NCBI RefSeq assembly: GCF_947623445.1
Contig: NC_135242.1
Span: forward strand, 7,378,001 to 7,442,000
DNA length: 64,000 nt
Direction of reading: 5' to 3'
Source: Clavelina lepadiformis
Lineage: Eukaryota > Chordata > Ascidiacea > Aplousobranchia > Clavelinidae
Made by a program: the position numbers and the translations under genes. Numbering within the stretch: position 1 is the first letter of the stretch; every line of letters begins with the position of its first letter. Positions 1 to 64,000 of the stretch are shown here, piece after piece. The notes below the pieces were generated by a model. It did not search any database and was not told the DNA's origin. It saw nothing but the letters and a program-made list of their open reading frames with translations.

Positions 1-3000
1 CTGGCCGGGTGGTAAAGGTTGATCTTATGCTTGACAAAGACAACAAAAGCAGGGGTATGGCCACAGTGACCTTTGAAGATCCACTAGAAGCTGCACAAGC
101 CATATGTGAGCGATGTTTATACGTTATAACTAGGGCAACCAAAAGTCAATATGGTCAATTTTTTTTTACCTGCTCAGAATGCTATGAAACAAGCACAAAA
201 CAAATTTCAGCTTTGTACGACGTGTGGTATAGAAGTTATTAGGTCAGATAAAGTCAAAATGTTACGTTAGGTCAAAATACGGTCAAATTGTTTCTTTAGG
301 TCTTTTTTTTAGGTCAAAATCTATTAAACTTGTAATTTTGTAACCATTTTGTAATATTTTTCTTCCGTTTTTCTCTTTTCTTGTACCGCAAACAATTCCA
401 ATCCCGCAAATTTTACTTAGAACCAAAGCCACAAAGAGAGGGAAGGCTTTTCAGCACGTTTGGTGACGTCACGATGTGACGTCATTGCATTTGAAACTGC
501 AAGTTGTCAATCTTAATACGCAGAAACGAAAAAAAAGTCAACACTAGAAAAGCATTTTGTCATTTTTAAATGCAGTTTTAGATTAGAAAGTTGCTGTAGA
601 CAGTGTAGAGACTATCAGTATAGCGTTTTTCAAAATGAAGTCAAAATTTAAACTTTTTAGGTCAAAATAAGGTCAAAATGTAAACTTTTTAGGTCAAAAT
701 AAGGTCAAAATATATACTTTTTAGGTCAAAATGAGGTCAAAATTTGCAAATTTTAAGGTCAAAATTTATAATTTTTAGGTCAAAAAACTGGTTGCCCTAG
801 TTATAACTTATAATGACCAGAGTTTACATGGGGACAAAGTTTTGTGCCAAATAGTGTGGTATAGTTAACACTTTATAGTTTTTACGAACATTTTCTGGGT
901 TTGCAGTACAATGTTAATTTTGTAAATGTGTTAACAGCAATGTTGAACAAACAAAAGTTATACGATAGAACAATGATCGTAAAGATGGACAAAGACAATA
1001 ATAAAGGACAGAAAAGAGCACCTGGACTGGGTGGCATTGGACCTTCTCTTTAGTTGCTTCGACCCAACGTAAACTGGGAGGTAAATGCTGTCAGAATAGA
1101 GAAATATGTGCTCTCAATCGCAACATATAAGTAAACCTTTCAAATATTCCAGGTATTGCCGGTCTTGGGGATGGACTAGAAAATAATTTAGTTGGCATGT
1201 TATCTTTTAATGCGTTTGGTATAGTTTGATCTAGGTGTGAAATAGCAGAAGGTACTAGCACCTCACAATTGTTATGATTTTTCATGAGTAGTGACATTCA
1301 GTTGTTTTGGTATATTTTAGCATACACAGTTCATTGGTACTTTTGATTGGAAAATAATTTCTCGATAAATTTTAGGTATCTTTGAATTCGTTGACAGAAT
1401 TATTACGTTTTTTTCAGGTCTAGGTGGATCAAGAGGTTTGTCAGACATGAACAAAAGTAATAGCACCAATCCGCTAGCTGCAGGCTTGACTGCGCTAACG
1501 CAACAAGCAAGCAGGTTGAGTGAAACATTACAGTCTAATCCAGGTAAGTTAAACACATAATTGCATCAATCTTTTCAGCTTCTTTTTTTGTGCAAAGATG
1601 ATGATTTGTTTCAGTCTCGTTCGTCATAGTTGTATTCACAAAATGCAGACAAAAGAACGGCCAACTGATTTGTGCAGTTTAAGTTTAAACAGTGGTTCAT
1701 GAACTTAGTAGAATGCCAGGGGTTGGGTAACTGGTGATTCAGTCTCTCGGGTGTGGGGTTTGATGAAAATCACTGTGTTTGTATCATGTATGTGTATGAA
1801 TTGTGATAAAGGATTCAGTGAATGCATCTACAATGATGTACAAAATTTCTGGGGTTCAGTATCTCTAAAAAGTTAAAGAACCACTGCTTAAAAAGTTAGC
1901 TTGCTTTTACCATCTATATGATATAAAACTATAATTTATTGCAAGCAGCTTGTAACGTTTTCTTCATTAAATATACAGGTGGGTTAGGGCTAAGTGGTCT
2001 CGGAGGACTTAGCGACCTTGCCCGACTTGGCCTGGTCGCTGGTGGGCGTGACAGTATTGATCAACGTCTCTTGGAAGAGCGTGCACGGCTTCTTTCTACC
2101 GTTCGTTTCCCATTTTCAGACCGAGAACGAATCGAAATGTGAGTTGTGACGACAGCATAATCTTCAGCACTGGAATAAATGCTGTCATTATTTAGTTTTA
2201 CATTGTTACAAGGCAACATTAACAGAAATGATAATAATAATTCAATTTTTATGGTAGCCTTTATTCCTAAACATGATGTTAGTGATGATTTCACATTAGC
2301 TTCATGAAATCAGCCGTATTCTGATTTTTCACCCTCTTCTCGACATTGTGATATGATCAGTAACATAATGTCTTGTTGAACTAATCAAAGAGTTAAGAAT
2401 GTTAGATGGTAGTTTGCAAAACTAAGTGATGATTGTCAGCCCTGTCATAACTTGCGTTTCGCAAATGACGACATTGACGGCCATCTGATTTTTGCAACCG
2501 CTTGTGTAGAAGTAGCATCCAGACATGTAGTTGATGTCATGTAATTAATGTACAATAGGATTCATTCGTTACTAATCCCACGTTTAAACTGAACTTGGTG
2601 TGCTGGTAGGGACATTGCACGTGTCAACAATCGCATCCGAGATATTGATCGTTCGATGGCGGAAACCGAAAGAAGCCGCAACGTTGGACAACCTTCTCTT
2701 CTTCCCATGCCGCCTCCTATGCAAAGAGATCGTGTTCCGGGATCAACAGTTTTTGTCAGAAATTTACCATACACCTTGACCTGGCAGACACTGGACTGTG
2801 CTAATGCAACAAGCAAACGAGATGAGTGAAACATACAGTCTAATCCAGGTAAGTTAAACACATAATTGCATCAAACTTTTCAGCTTCTTTTTTGTGCAAA
2901 GATGATGATTTGTTTCAGTCTCGTTCGTCATAGTTGTATTCACAAAATGCAGACAAAAGAACGGCCAACTGATTTGTGCAGTTTACGTTTAAACAGTGGT

Positions 3001-5398
3001 TCATGAACTTGGTGGGAATGCCAGGGGTTGGGTAACTGGTGATTCAGTCTCTCGGGTGTGGGGTTTGATGAAAACCACTGTGTTTGTATCATGTATGTGT
3101 ATGAATTGTGATAAAGGATTCAGTTAATGCATCTACAATGATGTACAAAATTTCTGGGGTTCAGTATTTTCAAAAAGTTAAAGAACCACTGCTTAAAAAA
3201 ATTAGCTAGCTTTTACCATCTATATGATATAAAACTATAATTTATTGTAAGCAGCTTGTAACGTTCTCTTTATTAAATTTACAGGTGGGTTAGGGCTAAT
3301 TGATCTCGGAGGACTTGACGACCTTGCCCGACTTGGCCTGGTTGCTGGTGGGCGTGACAGTATTGATCAACGTCTCTTGGAAGAGCGTGCACGGCTTATT
3401 TCTACCGTCCGTTTCCCATTTTCAGACCGAGAACGAATCGAAATGTGAGTTGTGACGACAGCATAATGTTAAGCACTGGAATAAATGCTGTCATTATTTA
3501 GTTTTACATTGTTACAAGGCAACATTAACAGAAATGATAATAATAATTCAACTTTTATGGTAGCTTTTATTCTTAAACATGACGTTAGTGATGTTTTCAC
3601 ATTAGCTTTGTGAAATCAGCCGTAATCTGGTTTTTCACCCAACTTGACCTTGTTACATGATCGGTTAAATAATATCTTGGTGAACTAATCAGCGTTAAGA
3701 ATGTTAGATGGTAGTTTGCAAAACTAAGTGATGATTGTCAGCCCTGTCATAACTTGCGTTTCGCAAATGACGACATTGACGGCCATCTGATTTTTGCAAC
3801 CGCTTGTGTAGAAGTAGCATCCAGACATGTAGTTGATGTCATGTAATTAATGTACAATAGGATTCATTCGTTACTAATCCCACGTTTAAACTGAACTTGG
3901 TGTGCTGGTAGGGACATTGCACATGTCAACAATCGCATCCGAGATATTGATCGTTCGATGGCGGAAACCGAAAGAGGCCGCAACGTTGGACAACCTTCTC
4001 TTCTTCCCATGCCGCCTCCTATGCAAAGAGATCGTGTTCCGGGATCAACAGTTTTTGTCAGAAATTTACCATACAGCTTGACCTGGCAGACACTGGACTG
4101 TGCTAATGCAACAAGCAAACGAGATGAGTGAAACATTACAGTCTAATCCAGGTAAGTTAAACACATAATTGCATCAATCTTTTCAGCTTCTTTTTTGTGC
4201 AAAGATGATGATTTGTTTCAGTCTGTTCGTCATAGTTGTATTCACAAAATGCAGACAAAAGAACGGCCAACTGATTTGTGCAGTTTACGTTTAAACAGTG
4301 GTTCATGAACTTGGTGGGAATGCCAGGGGTTGGGTAACTGGTGATTCAGTCTCTCGGGTGTGGGGTTTGATGAAAACCACTGTGTTTGTATCATGTATGT
4401 GTATGAATTGTGATAAAGGATTCAGTTAATGCATCTACAATGATGTACAAAATTTCTGGGGTTCAGTATTTCCAAAAAGTTAAAGAACCACTGCTTAAAA
4501 AATTAGCTTGCTTTTATCATCTATAAGATATAAAACTATAATTTATTGCAAGCAGCTTGTAACGTTTTCTTCATTAAATTTACAGGTGGGTTAGGGCTAA
4601 ATGGTCTCGGAGGACTTAGCGACCTTGCCCGACTTGGCCTGGTTACTGGTGGACGTGACAGTATTGATCAACGTCTCTTGGAAGAGCGTGCACGGCTTAT
4701 TTCTACCGTCCGTTCCCCATTTTCAGACCGAGAACGAATCGAAATGTGAGTTGTAACGACAGCATAATCTTCAGCACTGGAATAAATGCTGTCATTATTT
4801 AGTTTTACATTGTTACAAGGCAACATTAACAGAAATGATAATAATTCAACTTTTATGGTAGCTTTTATTCTTAAACATGACGTTAGTGATGTTTTCACAT
4901 TAGCTTCATGAAATCAGCTGTATTCTGATTTTTCACCCTCTTCTCGACATTGTGATATGATCAGTAACATAATGTCTTGTTGAACTAATCAAAGAGTTAA
5001 GAATGTTAGATGGTAGTTTGCAAAACTAAGTGATGATTGTCAGCCCTGTCATAACTTGCGTTTCGCAAATGACGACATTGACGGCCATCTGATTTTTGCA
5101 ACCAGTTGTGTAGAAGTAGCATCGTAAACTTTTGTCGGTGCTTTTTTATGTATAAACATTAAACAACGCTTACAGTGAAAACGTAGATTAATTTTGCACT
5201 TTGTTTATTTGCAGGTTTGTGCCCTTTTAATTGTACATATTATTTGGGCCGTATCATGTTCCCTACAATCAAAACTGAAAACGGCAAGTCAGTGGATGTG
5301 GTAATGTCAGGTTTGAAACAGCAGAGCAGGCATAAGCTGCTGTTCGCCATTTCATGGAAGGACGAAAAATAAATTTACACATTGACAACCGTGCCTAG
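1..5398 (+). CDS. hnRNP M / MYEF2-like RNA-binding protein, 5' incomplete, internally duplicated and damaged
   Basis: The window opens inside an RRM exon (1-105; VKVDLMLDKDNKSRG is an RNP1-containing RRM stretch close to hnRNP M RRM2). The next exon starts at 938 and finishes the RRM (KLYDRTMIVKMDKD), then a Gly/Leu-rich linker follows. Recognisable downstream exons are 1418-1543 (GLGGSRGLSDMN, phase 1), 1979-2138 (GLGGLSDLARLG to RERIEM) and a helix/linker plus RRM3-start exon at 2610 (VFVRNLPYTLTW). The last two recur at 3285-3444 and 3912, and the 160-bp exon again at 4586-4745. The RRM3 3' exon is 5215-5398 (IKTENGKS; ends IDNRA stop) but needs a frameshift after GKS and holds an in-frame TAA. 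hnRNP M-family proteins bind pre-mRNA and affect splicing in the nucleus. Exon boundaries between 1040 and 1417 are unclear. Either a decaying gene or an assembly with errors. Confidence 0.72.
131..799. mobile_element. Non-autonomous hAT-like element with AGGTCAAAAT repeats
   Basis: Terminal inverted repeats begin TAGGGCAACCA at 131 and end with the complement at 799. They are flanked by a perfect 8-bp direct repeat gttataac (123-130 and 800-807), the target-site size of hAT elements. It lies in an intron of the hnRNP M-like gene. The interior has no gene but many copies of AGGTCAAAAT, especially 655-785. Confidence 0.75.
659..739 (+). promoter_or_regulatory. Three AGGTCA direct repeats with 5-bp spacing (DR5-like), within a transposon
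   Basis: AGGTCA pairs occur at 659-664/670-675, 691-696/702-707 and 723-728/734-739, each separated by aaata or aaatg. AGGTCA is the nuclear receptor half-site, and a 5-bp direct-repeat spacing is the classical retinoic-acid-receptor arrangement. Function is not shown; the motif may simply be the transposon's internal repeat. Confidence 0.4.
1488..5123 (+). repeat. Tandem duplication of about 1.3 kb, 2.8 copies, inside the hnRNP M-like gene
   Basis: The unit starts at GACTGYGCTAAYGCAAC at 1488, 2794 and 4096, so the periods are 1306 and 1302 bp. Each unit contains the end of the GLGG exon, the 160-bp exon and intron DNA. Units 1 and 2 also contain the start of the RRM3 exon. The third copy diverges at about 5123, before that exon. 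Differences between copies are scattered single bases and short indels. Confidence 0.9.
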
Positions 5399-5875
5399 AA
5401 TTATGGGAAATTAGCTAGATATTATATTTTTATATACAATAATTTGTAAGACGCCTGTGTTGTTTTCGAATATAAACAAATGAGTTTCTGTCACAAGTGT
5501 CAACCTTTTTTCAATGTAATTTCTTTCCCGAGTAACAACTTTCAACGCAGTGTCAGTCATCGTTTTCTTTCCATGCTTATGCGGCTCCATGTTGAGCTAA
5601 CATATTTACTACATTACATTACGTCGGCTAGAGCCTAAGTAGAAGTAACGACCAGACATGGTTTTTGTATTGATAATGAAAATGAGTTCAATTATTTGTC
5701 AGAATACCTTTTATTAAAATTTTCGCATCTGCTTCGACTTCAGTGTTTTTTACATCGTTGCAATAGGAAGAGTCATGATAGTGATAAAGCGCAGTAAAGG
5801 TAAGACACAACAGGACTGATGACAAATCAAAAATTTAACCCAAAGATACTCTTGTAACAAAGCAAAAAAATCCTC

Positions 5876-8800
5876 TTAAGCCTCCTCTAACTCTAATAAA
5901 ACTCCATTACAATCTTTAGGATGGCAAAATATCACCGGTTTGCCGTGTGCGCCAATTTTGGGTTCTTTAGTCAAGGTCCGAATATTATTTGTTTGTAAGG
6001 TTGCAACAGCTTCTCGTATGTTGTTGACTTCAACGCAGATGTGGTGTATTCCGCCCGATTTGTTTTTTGCTAGGAACTTAGCGATTGGGCTGTCTTCACC
6101 GAACGGATGCAGCAACTGAAAAAATTAAAACCCATTTTTAGTAGTGTAAAATATGCTCCCATATTAAAATCATCAAAAAAGATGAACATAAAAAACAAAA
6201 TCGTTATTGGACCAAATAAAATAAGGCAAGATTCTCCGTGTTTGGTAGAGCACGGAAAAGTTAATGTGAACTTATTGCTTTGATGAAATTATTCAGGTCC
6301 TTTTTAACTTATTCCGGTAGTGATTATTCTGTCATTAATTTAAAAACGCCTCCCGAATTAAATGTAACAAGTCTAAAAATGCAGGTACCATTTCAAACAT
6401 TATATTGCAAGCAGTAGCACATAAATATCTGGCTTCACAGAGGGTCGCTAGAAGGCTAGTATACCGGGGAATTCCCAAAAACATAGCGTCCCTGGCAAAC
6501 ATCTGTGTAGTGCATTCTGCGATTCAGTGATCAAAGTGCGACAGAGATAGGCTATGGCTGTACGGTAAGTTTTGTAAGTCCCGTGCAGCTACCACAAAAT
6601 ACAGACCTGGTTGCACCATACTTTGAACAAAGCAAGACAATAGAAATCCGTTCAAAAACAACAACATCGTTGAGATAGTAAAATGGTCTTACCAAAACTG
6701 ATTGTTAATTATTATGACACACGGGATGCCATTAGTAAAAACATGAGATGAAGTAGGCACGCTCAGAGAATCACGAATAATGAAAACCACCAATTAAATC
6801 ACGAACAAAGCTTTACATGTTTTTTCAGGGGGGGGCTGAGACCCTACTTACAGGCCAGAATGAATCATTAATATAACATTTTTTTGCGGAATGACCAGCA
6901 ATGAATAAACTCACTTATTACTAGTAAACTTAAAATCTGTTGCTAGGTTAATATTTCTGAGAAATCATGTTTAAATTATTTACCTTTCAAACTAATCATA
7001 TACTAAGTGATGATTTAATTACAGCACCCTAATTTTGTTATTATTTGCATTTAAACTGAAAATGTAAGATGAGCAACAAGTGAGGCAAGGTTTTACATTT
7101 AGGCTTTATCAAATAATCATGTAAACCACGATTTACATTTGGATGGCTGGCTAAGTAAATTAATTCCACTACTATTTATAATCGAAAGGTTTAATTTAAT
7201 TATGATAAGACATTGCTAATGAAAGTCTTGATTCTCTTTCTGTGACTGTATGATGGGAAAATGGATTAGCAAGCAACGAAGATACAGTGACACTACTGAT
7301 AGAATCCGATCAAAAAAAGTTGATGTTGGCAATCAGAAGTCAAACTCTTTAGATTACGGAATGGCAAGAAAGCAAGCAGAAGACAAGTGGATTGGGATGT
7401 TCAGTGTAAAATCCTGTCATAGTGATGCAGTGACCTCCCTTTGCACATCATCATCAAATTTTTGCATATCAGGGAGCAAAGACAAAACTGTTGTGCTTCA
7501 GGTTATTTTTGACACATGTTTGTTTGAACAGTGTCACTGATAAAAACCATATGTCTGTTAAATTGAAAAGACTAAGCCAGTGAAATAATAGTAAACAAAT
7601 CGAGATCAATTCAAAATTAAAACTTCTGTAGGTGAATGATAAAATTGTAACTTATGCGTGGCATTTTTGACAGGATGTTTTGAATGGTGTAGTTTTACAA
7701 AAATGGAAGGATCACACACAAGAGGTTACCAAAGTGCGTTGTTCCGGTAATTTAGTTGCAAGTACCTCAAGGGATCTGTCAGTGAAAATATGGAAAACAG
7801 ATAGCCAAGAAAGCGAAGGCAATTGAACATGTTCTATTCAAATAATAGGTGCTAAAAAAAATTACTTGGTGAATAGAAATAATAAAAATGGTTTTTATTT
7901 TCATTACAGCCACATTAGAAGGTCACAAGTTGGTGGTTACTGCCGTGGACTTCAGTGCTGACAATCAGAATGTTGTAACTGGATCCCGGGATAATTTTGT
8001 TAAAGTTTGGGATGTGGAAACTGAAGAAGTTATATCAGAGCAATCGATAAGCAGGTTCAGTCAAGATTTATGTGCTTTTTAAAAAATTGTGCGAAATACT
8101 GTAATTAAAATATCGGTATCTGTTTAGAAACCTTGTAACAGATGTTAGGTGGATGAAAGGAGAAAACCTAATTGTACAAACTTCAGAAGATAAAATGCTT
8201 AAACTATGGGATCCAAGAACAGTGGAGGTTTTATAATGTGGCATTACCAATAACACTTTTATAAATATTTTATTAACTGAAGAATTCATAAATTAAAAAA
8301 GTATATATTCATGCAGGTCGTCCATTCCTTTCCACTACAAAACCAAATCCAGACTTGTTGTGACATAAATGGCCTCTACTGTCTCACTGGTTGTAATGGA
8401 TTTAATGGACAAGGCTGTCAAATTCATTTGTGGGATATCAGACAAAGAGCGAAACTTCAGGAATATCGGTAGATCCTAGTTTTGACATATGGTAGTGTTT
8501 CAGGTGATAGAGTAAATAAACAACTTGACATAATAAAACAAAAAATTTGACAGTCTGCATTTAAAATTTGCAGTTTGTAAGTGTTATGTTAACCATTTTA
8601 TATACAGAGGACATACCGAGACAGTAAGTGGATGCTCATTCAATGAGCACACACCAGGTTCTCATACATTTGCATCTTGTTCACATGATGGGACGGTACG
8701 ATTTTGGCAGGAGCACAAGCAAAAACATGTAAGCTGTGAACAGTTAAATGTCGGCACCTTAACCAGCATTGCAGCTTTAAACAAAGATACACTGCTATGC

Positions 8801-10977
8801 GGCGGCTTTGAAAGAGGAATATCATTGTTAAGGATAGGTAATTGTGGCCAACTTGTCTCTTCTTGTGAATAGGACTCACTATTTAAAACTTTTGAATTAG
8901 CACATTGGCCGGGTTTGATTTATTAAAAACTCAAGTTGTTTAAAGCTTTTGGCTTAGCATTTTGGATAGGTTTTGCAAATTCAAATAGGATTTGCTTTAT
9001 GTGATGTTGTTTAGTTGACACACATTGTACCAATGCTGTGAACAAATGACACAAGTAAGGTAATGAGAAAATGTTTCTGAGCAAGATCCGGTACTTTTTG
9101 CAATGATTTTTATTGGCACTTAACGAAACCACAGTGTTCATTTTCATAAATATGGTATGATATCATTCATGTGTACAATTGTTTGTTTCTGATCCCTTTT
9201 TACCTTATTGCTGGAACTGTTTTGAATAATTTAAGTGATTCTGAGCTTTACCTGTCAGTGCTATGCATATTTTGGCAAAGAATTATACGTTGTTACACCA
9301 CAACAGCTTACTGTACGGTATGTATATATCTTACATGTACTTAAATTTCATGCTGTGTAAATGTTATTGTATTGAAATCCAGTATGTCATGACGTCATCA
9401 TTGTATTATTCAATCATTGCTTTTATGATTGTGTCTCAGCCAACATATTTATAGAAAACTGTACTTGGTGCAAGATTTGGCTGTGCATAAACTATACACA
9501 ACTACTTGCAAGTCTAAACCTCTAAATGCTTGCATAGATTTTCTCTGGTAGTTAGCACTGGAGTAAAACTTATTAATACTACTTTTCTTTTAAATGCGCT
9601 AAATTACTTCTGGGACGCTTAAAACTTATATTGACACCTGAAACAACATGACGTTGTTTGTGCCACCTTGAAAATTGGATTCTAGCCAAAATGTGATTGT
9701 CCATGTAGTTTAGCAGTATTGTCTAAGTTTACTACACCAATTGAGTTTTATTTGTCTTTAAAAACACATAATCAGACCAAACAACACACTGTGCCAGGGC
9801 CGTAGGTTGTTCATCTCCCGCGATATCACACACTAACCTCTATCTTTGTGTTTGGAAGTTCAACAAACACTGTGCTCACACCATGTTCTGGAAGGTCTTG
9901 TACATCGCTCACTTTGGCCCCAAGAATATCGCGATACAGTGCAGTAGCTTTTTCTTAAGTCAAAATTTCATCAAAGAATTAAAAGCTACAGTTTCAGTAT
10001 TTTTTTTTTTCATAACGACATTGATAATAATCTGCGTAAATGTTATTGTTTGAGCCCAGATTCATTAGAAGCAAGCAGCATTGAAAAATATCTTAATGTT
10101 GCAGCTACAACAAACTTTTGTCATTCACAAAACATAAACTACATTCTTTTTCACCATCTAAGCCAGGGGTCGGGAACCTTTTTGGCGAAGGAGCCATGAA
10201 AGCCACATATTGTTAATTTTTTTTCTGTTAGAGCCATATAATATTTTTCAACACTTAATGCAACTAACGTGTGCATTTTTAAGCAAAACCAACTATTTCA
10301 GACAACGGTAAATGTCTGAATTTACTCTTTAATAACATGCTAATTACTGTTAATGCGATTTCTGGTGCTGCATGGTACAGAAATTACAAAACTACAAATA
10401 ACAGAAAAGTTTTATTCGTAACAATTGTGCTAAGAAATGCCAGCTTAGATTTATCTGCGAGCCAGATGCCGTCATCAAAAGAGCCATATCTGGCTCGCGA
10501 GCCATAGGTTCCCGACCTCTGATCTAAGCAAATGAGTAAGATCAGTCGTTGTTAATAGCTATAGGAATTGCAATAGAAGCTCACACGCTTAAAATTGAAA
10601 GGACCCAATAAATCATTTTATCTTGAAGCTTGAGTTATTCAAACTTTGCATAACAGATATTTCTATACCTGTATAGGCCTTTTGCTAGGTCCTGTTAAGT
10701 TATTTTGAGTTGATGAGCTTTCGCTGTAATATTCATAGCATTTTTACAGTATACAACTTACCAAGGTTTGGAACAGCGATAGCAACATGGTTAAATTTTC
10801 CAAGCCCTGAAAATGACTTCTTTGCCTGTAATAAGGGAAAAATAAATAAAGAATTCTCTCCATGTATTATATATACATACTGCTTGCTTCAAGCAGTTTA
10901 AATGTTCTACTTACAGTAGCAGAAACGTGTCTAACCATAAGCTGCCGGCAAAGTGCAAACCTTGCAAATCGAAACAT
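5876..10977 (-). CDS. MCEE: Methylmalonyl-CoA epimerase, mitochondrial
   Basis: Four exons on the minus strand: 10915-10977, 10762-10825, 9838-9953 and 5876-6115, with all phases closing, for 160 residues (human about 176). The enzyme interconverts the D and L forms of methylmalonyl-CoA in mitochondrial propionate breakdown. The N terminus (MFRFARFALCRQLMVRHV) is Arg-rich without acidic residues, as expected for a mitochondrial presequence. The vicinal-oxygen-chelate fold is seen as GKFNHVAIAVPNL, KATALYRDILGAKV, ELPNTKIELLHPFGEDSP, GGIHHICVEV and KIGAHGKPVIF. The metal ligands are expected in NHVAI (His), HHICVEV (His) and the C-terminal VLLELE (Glu). The last intron is 3.7 kb and holds WDR31 on the other strand. 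Confidence 0.95.
7250..8872 (+). CDS. WDR31: WD-repeat protein WDR31
   Basis: Six exons: 7250-7501, 7674-7818, 7910-8054, 8128-8227, 8317-8468 and 8608-8872, 353 residues. It starts MMGKWISK; a Met-Gly start followed by basic residues resembles the WDR31 N terminus, and the second Met-Gly could be a myristoylation site. WD40 blades are visible as CISGSKDKTVV, STSRDLSVKIW, TGSRDNFVKVWD, QTSEDKMLKLWD, CQIHLWDIRQ and SCSHDGTVRFW, followed by a final GGFERGISLLR blade. WDR31 is a beta-propeller scaffold linked to cilia in other animals. The gene sits wholly inside an intron of MCEE on the opposite strand. The intron after 7818 starts with GC, not GT; the reading frame supports this junction. Confidence 0.93.
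10164..10521. mobile_element. Non-autonomous hAT element (358 bp)
   Basis: Ends are CAGGGGTCGGGAACC at 10164 and GGTTCCCGACCTCTG ending at 10521. The flanking 8-bp target duplication is atctaagc (10156-10163 and 10522-10529). It lies in the MCEE intron between 9953 and 10762. No coding potential seen. Confidence 0.9.
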
Positions 10978-13020
10978 TTTAAGTTAATTACCAAAAAAAT
11001 ATCAGTACAAATCTGAAAGGTTGAATGTAGAGATAAAGTTATCGTTCATTAATACTTTCCATACTTTACTTAGGTAATCTTACCGGCTGTAATTTAAAAA
11101 AAATGAATTTCTATAATATTGTAATCTACCCTGATGAAGCTCACCCGCATGGGTCTGCAAAATGTTGGTTGATTAAAACGAATTCAATCATCAGAGGAGT
11201 ATTATTGTTGCTTTAAATCATTAGTAAAAAAATGCAGACAAGCGGAAATTTCCAGCTATCTATCTGATCTGGCTTATACTAGCATAGTTTTTAGCCTAAA
11301 GTTAACGTAAATGTTCAGTTACTACAGTGTATTACATTTACAGTTACCCTTAGGCCAATTTATTTTAATGAATCTTTTTGTTGTGGCCGTCACAGAAAAC
11401 CGTGAAAACATATAGCATAACTATATAACTATCCATGTAGTATAACTGTCTGAACATACGTATATCATTTTCAACTTACATATGATATATGTGTAGTTTG
11501 AAAAACAATTTAACTTGTTTGGTTGGTTCAAAAAGTAAATTCATGGTAGCATTGAAAACAAAATCCTCTTAAATTCTATTTTTCAAATAAAATTGTAACT
11601 TAATAATATCTATCAAGTAATGCAACTTTCTTCAAAATATAACTAACATAATGACCCAGGTTAGTATTGGTTTGTTCTGTAACATTTGTTTCTATAACAT
11701 TTTTCGATGGTTTTAACTGTACATCCGACACCAAAAACATATTTTTTCACCTGTCTTGTAACAAGTCTTATAACAACTCTCATCCAATTTTGTCAATACT
11801 TATATCTAAAGCTCATCACATGAAACAATTCAATCATTCGATCAAAGCTAGGTTTCAGGATTTTATTGGAAAAATTGAATTGCCAGACTAAGTTTGCCAG
11901 AATTTTTTCATATACAAAAGTTTGATTAATGACAAGTAGGCCTATATCATACCGCCTTAAGTGCGTTTGCACTGATTATATGATGGTATGTCAGGTATTT
12001 ATCGATCGTATATATATTTGTGTGTGCTAATATTTGACAGGGTAGTGCTATAGTATTGCAGCACGACAATAGAAGTTGAGTTTTATCAATCCGCCTTGTT
12101 TGCTCAGGATAGCTCATACTAACTGGGAAGAAAGCACACCTTGTTTACTTACTCCTCATCACCACGGAGTCAAAACCTACGGAGCGCTGCAGTTGTAGCA
12201 GTAAAAACTTTACTTCTAGACCTATATCAGCTAATTAATTGTCAATCAAATAATACAAGACTTGATATGGATTAACCCCACATTTCACAAACCAAATTTT
12301 TTGCGACACAAAATTGTTTGTAAAATAGCTCAACATAATAACCGAAGGAGTTTTAAAAGAAAAGAAAGCTATATTTTTATCAAATATATTAACAAAAAGA
12401 GCAATTTTTGAACTAATTCTACCTGTAGTTTATATAACTAGACTAAAATAGCCATACAGTATTATTATCAAATCTGCATCAGAATTTTGTTAGGAATCAG
12501 TACTGATACATATCAAAAAAGTTGTATATAATGTACAAAGTCGAGGAAAACACTAGAAGGGACTTTCCCAAGACCATGGCCACCAATTATTATATTATTT
12601 AAAGTTTTAAACAATCCCTGCCTCATCCCTGCGCTGGTTGGAACTGGGCGTAAGCTATTGGAAATTCTGTTTTCATTGTCATTCATGTCAGAGCTCATGT
12701 AGGTGTTATATATTTTTAATTTTTTTGACTTTCTACTGTAGAGTTCTTTTTGCATGTACAATGTTTTTTTTTGATAATTATCCTACTTTCCATAGTGGAA
12801 AGGGTGGCAGCTGCAAAAACGATATTCATCAAAATGTACGTTAAACTTTATTTATATTACCGGCGATTTACAATAAATAAACAAAAGCTGGTTTTTCGAA
12901 CGCCAATTTATAATAAATAAATAAATAAAGAATTGTGTGGTTTCAGTGCCTGCTATCACACCAAAATTTGCGTCTCTGCAAGCACGATTTCTCGTTGAAA
13001 ACTGTTATGCTTTCCAGATA
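10978..13020. other. Non-coding stretch upstream of MCEE
   Basis: AT-rich DNA with no exon that I can support. It presumably contains the MCEE promoter next to 10977. A short CTGATGA-containing foldable sequence lies at 11131-11170. No repeats with clear ends were found. Confidence 0.5.
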
Positions 13021-13292
13021 GGCCAGACAGCAGATTTTGGCATGGGTGCACTCACTACTGCTTTTCATGAGCTTAAGGTGCATTATTTTGTACTTAATAA
13101 TTTGGACAGAACTTCTGTGCACTCAATATTCAATAGATTTAAAGATTTAGTAAGTCTGTACGACAAACTGTGTATATTACTGTGTAATTGCGCAGTTCCA
13201 TTGCGTCTGAGAATTTTTGTGCACCGCACTTGTCACTTTTGGTTGTTTGGCACAGCCAAGATCCTGCTGAAAACGGCCACACTCTGCAGTCC
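13021..13292. mobile_element. Degenerate MITE, same family as 25023-25343
   Basis: The left end GGCCAGACAGCAGATTTTGG and right end CTCTGCAGTCCGG are inverted relatives of each other and match the ends of the copy at 25023. Target duplication is not clear. A 131-codon open frame crossing this element is judged non-genic. Confidence 0.5.
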
Positions 13293-13511
13293 GGCAGACA
13301 GGTATGCTAATAGTTCACTAATTCTATGGTAAAATTAAAGAAACAAACATCAACCAATAATCAATAGTTAAATATTTGGAAATGTTTGTCTGACACTTTT
13401 TAAAGACTACGTCCGACACCATAAACACATAATAATTTTAAAAATTCGCTGTCTAATACAGGGTGTTAAGATTGATTGTTAAATAGTTCAGTCTTCATCA
13501 TAATATAACAC

Positions 13512-13564
13512 CAACGATATAAAGAAACGTTAATAAATATAAATAAACGTTCTTTATATCGTTG
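13512..13564. repeat. Near-perfect inverted repeat (hairpin)
   Basis: Arms caacgatataaagaaacgt (13512-13530) and its complement (about 13547-13564) surround a short AT loop. No associated gene. Confidence 0.6.
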
Positions 13565-14219
13565 ATAACATCAAAGTTCCAACAAAAGTTCAGAAATCAA
13601 AGCGACCTGAGTTTCGCTCAGCGTGTCATAAATTTGTGTTGCTATGAGTACGTCTGATACCATTAATTTTAGTTTGGTATTATTGCTAAAAAGAGTGACA
13701 CCTTAAGGCCTAAATGGTAATGCTTTCTTTTTACAATGTAGGCTAACCATGGGCCTGTGCACCTATATAAGCCACTATCAACAATAACAAAAAATTTCAG
13801 TTACTACGTATTCGTTTAGTATTTTATGGTCAGATATGTTGTCGGAAATGTAAGTTTGACATTACAGAAGAATTATAGCGAACAAGCTGACAAGATACCG
13901 CAGTAGACTATTCTACAGTACTTAACAAAGTTAATCAACACTCAATTACTTAGTTAGGGTATTTCCCTTCAATGATAACATATGGTTGCATTTTTGTGTT
14001 GGCTTGGAATCGCATCCATGTTAGGGAAAACTTACAGGGCCGGCATTAACAAGCGCGAGATTCGACGCAAGAACCGATGGCGGGACATCTTGCCGATTTT
14101 GAATAGCTTAATGTCATAATAATAATGCAGTAACGTAAACCAAAACTTAACTCTTTGCAAACCAGCTCCCATCAAATCTTTGCTTCGTCATATTTTTTCA
14201 CCAAAACATTCACTTTTAA

Positions 14220-14833
14220 CCCTTAACTAATCGCGTACACCATTCATACCAATTTTGCTCCTCTGTCTGTTTGCGAAATAATTTGGGAAGCTAGCGCCAT
14301 TTATCCTCGGAAAAACTCCACACGCAGATTTTGACGCATTGGGTTTGTTTTAGAATGCACGTGACGGCCAGCGTGCTTAGTTTGAACTGTTGTTTTGGTG
14401 TATTGAGTTCACCACGCGAGTAATAACGTAAGTATAATTTTTACGCATTTTTAGTACAATTATGCTGATTTCTTGCGGGTATACTCTGTTTCTTGTATTG
14501 GAATATCTTACCATAAAATGGCTCAATCGAATAGGGTTCTTTATCTGAAAACTATTGTTACTATATTGATGGATACTACTACGGATACGGTTCTTCTTGC
14601 AATGACTTTGTCTGCAAAGAACATTCAAAAACTGATGTTAAATGTGACACCTGTGCACATGCTAGTGATGAAAGTTTATTTTTATTTGTTTTTGTATGTA
14701 GTTTCGTTTCATTTCAATTTCTTTGTCAAAGTCAATAAAATGTTTCACAAAATAAATGTTGTCTTATAACATGGTGTTTAAAGTACACCATGCGAGTAGT
14801 CGTGACTATATGACAGGCGCGAGTAGTTAAAGG
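14220..14833 (+). mobile_element. piggyBac-like remnant with a cysteine-rich C-terminal fragment
   Basis: Ends CCCTTAACTAATCGCG (14220) and the complement of CCTTTAACTACTCGCG (ending 14833) are inverted repeats bounded by TTAA on both sides (14216-14219, 14834-14837), the piggyBac target. Inside, around 14575-14680, one frame reads CNDFVCKEHSKTDVKCDTC, the spacing of the cysteine-rich zinc-binding tail of piggyBac transposases. The rest of the transposase is missing, so the copy cannot be autonomous. Confidence 0.6.
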
Positions 14834-15701
14834 TTAAGAACGAACTGAGAACCAACCTTCAAATTTGCGCAAAATAAAGTCGAAGTTGTTTTTTCTGTTT
14901 TGGTGCAACGTGGGGTCACAAAAAGCGTGGGACCCAATGCAGTCTCATCGCTCACATTGGTGTAGAACGGCCCTGTTACCCTTCATCAGAGAGTCGTAAT
15001 TAGTAATGATTAATGAATGACTGAAATCGGTGACTCGAATCGAGTCAATTTTTCCAAATACTTGACTTGACTCCAATCCCTTTTTAAGGAAGTAGCCTAC
15101 GTAAATGAGGTTTGGTGATCGAGCTGAAATCAAGTTTAGTGGCCGTACTAACGCTAATATTTTATCAGTTTACATTATATTAACATAATAATGCACTTTT
15201 TGTCCTCGACTCCTTGTCTCATTCGCCAGTTACCAGTCTTGTTTGTGGTAATTATCATTGTTGCTTTTCTGTTATGTTTGTGACCACCTGCGTCAGCACA
15301 ATTTTTTCATTCCTTACTATTAAAGGTGGCTGTACAGTGTACACATAATACGATTTTGTTATCGTATAGCTCACGTCTACTTTCGGCTACTGAACTCCAA
15401 CCAAAGCTGAAAACTGCAGAGGTTTCAAAGAGCCGAACATCTTTGTCGACTTGGACAAGCGCTTCGGGCCACACTCAGGTTCCCCAGGAGTCCAAAACAT
15501 CATCAAATTTCCAGTTTACCTTATGTGCCATGCCACAAAGTTATCTTTTTGTGTTACCCACTTGTTTGTAAACAATTGGTTTGATGAGGTAATAGAAGCG
15601 ATTTTCCTTAATCATTGTTTAAAGCTATCGTTGAATTATCATTTATCACTTTAGGAAAAAAGACATAAGACGACCACGCTAGTAGTTACAAAAAGTAGAA
15701 A
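14834..15701. other. Intergenic region upstream of the glutamate receptor gene
   Basis: I see no exon, RNA gene or repeat with ends here. The promoter of the downstream receptor gene should lie near its 3' side. No convincing TATA box was found. Confidence 0.4.
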
Positions 15702-18700
15702 ATGAAACTATTCAGCACGTTTTTCTGGCTAGATTTAGTACTTTTTCATTGTTTGATACAATTGGCAGTAAGCATGAAGACAGCAACAGTGAGCGTAGTA
15801 GACAGTGCATTGTCACAACCAATTATCGTTGATCTTTCTCATTGCGTGCTGAGCTATATAAATCATACTAACTTACTACCATCAGATTGGTTGATATCTT
15901 ACAATATTGTTGCAAGAAACGAAAGCTTTCCGCAAGTACAGGGCACTCAAGTGTATGAAATGGCTAGAGAAATCAAGAAAAATGGAAACGTCATGGCAAT
16001 TATAGGTCCCAAGCAATCAATCCACATGCAAACATTTCAGTTTTTGGTTGCTACAAAGCAAGTGCCCCATATTTTGCCTTTTGCATTGGACCCAGCATTG
16101 AAAGCGGATCGTTTCCCCTGGCTAGTTCAAACTACTCGTACTTACGATGACCAAGTAAGTGGTACGGACAGGTAACGTCCAAAATGTAAATATAGCAAAC
16201 CAGTCTTTAAGCCTGCCATACATGGTAACTGTAATGTGTAAGTCCTGTATGGTGAAATGCAAAACAACATGAAATTTACAGTGGGTATACGCAGTATAAA
16301 AGCAGTAGTAGATTAACGTAGCACCTCAAAGGTTAACTTATACTTATTTCTATCAACTTTTGCAAGCTTGATCTTCCTTGTTTATGTGTTATTATACGAA
16401 ATATGTAGCTGTGTGAAACTTTCGCATCTCTTAATCATATATTTGTGTTGAGGTGATTGTTTTTTTAACAATTATTAACATTATAGGACGTTAAGTGGCT
16501 TTTCAATTAATTTTTTATTCTCACCTTTACAAGAAATTTTTCAGTGAACTTGGAAATACAACTAGTAGTACAACAACAAGTTTTTTAAATGAATATTGCA
16601 AATAAAATTCAAAGCGGTGTTTTCATATATCTTAAGTCACTTTTCAATAACCTTTTCCCCAAACAAAAAAGGATATTTATTTGCTAAGTTTTTGATTCCT
16701 CGTATTCTGTAGCTTCTTTTGACTAAACTCCCTTGTTCTATTACAGGCCTAGGCCTGCAACGGTTACGTTAGCCCAATTGTCAAACGTTTGCTTACGAGT
16801 AGAGAAATGTCTGTGATTTATTTATTCCTGTCTACCTAACTTTGTCGTTTTTGGACTGAAAATAGTTTTTGCACGACTTATTTGACGATATTTCACTGAC
16901 TGCTACGGAGCGAACCATCTTAGACGTTTTCGAGTTCTTGCTACAGAGTATGTATTTCCGTTTTCCTTGAAATTGTCATCGAAAATAGTACAAAAAGGAT
17001 AGCTATAAATCCTTATTGCTCAACCCGTTGCTGCTTGCTGATGTGCTTACAGAAGGATAGACACAACCTACTGTATGTATGGCAGAGCCGTTCTTATACA
17101 CATTTAAACTCATGAATAGCTACTTAAATAATTCATAAAAAATATCATGTCATGTTTATTGCGGCTATAACCTATACTAGGCATAGTTTGACTTGTATTT
17201 CCAAACGGTATGGTAGTGTTGCAAAACTACCTTTATTTCGACCTTAAATCTTTAACATCATTAGTTTTCTGTAAAACCAAACTTGACTAGTTGGCATTCA
17301 TCTGTAGAGCGCGGTGAAGCTAGGCTACTTTGCACAATATTGAATTAAAAGAACAGCTATTACAAAGAATTAAACCGTAGAAACAATTCTGCATATAAAC
17401 ATTCAGTAGAATGCTGAGCAGCATACAAAAAATGCAACAAACAAACACCTTGGTTTATAAAAGTAAGTTAGGTCGTCGAATTATGTAATTTATTGATTCC
17501 AATTAAGGAAGAAGCAATAAAAATTGCGTGTACTGTAATTTCCCTAACGTAAACCCACAGTTCAACTTCTTAAACTCATAGTTTATACATTTGCTTTATT
17601 AAACAATCGAGATTTTAAATATGATTTAAAGAGAATGCGTTGCTTAAACATTTTAACAAGGCATTTTTATTACACGTTTGAGGTAACACTGTTTGTAAAT
17701 ATTCTGTATGCATTTTGTTTTGTACCAAATGGTAGTGAAAAAATTCCGTTTCGGCCCCTTGATACCTTTTAGTCTCATGCCCATCACGGTCAATCCGGCT
17801 CTGCTCACGCATCAGTTTTGAAAATCCGTTTGTTTGTTTTCCCTGTATTTTCTCTTAATAGATTCGTGCTGTTCTCGCGTTGGTTTCTTCGTTAGGATGG
17901 ACTGGGTTAGAAATATTGGTGGGAGAAGAAGAAAATTATCGAAGGGTTGCTCAACGCTTCACACAGACAAAACGTAGAATAGAGGTTAGAATTTAACGTC
18001 TGATTTAAGCTATTTCCTAAAATCTAATCTAAATCATTTGTTTGAACGCGCACTTACAACAAAGAATTCATTTTTTAAAACTTGTTTTCTGAAGGTAATT
18101 GGTGTAAGGATAGTCAAGACATCCCCTTCAAACATCAAGGAGCAATTGCAAGCTGTGAAAAAGTCTGGAAAACGCATTATACTACTGTTGTGTGGAATCA
18201 GTTTAGTGGTACCTCTTTTGCAAGAGGCTGACAATTGCCAAATGCTGTCTTATGGCTGGCAATGGATTATCTGGGATGACACCATGAATTCCTTGAAAGT
18301 AAGATAAACAGCGAAAATGAATTGGGTGGCTTTGCTTATACACTCTAGTCTACTGTAATACGTTAGGTGTAAAAATACATAAATAATAAGTTAAAATAGC
18401 TTTCAATGCAACAAATTTGAACAATAAAATACGATTTTGTCTGACAGAAATTTATCTTGATATTAACTTGGTAACTTAGAAAGGGGCTTGTAGTGGGCCT
18501 GCACGATTTGCCAAAGGCCCATTCGTTAGCCTATATAATGGTAAATATTGCTTTTCCCGACTTACACACTTTATAATTATATCCTATGCTAGGTCTACTG
18601 AATGATTTTGTTTTACGTACTTAGCCGCCTACTATTCTAGTACCCGATTCAAAGATCCAAATTTACTTAACTTTGAGCTGTAGCATAGCAACCTAATCTA

Positions 18701-21700
18701 AATCTATCTTCTAATTTTAATCGTGTCTAATTTTAATTTAACCGTGATTAGCTAACAATTGTGTTCACATATCTTATAACCGCCTATATACAAAGGGCTA
18801 CCTGACCAATAGCGGTAGGCTATACTTACGGTAAAATAGTAACTTCCCTAAATACTTTGCAGATAGACGCACCTCTTACAAATCAACTTCAAAATACCTT
18901 GTCGAACTACTCAGGATTACTTGGCATTCGCATGAGGATAAATTTACATCCGAACTTTGCGCAGTATCTTCAAACGTGTAGTAAGCTCTACTAGCTATTG
19001 GCTTAACATTTTATTTATCATAACAATTATGACTTACAATAATTACTTATCTCGGTTGACTAATTTTAAAATCCTTGGTATTTTTTGCCACGGCTTCTGA
19101 TAATCCGTTAATACTATGCTAGAATTTTAAAAGCCACTTTTGTAATTTGAAGGTAATAGTGAACATTTTTTTTGTAGATAACAACTCGTTTGCTGAACTC
19201 AATGTTCTGGAAGCCAGCTACGCTTACAGTATGATGGCATTCGCTCATGGATTTAAAATGCTATTGGAAACCTTTAACGATTCCATAACTACACCTTCGG
19301 TCAATTCGACAAGTATTACTTGTTTCTACTTTATTTACAACGTCAAAATAATCCCAGCAACTTCAATAAGGGTCCTTAGGCATAGCCCTACTAATAAAAT
19401 TTTTGTATTTTTTGTCTTTTTTTAGTGCTAGCCTATTCACAAAACGAATCCTAACTGTCAAAATTATCTTACCATATCGCCATCGAAATTACCCACAAAT
19501 TCAAATTTTTGCAATAATGGTTTTGGTGTAGCTGCTGTGTATGTATAGATAGGCTATGTCAGGGCTTCCCAAACTTTTTTGCTCGCGACCCCTTTCAAAC
19601 TTCTGAAGTTTTCCGCGACCCTTCACGTTTAAATTGATTAGCAGTGCGAAATATACCTTTGTCATTAGTGACATTTATTGAGATGCAAAGACTGAATTCA
19701 AGCAACCAGTACTCAAAGCCTACTTACTACTTTACACATATGTAGGCCACTGGAAACAAAAAAAGCACACACATTTATTCAGTGTGATTGGTGCGACTGC
19801 TTTCTGCTACAAAGCAAGTCCAGCCGTGGCTGAACATCTGCTAATGCTGGTCTCAAGGCGGTTTTAATGTTGATTAGGCTGGAACGATATTTTGTTTTGA
19901 TTGTATTTTGTACTTCGTGTAAAATTGGTATACGCTCTGCGACCCCTGACGTTCGTTACGCGACCCCTTGCGGGGTCGCGACCCCCAGTTTGGGAAGCCC
20001 TGGGCTATGTAGATTAGATATATGCACAATTACATGCACACTTACTACAAAAACAAACTTGCTTTAAAATATTTTTTTTCTGTAAATTTTAATGCGATGG
20101 GTTTGCCTGTTTTTGGGAACAAATAAGATTGTAACGAGCTTCCGTCTTTGCCCAACACACCCGCATTTCGTCGCCAATATCAAGAAGTCTCTCCCTTTTT
20201 TTACTCAGGGCGCAAGTCAACATGGTGAAAGATGAACGTCTTGTTTAAAAATAAATTATTACAAAACAATCCAATACAATCATAACGTGACAATGACCCT
20301 TACTTCATCAGCAAGGCAAATACAATAATATTATCAGTTATCCAATGGGTAGTGCACACTCAAGTCTCGTATGCTTGCCTACATGCCTATTTGTAATAGA
20401 GATAGCTTATTTTCCAAAAAGTTCCGCGGCAAACAGTTTGAGAAAAATTGATATAGATAGTCCCGTTATCACCTTGTGAGGTTATGAAGATTGTATGGCA
20501 GGATGAGTTTTTAACGGCGCCTATTTTACTTACAGGCTGGACATTTGGGAGGAATTTGTTAAATTTTATACAGTCATATGTAAACCAAACTCAAGAAGTT
20601 GGAAATGACACCGGGACCCTTGAAAATGACACAGTTCATTTATTAGACGTGATGAATTTACAAAATAAGACATGGAAATTGGTTGGTAAGCATGACTTCG
20701 AAAATCTTTTTTGCACGAACTCTAAATACATAACACTTAATAATGATTCAACATAAAAGTTTCACTTTTTTCAATCACTGTAGGCCTATATATTTTGTTC
20801 TGAACAGCAGGTCATATTTCATATCTATGAAAGGGATACACATTCTCATCGCTTATACATGTATATATTTGCTTCTATCGCTAAGGGTCGTGGAGTCCAT
20901 ATAGAAACTTGACACTGAATCGTGATATGATCAGGCTAATTGGAAACGCTTCTTCCGTTTCACGCCGTGACCCGGATTTCAAGTTTCATACTTTGAAGAT
21001 AATCACCATTGATTCACCACCGTTCACATCAGTCAGCAGAACTTATCGGATGGAGGGTCAAGACTTGAAAATAGATGTGAGAATTAAAGTGAAGTAAGAT
21101 CATCTAAAAATAGTTTAACAAATGGCATTGCATTGCAGGATACAGCAAAATTCAGCGGCTATGGATTTGAGTTGTTAAGAGCGTTGAAAAAAGAACTTAA
21201 ATTTAATTATACAATCGAAGTGTTGTCCAGTGAAATGATAGGAACTCGGGACTCATTTAATGGTCGTTGGAGTGGATTGGTCGGAGAATTGGTAGCAGGA
21301 AGAGCAGACCTGGCGCTTGCACCGATAACGATCACCAGCGAACGTGCAAAGTTTATCGACTTTGGTCCGGTGCTCTTCCAGGTTGAGAAAAAATACTTTT
21401 TCTTCTTGAGCAAGTCGCCTTGAACACGTAACGGACGAAGACATTTTTCATTTTCAGACGTCTTTGAAATATCTCGTTGACACTCAATCTGTTGGTGGCA
21501 TCTTGTCCGGATACAATCGATCTGCTTTTTTATTGCCCTTTCAATGGACTCTTTGGGCTGGTATTGCTGTAACTGCCTTCATGGTTGCCTGTTACCTCGC
21601 CTTGGCCTCTCACTTAAGTCCATATGGAGCCCATGGGAGCTACTTTCAAAGTGATGAAGCAGAAGAAGCTACCATCCAGCACGAGCTTCGACGCAGTAGT

Positions 21701-24187
21701 GTGATGTCTATCGTTTCCAGGCAATCGTCCACTGCATTGCTAAGGAGACGGTCGTCTGCTTTCTCAACAGTAGAAAAGCAGGTATTGTACATAAAATGTC
21801 AAAATAGCCTTTATGTCCATCCTTAACGGGTTGATAAAGTCAGCGTTTTCAGGAACGTGAAGGTTCACGACAGAATGCTTTGATAGTTTTGCCATCGAAA
21901 ACAAAAGGTACGTTTGTTGTAATCAGTACGTAAATTGACAATGACTATACATTGATATCACATATATGCTGTCTACTATTTAAAAGGAAGAAAATAAGAG
22001 TTTAAACCATTAACAAACTACTGCAGGTAATGAAACTGACGACGATTTAGATGAAGCTGAAGGGAAACGAAATCGTGCTCAACGCCAGATGTCATTTAGC
22101 AATGCGCTGTATTTTTCATTTGCCGCCCTACTCTGGCAGAGCCCAGAGAGCGTACCACGTGCTCCTTCCGGAAGAGCTGTTGCCGCTATTTGGTATATGG
22201 TGGGCGTCACTTTCGTGGCATCCTACACTGCAAACATGGTCACTTTTGTAACGCAGACCACGTAAGACTAGAATTTTAATACAACATAATACATTAATGC
22301 ATAGAGACTTCCAAATCAAACAACGCAACTTCAAACTTAAGGCAATAATGCAGTTGTTAGTTTTTGCGCAGGACTTCATCACACCTTTTGCATGCTCATG
22401 AACTTGCTCAACAATCTGTTGTTTTGCCTGGAACGATTAGTAATAGTTTGATCAATAACGTTTTGACGTCATCCAGCTTTCCTATTGCAGAAAAGCTATA
22501 CGAAGTGATGTTACGTAATCCAAGTACGGTTTAAAAAAATCTGTTTTAATTCAGTTTTTTCTATACTTTGCTAACGATATTTAGGTCCTCCTGTTCAGTG
22601 GACCTAGTGGATAGTTCTAAATTTGGGCAATACTAAGTTATATAAAAAAATCAGGAAATAAAGTAAAAATGTGTGACAATCGAAACTTGCACAAAGTCTA
22701 GCTCGGTAACCGAGGCTCCAGCGATTTTAAGTCATGCAAAGACTTTCCTCAGTCCGAGGATAAAGATTATCATACCATATCAGGTATGATTTCTATTTTC
22801 TTGTCTGACAAAGTTTGTTCCTGAAACACCCTAAACTGTAAAACGCTTTATTTAGAGACATCATTACTTGATGGAAAGGTACATGCTCTACAAAAGGTAT
22901 TAGCTGGAAAAATCGCATTTATTTGGGACAGCGCTTTTCTTGACCACATCTCAGAACTATCATCCGATTGTCGTCTGAGATCTGTTTCTTTGGGCTTTGG
23001 CCAGTTTTCAAACTCCATAGCTTTGCGCAAAAACTCTCCATATACAAGTAGGTAAACAGCAATTTTAAGTATTAGTCACTTCTCTTACTTGTGTTATTCA
23101 TTCCTATAGCGAATGCGTACCTAACCTAGTACAAAAAGCCGGAATAACCCAATACACGAGGTGGACCTGAACAATTGAAGTTTACAAAATATGATATTCT
23201 CGTGGTTAGGACAATTCTTGCGGTATTGGGTTTGTTCCGACGTGAAGTTCGCATGCAATTGCTACGTTATGTAAAACAACGTTAGATACTCTGCTGGTAG
23301 CAGTCTTGCAGCCAGACTTGCTAACTTATTTCCAATATTACCGCCCGTATTTCTATTATACTTGTTCAGTTATTTTCATTGATTTCATGTATTTTAGAGT
23401 CAATTTCGAAGAAAATCGAATACTTTCGAGAAAACGGTTACTTGAACTCATTGAAAGCTGAATACTACGATCAACCTCTTCGATGCGACGATTTTAATGC
23501 AGGTTTTGTCGTATCGAAAGCATAACTTGTAAAAATATTTATTTTCTAAGCCATCGCTCAGTCTGTATACTTACTAAAACATTAGACATTAAATATTGGG
23601 ATAAAACATGCTGTTGCTGCTCATTTACGCAGTGTTTACTGTCCTGTATTTTCAGATATTGAAGAAGAGTCCTATGTTTCCCTTACTTACGCAAGTCTTG
23701 CTGGTGTATTTGATATGCTAACAGGGGCAGCTATAATCAGTATGGTAGTTGTTGCACTTGAATGGTTGGTAGCTGCGTGTTCTGATATAGATTACACCGA
23801 CCCTAAAAAGCCATCAAATGTAAAGCGAGCGTTGCAGATCCGATGGGGAAGACTTGTATGCGACGCAAAAGAAAACTGGCTTCCGTTTAGAAAATGCAGA
23901 GAATTATTATCAAGGAAACTTAGGTGATAAAGTCATACCAACTTTTTTCGCGATAGCTTACTAATTTTTAACGTGCACTTTACATCAAGCTATTTTACTT
24001 ATGTGTTTGCAGAAAAAGAAAGTGCCAGAAAGTTACTCCAAAGGGTGAAATCGAACCTGATCAATGGAAACGTTACACTAGCTCCGATAACGCTCGTAAC
24101 CTTCGTCCAGGACAGTCTATCTCAGAACCAACTGTAGGAGAATGCAAGGATTCTTCTGTTGTTTTGTACCCGGATTTTATGAATTAA
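15702..24187 (+). CDS. Ionotropic glutamate receptor subunit, divergent
   Basis: Sixteen exons, 1040 residues, phases all closing: 15702-16154, 17862-17984, 18095-18298, 18863-18980, 19178-19312, 20536-20685, 20886-21076, 21139-21381, 21458-21781, 21853-21907, 22027-22261, 22372-22523, 22856-23047, 23398-23502, 23656-23923, 24013-24187. Order: signal peptide (1-25), amino-terminal domain (to about 420), ligand half S1 (ITIDSPPF to APITITSERAKFIDFG; the Arg should bind the ligand alpha-carboxylate), M1 (about 563-590), a long Arg/Ser cytoplasmic loop with an acidic patch, re-entrant pore M2 (FSNALYFSFAALLW), M3 (VGVTFVASYTANMVTFVT), S2 (KIAFIWDSAFLD, NMDA-receptor-like), M4 in exon 15 and a short basic tail. 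Ligand-gated cation channel of the cell membrane. Trp occupies the Q/R/N site and M3 deviates from SYTANLAAF. Subfamily is not clear. Confidence 0.93.
19560..20002. mobile_element. Non-autonomous hAT element (443 bp), family 2 copy A
   Basis: Ends CAGGGCTTCCCAAACT and complement; 8-bp target duplication ggctatgt at 19552-19559 and 20003-20010. It sits in the receptor intron between exons 5 and 6. Closely related to the copy at 37148-37596 in reverse orientation. Confidence 0.93.
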
Positions 24188-25022
24188 TTGATCTCCTGCA
24201 ATTTTGGAATTTGTTAACTTGGTCTCTTCGCCCAAACAACGTAGTGTGTTTCAGGCCAGCTAATGTATCTTCGTTTAGTTCAATTTTGTGTTAACCTGTA
24301 GCATGAAAACCTTTTGGTTTATTAACAAGACTACTTTTGAGCATCTTGTGTGAGCTGAATGCTTTTACCACAGTTTTGTTTTGTTCGCTCTTTGATGATC
24401 CAGGCCTACTGTCAATGATCAGGCGGAATATGGTGTTGCTTGCCCTACACATTTTCAAGAATAAATTCAGAGTAGTTTCTGAAATCACAATGTGTCCTGA
24501 CTGATAGATCATAGATAAAAAGCTACAAAATAATCAACCTTTCAATTATACCGAATTATTTCCCGTAATTTCGATGTCTATTTGTAAATACAGGTGATGT
24601 CATGGTTGACTGCTTTGCGCGTAATAAAAATGACAACAAAATGCTTAGAATCATGCTAAGTTTGTACCACCTGCATAGTGGTAAGTTTTGCGCATAACTT
24701 AACATGTTGCCTGGGTAGCGAGGGCAGGATGTTTGTCACCGGCAAAAACTGTATATTTGCGGCGTGTGTCCCAAACATATAAGTCTAGCCTGAAAATACT
24801 AACATATTTGTATGTGCGTTGAAAATCTACATTCGCTGAAATCCGTGGGATAGCTTAGACTAGCCTAGGCCTAGCCCAAATTTGCGTACGATTTTAAACA
24901 GTAGACCGCGAAAAGGCCCTAGCCTAGATTACTGTTTTTGAAATTCCGGTTTGTATTAATATTTTGCCACAAAAGTTATATACTTCATGTTACCGAATCC
25001 TTGACCCTTAGGTCGGTCAGTA
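24188..25022. other. 3' flank of the glutamate receptor gene
   Basis: Probably contains the receptor 3' UTR. No further exon or named repeat can be supported. Confidence 0.4.
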
Positions 25023-25343
25023 GCCAGACTGCAGAGTATGGCAAGAGCACACACAAGATTTTTTTATAAAACGGCATTGCACAGCAGTGCAAACCGGTGT
25101 CTACAGAAAAACAAAAGGAGTCACTAACTTTTGCTCCCGTTTACACTGCAAAATTAGTGTTTAAGACTGATATTTCTAAAAAAGGGGAGAAACACTGATT
25201 TTTTCCCCGATTTCTATCGTATAGGGCTGCACCTTGCCTAAAAAAACGCCGGGCAGCCTTGGGCCACGAGTTGCAGTTGGCCACGCCACCTGCTTCCTTG
25301 CACACCCATGATCTTGGCGAAAACTACCATACTCTGCAGTCCT
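25023..25343. mobile_element. MITE with 8-bp target duplication (321 bp)
   Basis: Imperfect terminal inverted repeats built on CCAGACTGCAGAGTATGG (left) and its complement (right), flanked by ggtcagta at 25015-25022 and 25344-25351. The 8-bp duplication suggests a hAT-type origin. A second, older copy is at 13021-13292. Confidence 0.65.
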
Positions 25344-25351
25344 GGTCAGTA

Positions 25352-26177
25352 TAAGTATGATATGAAATAAACCCTATCACATATAACATTTTTAGTTACA
25401 ATGCAACGTTTTTAATCCTGACATGAATTATGCAAAGTAATAAAATAAAATAAAAAGACTTGAAATAAGCGTCAAAACAATGCTTGTTTTTTGCTTATGA
25501 CAACACCATGCATTCAATGTGAAATAAATGTAAATCGAAAATCGTCACGGTTTATTCAGATACTTCGTTGTGATGTGATCATTAAAATAGAAAAAGCCTC
25601 GTAATGGTCACTGGGAAATGGTTAAGTTCATTGTAAAACAAAACAAAGCCATCTTTGTGTGAATGAACATATAAACATAACGCACATGCTGTTGATGTTT
25701 CAGTTGTACTGATGGTAACTAAACGTAAATCCTGCACTTCTGAATTTGTTCTGCATTATGAAAAACCAATTCAATGATGTTTAAAATTGTCTTTCATCCA
25801 TGCACATCATCTTTAAGCCCTGTTAAATTCTATAGTACAGTTATGTAACTCAAACTGTCATATTCGTTGTAGATCTTGGCAATACATATACGTTTATTCT
25901 ACCAGTCTGAAAAGCATTTCTCTATATTTCTTATGATCTGCAAGCATGGAATGGTTTAGAAGCACCGGCCTAGGATATAGATATCGCATATATATATTTG
26001 CCTAATTGCCTTTTATGATTGAACAATGAGCAGTATATATGTATATATCAGGTTATACCCTGTACCCATAACATGTAGATTACAGGCTAAATATGGTATA
26101 GCATTTATATTACAAGTTATTTATGAGCTTTTGCTTAATTTTTTATTTTAGAAATTGTAGAATTAAAATAACAAGCT
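25352..26177. other. Intergenic region upstream of the p24 gene
   Basis: AT-rich, with short TATA-like dinucleotide runs near 25990-26060. No gene or bounded repeat recognised. Confidence 0.4.
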
Positions 26178-26831
26178 ATGTTCAAATGTTATTTATATTT
26201 TATTGCTATTGGGCTGGTGCCTGTAACGTCTGCGTTATATTTTCACATGGGTTTGTCGGAAAAAAAATGTTTTATTGAAGATATACCAGAAGATATTATG
26301 GTGCTAGCAACATACAGAATGCAAACATGGGATGAGAAAGATAATGTATTTATTCCTTGTTCACCTGAAATTGGCATGCGTGTTCATGTGATAGATCCTA
26401 ACGGCCAAACTATTGTGGCAAGAAACTTTGGATCAAACGACTCCTTTACATTTACAACCTATGCATCTGGTGAACAACAAATTTGTCTTTCCAGCAACAC
26501 ATCCGATTGGTCACGGTCGTCAGCCAATATGATTCGAGTATTTCTTGACCTAAAGATAGGAGAACATGTCACTGATTACAAAGAGATGGCAGAAAAAGAA
26601 AAAGTAAGCAATTTAGAGGTGCGAATACAAGAACTTATAGATCAACTTATAAATATACAACAAGAACAAGAGTATCATCGTTATCGTGAAAACATATTTA
26701 GAATACTAAATGAGCAAACAAATTCTAGTATGTTTTGGTGGTTTTTGGCTCAACTAATTACATTATTTATCTCTGGAATTTGGCAAATGTCACACCTTAA
26801 AGAATTTTTCAAGGCAAAGAAACTGGTGTAA
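26178..26831 (+). CDS. TMED9: p24 / EMP24-GOLD family cargo receptor, TMED9/TMED4 type (single exon)
   Basis: Single open frame of 217 residues, the usual length for this family. p24 proteins cycle between ER and Golgi in COPI and COPII vesicles and act as cargo receptors. Visible parts: signal peptide (1-19, MFKCYLYFIAIGLVPVTSA), GOLD domain from about 20 with Cys31, Cys61 and Cys103, a coiled coil rich in Glu/Gln (about 140-175), one membrane span (about 183-203) and the tail FFKAKKLV. The tail has the FF COPII signal and the KKLV ending of the alpha-subfamily, which fits TMED9 or TMED4; I cannot separate these two. No intron interrupts it, unlike all other genes here. Confidence 0.92.
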   Translation: MFKCYLYFIAIGLVPVTSALYFHMGLSEKKCFIEDIPEDIMVLATYRMQTWDEKDNVFIPCSPEIGMRVHVIDPNGQTIVARNFGSNDSFTFTTYASGEQQICLSSNTSDWSRSSANMIRVFLDLKIGEHVTDYKEMAEKEKVSNLEVRIQELIDQLINIQQEQEYHRYRENIFRILNEQTNSSMFWWFLAQLITLFISGIWQMSHLKEFFKAKKLV

Positions 26832-27772
26832 GTATTTTTGCTGTGTTACGCAACCTGTGTACCATGTGTTTATATATTGTGTCAGAGTATGCTCTGTTAT
26901 GTTTTCCTGTTTTGTCTGGGTGAGTTATTTTATGATATTGCCAAGAGTTGTGTTAAAAAAACATTTGTGATTATCATGTAAAAATATTTGATCATTGTTT
27001 AAGTTTAGTGTAATAATGCTTCTTGCCAAAATGTAGATTTTTGCATTGTAATTTCTTTTCTATACCACTTTTCAGTTTATGCTGGCAAATGCGTTGAACA
27101 GTGTGTCATAAAGGCTGATTAATTATCCATGATCAGCTGGCAGTTTCAGTGACAAACGATTTTATTTCTTTTTCATATTTTAATGTTGTCACTAACATCA
27201 GTGACGGTGAGTAATAGCTATGTATTCAATTTCTATTTTATATTAATTGCTTCAAAATATTAAGCTGTGAGTATTTCAGTCTCATGAATTCCAGTTATAT
27301 GTGACCATTTGTATAACAGTTTTTGCCTTTTAAGTGTGTATAAATTTTTATAAGATGTTAAATATAAACTGATAAAATACACAATTTCGAAAAAAGATCA
27401 AACTTGTGCAATAGCTGTTTTATCCAAGTTGGAAGATTAAGTCTTGCCCCAATTGTCTTCAATGATTAATGTTTTTTTTGCAATAAATAGATATTTTTGA
27501 GTGATTGTTGCCTTTATGTTCGTCTTTGTACTTTTATCATCACAAAACTGTAGGTGAAATTTTTGTGTTGATTATCACTATGAGATAAAGATTTTATTCT
27601 ACATTTGCATGTACAGTATATGGTTTTTTGCTATCTGTGTGTTCTACGATGAAAGAGAATTATTTTAAAATACCAGTACATCAGATTTTGCAGATATTTT
27701 AAAACACAAGAAGGTTACTTTATATGGAGAATTGCTCTGTATCTGTGTGGCAGGATTGTAAACGCTACTGAC
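26832..27772. other. 3' UTR of the p24 gene and ORC2 upstream region
   Basis: An AATAAA at 27482-27487 is a possible polyadenylation signal for the p24 transcript. The distance to the ORC2 start is under 1 kb. No other feature seen. Confidence 0.4.
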
Positions 27773-30700
27773 ATGGCAACTGTACCTATTGTTTATGTTG
27801 CAAATGAAGATGTTGGGACACTGATTAAAGGAATTGTAGCAAAAAAGAAACGTATGACCAAATACAATGTTTGATAGTTTTGTAAATCCATTACTTCTAT
27901 TATGAGTAAGATATTTAGAGATACTTAAATTTAAGTAGTAACTCAAAGAAATGAAGCTGTTGCTGTTTGAGACAACAATCTTTAAACATTGTAGTGTTAT
28001 CATATCTAGTCTAATTTGTTCTTAGTCAGGTGTCAACAAGTAATTTTGATTTAGGTGGAAATGTCAGGAAGTCTGCCAATCAGCTGGCAAAAGCATTTGC
28101 TGAGACCAAAGAAGATGCATACAGTTTGACATCAAAACCACCAAAAAAAAAGAATGAACAAAACACAGGGACAAAAAGGAGTGTTCAAGATGAATCAGAC
28201 AAAGAATTGCTTTCTGTTGTTGGTAAATCATTGTTTGTATTCGGTTTAACTATTTCATTATTGCTGGTCATAGTACAATGCTCTCGAATACAGGCAGTGC
28301 TGTTCAAACAGGAACTGTTTCAAGATAACTGCTTCCTAAAACTATTAATCAGAAAAATCAAAATTCCATATGTTACCAAATGCTCTGGAGGTATATTAAT
28401 CATTAGTAAGGCTAGAAATATGAAAAAGATTAATTTTGGAATAATTAGCAAGACCTAACATTAAATGCTGCATTTGAGGGTGTTATTCCTTTATCTTTTT
28501 AGGTGCCGTTGAACTGTTTGACGAAAATGTTTCACAGTGTGGCACTCAGGTATACTCGTTCAAAACTCCAAAGAGGAATGCACAGATGACAAAGTTTGGT
28601 GGGTAGAAATCCATTTTCAGTGCAATTGAGTGCATTGCCATGTCATTAACGGAGGACATTGGAAATCCAATGCTGTTACATTTTAAGCTTTTTATTGCAT
28701 TTTTACACCAGCCTAAGTTGATATATATTTGTAATTAAAGCTGAAGAGTCTGCAATGAAAGTTCGCATGAAACAAAGAGAAAAAGAAACCGTATGTGACT
28801 TTCTACTCAGCAGTTTCACCTTCTACAATCAATTTCTAAAACATGCCTTCATAAAAATTCATATTGCAGGAAGAAGAGTGCCAGAGCTCCCAAGCTGATA
28901 ATACTAACAGAAAAACACGGTTGAGCGGTATGCTTGTTGTGGTTGCTGTTTTTTTGCATAGCTCTTAATTGTAATTTGTGTGTAATTTAAACAGAAAAAC
29001 GAATAAAAGCGAAGCATCATCTGCGAGGAAATGTTCACTCAATTTCAACTGAAAGTGAATCGTCTGATGAGAAATTTTCAAGTTCAGATGAAGAGATATA
29101 TGCAGAACAGTATGTTGCTGTGGTGTATATTTGCTTTTGAAATACTTCGAGATACCACATATTCAAATTCTTTCCTACATTTATGTGAAAAGATATATTT
29201 TTGTATCCAACAATTACACAATGTGAAATTAGATATGCTATGGTTCTTTTAATTGCAAACCACAGTTACGTTACGTTTAATTACTTAATGAATATGGCAG
29301 AGCATCAAATAATGAAACCAAGTGTAACAAAACTTCATTGCGGTCATCTAACAGGCTGCAGCTCGTAAGTTGAAAATGATATCATATTTAAAAGTTGATT
29401 GACCATACTGAAACTATTTTGAATTTTTGTAACTTTTTTATGAACATTTACCTGTAGTTATAGATTTGTGTTTTTTCAAGTAATTTCAGCATTGAAAGCA
29501 TTAATTGACCTTTTATGTTCAATATTTGTCACTGTTGTTAAAAGCCAACAGGGCGAGAACTGTATTTTGATGCTCATGATGGTGAAAAGGAATCTCATTC
29601 ACGTCAATGTAAGACATCGGATCGGACTCTTCAGAAATTAAAAAACCCCCGCATGGCTCCAGAAGAGTTATCAAGGGCTCTTCTAAAGCACAGAGACAAG
29701 TCACAAAAAGGTAGTGGGAACAAGTATATACATCATCATCAACTCGCAAAATGATATAATTCAACTTTTAATTTAGTTGAAAGTATTCAAGCAATTGAAA
29801 GTGCTCAGAAAAAATTATCTGAAACATACAGACAATGTTACAAAAAGTGGATGTTTTATTTATGGTAAGTATTTGTGTGTTTGTTACGAATTTAATGGGT
29901 GTTAGTTATAAAGTTGTGACCACTGTGTAGTTTCACTGATTGTAACACAATAAATGTAAACCATGTCTCCTCGTCAAAAAGGGACAGTTCTTCAAACTAA
30001 CATTGATTTTGTTGTTTTAATAGTAACAACTTCAATATATTACTTCATGGGCTGGGATCAAAGAAAGATCTAATTCATGCTTTCTGCTCAGATAAACTTG
30101 CTGCACAGAATAAACTAGTTGTGAATGGATTTTTTCCAGCTCTGTCTATAAAATCTGTAAGGAGAAATTTTTCATGGAACTATTTAACAAACATATATTC
30201 ATTTCAGTATATTCAAATATTCATAAATTTTCAAAGCAAGCAATTAAATAGATATTAAATTGTTTTTAGATTTTAACCCACATTTGTGATGAGATCATAA
30301 AAGTACCACACACACAAAATCCAGAGGATCAACTGGAAATACTGCAACAGTATTTCGGAAAAGAAAGTTCATCACAAGGTATTGGAAATATGAAAAAAAT
30401 TAACGTGGAATGTGATGTTTTCAAACACGGTCTATGGAGAAGATTAGTGATACAGTAGTTATCATGTTTACAGAAAGCCTGTTTTTGGTCATTCATAATA
30501 TTGATGGAATCAGTTTGAGGAACTCACGAACCCAATCCATATTGAGCCATCTTGCCGAGCTTCCACATGTTCATATTATTGCATCAATTGATCATATCAA
30601 TGCTGCTTTAAGTGAGATGATGTAATCATAAATGATCATAGATGAGATAAAACGAAGTACTGATAGATAAGATAGATCATAGACATGATATTTCTATAAA

Positions 30701-31930
30701 CATGATCAACTGCAGTTACTTTTTTGTGTAGTTTGGGACCAAGCAAAGCTTTCTCGTTTCCACTGGCTGTGGTATGATGTCACAAATTATGCTTCATATG
30801 ATGAAGAGACCTCTTATGAAGGGTCACTTTTGTTGACTGGTGCCGGACCAGGAATGGGTTCACACGGTGCCGCTCTCGCCTTAAGTGGACTTGTTCATGT
30901 GGCAAGAAGTTTAACTTCAAATGCGAGAGGAGTCTTTCGTATTCTCACGGAGCATGAACTGGAAGATAACGATGATGCTGACACTGTCAAAGAAGGTTGT
31001 TTTATAGTTGGTAGCTTCAGAGTTTTTGATCAGTAGTTTTCTCTGGTTTGTAAATACTATGTGTTATTTTATTTCAGATTTCTCCTTTACTGATTTGTAC
31101 CAAAAATGTCGGGAACTTTTCTTGGTAAACAGTGAACTCACTCTTCGTGCGCATTTGACAGAATTTCTTGACCACAAACTTATTCAAATAAGAAAGGTAA
31201 TGCTGCGGTAACTTGAGGCTTGAAATTTAGTGATTAGCATTACGCTACATTACTCCTTGCAAGGTTACTTGATTTGAACCCATTTTATGGAACAGACTAG
31301 GAAAATAATAACAAATAAAAAGTAAACAAAAAGTTGGAAAATATCCATCATGTATATCAGTATCAGACTTAGGTAAAAATAAACATAGTGCAAAATTAAT
31401 AAGCGCTTTAGTTTTCTACAAACCACTACAAATTTAAGTGATGAAAGTTTGTGTTTAACACAAGGTGTAACTATCATAATACGTATTGTATGTGAATGTG
31501 TGGATTTGTAACTTTTTTGACGCTCTTGTTATGTGCACCTGCCTTCATTCCATTGTTGTATTTAATGCCAGGAAAAGTCGTTTTTATTTGTTTAATTCTT
31601 AGTAGATTTGGATTTGTTCGCGTTATGTTCTTGTTACAAACTGGGCTTTTCCTCTGTATGTCTGGTGAAATATGCTATTGCATTAACATTATAAACCTAG
31701 GATTAGAAATTGGAAAAATAGCCTCAACCTTTTCATGTTTGTTTCAATGTTTGTTGCGGTAATTCACACACTTGGTTTGATTAATTGAATCATATCAGTG
31801 CTTTGCCTTGTTAAATAATTATTTCTATTTTCTGCTGGTTTTACAGGGCCCAGACGGTGGAGAATATTTGTCTGTTCCATTGGATCATTCCACACTCCGA
31901 GACTATTTAGAACAACATGAAACCCATTGA
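27773..31930 (+). CDS. ORC2: Origin recognition complex subunit 2
   Basis: Fifteen exons, 590 residues (human 577): 27773-27868, 28030-28222, 28503-28598, 28741-28790, 28870-28927, 28995-29109, 29301-29364, 29545-29710, 29777-29864, 30024-30156, 30270-30378, 30474-30611, 30732-30995, 31078-31196, 31847-31930. ORC2 is part of the six-subunit complex that marks replication origins in the nucleus. The N-terminal third is low-complexity, with a basic/acidic Ser-rich stretch ([17 protein letters not shown]). The AAA-like core follows: [61 protein letters not shown], then the winged-helix part ([34 protein letters not shown]). It lacks a standard Walker A, as usual for ORC2. The first intron boundary is the least certain. 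Its 3' part is repeated inverted at 47757-49450. Confidence 0.94.
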
Positions 31931-32441
31931 TAATTTCATTGTTTTTCAATTTCAGTGGCACCATCTTTTTTGTATTAAAAAATCATTGCTTTAAATTACT
32001 TCCACTAGTTAGTAGGCTATTTGGTCAATGGTGAGCACACTAGCAATTTGATAGGTAAAACTTTTCTTGAATAACTACCTTCTATGGCTCATTTTGTGTC
32101 GACAGTTCGATTTTATAGGAGCCTTAACATTTTGTCTTGGGTGCTTTTATAATTGTACAGTATTAAATATTTTGACAATCACTACTCTTTGCAAGTGTAC
32201 TACGGAACACAAAAACCCATTCAATGATGCCAAGCATTTCATGGTTTATTATGTAATGAATTACGATTTTGAAATATTACACAAAATCTATTTTTGATAA
32301 CTTTGGTATTTCTGATCTGTTCAAATAAAATTTTTGACAAATAGTTTTAGTTATTCTACAAGGTGGCAGTAAAGCAATATAAAGAAAAAAACAGTTGTCA
32401 TTTCATGTTCCTTCTGTCGATCCCCGTAACCTTCATGATCA
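31931..32441. other. Convergent 3' ends of ORC2 and the left sushi gene
   Basis: About 0.5 kb of AT-rich DNA between two genes that converge tail to tail. It matches the right-arm DNA at 44880-45030 plus 47022-47750. No separate gene seen. Confidence 0.6.
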
Positions 32442-35400
32442 TCAATATCTTGGAGCTGCAAAAAGGTATTATGAGCATCAGAAGAAGCAATTTCCTGGGT
32501 AGCCTACGTGTATGACGTTTAAGCAAGAACTTCAAATTACCTCGAGGATATCTTCCGCAAGATGGTGTGTGAGACCACCCTCCGTTTGTGCAGTAAACTT
32601 TCTCATCTCCGTAGAGGTAATATCCGCGATGGCAGGAATAAATGACCCAATCCCCGACTTGGAACTTGTCCTTTCCTCTTGGGTTGGAGTAAATGGATCC
32701 GTACTGAGGATTCTTTGGCCTGTAACATCCACCTGAGAAACACACATATGTTGGTGTTTTGTGGCGCTATTATGCAGCCAACATCGTGACAAGTTGTTTG
32801 TCAAGAGACTTCGTAGACGACTGACCATCCACTTACGTTGACATCTCGGGACATCGTATTGCCAGCTGTAATCATCTTGGCACTTGGAGCTTGAATAGCC
32901 GGACAATATGTAACCGGCGTTGCAACGGTACTGAGCTATATCACCAGGATACCAGTACCTTTTGTCATTGTTTTCATGGTAATACCCATTATGCGGAGGT
33001 TCACGGTTGGGGCAGTATCCTAGGAAAATAAAACGGAATTTTAGGTATAGTCTATTTTAGCAAAACATCTAATAAAAACGTTCTTTTCAAACGATTTTTC
33101 TCGTTGTTAAAACTGCTGATTGTAAGGATTTACGTTTGCATGAAGGGGAATGGGACCATCCTCTACGTTGGCAATAGACTTTTGAATCGCCGTAGAGTTG
33201 ATATCCATTGTCACATTGGTAGCTGACGTAATCACCAATTTCGTATTTATCCTTGTGCGGCGGATTGGAAGAAATTGACCCGTAGCGTGGATCCGAAGGC
33301 CGGCGACAACCCACTGCATTAGCAACACGTGTAAAGACAAGCTTTGTATATAAGCTACAGTATTTTGGTTTGATACAATGCTTGTATATTTTAAGTTATC
33401 GACACACTTACATTTGCATTTTGGTACGTCATACTGCCAAGAGTAATCATCTTGGCATTTGGAACTAGAATAGCCATGCAAGATGTAGTTTGGTTGGCAA
33501 CCATAGTGAGCATACTCACCAGGATACCAGTATTTTTTGTCTTTCTGGTCATTGGAATAATATCCATATTCTGGGGCCTGGCGGTATGGACAATAACCTA
33601 AAATAATAAGAGGAAATGTGGATGTTAGTTTGCCTATATTTTCACCTATGACAAAACACAAGAAAACAAGCAATTTCATTATGTTACGTTTGCAAGTTGG
33701 TGTGTGAGACCATCCATTGTGGCGACAATAAACTTTTTCATCTCCATCTAGTTTATACCCGTCATCGCATCTGTAGGTTACGTAATCGTCGATTTCGTAT
33801 TTGTCTTTGTCAGATGGATTTGAATAAACGGATCCGTATTGCGGATTGGAAGGTCGACGACATCCACCTTATTCAGTAAATTACTTGAATATTTTGCATT
33901 ACGCAACTTAGCGGTACCACTGTGTACAACAGACAGACAGATCGTTTTACGTGATTATAGTATTAGTATGAATAAACTTACGTTTACAAGTTGGCAAATC
34001 ATATTGCCACGTGTAATCATCTTGACATTTGGAACTAGAATAGCCATGCAAGATGTAGTTTGGTTGGCAACCATAGTGAGCATATTCACCAGGATACCAG
34101 TATTTTTTGTCTTTCTGTTCATTGGAATAATATCCATATTCCGGCGCCTGGCGGTATGGACAATAACCTAAATTCATAAGTGAAATGTTGATGTCATGTA
34201 GCCTACATTTTCACCTAAGACAAAACTCAAAAAAACAAGCAATTTTATTATGTTACGTTTGCAAGTTGGTGTGTGAGACCATCCATTGTGGCGACAATAA
34301 ACTTTTTCATCTCCATCTAATTTATATCCATCATCGCATCTGTAGGTTACGTAATCGTCGATTTTGTATTTGTCTTTGTCAGAGGGATTTGAATAAAAGG
34401 ATCCGTATTGCGGATTGGAAGGTCGACGACATCCACCTTATTCAGTAAATTACTTGAATATTTTGTATTACGCAACTTAGCAGTACCACTATGTACAACA
34501 GACAGACAGATCGTTTTACGTAATTATAAGTTAGTATTAGTATGAATAAACTTACGTTTACAAGTTGGCAAGTCATATTGCCAAGAGTAATCATCTTGGC
34601 ATTTGGAACTAGAATAGCCATGCAAGATGTAGTTTGGTTGGCAACCATAGTGAGCATATTCACCAGGATACCAATATTTTTTGTCTTTCTGGTCATTGGA
34701 ATAATATCCATATTCCGGCGCCTGGCGGTATGGACAATAACCTGAAAAATGAAGATGGCTACATTAACACGCTTAATTTAATATGATTTTTAGAAAAAGC
34801 AAATTAGTTTTACAAAATACTTATTTGTCAACGTGCACGAAAACAAACTTCTCATACGTCTGCACGTTGGTGAGTGAGACCATCCTTTGTGAGTACAATA
34901 AACTTTTTCATCTCCATCTAGTTTGTATCCATGATCACAGTGGTATGTTATGTAGTCCTTGACTTGATATCTCTCCTTGTGAGGTGGATCAGATCGAATG
35001 TATCCATGATTAGGCTGGGAAGGTCGACGGCAAATAGCTGAACGAACAAGGTCATAGACTTTTTAAAGCTGACATTGTTATGGATAAATTTCACCTATTT
35101 TATATTATTGTATTAAGAGATCACTGTTATGCAATATAGTTTACCTGGAATGGGATTTTATAGTTATTTTTTATACTTTAACAACTGATTTTCAGAAATT
35201 TCTAAAAAATACGACAGACAAATATCAATAGGCTTCCAAAACAACTTAACAAGTGATCCACATCAAATCTGAAACCTTTCAAACATTTCCTGTAACTGTG
35301 GACGTTCTTACTGAGAAACTGTAGGCCACGTACGCTTTGCTGTATAGCAACTTTCATGTAAACTTAAAGTAGTTAGAAAACTTTCGTTTTACTTACGATC

Positions 35401-36214
35401 ACAAATCGGAACATCATATTGCCATCTGCCATTATCTAGGCATCGTGAGGTTTGATAACCGCGTAGAATGTAATTAAGTTGGCAACCATAGTAAGCAACA
35501 TCGCCGGAATACCAGTTTGTTTTGTCAGCTTGTTGGGCGTAATAACCGTACTCAGGCGCTCGTCTGTGCGGGCAATTGTTGGCTTGTCTAATGCCTGAAA
35601 GAATGACATGAATAACTCTCTATACAACGGAAATATATCGATGTAATCTTGCTGTAAATATCAACCTGTCCTTACCTTGGCAAGTTGGAACGTGGGACCA
35701 GCCATAACCTCGACGACAATATACAATTGCATCTCCATGTAGACGGTAACCATTGTAACATGAATAGGTGATGTATTGTCCATAAGAATATATCAACTTT
35801 GTAGCAGATAAGATTGAACCGTATTCTGGATCTTTAGGTTTGTAGCAACCAGCTGTGCACCAAAGTATATTTTGTGACTTTGGATAGTTTAAATATTTGA
35901 TTTATTTTATTTCTCAAACTACTTGAACAAGTATGTGACTAGAACAAAAAACAAACTTCTAGCTTACGTATGCAGCGAGGTGCCTGACCAGACCAATGAA
36001 AAGAGCTCAAGCAAGTTCTTTTACTCGATCCATGTAAAACGTAGCCTCGGTCGCACTTGTAGGTGACAACAGATCCTTTGGAGTAGACACCAACTCGATG
36101 AACCGGCTCATACGAGCTGTAGTCTTTTTTGTCTGGAGAGCGGCATATAAGCGACGAAACTGCGCATGCGTAGAAGAGGAGACAAATCAATGCTCCTCTT
36201 AGAACTTCTTTCAT
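32442..36214 (-). CDS. Secreted all-sushi (CCP) protein, left copy, 12 domains
   Basis: Thirteen exons on the minus strand: 35968-36214, 35676-35852, 35397-35594, 34858-35037, 34556-34741, 34257-34436, 33982-34167, 33688-33867, 33412-33597, 33134-33313, 32837-33019, 32541-32732, 32442-32455; 762 residues. All introns are phase 1. A signal peptide (MKEVLRGALICLLFYACAVS) leads into twelve four-cysteine sushi domains, one per exon. From domain 5 two types alternate: A (YCPYRQAPEYGYY, WYPGEYAHYGC) and B (GCRRPSNPRYGS, DEKVYC, GWSHTPSC). No membrane span or GPI signal is visible, so it should be secreted. Sushi arrays usually bind proteins or carbohydrates (complement, adhesion). The short last exon is uncertain; read-through of exon 12 would give a longer basic, hydrophobic tail. 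Confidence 0.9.
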
Positions 36215-36314
36215 GATGATGAACAACCAACTTTTTCTTGTAGGATATATTGTAAGATTGAACTGAATAATACAAGTATATTATTCAAATGTGCAGTATG
36301 ATTGAAATTCATCT

Positions 36315-36322
36315 CTTTTATA
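36315..36322 (-). promoter_or_regulatory. TATA box of the left sushi gene
   Basis: TATAAAAG on the minus strand, about 100 bp upstream of the start codon at 36214. The same element at the same distance is found in the right copy. Confidence 0.6.
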
Positions 36323-36565
36323 GGAATTTCAGCTGTTATTTAGGGATTCCGTTTTGTCCGAAGGCCAAATGATTTGACAAAAATACGAAGCTGCCAAAAA
36401 TAAACTTACCGCTAGATGTTGCCTAAACTTTCGCGTAATAATCAGTTTGTTACCAAACATTAATATTTGCCGTGTCATTGCTCAAGGCAATTACCAATAA
36501 ACTTATGTTAAGAAAAATGTTTGTCATTGCTGCTTTTGAGATACGATAAAAACAGTCGCGAAGAC

Positions 36566-39500
36566 AAATTAACCAAACGTTGCTAAAAATTAACCTTGTT
36601 TTTTATTTATCAAATTTTCCAGTAATTCAAAAAGTTCTCTTGTTACTTATAGGCTATAATCTTACCTATATAATTTCGGATTTTTAATTTGGCAAAATAC
36701 AATTCATCAGCTTAAAACTTACACCAGATAGTATTCGTTTCATGTTTAGTCATTTTACTACGTGAAATAAAACATTCGTAAATTGCCCTTAATTTCTCTT
36801 TTTGTTAAACATTAACATAACAACTTATATTGCATTTAGCAAGTGAATAATTTTAAAATGCTGTTAATAAATCACGGTTTATTTTATAGGGCTACATATA
36901 TTTTGTGCAATTTTTTATGTTTTCTATCAGTATGTAAACTATGATGTCATTGACTGTGTCTGTAAAATATGTTTTTTGTGTAAATCTCTAATTTATGTTG
37001 GTATTGTTTTTAGTAATACATTTTAACTTGAAAATTGATAATAACTTTCGCAAAAATTTGAGTGAGAAGTGCCTTATCCCCATCTACATTAATCTTATAA
37101 ATATTAACAAAATTTAACAGAAAAGCGACTGCGGTGTGACTCTAAACCAGGGCTTCCCAAACTGGGGGTCGCGACCCCGCAAGGGGTCGCGTAACGAACT
37201 TCAGGGGTCGCAGAGCGTATACCAATTTTACACGAAGTACAAAACACAATCAAAAAAAAATATCGTTCCAGACTAATCAACATTGAAACCGCCTTGAGAC
37301 CAGCATTAACAGATATTGAGCCACGGCTGGACTTGCTTTGTAGCAGAAAGCAATCGCACCAATCACACTAAATAAATGTGTGTGCTTTTTTGTTTCCAGT
37401 AGCCTAGACGTGTGTAAACTGTAAAGTAGTAAGTAGGCTCTGAGTTCTGGTTGCTTGAATTCGGTCTTTGCATCTCAATAAATGTCACTAATGACTAATG
37501 TATATTTCGCACTGCTAATCAATTTAAACGTGAAGGGTCGCGGAAAACTTCAGAAGTTTGAAAGGGGTCGCGAGCAAAAAAGTTTGGGAAGCCCTGCTCT
37601 AAACCATTTTCTTTTGTATATGTTTCGTCCGTATATAGTCTGTACGCACCTACGTGTGGACCTATGACGCGTATGTATACATAGGCGATATAGGACACAA
37701 CCTGAAGATTGTAAACATAAAAAGCTCCATCAAAAGACTAATAAAAATAAATTCAGAGATTAAGTAACTTTGCAAGGTTATTCCGCAACAAAAAGATTCT
37801 TGCACCATGCTCATGTGTATGTGTAAGTTAAATGATTATGTCCATCTACAGCCCTATTTTGATCATAATGCGACCGTTATCAATTTTAAAACAAGCTTTA
37901 CGCTTGAGCTTTGTCATTACTATATGTCATAACCTGTACGCAATAACATTTGCTGTTATGTCATGTACTGCAGACCAACCGATCTTTTTGTACCACTTAT
38001 ATGACTTATCAATACTTTAAGTTTCGCCTTTATTTCACTTTCACAAAAAGAAAACAGAAAGAATAAAAATATGACAGACCTATTGTAAGATAGTTTTGCG
38101 ATGCGGAAATCACATAATTTTTAACAAGGTATTATATGTTGATGCGTTATTGGGAATTTATGAATAAATCAATTTCTCTTCTAACATTTAATGTTAATTG
38201 AAATTATAATGATCTTAATTTTACACCGGGTATATGTATCAAACGTTCTAAGCAGAACTTGCAGAGAGCATTTGGGCCATTGCTGCACAAAATTATTAGG
38301 ATTTTTGTGATATTTTACATTTTAAATTTCGCGATGCTTTCTTGTCTCGTATCAATAAGGTTATATATACATTAACTATGTATTTTAATCTTATAAAAGT
38401 TGTTGTCAACATGTCACAGAAATATTGACAAGATATGCGTCGTTGTATATGATAAAATCTGTTGCAAATTTGTTGCGCACATTTATTCTTGGCAATTTTT
38501 ACTGACAGTTAGCAATGTAACTAAAATGTATCACATCACACCATAGTTTGATACCGGTGGAATTTCCTCAGTTATGCCTGGAGGTACCCGCCAATTAATT
38601 TCAGCTAATGCGACTAAATTCAGACGGACTAAAAAACAACTTGACGTGTAGCCGAACACTAAGCTTTGCTTAAATTAGCTAGCAAACGTTTTATTATTGC
38701 CTTTAAAGTGGATAAAGTGCTTTGCATGATCACGACTAAAAGAAATAAAAAAACAAATTTTACAAAGGTTTTAGCAAACTCATTGCTATATATCGCCATT
38801 TAAAAAGTACAGTATAGCATTAACTTTTCGTGCAAGAATGACGATGCAATGTAACTGTGTTTTAGAGTTGCACTTCGAGTAAAGTACACTGCACCCAAAC
38901 AGCACAAATTTTATTTCACACATTTTTTCTCTTTTAGGCCTCTTTGTACCTTCGGTCAGGGTTGTGGCGACTTTTCAAGTAAATTGGTAAGAACCCGCTG
39001 AGCTCTTATTTAACCAAAACACTTTGGTTAAAGATGATGAACGCACATAGAAAATTATACAAAAAATTAGACACGAACTTTAAAGGAACTGACAGAAAAA
39101 TTCGAAGACATTGGGTTAAAACTTTTCATTACGCAAGCATGACTCGCTTATAACGCTCAAGTTTTTTTGTTTTGAGTGCACTTGTATAGATCCTATTCTA
39201 ATAATAACCAGTCACGTATAAGGGAATACAATTTGTTATTATATACTCTTCTTTGCCTTTCCATGTAATAATAAAATCATGAGCTGCACTTTTATTACCA
39301 AGAGAGTAGAATTTTTGATTTTTACTGGAATAAAAATGATTAAGATCTATTTTTTCACAAAGTTATGTGTACTTTTTATTTTTATGGCAAAATAGCGTTG
39401 GAAAGATTTTATTTGATAATGGCAATATAAACCTTAAAATGTCCTAAAATGCGCAGGCTATTAATGCTATACAGAACATTACTGAACGCAAGGTTAAAGT

Positions 39501-39954
39501 TGTCAATTTTGCAAACAGAAATAGTCTTATAAGTTATATTTATAACAACTGATTTCTGAGTTGAAAAAATGTTGAAATACGCGGTTCAAATTATAATTGT
39601 TGTGAAACTTAATTACTTTTCAGTCTAAGCTTGTAGCAAAACCGTTTTCTATGGTTATTTGGTACTGTGGGTGTTTGGACATGTTTCACGTAACGCTAAA
39701 GAGCTCCACATATATAGAAAATGCTTTTGGAAACAAATTAAAAATTTTCCACTCACAATAACACGGGAAAACATAAGTGCTGGGAGTCGTCTTAATATAA
39801 CTTTACATTTGAACTTATGCTATTATTAGATGTTTTATGATATTGTGAAGTAAAATTTAACAAATATTATTACGTGAACCCAATAAGTCGCTTGTTGGGA
39901 GCACTTAGAAACGATTTGATAAATGATCATCATAATGCTGAATATACCGCGACT
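36566..39954. other. Unique spacer between the two inverted arms
   Basis: About 3.4 kb of AT-rich DNA between the two divergent sushi promoters with no gene I can support. It contains one hAT element (37148-37596). The arms start to match each other just outside these limits (gtcgcgaag near 36557; its complement near 39957). Confidence 0.75.
37148..37596. mobile_element. Non-autonomous hAT element (449 bp), family 2 copy B
   Basis: Ends CAGGGCTTCCCAAACT and complement, with target duplication ctctaaac at 37140-37147 and 37597-37604. Nearly the same sequence as 19560-20002 but reversed. Confidence 0.93.
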
Positions 39955-40197
39955 TTCTTCGCGACTGTTTTTACCGTTTCTAAAAAGCAGCAATGACAAG
40001 CATTTTTCTTAACATAAGTTTATTGATAATTGCTTTAAGGAATGACACGGCAAATATTAATGTTTGGTAACAAACTGATTATTACGCGAAAGTTTAGGCA
40101 ACATCTAGCGGTAAGTTTATTTTTGTCAGCTTCGTATTTTTGTCAAATCATTTGGCCTTCGGACAAAACGGAATCCCTAAATAACAGCTGAAATTCC

Positions 40198-40205
40198 TAT
40201 AAAAG
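40198..40205 (+). promoter_or_regulatory. TATA box of the right sushi gene
   Basis: TATAAAAG about 100 bp upstream of the ATG at 40306; mirror image of 36315-36322. Confidence 0.6.
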
Positions 40206-40305
40206 AGGTGAATTTCAATCATACTGCACATTTGAATAATATACTTGTATTATTCAGTTCAATCTTACAATATATCCTACAAGAAAAAGTTGGTTGTTCA
40301 TCATC

Positions 40306-43300
40306 ATGAAAGAAGTTCTCAGAGGAGCATTGATTTGTCTCCTCTTCTACGCATGCGCAGTTTCGTCGCTTATATGCCGCTCTCCAGACAAAAAAGACTA
40401 CAGCTCGTATGAGCCGGTTCATCGAGTTGGTGTCTACTCCAAAGGATCTGTTGTCACCTACAAGTGCGACCGAGGCTACGTTTTACATGGATCGAGTAAA
40501 AGAACTTGCTTGAGCTCTTTTCATTGGTCTGGTCAGGCACCTCGCTGCATACGTAAGCTAGAAGTTTGTTTTTTTGTTGTAGTCACATACTTGTACAAGT
40601 AGTTTGAGAAATAAAATAAGTCAAATAATTAAACTATCCAAAGTCACAAGATATACTTTGGTTCACAGCTGGTTGCTACAAACCTAAAGATCCAGAATAC
40701 GGTTCAATCTTATCTGCTACAAAGTTGATATATTCTTATGGACAATACATCACCTATTCATGTTACAATGGTTACCGTCTACATGGAGATGCAATTGTAT
40801 ATTGTCGTCGAGGTTATGGCTGGTCCCACGTTCCAACTTGCCAAGGTAAGGACACGTTAATATTTACAGTAAGATTACATCAATATATTTCCGTTGTATA
40901 GGATTATTCATGTCATTCTTTCAGGCATTAGACAAGCCAACAAGTGCCCGCATAGACGAGCGCCTGAGTACGGTTATTACACCCAACATGCTGACAAAAC
41001 AAACTGGTATTCCGGCGATGTTGCTTACTATGGTTGCCAACTTAATTACATTCTACGCGGTTATCAAACCTCACGATGCCTAGATAATGGCAGATGGCAG
41101 TATGATGTTCCGATTTGTGATCGTAAGTAAAACGAAAGTTTTCTAATTACTTTAAGTTTACATGACAGTTGCTATACAGCAAAGCGTACGTGGCCTACAG
41201 TTTCTCAGTAAGAACGTCCGCAGTTACAGGAAATGTTTGAAGGATTTCAGATTTGATGTGGATCACTTGTTAAATTGTTTTGGAAGCCTATTGATATTTT
41301 TCTATCGTACTTTTTTAGAAATTTCTGAAAATCAGTTGTTAAAGTATAAAAAATAACTATAAAATCCCATTCCATGTAAAAAAAAGTACAATGCACAACT
41401 ATCGAAACAAAAAGAAAAATTATAATTATTGTGCTGGACTAACATCATTCTCAAAAGTATGCTGTATTAGCGAGTCAACGATATGCTATGTGGATTATTT
41501 TGCATAATAATGACAGTCTGATAAATGCTCAATAATTTTCTATGCAGCATGACAATTTTCTAAAACCTATATTGCATAACTGTGATCTCTGAATACAATA
41601 ATAGAAAATAGGTGATATTTATCCGTAACAATGTCAGCTTTAAAAAGTCTATGACCTTCTTCGTTTAGCTATTTGCCGTCGACCTTCCCAGCCTAATCAT
41701 GGATACATTCGATCTGATCCACCTCACAAGGAGAGATATCAAGTCAAGGACTACATAACATACCACTGTGATCATGGATACAAACTAGATGGAGATGAAA
41801 AAGTTTATTGTACTCACAAAGGATGGTCTCACTCACCAACGTGCAGACGTATGAGAAGTTTGTTTTCGTGCACGTTGACAAATAAGTATTTTGTAAAACT
41901 AATTTGCTTTTTCTAAAATTCCTATTAAATTAAGGGTGTTAATGTAGCCATCTTCATTTATCAGGTTATTGTCCATACCGCCAGGCACCAGAATATGGTT
42001 ACTATTCCAATGACCAGAAAGACAAAAAATATTGGTATCCTGGTGAATATGCTCACTATGGTTGCCAACCAAACTACATCTTGCATGGCTACTCTAGTTC
42101 CAAATGTCAAGATGATTACACGTGGCAATATGACTTGCCAACTTGTAAACGTAAGTTTACTCATACTAATACTATAATCACGTAAAACGATCTGTCTGTC
42201 TGTTGTACACAGTGGTACAGCTAAGTTGCGTAATGCAAAATATTCAAGTAATTTCCTGAATAAGGTGGATGTCGTCGACCTTCCAATCCGCAATACGGAT
42301 CCGTTTATTCAAATCCATCTGACAAAGACAAATACGAAATCGACGATTACGTAACCTACAGATGCGATGATGGGTATAAATTAGATGGAGATGAAAAAGT
42401 TTATTGTCGCCACAATGGATGGTCTCACACACCAACTTGCAAACGTAACATAATGAAATTGCTTGTTTTCTTGTGTTTTGTCATAGGTGAAAATATAGGC
42501 AAACTAACATCCACATTTCCTCTTATTATTTTAGGTTATTGTCCATACCGCCAGGCCCCAGAATATGGATATTATTCCAATGACCAGAAAGACAAAAAGT
42601 ATTGGTATCCTGGTGAATATGCTCACTATGGTTGCCAACCAAACTACATCTTGCATGGCTACTCTAGTTCCAAATGCCAAGATGATTATACTTGGCAGTA
42701 CGAAGTCCCGAGATGCAAACGTAAGTTTAACTTTGACAACAGGTTTTAATCGATGTATTATAGTTTTAAGTCATTCCAACATAATTTACAAACGAGAATA
42801 ACAAATGAGTGAAATGATTTTCGTTAAAGGTGGCTGCCGTCGACCTTCCAACCCACGATACGGGTCAGTTCACTCAAATCCTTCTGACAAAGACAAATAC
42901 GAAATCGACGATTACGTAACCTACAGATGCGATGATGGGTATAGATTGGTTAGTGATGAAAAAGTTTATTGTCGCCTCGATGGATGGTCTCACACACCAA
43001 TTTGCAAACGTACGATAACAAAAATGAAATGGGTTGTTTTGGTGTATGTTACATTACAAAAACAACTGCTTTCATTTTTTCCATATAGCATCTCTTTTAT
43101 TTCAGGTTATTGTCCATACCGCCAGGCACCAGAATATGGTTACTATTCCAATGAGCAGAAAGACAAAAAATATTGGTATCCTGGTGAATATGCTCACTAT
43201 GGTTGCCAACCAAACTACATCTTGCATGGCTATTTTAGTTCCAAATGTCAAGATGATTACACTTGGCAATATGACTTGCCAACTTGCAAACGTAAGTTTT

Positions 43301-44832
43301 CTCATACTAATACTATAATCCCCTAAAACGATCTGTCTATCTGTTGTACACAGTGGTACAGCTAAGTTGCGTAATGCAAAATATTCAAGTAATTTCCTGA
43401 ATAAGGTGGATGTCGTCGACCTTCCAATCCGCAATACGGATCCGTTTATTCAAATCCATCTGACAAAGACAAATACGAAATTGACGATTACGTTACCTAC
43501 AGATGTGATGATGGATACAAATTAGATGGTGATGAAATAGTTTATTGTCGCCACAATGGATGGTCTCACACTCCAACTTGCAAACGTAACATAATAAAAT
43601 TGCATGTTTTCTTGTGTTTTGTCTTAGGTGAAAATATAGGCTACGTGACATCCATATTTCCTCTTATTATTTTAGGTTATTGTCCATACCGCCAGGCACC
43701 AGACTATGGATACTATTCCAATGAGCAGAACGACAAAAAATATTGGTATCCTGGTGAGTATGCTCACTATGGTTGCCAACCAAACTACATCTTGCATGGC
43801 TATTCTAGTTCCAAATGCCAAGATGATTACTCTTGGCAGTATGACGTACCGAAATGCAAACGTAAGTGTGTCGATAACTTAAAATATACAAGCATTGCAT
43901 TAAACCAAAATACTGTAGCCTTTATACAAAGCTTCCCTTTACACGTGTTGCTAATGCAGTGGGTTGTCGCCGGCCTTCGGATCCAAGCTACGGGTCAATT
44001 TCTTCCAATCCGCCGCACAAGGATAAATACGAAATTGGTGATTACGTCACCTACCAATGTGACAATGGATATCAACTCTACGGCGATTCAAAAGTCTATT
44101 GCCAACGTAGAGGATGGTCCGATTCCCCTTCATGCAAACGTAAATCCTTACAATCTGCAGTTTTAACAAATAGGAAAAATCGTTTGAAAAGAACGTTTCT
44201 TTTAGATGTTTAGTTAAAATAGACTATACCTAAAATTCCGTTTTATTTTCCTAGGATACTGCCCCTACCGTGAACCTCCCCATAATGGGTATTACCATGA
44301 AAACAATGACAAGAGGTACTGGTATCCTGGTGATATAGCTCAGTACCGTTGCAACGCCGGTTACATATTGTCCGGCTATTCAAGCTCCAAGTGCCAAGAT
44401 GATTACAGCTGGCAATACGATGTCCCGAGATGTCAACGTAAGTGGATAGTAAGTCGTCTACGAAGTCTCTTGACAAACAACTTGTCACGATGTTGGCTGC
44501 ATAATAGCGCCACAAAACACCAACATATGTGTGTTTCTCAGGTGGATGTTACAGGCCGAAGAATCCTCAGTACGGATCCATTTACTCCAACCCAAGAGGA
44601 AAGGACAAGTTCCAAGTTGGGGATTGGGTCATCTATTCCTGCCATCGCGGATATTACCTCTACGGAGATGAGAAAGTTTACTGCACAAACGGAGGGTGGT
44701 CTCACACACCATCTTGCGGAAGATATCCTCGAGGTAATTTGAAGTTCTTGCTTAAACGTCATACACGTAGGCTACCCAAGAAATTGCTTCTTCTGATGCT
44801 CATAATACCTTTTTGCAGCTCCAAGATATTGA
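40306..44832 (+). CDS. Secreted all-sushi (CCP) protein, right copy, 14 domains
   Basis: Fifteen exons, 884 residues: 40306-40552, 40669-40845, 40925-41122, 41669-41848, 41965-42150, 42265-42444, 42535-42720, 42830-43009, 43106-43291, 43406-43585, 43676-43861, 43960-44139, 44255-44437, 44542-44733, 44819-44832. The ATG at 40306 opens the same signal peptide as the left copy. Domains 1-4 match the left copy one to one. Then five A/B pairs follow instead of four, so it is exactly 122 residues longer. Every intron is phase 1, and exons are 180, 183 or 186 bp within the array. Each domain keeps four cysteines and the sushi Trp. No transmembrane segment is seen. The role is unknown; binding or recognition outside the cell is inferred from the fold. 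The last exon is again uncertain. Confidence 0.9.
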
Positions 44833-45030
44833 TGATCATGAAGGTTACGGGGATCGACAGAAGGAACCTGAAATGACAACTGTTTTTTTCTTTATATTGC
44901 TTTACTGCCATCTTGTAGAATAACCAAAATTATCTGTCAAAAATTTTATTTAAACAAATCAGAAATACCAAAGTTATCAAAAATAGATTTTGTGTAATAT
45001 TTTTGTTCAAAATCGTAATTCATTACATAA

Positions 45031-47021
45031 CACCATGTAACAAAAATTTAGTTGTGACGATTTTTTAATATTTTCTGAAACATATTACTGAGTAAAACAT
45101 ATTTCTGGCAATTTTTTGTCTCAAATGTTGTATAAAAATGTTATTTTAAGCTTTTTAAACTTTCAGTACCCTGTTTTTTCTAACTCTGATTGTAAATTCG
45201 TTATAACATTGGTGCAGTGTGACGTCACAATGGCCCAACATTTTAACTTCATAATTGTAGCCTATATCGTAACAATGATCATTCTTGGCATAGTCTCAGT
45301 GAGCCAGTATACCAAGGTTGCAACATTGACTATTTTATTGTTACTGGTATCTTATCAGGTTAATTACAGGTAGCGTGATTCTTGATAAATTGAGGGATGT
45401 CATCATCACGTAAATGTAAGCTGTCTGCTGATAGTTTTTGCTATGTCTGTGGTCTATACATTAGTTTAAAGCAAGTGAAATACAGAATAAAGGTAGAAGC
45501 AAAATTTTCTAACGCTTATGAACTTTATTTTGGCATGAAAATTGGTGACCAAGATAAACACTGGGCACCTCGTGTGATCTGCGGAACATGCCGATCAAAT
45601 TTGAATGGCTTGCTTAGAGGAGACCGGCATTCGATGCCATTTGCTATTCCGAGAATCTGGAGAGAACCCCAAAATCATACAGATGACTGCTATTTCTGTA
45701 TGGTTGACATTTCAAGGTTTAGAAGAACTAAAAACCGACGTGACATTGTATATCCTTCTATACCGTCTTCTATTGCACCTGTTTCGCATAGCAGTGAGTT
45801 GCCACTGCCCAAACCACCGAGCAAAAAAGCTCCAGAAGATTTAGCAGGGTCTGAAGATATTGAAAAAGACTCCGATGATGAATTCAACATATCTCATACA
45901 GACTTGATTTCAGAACCACACTTCCCAAGCCAACAAGAATTAAATGATTTAGTTAGAGACATGGGGCTCACTAAGTCAAATGCCGAACTTCTGATTTCAA
46001 GGTTGAAACAATGGGACTTATTAGATTTGTCATGTCGATGTTCTTTGTCGAGAAAAAGGCATGAAAGATTTTCAAGGTATTTTTCTGTGGCAGACTCTCT
46101 TTGCTTCTGTAGTAATGTTGATAACCTTTTTGAAGAAATAAGAATAGCTCGATCATGACCCAAAGGAGTGGCGCCTATTTATAGACAGTTCTTCCCAAAG
46201 TTTGAAATGTGTCCTCCTTAACAATGGAAACCAGTATCCATCTATACCCGTTGACCATTCTGTCCAAATGAGAGAAGATTACAAAAATGTAAAGTTTCTT
46301 CTTGAAAGTATTAACCATGCTAGATACAACTCTGTGGAGGTTCGACTTATGCTCCAGTGTAAAGAACTTGAAAATAAAATGACTACGAGAGAAGCAGAAG
46401 CATGGAATGCATTTCGAGAAGTAGTTAATTTTTTTCTCGGTAGTAAACGAAGCGATGACTATAAAGTTTTGGTGAACAATCTGATGAAGGAATACGAAAA
46501 ATTGGGATGTCTTATGTCCTTGAAAATGCATTACCTGCACTCTCACCTTGATTTTTTTAGTCCAAATATGGGTGATGTAAGCGAAGAACATGGTGAAAGG
46601 TTTCACCAGGACATTTCTGATATGGAAAGAAGATACCAAGGAAGGTGGAGTCGCAACATGATGGGGGATTATTTGTGGTCATAATACGAGAAGATTTCTC
46701 AGTTCATAGACGCAAATCACGCAAACAAAACCACTTCTGAAGTTTTTTGGAATGTTTGCAATATGGATCCTTACATAATGCATTACTAGGCTATATTATG
46801 GACAATACTTCTATGTGTTAGCGTGTTTGTGAGTCTTATACAAAATAATGCTTATTAATACTGAAAAATTTTGGGTAAAATCAGAAAAAGCGATATTTCT
46901 TGAAAATTTAGGACACTTCAGGGAAAATATTTGCATTTTTGTGATTAGTTCCGAGTAGCAAAACACAATACATAAACATTTTTAGGCAACTAAAAATTTC
47001 GCAAAATTTTGTTACATGGTG
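45031..47021 (+). mobile_element. DNA transposon copy 1 with CAC ends and TAA target duplication
   Basis: The empty site is preserved in the left arm (near 32250), so insertion limits are exact. The element begins CACCATGTAACAAAAATTT at 45031 and ends with the complement of CACCATGTAACAAAATTTT at 47021. The 3-bp duplication is taa (45028-45030, 47022-47024). Length 1991 bp. It carries a broken transposase-like gene. Confidence 0.9.
45397..46684 (+). pseudogene. Transposase-like protein of copy 1, broken
   Basis: The first frame (45397-46158, 253 codons) has an N-terminal region with paired cysteines (CYVCG, CGTCRSN, CYFC) that may bind metal, then MPFAIPRIWREP and a Pro-rich stretch. A frame change near 46150 leads to a second frame (46202-46684) with SLKCVLLNNGNQYPS, KMHYLHSHLDFF, EEHGERFHQD and YQGRWS. 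Compared with the copy at 51755-52974 a segment is missing around 46330 (the LHIKLGLMKQFVKA region). It resembles proteins of a dispersed repeat family found in other invertebrates; I cannot assign a superfamily. Acidic residues in FIDSS and GERFH are candidates for a catalytic site, as a guess only. Confidence 0.7.
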
Positions 47022-47756
47022 TAATAAACCATGAAATGCTTGGCATCATTGAATGGGTTTTTGTGTTCCGTAGTACACTTGCAAAGAGTAGTGATTGTCA
47101 AAATATTTAATACTGTACAATTTTAAAAGCACCCAAGACAAAATGTTAATGCTCCTATAAAGTCGAATTGTCGACACAAAATGAGCCATAGAAGGTAGTT
47201 ATTCAAGAAAAGTTTTACCTATCAAATTGCTAGTGTGCTCACCACTGACCAAATAGCCTACTAACTAGTGGAAGCAAATTTGAAGCAATGATTTTTAATA
47301 CAAAAGTGTGGTACTGAGCTAATTGTCATAACTAGATCTTATTCGTTCAAAATTCTCGTGCAGATCTGATGATATTATGACGTTATTGGTCGTGTTCAGT
47401 TTCCACGACACATTATTACCTCCGAAATACGTCATTCGTTACTACATCAGCGCTCAATGCGCGTTCTTAATTGTACAGTCTGGTATTAATGGAACCGAAT
47501 GAAACTCTATTCAGTGCTCTGAAAAACAGTAACTGTTTCGTTGAGAATCAATATAATTTATCAATATTGAAAACATTGACAGTGTGGTTTTGGTACTGTG
47601 ATGCTCAACTAGACTATCAGAAGTTAATGAACGCGCTATAAATGAAGTCAGACCAACCAGCAATCGACCAAGCAATATTTAGTAACAAGCAACCCTACAA
47701 CAACTAACGACTAACGACAACACGCTTGTCACTAAAAATGACAAACAATGAAATTA

Positions 47757-49450
47757 TCAATGAGCTTCATCTTGTTCTAAATAGTCTCTCAGTGTGGAAT
47801 GATCCAATAGAACTGACAAACACACTACACTGTCTGGGCCTTGTAAAAACAACAGAAAATGGAAATAAGTCCCAAAAAAATTATTTAACAAGGCAAAGCA
47901 CTGATATAATTCAATTAATCAAACCAAGTGTGTGAGTTCCCACAACAAACATTCGTTCATGAAAAGGTTGAGGCTATTTTTCTAATTTGTAATCCTAGGT
48001 TCATAATGTTAATGCAATAGCATATTTCACCAGAAAACAAACAGAGGAAAAGCCCAGTTTGTAACAAGAACATAGCGCGCACAAATCCAAATCTACTAAG
48101 AATTAAACAAATAAAAACGACTTTTCCTGGCATTAAATACAACAATGAAATAAAGGCAGGTGCACATAACAAAAACGTCAAAACAATTACATATTCACAC
48201 ATTTATATACAATACGTTTTATGATAGTTACATCTTGTGTTAAACACAAACTTTTATCACTTAAATTTGTAGTGGTTTGTGGAAAACTAAAGCGCTTATT
48301 AGTTTCGCACTTTGTTTGTTTTGAAGTATTTTTACCTAAGTCTGATACTGATATATATGATGGATATTTTCCAAGTTTTCGTTTACTTTTTATTTGTTAT
48401 TATTTTCCTAGTCTGTTCCATAAAATGGGTTCAAATCAAGTAACCTTGCAAGGAGTAATGTATCGTAATGCTAATCACTAAACTTCAAGCCTCAAGTTAC
48501 CGCAGCATTACCTTTCTTATTTGAATAAGTTTGTGGTCAAGAAATTCTGTCAAATGCGCACGAAGAGTGAGTTCACTGTTTACCAAGAAAAGTTCCCGAC
48601 ATTTTTGGTACAAATCAGCAAAGGAGAAATCTGAAATAAAATAACACATAGTATTTACAAACCAGAGAAAACTACTGATCAAAAACCCTGAAGCTACCAA
48701 CTATAAAACAACCTTCTTTGATAGTGTCAGCATCATCGTTATCTTCCAGTTCATGCTCCGTGAGAATACGAAAGACTCCTCTCGCATTTGAAGTTAAACT
48801 TCTTGCCACATGAACAAGTCCACTTAAGGCGAGAGCGGCACCGTGTGAACCCATTCCTGGTCCGGCACCAGTCAACAAAAGTGACCCTTCATAAGAGGTC
48901 TCTTCATCATACGAAGCATAATTTGTGACATCATACCACAGCCCGTGGAAACGAGACAGCTTTGCTTGGTCCCAAACTACACAAAAAAGTAACTGCAGTT
49001 GATCATGTTTATAGAAATATCATGTCTATGATCTATCTTATCTATCAGTACTTTGTTTTATCTCATCTATGATCATTTACGATTAAATCATCTCACTTAA
49101 AGCAGCATTGATATGATCAATTGATGCAATAATATGAACATGTGGAAGCTCGGCAAGATGACTCAATATGAATTGGGTTCGTGAGTTCCTCAAACTGATT
49201 CCATCAATATTATGAATGACCAAAAACAGACTTTCTGTAAACATGACAAAAATATTTAATTTATCAGCAAGTACTGTATCACTAATCTTCTTCATAGACT
49301 ATATATCAAAACAAAATTGCCATCATATACTGCACTAATTTTACTCATATTTTCAATACCTTTTAATGATCTGTCTTTTCGAAAATACTGTCGCAATGTT
49401 TCCAATTGATCCTCTGGATTTTGTGTGTTTGTACTTTTGTAACCTCATTA
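47757..49450 (-). pseudogene. Truncated inverted copy of ORC2 (3' exons 11-15)
   Basis: Minus-strand copies of ORC2 exon 15 (47757-47840), 14 (about 48512-48630), 13 (about 48713-48976), 12 (about 49090-49250) and part of 11 (to about 49450). Exons 12-14 remain open and nearly identical to the functional gene. The exon 15 acceptor has changed from acag to acaa, which would move splicing by one base and cause an early stop. There is no 5' half or promoter. Confidence 0.9.
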
Positions 49451-49451
49451 G

Positions 49452-49489
49452 TATTGGACTCACAAAGGACGGTCTTATTCACCAAAGAG
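49452..49489 (+). repeat. Short sushi-exon remnant at the duplication edge
   Basis: About 38 bp (actcacaaaggacggtctta and following) match exon 4 of the right sushi gene at 41806-41843 with about six mismatches, on the same strand. The match starts where ORC2 similarity stops. Confidence 0.5.
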
Positions 49490-51619
49490 TAGCTAAAATT
49501 CCAATCTGTTTCATACCATTGCTGTAAAACTTTGCCGGAAATAAAGTGTAGCATACCTGTACAACTGTACTTTTGATTTCCTTAATTACAGTTTGATTTC
49601 GCATTTATTTATTTATGTGTACGCTTGATGTCACTGGAGAGTCAAGTTAATTTATATGGGCAAAAGTTAAAAGCTTTTTGTCTGCAAGCGAGTTAAGTAG
49701 CTATAAGACTATATACGTCCAAATTTGTCAACATTTTAGTTGGCAAATTTTGTGGATTTAACTAACGTAGATATCAAAAGAAACGATTACATATGATGAT
49801 TCCTATAGGTAGGCCTACATAAATGAACAGGAAAATTTTTGGGCAAAAGACATTATTTATTGCAATTTTATAACTACAACAAATAAAATAGGCTACAATG
49901 CCTAAGTATTTTTAACGCATAGCCCATACTTGCTTTTTCGTAAATAGAGGATAGGTTTGCGTGTAATAAGACAATATAGTTATTAAATCCAGTTAAAACA
50001 ATCACCTCGTATAAGCATCATTACCGTAAAATATATTTCATTTGTGGTTTGTGCTGAAGATATATGTAAATTGTTAAGACCTAAAATTTATCTAAAAATC
50101 TAAAATTTCATTAGTTATTTTGTTTGTTTTGTATGTAAAAAATCTTTTCTTGAAACGTCTAATTCAAATATAAAAACAATTGCCCATGAAAATTATGAGA
50201 GATATTTTCAAATAACAAAACTATAACAACAATGTTTTCTAAAAAATTGAGGTAAAAAATTTGTTTTGAAAATATGTTTTTAAAAAAATTGTGTTTGCAA
50301 TACATTTATTGTGAAACTGCACTGAATTTCATGCAACGACATTTGCTGCCAACAGTACATTTACTGCAGGTTATGGGAAATGAAACTTTGAAATGCTCCA
50401 AGGATAGTAAGACTGAATTTACATTAAAAACATACATCTTACATACAAAAGTAATTAAATTTACATAGTATATTACTCATTACTGGCTTTCGTACATGAA
50501 GTATCTCCTACAAATTGGCTACAACATTATTTTAATCATTAGTTTATAGTCATGGGATCGTTATGAGATTATAATAATGATTGCGCATTATTTCGCCTAA
50601 ACTCCGCAATTCTAAAGTCCGCCATATAGCTGATATATAGCCAAAATTTTCAATTCATAACACTTAATCGAGCATATCAATTGTGGCCACTTGATTACAA
50701 GAATAATTTCAATAGATCAGATAGAACTCGAGGTACCAGCAAAACACTTTCTGTGACAAAATATTATCTTTGATATTAATTCTTGATACATAATTTAGGT
50801 CGTACTATATAGTGGATTATATATGGAAGACAGACAAAACGCAAGCATGACATGTTGCCAGCCCGCTAGCTGTGACCTCTTATGGTGTCTAAGGCTAAGC
50901 CACTGGCTACAAATGAATTCAGATACTTTACACTACATTTAATTCGGATTAAAGCAAAACAACAAAAAGTGTTTGCATAACGATAAAAACTATACACGCT
51001 ATAGTTGACAGAACCAAGTCGTGACAACATTCTGTTATATTTTACTGCGTGTATTACGCCAGGAAACTATGACGTTTGTAGTGACTCTTAATTGGATACT
51101 GACTGAACACAACAGAATAAATATAAAATTCAATGTGACGTTGCGTTAACAGTTATATAACAGTTGAAATTTGTCATGTTGTGATGTTATAATAATTTAC
51201 CAAAATAGTTTCAAATCTGATAAAAACATTTAAAATTGTTATCATTTTTACAAAATGCTGCTCGAAATAGATGTTATTTTAAATACGCATGAAGAAAGGT
51301 TATATTTAAGTTAGCTATTTAAGTTAGTTAAGTTAGGTTTAAACTATTTAGTTATTTAAGTTAGGTTATATTTAAAGTCTTTGGCCGGTCGGGACTTATT
51401 ACTTTCGTAGATAATTGAGAATTTCCAATGTTCCTCGATTTAACTTTAAAAATGGCTCAAATTATGCAATTTACAGCATCCATACGTTCAAAAAAACATG
51501 CAGGGCATAAGAAAATCAATATACAGTTTAAACGTATAGGGAAGCACATCTATAGCTTAAGCCTAACTCTGAGAATGGGTATATGCTTGCAAATTTGAAA
51601 TATTTAAGTTAATTAATTA
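49490..51619. other. Non-coding AT-rich stretch
   Basis: About 2.1 kb with no exon of either strand that I can support; only short low-complexity repeats such as ttaagttag near 51300-51380. Confidence 0.5.
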
Positions 51620-53611
51620 CACAAGGGAACACAATTTTTGTTGACTTCGATCTAAAAATTGTTTTTAACTAACTTTTGGGCGCTGAATCCAAAAATGACA
51701 TCGGTTTTTTCTCTATCACGTCAAGTTTTTGAGCTAGGCACCCACCACTTTTTCTCATAACCCACAAAAAAGTACAACATTTAAGACATCTGCGTTTATT
51801 GTATAAAACGTTTTAAGAACTACAAGCAACCGAAAGTAACTCAATGGTTTCCAAATAAACATTTGTACAGCTCTATTCTGCTCCTTAAAACGGATATTGC
51901 TTCTGCAGGACAAAAACGGGCGAGTTTTAGGGCAAAAGTTTACGCTTGTAGCTTTTCCTAGCATGTTCAAGCTGTGGGTAGTCTCGCTTAATACTGTACT
52001 CCAGCAATAGTCAGCCAGAATATGTAAGTCCCATCTTCCCTGATGTCTTTCCTCCACCACCTTCAGATCTTTGTGGAATCTTTCTCCTTGCTCATCGCTG
52101 ACCGCACCAAGGTTTTCCGGGAAATTAGCAAGATGGCTATGCAAAAAATGCATCTTGATGCTCATGTTGCAGCCGAGTTCTTTGTAGCTTTTCAATAGCT
52201 TCTGAACAATTTCGATATAATTCTCTGCCCGTGTATTCCCAAGAAATCCCTTGACAAGGTTTTTAAATGATAACCAGGCATTTTCTTCCAATTCTGACAT
52301 TGAACCACTGAAACGTTCATCTTTGATGAGTTGCAGAATTTGTGGACCATTAAATACACCAGCCTTAATTTTTTGTATTGACAGGCCAGGAAAAGCCCAG
52401 TTGCTTTCAGTTGACGATGCTTTAACGAATTGCTTCATTAGGCCGAGCTTTATATGCAGAGGTGGGAAAATAATTTTCTCTCTGTCAACAAGTGGCTCAT
52501 GTAGAATATTGGGATCACCAGGTTTAAGGTCAGATCTTGGAGGCCAGTTCTTCTCCACCCAGTGCTGATCTCGAGCTCTGCTGTCCCACATACACAAAAA
52601 TAGCAAGGGTACTTTGTGTATCCATGTTGCTGACAAAGAAGAAAACATACCATTTTAAGGTCAACAAATATGATACAATTGTGCTTGTGATATTGCAACA
52701 ATTCAATTACTCTTTTTATGTTTCCGTATTCTTCACGAAGACTAACTGAATGTGCAATTGGTACTGCACCGTATAAATTGCCATTTTGGAGAAGGACGCA
52801 CTTTAAGCTCCACTTTGAGCTGTCAATGAACATTCGCCATTCAGTTGAGTTGTAGATCGGAATTCCCAACTCCTCCAGTAACACAAAAGCTACTGTCACT
52901 TCGAAAGTACGGTAAAAAACGCAATTTCTCTCGAACGAAAGTACGATACCTACGCTCCTTTTCCAAGTAAACATTCCACGCTTTTATGAAACTATAACTT
53001 CAAAGCGAGGCAACACGTGTTTTGAGCGCACAAGTATTTTGTGTTGACAAGCTTTTTAAACGTGTGGTATAACAGAGTCGTCATCTTTTCAAGGCATTTG
53101 ACAGTTACTGATGCAAAATTGCACAATAGTGTGAAATTTAATGAACCTGGAACCACCACTCATCACTTTGCAGGGATAGGAACAGATATTATTTTATTGC
53201 TTGTCTGTTTTCCTGGAAAGTACGAATACATACATGGTTGAAAGTGGAAACCAACTAACTTCAATTTTACCATTCTTATCTAGTTTTCTTGAATGATTGC
53301 ATCCTCCAACCAAAAATGGGGGAAAAAGCATCGACTTAAATCGATGCCTGTGCCTTTTTTGCTTAATAATTCAGTTGACCCTTCTTGTATATAACTTACT
53401 ATATGATTAGCCTGTGCATTCCTATTACGTATGGAAAAGCAATACGGCTAATGTCCTGAAAAGTTGCATATTTTGGATGAATGCTGTAGAGCAAAAACTT
53501 GACGTGATAGAAGAAAACTGGCGGCATTTTTGAATTCAGCACACCGGAATCAGCCTAAATCAAGTGCAAAATCAAAGTCAACAAATTTTTTTTCAAAATT
53601 GTTCCCCAGTG
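51620..53611 (-). mobile_element. DNA transposon copy 2 with CAC ends and TTA target duplication
   Basis: Long imperfect inverted repeats of more than 100 bp: CACAAGGGAACACAATTTTT at the left and complement of CACTGGGGAACAATTTTGAA at the right, both running into a shared ATCACGTCAAGTTTTTG. Flanked by tta (51617-51619, 53612-53614). Length 1992 bp. Confidence 0.82.
51755..52974 (-). pseudogene. Transposase-like protein of copy 2, frameshifted and N-terminally truncated
   Basis: Minus-strand frame 52450-52974 has TEWRMFIDSSKWSLKCVLLQ, HSVSLREEY and GYTKYPCYFC. Near 52620 the frame changes to the second part (51755-52648) with MWDSRARDQHW, FPPLHIKLGLMKQFVKA, KAGVFNGPQI, MSIKMHFLHSHLANFPENLG and EQGERFHKDLKVVEERHQGR. 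It is homologous to the copy 1 protein but keeps the middle that copy 1 lost and lacks the N-terminal cysteine region. Confidence 0.75.
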
Positions 53612-54196
53612 TTATTACTGATTGCTTTAAGTTTAAATGCAAGTAGCCTAATTTGATTATGGTGTAATTTCATGAAATTGCTTCAACCGGCTCGTAATTT
53701 ACCGCCACTATCTGTAACAAGAAATGGAATGTTTTACTACGTTGTTCTGCCACGTGGATTTCAATATTCCTATCTGAAGTTTTCTTTGCTCTACACTTTA
53801 AATTAAATATATGAGTTCAACGCTGGATCGCGAAAACACGACATAAAACAAGAAACACAATGTTTGCAACATATCGTATGTTTGTATTGACGACGGTGAA
53901 ATGAGTAAAAACAATTAAACAATGGTTTTTGCGTTCTCAAATGTGCATTGCGGTTGAATGTATACAATGGTTTTGGATTCCTTTGCTTTCTTTTTGCTCT
54001 TCTGTAGATCAATTATTGATGAGTTTATCCATTTATCCCAAGCTATTAAGAAAAAAATTCGATGTTTGTTTATTCATAAAAACCGTCGAAGATGTTGATA
54101 TAATATTCATTTTTCATTTAACAAAATATTTCCTAATTTTACAAATTGATTTTCACCAAATTTAAATTTTTGTGCGTAAAACTCAACAGCTTTCTC
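53612..54196. other. 3' flank of the sushi-somatomedin B gene
   Basis: No gene seen. Probably holds the 3' UTR of the minus-strand gene ending at 54197. Confidence 0.45.
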
Positions 54197-57100
54197 TTAC
54201 ACGTGCAGTCTTGAACAAGTGTCTTTGTAATCACTACAGCAATCGTTTTGGTGAGTGCACCAGTTGTCGCACGCACAACCTCCCAATACGTTTATCTGTC
54301 CACAATTGTTTTTGCAAGAGCTAGCCACCGGCGTCACATCTAAAATCGGAGTAATATTGAAAATAAGCGTGTATTGAACAAAAAGAAAACGACCACCGTT
54401 GTATAAGATAGATGGGTTTACTTACATCGGCATGTTGGAACAGAATGAGACCATTTTCCATCGTTCTTACAACGTGACTTCGCAGAACCTTCCAAAACGT
54501 AGTTGCTGTCACAGCCAAAAGTGGCAAATTGGCCGCTGTAATAAACATTGGGATTTTCTTCCACGTAATGGCCGTTAAGTGGTGGAGGACGGAAAGCACA
54601 TGATTCCATTGCTAAAACAGTTGGAAAAATACTGGTTAGCTGAAAAAATTCTATTAAAAGCATCCGATTTAAAGGGCTTTTTTACAAAAGTAATAGCATT
54701 AACCTCGGCATTGTGGTATAGGATTATTCCATTGTCCATTGCTTTTGCAGACAGATAAATGACTGCCGGCCAATTTGTACCCATCATAACACATAAATTC
54801 TGCTTTGTCACCCATAAACCAATCCGATTTTTGTCCATTTTTATATCCTCCGTTAGCTGGGGGCTCTCGATCAGCGCAAAATGCTGAAATAGACGTCACG
54901 GTTAAACAGACCATTCCGGTGTGATCATGTTTGACATAGCAACATACTTTCAGTGTAGGCTGGTGTTAAAAACTTTGGATCCAGCTTTTTTGTGGAAAAA
55001 CTTTTTTATAAGTCTATTCATTATCCTATAAGCAGTTGAAGAATTTTTTTTATACTTACGATCACATCGGGGTTGATCTGACCAGCCGTGATAATAACAA
55101 GTTATTCTACCCAGCCCGCGCATCTTGTACCCACGTTGGCATTGATATTCTACAGCGTCGTTTATACGGTATCTGTGACTGGTAGGTTGCTGGTTGTGAA
55201 TTGCTCCATGAGGAATTTCGTTTGGTGGATCGCAGCCTCCTGTTGTGCACAGATATATAGATTTTATCTCTTTTATGCGGTTTAACTAAAATTGTTGGAT
55301 GTAAAAAGAAGAATTGTTAGTTTGTAGCCTGCGTTTGACGTTTCCAAACAACAGCAGTGACTTACTTTCACATCTAGGTACGTTGCTGCTCCATCTGAAA
55401 TCCGTTTGGCACGTTGATGAATCGGACCCAACTAAGTGATAGTTAGGCAGGCATGAAAATCTTGCAGTATCTCTCGGTTTCCAACTTTCCTTTTCATAGC
55501 CAACGACGTACTGTCCGTTCTCAGGGGGAGCTCGATAAGGACAAGCGACTAATTCATAAAAGATATCTAAATCGGGTTATTTAAACTCGGAACTTAACTG
55601 GCTTTATATGTAATGAAAAACTGTAAGTGTGCTCCTGAAGCCTGAAGTACTCACGAAGACACGTTGGCAAGTGAGTCCACCCATTGTTACCGCATATAGC
55701 TTTGCTTTTTCCATGGAGTTGATATCCATGATCACATTTAAATTTTACCCACTCCTGAACACCAAATTTTTCCTTGCCGTTTGGGTCAGTAAAAACCCTC
55801 CCACGAGGCGGGTCTTTGGGTCGAAGACAACCTCCTTTTTAAACAATGCTCACGATCATTTAGTATTGATAAGAGTCTAATTTTGTTACAGATATATGAC
55901 AAATGCAATTCAAATAAATTCAAAAAAGCAAGAATATAACTTACGTTGGCATCTTGGTAAATCTCTATTCCAGATATAATTATTTCCACAAGTGGAAGTT
56001 TCCGACCCGAATAGAACATAATTGTGATCACATTCGAACCTTGCAACGTCTCCTGGAAACCACATCTTTTTTCCTTTATTTCCAATGTATCTTCCATTTG
56101 AAGGCGGATCTCTGTGTTGGCAGGCATCTGCACATTAATACGCATAACAATAGAGTATCTCGAAGCTACACCAGAATTTTTACGACCGTCCCATATGCCA
56201 GACATAACATCTTTTACATGCATGTTTACTTCATAGTTTAGGAAAACTCGTTGTATGAAGTTTGTAACTTTTTGCTTTTGTGTAAAAATTGTCAAAACAT
56301 GTCATAGCAAAGTATATATTCATAAAACTCGGGTGAAACTGGTAATGAACGCAACTTACGTCGACAAATGGGTTCATGAGACCAGCCATCGTAACGACAA
56401 TATACTTTGGCATCTCCATCAATATGAAACCAATCATCGCAAATATAAGTGACGTATTCTCCAACTTTGAAAATGTCTTTCGCGTGTGGTTGTGACTCAA
56501 TTATTCCGTGCGGCGGTCTGGCCGGTCGCCTACACCCATCTGTAAAATATATAAATGACGCTGTATACCCCAAGATCCTGTCGCAGTAGCACCACCATTA
56601 TTTTTTTATGGATTGGCTTCGGTCACCGCTAATAAATCTTTAGAGACCGCACCTATCAGAAACTAACTGCTTACTTTCAGACTAACTGCTCATGTCGCTG
56701 CAAAAATATAAATTTTGAGAAAATTACCCAAAATACTCTGAGCTCACCAGACCACCGCTAACGTATAAACTTACGTTCACAAGTAGGAAGGTAGTTTGAC
56801 CACAGACCGTTGTCACGACAACTTGCATTGTCATCTCCAAACAGGAAGTAGCCTGACCTGCAACCATATCTTGCAACTTCGCCTGGAAACCAAACTGCTT
56901 TATCGCTTTGTTGGGTGTAGATGACGTTTTCAGAAAGTGGACGGTGAGGACAGTAACCTTAAAGTTAAAAATGTTTTCAAACTTATAAGCTCTACAGAAT
57001 AATGTTTTACGATTATACTTTTATTTATCCCTGTAGAATTAAGTTGGTTTTATATAATAATTCAAGAAAACACTATTTTTCGCCTTGTACAAAAGAAGTC

Positions 57101-60100
57101 TCATTGTTTATTTTACTGCATCGCAACTTGGTTTTATTGATGGATAAAACAGTCCTAACAATTGATATCAAATTCGTTTAACTTACGTCTACATGTGGGA
57201 GCAACAGTCCAACTTCCATCTCTACAGTACACCTGGGAATTTCCTTGTAATGCGTATCCCTCGTTGCATCGATAAATTAAGACGTCACCACTGGCGAACT
57301 TACCATTGGATGTAGATGAAGCGTGGAAAGCGCCGTAACTGATATGAGGTGGATGCCCACAGCCACCTTATAGAAAATATTGATTTGTTTTGCAAACCGC
57401 TAAAAACCAATGACGTAGCCATAACAACAGAGCCTCCAACATAACAACTAAAGAAATCAGTAGTTTTAAAGACAGACACCTATAGTAGTAAGCAAAAGCA
57501 AGTTTTTACAAAACACACTTACGTTCGCATTTCGGAACTTCATAATTCCATCCTCTGCCTTCACAACGGGAGGTTGCCTTACCGACTAGAATGTAATTCG
57601 GCTCGCATCCGAATGTCACATTATCTCCTGCACGCGGTGTTCCTTTGTATGAGCCTTGTGAATAGAATCCAAATCGTGGAGGGTCACGACGAGGACACGA
57701 ATACTGAGGTTGTGAAGTTGGATCTCTCCGTGGGCGATAAGGTCTGGTGGTAGTTCTTTGTGCTACTGAGAAAGTATTGCGATGGTGCTTTGAACTACAT
57801 AATCAATTTTCCATATACGATATGGCCTAACGATTTTATGGTTTTGTTACACGTATTTTTCTCAAATTATCGTTACACACACAACTCACGTTGACACTTT
57901 GGAGTTCCATAATTCCATCCACCGACGTTATTACATTGAAAGGTTGCGCTATTGGCTAAAATATAACCTGGTTCACAACCAAACTCAGCGACATCTCCCG
58001 GATACCAAATCTTTTTATCAGAGTCTTCGAGGTAGAATCCATGAGATGGAGGTGGAAGGCGTTTACATGGGGTAATACGAGACGCATGTAATGCAGATTC
58101 TTGAAAAGGATAAGGCCGGATGGGTGTCCTCAATATACCTGCAAAGGAGATATCTTCACTATAGCTGTATAAAGTCTGGTATGTAGGCTAATGGCCTAAA
58201 ATGCATTGTCTTTTAATTATTATTGGTTTATTCTATTTACATATTACTTTAGTGCACAAGCACGTGCGATTGCAAATCGTAAATATTAGCTTTACCAATG
58301 TTGCGTATAACATTTAAATCGTTTGACATTATACCAATGACAAAGAGATGTAGAAGTCCTTACGTCTGCATTTTGGTGCCACAGAAAATTCACCATTATC
58401 TGTGCAGGTAACTCGAGCATTCCCAACCAAACGGTATCCGTCATTACAATGGTAAGTAACCTCTTCGTTGTTATAAAAGTAAGATTTTGATGCGGGTGTC
58501 GAATCCACATAGCCGTTATCGGGATTACTTGGTCTCTTGCAATAACCTGAAAGAACAAGTCGAATTTATTTTGACTTTGCCCCATAGAAAAATACGTTAT
58601 GTAATTTATGTGCATATATAGTAGAGTCGTTTTGTAGATAAAAAGGAAAACCAAAGGGCCCGGTTGAAAAGCGAAAGAAATAGCTCACGTCGACAATGAG
58701 GAACTTCTTGCTTCCAGGATCCATCGCGCCCACAGCGGGATTTGGCTCTTCCAACCAAGCGAAATCCATCGTTGCAAGTAAATTCTGCCTTACTACGTAG
58801 TCCCCAGTATCTATTTTTTGGGGTATTGATGTATCTTCCATTTTCAGGAGGATTCCTGTGAGGACAGGATGGTGGTTTTTTGGTAGTTTTCTGTTTTGTG
58901 ATGATCTGAGGTCTTTGGGTGGGCTGTACTCTTGTAGTTTCAGTCGATACTGAAACTGCTGCTTAAAATTTGTACAAAATTATTGAAATGTGTTTACCTC
59001 ATAAAACCATATAGGTCTACTCACAAAATAACACTTCGTAACTATAAATAGTCTCGCGAGATAATTTTACACATGTACAGCAATTGTAACTTGTGGTAAT
59101 TTTAAGTTAAGTGTATAAAACATTGTTCCTGCTACAAAATCCAACACATATATTATCATACGTTAAAAAACAACCCTGCAAAAGCGGTTGGCACGTAAAT
59201 AAAATGACCTTACCTGCACATTGAGGTGTGTGAGACCAACCATTGTTAGTGCAGAGTACCCTACTTTCCGCTGATAAGCGATAACCTTTAAGGCAAGCAT
59301 ATACGATGTGATCTCCTTCATGAAATCTTGTTTGTCCGCTCGGTGACGACCATAAGGACCCATGAAGAGGTTCTTTGGGTCGGATGCACACCCCCATTGC
59401 CGGGAATGATAATGATTTTTCTTTAGTCATATTTTCACAGAAAGAATAATATGTTTGAATGATTTTTTTAATTCTATTACTTTCAAAAAATAGCGGTACT
59501 GTATTTACAAACGACATATAAATCTTAACTAGCAAATGGGGAATTAAACGCAAATAAAGTTTTAGCCCACAAAAAATTATACAGCTACTTTTACTTTACT
59601 TGCACAACTTGGTTGGTGTGACCATCCTGCGCTGTAGCAATAAACTCTGGCCGCTCCATGTAAAAGGTAGTTGGGATTACAACCATATGTGATGTAATCT
59701 CCCACAGCAACTAACCCGTTGGTTGTTGAGTAGTATGAAAAATAACCGTTTTCAGGATCTTTGGGTTCATCGCATCCCCTGCGCTGTGAATGTGCTACGA
59801 GAGGAACAAATTTCAGGACATAATACAACTGTCTTTGCATTATTTTGTATTAATATCGTCCCAAAAACCATGTGGTTATATACAACAAGTTTTTCAATTT
59901 ATATGCTTGCGACTTTATTGGTGCAGGCCACAAAGTTTCAATAGAATTTTTCAAACGTGGTGCTTGGGTAGAATTTTCGGAAAAGTGAATTTACTAAACC
60001 GTGGATTTACTATTGTAGCCGCTGATCTGACCAAGCTTCATAAAAGTGAAGCTAAATAAAAACTTACGTAAGCATATTGGCGAAGGGCTTGACCAGCTAT

Positions 60101-60311
60101 TTGTAGAAAGGCAGAATGACCGTTGACTGCCAAACATGAAGTGCCCTGGAGAACAAGAATAACGAATTGACTGTCCCGGCCGATAACTGTTTGCTTTTGG
60201 ACTGTAAGACGTTTCCTCATAAGTACGCGGTTGAGTACAACAGTTGACAAAGGTTATCATCTGGCCTACCAGAAAACAACTCAATGCTGCAAATGCTCTT
60301 TTCCAGTGCAT
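54197..60311 (-). CDS. Secreted 16-sushi protein with C-terminal somatomedin B domain
   Basis: Seventeen exons, 1123 residues: 60068-60311, 59600-59794, 59214-59420, 58689-58961, 58364-58546, 57890-58138, 57523-57765, 57187-57366, 56775-56957, 56360-56539, 55945-56127, 55655-55834, 55366-55548, 55060-55239, 54704-54883, 54426-54611, 54197-54339. Every intron is phase 1. It starts with a signal peptide (MHWKRAFAALSCFLVGQM), then sixteen four-cysteine sushi domains. Exons 4, 6 and 7 add Thr/Pro/Arg-rich linkers before their domain (for example TETTRVQPTQRPQ). The last exon is a somatomedin B module with eight cysteines (CKNNCG, GCACDNWC, NDCCSDYKDTC). Known somatomedin B domains bind proteases, inhibitors or integrin partners. 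No membrane span. Its first exon and A/B domain types show common origin with the two palindrome genes. Exon 2 and 3 acceptors were chosen by phase. Confidence 0.9.
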
Positions 60312-62510
60312 GCCTGCTGTACTAATCGCTTTTTAACTCGATCAAGCGTGTAGTGACTTGTTTATGAAAACAAACTAGTTTTAAACTGCATTTAAAACAC
60401 CAAAGAAATAAAATAAAATAAAAAAGGGAAGTTATTATGCCATTGGCATTTCAAAGAAAATTGTTGTAAACAATTTAAAATAATTTCTACATTTTTATTT
60501 TCTTGGTTACAGTAATTCAAGATTAATGGTTTCAAAAATGTTGCACTAAGTTTCATCGAGTTTAGTACTCCATAACTTATGTATACATTCTATAAAGTAT
60601 GTTATGCAATCAAACAATTATTGGTTGGGCAATATTTACTACTTATTATTACCAAAATAACGGTAAAGCTAAAAAAAGGGCTGTCAACATTATGCTTTGC
60701 TGTTTCCTCCATATTTTAAATAAATTTTCGCAAAAATGTCCTTATTTTTAAACGTCACTCTTCTTCAACCAAAGTCTTCAAACCATTTGCATAACAGTCC
60801 TAAATTTGCGGCATTTTTATACAAAATTACTGAAGTCATGTGACAAGAATTACATAAGCTAGCAATCTGAATTTTAATTTTGGGGTTTTCGCAATTTATT
60901 ATAACAACGAGACATTTCGCCAAAAATACTTTTCTTTATTAATAAAGCTACAGATCACTACAGAAATAAGTTAAAGTTATATGCAAGGAAAAATAGTTTC
61001 TTGGAATTTTTTTCTAAAACCGAGCATTCGGAATTTGAATTATCACGGACAGAAATATGTTGAGTAAAAGATATTTACTAAATTTAAACTTAATGGGAGA
61101 CTAAGTAATACCAAATCTGTTTTTCAATGTCACTGCGCGGTGGTTTTGCGCCAAAAACATGCATCCAATACATGACAAGCTATTATCGCCTATCTTATAA
61201 CAAGTCTATAGAGTGTGTAACATGAATTAGCCTAAGATCTATTATGAATAGTGGGTTAGCTTTTACAAGCTCTACATTGATTTTAAACTGTTTTTAGCGA
61301 TACAGCAGTATATGTATATTTTCTGATGAAAAAAATGACTTTTGCACTAAATCATACTTTTGCATAACGTGTAAAAACCCTTTTACGATTCCAAATACTA
61401 GTCATCAATTTATTGGGTTCCATATACAATAAAATTTAAATTAAAAACGATTTATTCAAGGAAAATGTCTACACTTTGATAAACCAACTTAATTAAAAAG
61501 GATGAAATTGCTAGATAAATTACGACTTACGCTGTTATAGATTTGTCCAAATGTGAAAAAGTTTCTGCATCTGAGGCAGCACGTTCGGCTTCCCTTTACC
61601 AAATGCAGCACAAAAGCTTCCTTTTATCCAAATGTGGAAAACTGCTATAAAGTATTTTTCGGTTACATAAAAACGCAACTGAACATGGCTATTTAACGAA
61701 AGACCCAACGATAAAGCAATTAAACATTGACATGTTCTATAATCGTGACAAAATTTACAAAGTCAGCCTTCCCAATTTCACACGACTACGAGTTGCTAAA
61801 ATGCCATGACTATATTTGGTGAAACGAGGGTTGCCATTTATCGACTGTATCATTTTATTTTTCTATACAAAGTAGGCCGATGTCTTCGCTTTCGTGCAAA
61901 CTGCTTTTCGTGGAGTAAGGGTCAAAATGCCACAATGATTTTAACAGTTTTTGTAATATAACTTGTGATATGTTTTTTTAATGATGTGGCTTACGTAATA
62001 AAATATATCAACCTTCTCCGAGTTGCATTCTGTTGGATCTCTCAGTTAGCCTACTTTCATTTCTTTGGGTGTATAGTGACAACATAGCGATATCGTCACA
62101 TTGAAAATGCCAACAAAGCAGAAGATGTAATATATGAGCAAAAGCGCTCGGAACAGTACTAAGCAATTGGCAGCCTGCAAACGAAATGTGCAGTAGTTCG
62201 TTTTGAACTAGGATATATTGATGTACGAGTTGGGATATGATTCTCACTGCACGCCTGTGCAAGAAATGACTTGGTAGACCGTATTGACCGTAAGAATGTT
62301 GGAAGCCCGTTGGCTCAAAGCTATGACGGCCAAAAGCGCTTTAACAATAATTATTATTAATTACTATTCAGCACGCGTAAGCGGCTTTGTGTTTCATTTT
62401 CCTGCAAATTGTCTGGAATGTGACTGATGCGAAGCCAATAAGTAGCCAACAGATCCCATCAGCTGCACGACATTTTGTGTGGTGCGCAGTGTGTAGTCTA
62501 CGGAGCAACT
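60312..62510. other. Divergent upstream region between the sushi-SMB and LDLa genes
   Basis: About 2.2 kb of AT-rich DNA with no exon or bounded repeat. The two genes start away from each other, so promoters for both should lie here. No convincing TATA box was identified. Confidence 0.45.
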
Positions 62511-63760
62511 ATGTTACTTCTTCGTTGTGCGACCACCTTTTTTGTTTTTGTTTCTGCTATTCTGTACTCCACGATTAATGCTTATGACAATGGTAAGAAG
62601 TAATTTACTAATTTACTTGCTGAAAGAAAGCAGAAAAATATTTCATGTGCTTAGCTGTTGTACCGTATAGGCCTATGTAAACGTCTTCTACTCCAATACT
62701 TTTTTACTCAGACGAAAATGCATTGAAAACAGATATTAAAGGCAAATCCGAGACGAAATGGACTTGCGACGACCAGTATAACACGATCAGTTCGAAATAT
62801 CTTTGCGACAATCAGATCGATTGCTTGGACGGATCTGATGAAAGTGATAGGAACTGCGGTAAGCGTGCCCAGATGCTATGGGCTTCTACCTGGATGTTTA
62901 GCCTACGTTTACAGCAGTACGTTTAACAACCTGTTCCAGGTGAACGAGAATGCGAATTCAAATGTACTTCTTCGTCCCACTGCGTTTATGAGTACCAGCT
63001 GTGTGATGGAACCAACGATTGCCTGGACGGATCCGATGAAGATTACTGCCATGTAAGTTGTACGGCACTGTGGTTCTTAATGGGTGTTTTTTATAATGTT
63101 TTAATTCTTTTTAGGACGATTGCCCAGAGTTTGCTTGCGTGGACGATCCATTGCGCTGTGTAGACAAAGCAGATGTATGCGACAACTATAAAGACTGCAA
63201 CGACGGTTCTGACGAGTTAAATTGCACGCAAGGTTGTTTAACGACCCTCGCTTAACTTTTGGGCGTATAAGGAAACGCTTGCTTTCCAAGTTGCTATGCC
63301 TTGTCGTATATCTTACGTTTTCGAACCTTTTTTTTAAGTTGGTGAATTCCAAACAACCACTGTATCTACGACCACTACTACATTGGAAACAACCACTGTT
63401 TCCAAAAAGCTGTTGCGCAAATGCAGGAAAAATCCGAGCAAAAAGGGTTGCAGCATATTTTGGCGCCTGCTTTCTGAAGAGTTGCCAAAGAACATGGTTC
63501 GTCGTTGCGTGAAGAAGCCAAACAAAAAGAAATGCCGGAAGTACAAGTCTGTGATTCAAATTCGTTTGAGCGCTTTTCCATCGGATTATATGCCTTATTC
63601 CTGTAAAAAGAAGCCGGATCGCAAGAAATGCCTCCCATTTCTCGCTCATATTGCAGGACAACTCCCCAAAAAATTTATAAGAAAATGCCACAACAAGCCG
63701 GACACAAAGAAGTGCAGAAGATTTCGAGCAGTATTAGAAATTAGAAACAACGACGTTTAA
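62511..63760 (+). CDS. Secreted protein with three LDLa modules and a lysine-rich C-x8-C repeat tail
   Basis: Five exons, 293 residues: 62511-62592, 62712-62858, 62940-63052, 63115-63232, 63339-63760. Signal peptide [20 protein letters not shown]. LDLa 1 (about 45-77) keeps only four cysteines but has CLDGSDESD. LDLa 2 and 3 have all six cysteines and the calcium motif ([20 protein letters not shown]). A Thr-rich linker ([16 protein letters not shown]-like, likely O-glycosylated) leads to about 120 strongly basic residues made of four repeats, each with a C-x8-C core: [40 protein letters not shown]. Units are about 28-30 residues and separated by a Leu/Phe-Pro start and a hydrophobic segment. 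I do not recognise the tail. The acceptor at 63339 (tttttaag) was chosen by phase. Confidence 0.88.
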
Positions 63761-64000
63761 TTTGTATCGTTATTCAGCTTACAAGGCATGGCGATGTTTA
63801 TTTCGTTTCTTTTGTGATTTTTGAACGTGACACCGTGAAATACATCTATTTTGCAGGTACATAATTTTCCATTATTGATAATTCAACCGTTTAATAAGAA
63901 CATGTTAGCCCTATTCGCATTTTAGCGACAACTTCCTTCGGTAGCTCTAAGCGTTCTTTCAAAAAGGAATAGTCTCTGGCGTTTAGCTCCACACAGTCAT
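63761..64000. other. 3' flank of the LDLa gene
   Basis: Short non-coding end of the window; probably 3' UTR. No clear polyadenylation signal chosen. Confidence 0.4.

Follow-up and report, generated by a model that had tools for sequence, protein, structure and literature searches.

An inverted pair of sushi-array genes in Clavelina lepadiformis, not recently duplicated and probably overwritten in patches by gene conversion

In a 64,000-nucleotide window of the Clavelina lepadiformis genome (contig NC_135242.1; all positions are those of the window), two sushi-array genes lie head to head in an imperfect palindrome whose arms are unevenly diverged. An inverted duplication that is not recent, followed by patchy gene conversion between the arms, is the probable account of this locus. 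The duplication holds a living gene pair together with a broken fragment of the single-copy ORC2, and constraint and conversion can therefore be separated. As a natural experiment on gene conversion between animal paralogues, the locus is a clean one.

Self-BLAST of the whole window returned five inverted blocks, all at E values of 0 or under 1e-130 (30289-31960 with 49448-47727, 31968-32251 with 47305-47022, 32249-34439 with 45030-42827, 33973-35142 with 42729-41563, and 35140-36564 with 41380-39956). The left arm (30289..36564) spans 6,276 bp and the right arm (39956..49448), which ends inside the truncated ORC2 copy, 9,493 bp; between the divergent sushi genes lies a spacer of 3,391 bp (36565..39955). 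The imperfect palindrome claimed in an earlier note on this DNA is real, with arm and spacer sizes as described there and outer ends off by no more than about 20 bp. The spacer, called unique in that note, is so at full length, where it matches only itself in the genome, but about 450 bp of it (37148-37596) is a dispersed repeat. No other gene was recognised by eye among the spacer ORFs. With the left arm as query, no copy of the arms was found elsewhere in the genome, and Rfam at gathering thresholds gave no match in the window. The arms differ at 270 of 6264 aligned columns (4.3% divergence, 95.7% alike).

Four differences account for the greater length of the right arm: a transposon, a repeat insertion, an intron larger by about 180 bp than its left counterpart, and an extra sushi unit. 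The DNA transposon (45031..47021; 1,991 bp) has inverted ends CACCATGTAACAAAA and a flanking TAA repeat. Its empty site is present in the left arm, and five other near-full copies, 98-99% identical, occur in the genome. The Pfam matches of its protein pieces (zf-AD, DNA_topoisoIV) all stayed below threshold, and no superfamily was therefore assigned. The repeat insertion (47306..47730, ends approximate; about 0.42 kb), likewise confined to the right arm, appears as a gap in the arm alignment and has many relatives in the genome. The spacer repeat (37148..37596), which we take to be hAT-like, has inverted ends CAGGGCTTCCCAAAC and an 8-bp flanking repeat CTCTAAAC. At least 39 other genomic matches at 93-99% were present among the matches listed (40 scored of 235 candidates), and self-BLAST located a second copy in the window at 19560-20003.

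One arm might instead be a wrongly joined stretch of the second haplotype, or an inverted copy created in assembly. The same assembly does contain two 10,000-base stretches, 79,473 bp apart, that are identical at every base and may represent a false duplication. The present arms, however, are 4.3% diverged, carry separate insertions, and include a truncated and frameshifted ORC2 in one arm. In addition, the published HiFi data reach 117-fold and come from fragments of 12-20 kb, which exceeds the length of either arm. Given that assembly, and the lack of any N within 134 kb around, an artefact is unlikely.

The outer part of both arms, missing from the earlier description, is ORC2. In the exon model, a complete gene on the plus strand (27773..31930; 15 coding exons, 558 aa) has its 3' half inside the left arm. 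Its product matches RecA-like_ORC2 (248 bits) and WHD_ORC2 (78.1 bits), both above cut-off, and all seven of its PDB matches are ORC2. Exon-by-exon alignment placed a 5'-truncated copy on the minus strand (47757..49448). It retains exons 12-15 and a portion of exon 11 that carries a 1-bp frameshift. No second match to ORC2 residues 1-331 was found in the 134-kb region, and no other match to the ORC2 main domain in this genome. ORC2 is complete on the left and truncated on the right, which argues for a left-to-right duplication, with the left arm as the putative source and the right arm as the derived copy.

Divergence of the broken copy is far from even. Mismatches take up 43 of the 268 sites of exon 11, intron 11 and exon 15 (about 16%), as against 12 of 723 (1-2%) in the block formed by exons 12-14 with introns 12-13 (Fisher p 5e-16). 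The introns alone gave the same picture (17/95 versus 4/202, p 2e-6). In exon 15 synonymous divergence is 0.27 (5/18.7 sites). The recent duplication proposed earlier is ruled out by a single ORC2 copy that is about 16% diverged in places and 1-2% elsewhere. The broken copy serves as an internal clock, and by it the inverted duplication is not recent. Since the same copy differs so widely between its parts, the overall identity of the arms does not date the event, a warning that percent identity of palindrome arms gives no date for the duplication.

A two-state model of divergence along the arms (2.1% and 11.7%) was better by 66 BIC units. It delimited a stretch of low divergence that spans ORC2 exons 12-14 with their introns (30470..31385, partner 48313..49238), with 17 mismatches in 916 columns, a count unchanged with a second aligner. 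Another tract covers the sushi promoter and exons 1-2 (35667..36475, partner 40045-40854; 9 mismatches in 809 columns). Mismatches were also clumped when noncoding columns only were considered (variance-to-mean 2.11, expected 0.93; none of 5000 shuffles reached the observed value). A longest-identical-run test gave weaker results: p was 0.011 in the noncoding columns and 0.042 in the ORC2 intron columns.

A single duplication without conversion could also give uneven likeness if constraint varies along the arms. The greater likeness of sushi exons (55/2289 sites differ) than of sushi introns (87/1477) would fit such a history, as would the low non-synonymous change in the sushi exons. In ORC2 exons 12-14, too, non-synonymous differences (4/403) fall below synonymous ones (4/116), which hints, weakly, that some constraint may still act on the broken copy. 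Constraint by itself, however, is at odds with the likeness of ORC2 introns 12-13, which equals that of exons 12-14 in a copy whose exons 11 and 15 have decayed, and with the clumping of noncoding columns taken by themselves; we consider this explanation unlikely. Judged from the patchiness alone, gene conversion is the most likely cause of the patches. The suggestion that conversion keeps the arms alike gains support from the ORC2 patches, introns included, and within ORC2 it would have run from left to right. Also in favour of this account, the right copy has, in exons 12-14, lost a tryptophan common to the left copy and the PDB ORC2 chains. Tract and flank GC and the direction of mismatches, in a count that takes in some columns outside the arms, gave nothing clear on a GC bias of conversion.

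Patches of differing apparent age would likewise arise if, after an old inverted duplication, portions of the block had been copied again in inverted orientation, the low-divergence stretches being younger duplications. The patches are, however, colinear in one continuous arm, with no extra copies or junctions, and replacement in place would in practice be gene conversion. Little probability attaches to such a composite history. Even less attaches to a functional role for the inverted ORC2 piece, in which read-through from the right sushi gene, whose direction is towards that piece, would produce RNA antisense to ORC2 and exons 12-14 would be kept alike since the match matters. If true, it would couple a secreted sushi protein to the replication-origin gene ORC2.

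Under duplication with later conversion, a block comprising the sushi gene and the 3' half of its convergent neighbour ORC2 would have been copied in inverted orientation 3.4 kb away, leaving a head-to-head sushi pair and a broken ORC2 copy. Later the arms would have drifted, the right arm gaining its separate insertions and the arrays diverging by one two-exon unit. Stretches of up to about 0.9 kb, introns included, would have been overwritten from arm to arm by gene conversion. The outcome would be similar sushi-array proteins of 12 and 14 domains, probably secreted, each with its own TATA-box promoter. The uneven likeness of the arms is best explained by such patchwise overwriting. The process is commonplace, and this locus supplies an unusually clean internal control for it. 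When the breakpoints were inspected by eye, CGCGACT was seen on both sides of the right-arm inner junction, a motif too short for much meaning.

The coding part of the left sushi gene (32442..36214, minus strand) comprises 13 exons encoding 762 aa and 12 sushi domains; that of the right gene (40306..44832, plus strand) comprises 15 exons encoding 884 aa and 14 domains. Both genes are intact. In the exon models all introns are GT-AG and the frames open in both, as the earlier note had stated, and its single difference in the 247 bp of exon 1 was also recovered (99.595% identity). The matching promoters that it described for the head-to-head genes are evident in their proximal part, in the stretch 36215-36564, where 10 of 350 sites differ between the arms and TATAAAAGAG is conserved in both. 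Both genes are probably expressed. Exons 1, 2 and 4 together differ at 1 of 604 bp, while the adjoining introns differ by 3.4-7.6%. Constraint thus explains the sushi exons no worse than conversion does, and perhaps better, although synonymous sites in these exons are nearly unchanged too (1/132).

The right protein has 14 Pfam Sushi (PF00084) stretches (360.9 bits, above cut-off), and its only other Pfam match is a weak one to Meleagrin. For the left gene, Pfam assigned domains in part of the exons, and a model derived from the two genes themselves recovered the full 12. In the seven 1:1 exons the non-synonymous divergence (0.0066) is lower than the synonymous (0.028), and the repeated exons show the same order (0.00-0.08 versus 0.06-0.42). 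The sushi exons look constrained rather than diversifying, with both genes apparently under purifying selection. The label 'recognition-type' is therefore unsupported, and a diversifying recognition receptor is disfavoured, as neither exon class has a non-synonymous excess. By eye, the proteins have a hydrophobic N-terminal leader, no second hydrophobic segment and a stop soon past the last domain; secretion is plausible.

The sister genes differ by one phase-matched two-exon sushi unit, exons 7-8 of the right gene (42535..43105, plus strand), which is 75.8-76.7% identical to the four other units. When right exon 8 with its introns was used as genome query (exon 7 being left out), matches were confined to the two arms, at 70-88%. 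A recent gain of the unit is disfavoured, as this query has no relatives outside the arms and at most 88% likeness within them. Loss from the left arm would be the simpler, unproven reading. Left unit 7-8 matches right unit 5-6 at 97.7%, and right unit 9-10, its counterpart by position, at only 93.9%, a pattern that favours conversion.

By analogy, the palindrome appears to belong to a known kind, opposed paralogues under conversion, as in C. elegans hsp16. The hsp16-1/hsp16-48 pair is described as adjacent inverted modules around a unique spacer, with likeness ascribed to conversion rather than recency, and conversion reaching introns is described for other paralogues of that species, in a review that also treats other adjacent inverted paralogues under conversion (PMC3966223). 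The Clavelina genes, too, are neighbouring paralogues of opposite orientation around a spacer with no intervening gene recognised, and have patches of excess likeness that include introns. Compared with hsp16, the Clavelina arms are longer and more diverged (95.7% alike), and they take in a truncated fragment of ORC2, a single-copy gene unrelated to the sushi pair. Mammalian sex-chromosome palindromes combine large inverted arms, a spacer and arm-to-arm conversion with identity above 99%, and may be far longer (PMC8981503). The Clavelina palindrome resembles them in its inverted arms around a spacer and its presumed conversion, but its likeness, with 270 mismatches in 6264, lies below 99%, and it is not known as sex-chromosomal.

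Among PDB sequences, complement factor H and complement receptor type 1 scored best against residues 1-390 of the left protein; the likeness lies in long sushi (CCP) runs, a domain resemblance alone. The Botryllus fester family of allorecognition genes has a sushi domain, an Ig domain, transmembrane segments, several loci and high polymorphism (PMC12065747). The Clavelina genes share with it a tunicate host, sushi domains and more than one locus, but look constrained; the right protein has no Ig domain by Pfam and no second hydrophobic segment by eye, and neither Ig domain nor transmembrane segments mark these genes. Literature searches on ascidian sushi/CCP expansion, Clavelina gene duplication, and sushi, tunicate and allorecognition returned no title or abstract start describing the locus, and one on factor H and conversion returned nothing. 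By a term search, PMC12373286 mentions Clavelina once, as a proteome used, and 'sushi' is absent from it. Oikopleura house proteins (oikosins) are secreted tunicate proteins with CCP modules (PMC3390340), and the Clavelina proteins, for which secretion is plausible, are likened to them by description, not by sequence. The locus shows sister genes one sushi unit apart, in a tunicate genome where sushi clusters abound. The sushi-domain model also gave 22 hits in a fourth gene.

Self-comparison of the window, C3:7378001-7442000, resolved an inverted repeat whose arms occupy 30289-36564 (left) and 39956-49448 (right) and enclose a 3,391-bp spacer, confirming the palindrome described in the earlier note and the structural interpretation given there. 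The arms show 270 mismatches in 6264 aligned columns, a divergence of 4.3%. The right arm also contains a transposon of 1,991 bp, ~0.42 kb of inserted repeat, ~180 bp of extra sequence in one intron and an additional two-exon sushi unit. When the left arm was compared with the whole genome, no copies were found elsewhere; all six matches (6/6) lay within the two arms. Judged by eye, ORFs at 51758-52983 (minus strand) are similar to the protein pieces that the right-arm transposon carries at 45394-46681, and no Pfam match was obtained for 51758-52654 (minus strand).

It is very improbable that the palindrome was created by misassembly. HiFi fragments, reported as sheared to 12-20 kb and giving 117-fold coverage of this assembly (PMC10884593), exceed each arm in length, 134 kb of sequence contain 0 N, and the arms differ by the above 4.3%. 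The transposon is flanked by a TAA repeat in the right arm, and its empty site is intact in the left. The possibility of false duplication elsewhere in the assembly is raised by two fully identical stretches of another contig, C8:18686001-18696000 and C8:18765474-18775473. These belong to one sushi cluster, in which they lie in the same orientation at a distance of 79,473 bp, with 10,000/10,000 positions identical; either a tandem duplication took place very recently or the assembly is falsely duplicated there. Several genome sushi hits recur at the same spacing.

A complete ORC2 gene (27773 to 31930; 15 coding exons, 558 aa), omitted from the earlier account of the arms, lies tail-to-tail with the left sushi gene (32442..36214, minus strand). 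Its RecA-like and winged-helix ORC2 domains both scored above cut-off, and all of its PDB matches (7/7) were ORC2. Of this gene, the right arm contains nothing but exons 12-15 and part of exon 11, in which there is a 1-bp frameshift. No second match to ORC2 residues 1-331 was found within the 134-kb region, and the RecA-like domain gave five matches in the genome, all at the left ORC2 or the right-arm copy. A tryptophan common to the left ORC2 and the PDB chains shown, which we take to be human, is altered in the right copy. Because ORC2 is complete on the left and only partial on the right, the left arm would be the source and the right arm the copy.

The broken ORC2 copy provides a built-in clock within the palindrome. 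As it is without more than half of the gene, near-neutral divergence is expected along its length; the observed divergence is uneven. Left and right ORC2 differ at 43/268 sites in exon 11, intron 11 and exon 15 versus 12/723 in exons 12-14 and introns 12-13 (Fisher p 5e-16). The same division of the introns alone gave 17/95 versus 4/202 (p 2e-6), and intron 14 was mixed (39/646). Synonymous divergence was 0.27 in exon 15 (5/18.7 sites) and 0.035 in exons 12-14 (4/115.8 sites). The low-divergence ORC2 tract has 17 mismatches in 916 columns, and a second aligner gave the same result. Over both arms, a two-state model with divergences of 2.1% and 11.7% was better by 66 BIC units. Noncoding columns alone were clumped, the observed variance being reached in 0/5000 shuffles, so exon constraint alone does not account for the patchiness; a longest-run test on the same columns was weaker (p 0.011). 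These data are read most simply as an older duplication in which conversion tracts arose later. The duplication had been called recent, which the difference between 43/268 and 12/723 contradicts, and the gene conversion suggested with it is plausible given patchy divergence that includes introns. The donor in ORC2 was probably the left copy, since conversion in the opposite direction would carry damage into the only complete ORC2.

In the right sushi gene (40306..44832, plus strand), 15 coding exons separated by GT-AG introns encode 884 aa with 14 sushi domains; the left gene encodes 762 aa with 12 domains in 13 exons. TATAAAAGAG is present ~108 bp upstream of the start codon in both. The second through last domain exons have the same phase at start and end, and exons 7-8 (366 coding bases) could thus be lost or gained in frame. 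This unit, present in the right gene only, shares 75.8-76.7% identity with the four others in the comparison. Exon 8 with its flanking introns has genome matches in the two arms only (70-88%), which favours a loss in the left arm. Left unit 7-8 resembles right unit 5-6 (97.7%) more closely than it does unit 9-10, its counterpart by position (93.9%); exchange of sushi units within or between arrays is therefore probable as well.

A tract across the sushi promoter and exons 1-2 shows 9 mismatches in 809 columns; the exon previously noted for one difference in 247 bases sits inside it. Conversion and constraint are not cleanly separable here, because exons 1, 2 and 4 are nearly unchanged (1 difference in 604 bp) and the adjoining introns differ by 3.4-7.6%. 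In the seven sushi exons with clear partners, synonymous divergence was 0.028 (8/284.2 sites), slightly below the sushi intron value of 87/1477 (p 0.043), and non-synonymous divergence 0.0066 (7/1053.8 sites). Comparison of the repeated exons (seven B-type, five A-type) gave 0.06-0.42 and 0.00-0.08, respectively; exon 4, an older relative counted in the same table, gave 0.44-0.53 and 0.21-0.26 against A-type exons. These values point to constraint on the sushi exons. Neither left-right partner exons nor repeated exons showed any sign of diversification as in a fast-evolving recognition receptor, and the label 'recognition-type' is unsupported, non-synonymous divergence being below synonymous. 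As a guide to function, such constraint would be weak evidence.

Factor H and CR1 share domains with the sushi proteins (first 390/762 residues of the left protein compared), and a complement role is putative. Tunicate secreted matrix proteins can contain sushi domains (PMC3390340). Fester-type allorecognition genes carry Ig and transmembrane parts (PMC12065747), whereas the sushi genes here are without either. Opposed neighbouring paralogues under conversion are already known, one example being the inverted repeat of hsp16 in C. elegans; for other paralogues of this worm, conversion is reported to extend into introns (PMC3966223). The present locus adds another case, with an unusually tidy internal control. 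The layout is common to mammalian sex-chromosome palindromes, for which identity >99% is stated (PMC8981503), in contrast to the 4.3% divergence here.

Sushi exons are abundant in the genome (at least 150, all above cut-off, with 150 scored out of 1412 candidates). Nearby relatives of the two genes are a putative third gene at 54427-60242 (minus strand, 16 domain hits) and a putative fourth outside the window at C3:7477333-7484655 (plus strand, 22 hits). A Somatomedin B domain at 54200-54421 (minus strand; 30.4 bits, cut-off 23.1), just downstream of the last sushi hit of the third gene, is perhaps its C-terminal domain. Upstream of this gene is a smaller inverted repeat (60709-62048 / 64170-65499; 1343 bp aligned, 95.5%), whose second copy lies past the right end of the window, partly in L020, a stretch on that side. 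A direct duplication links 61195-63960, with exons resembling LDL-receptor class A domains by eye, to C3:7448191-7450947 in L020 (2813 bp aligned, 91%). Another, of 6.5 kb and 99.1% identity, enters the left window end from the adjoining stretch L026 (L026 2374-8883 / L026 7583 to window 4095) and sits within a longer tandem array. Exons at 15699-24184 (plus strand) resemble by eye an ionotropic glutamate receptor, with the motif SYTANMVTF where the usual form is SYTANLAAF.
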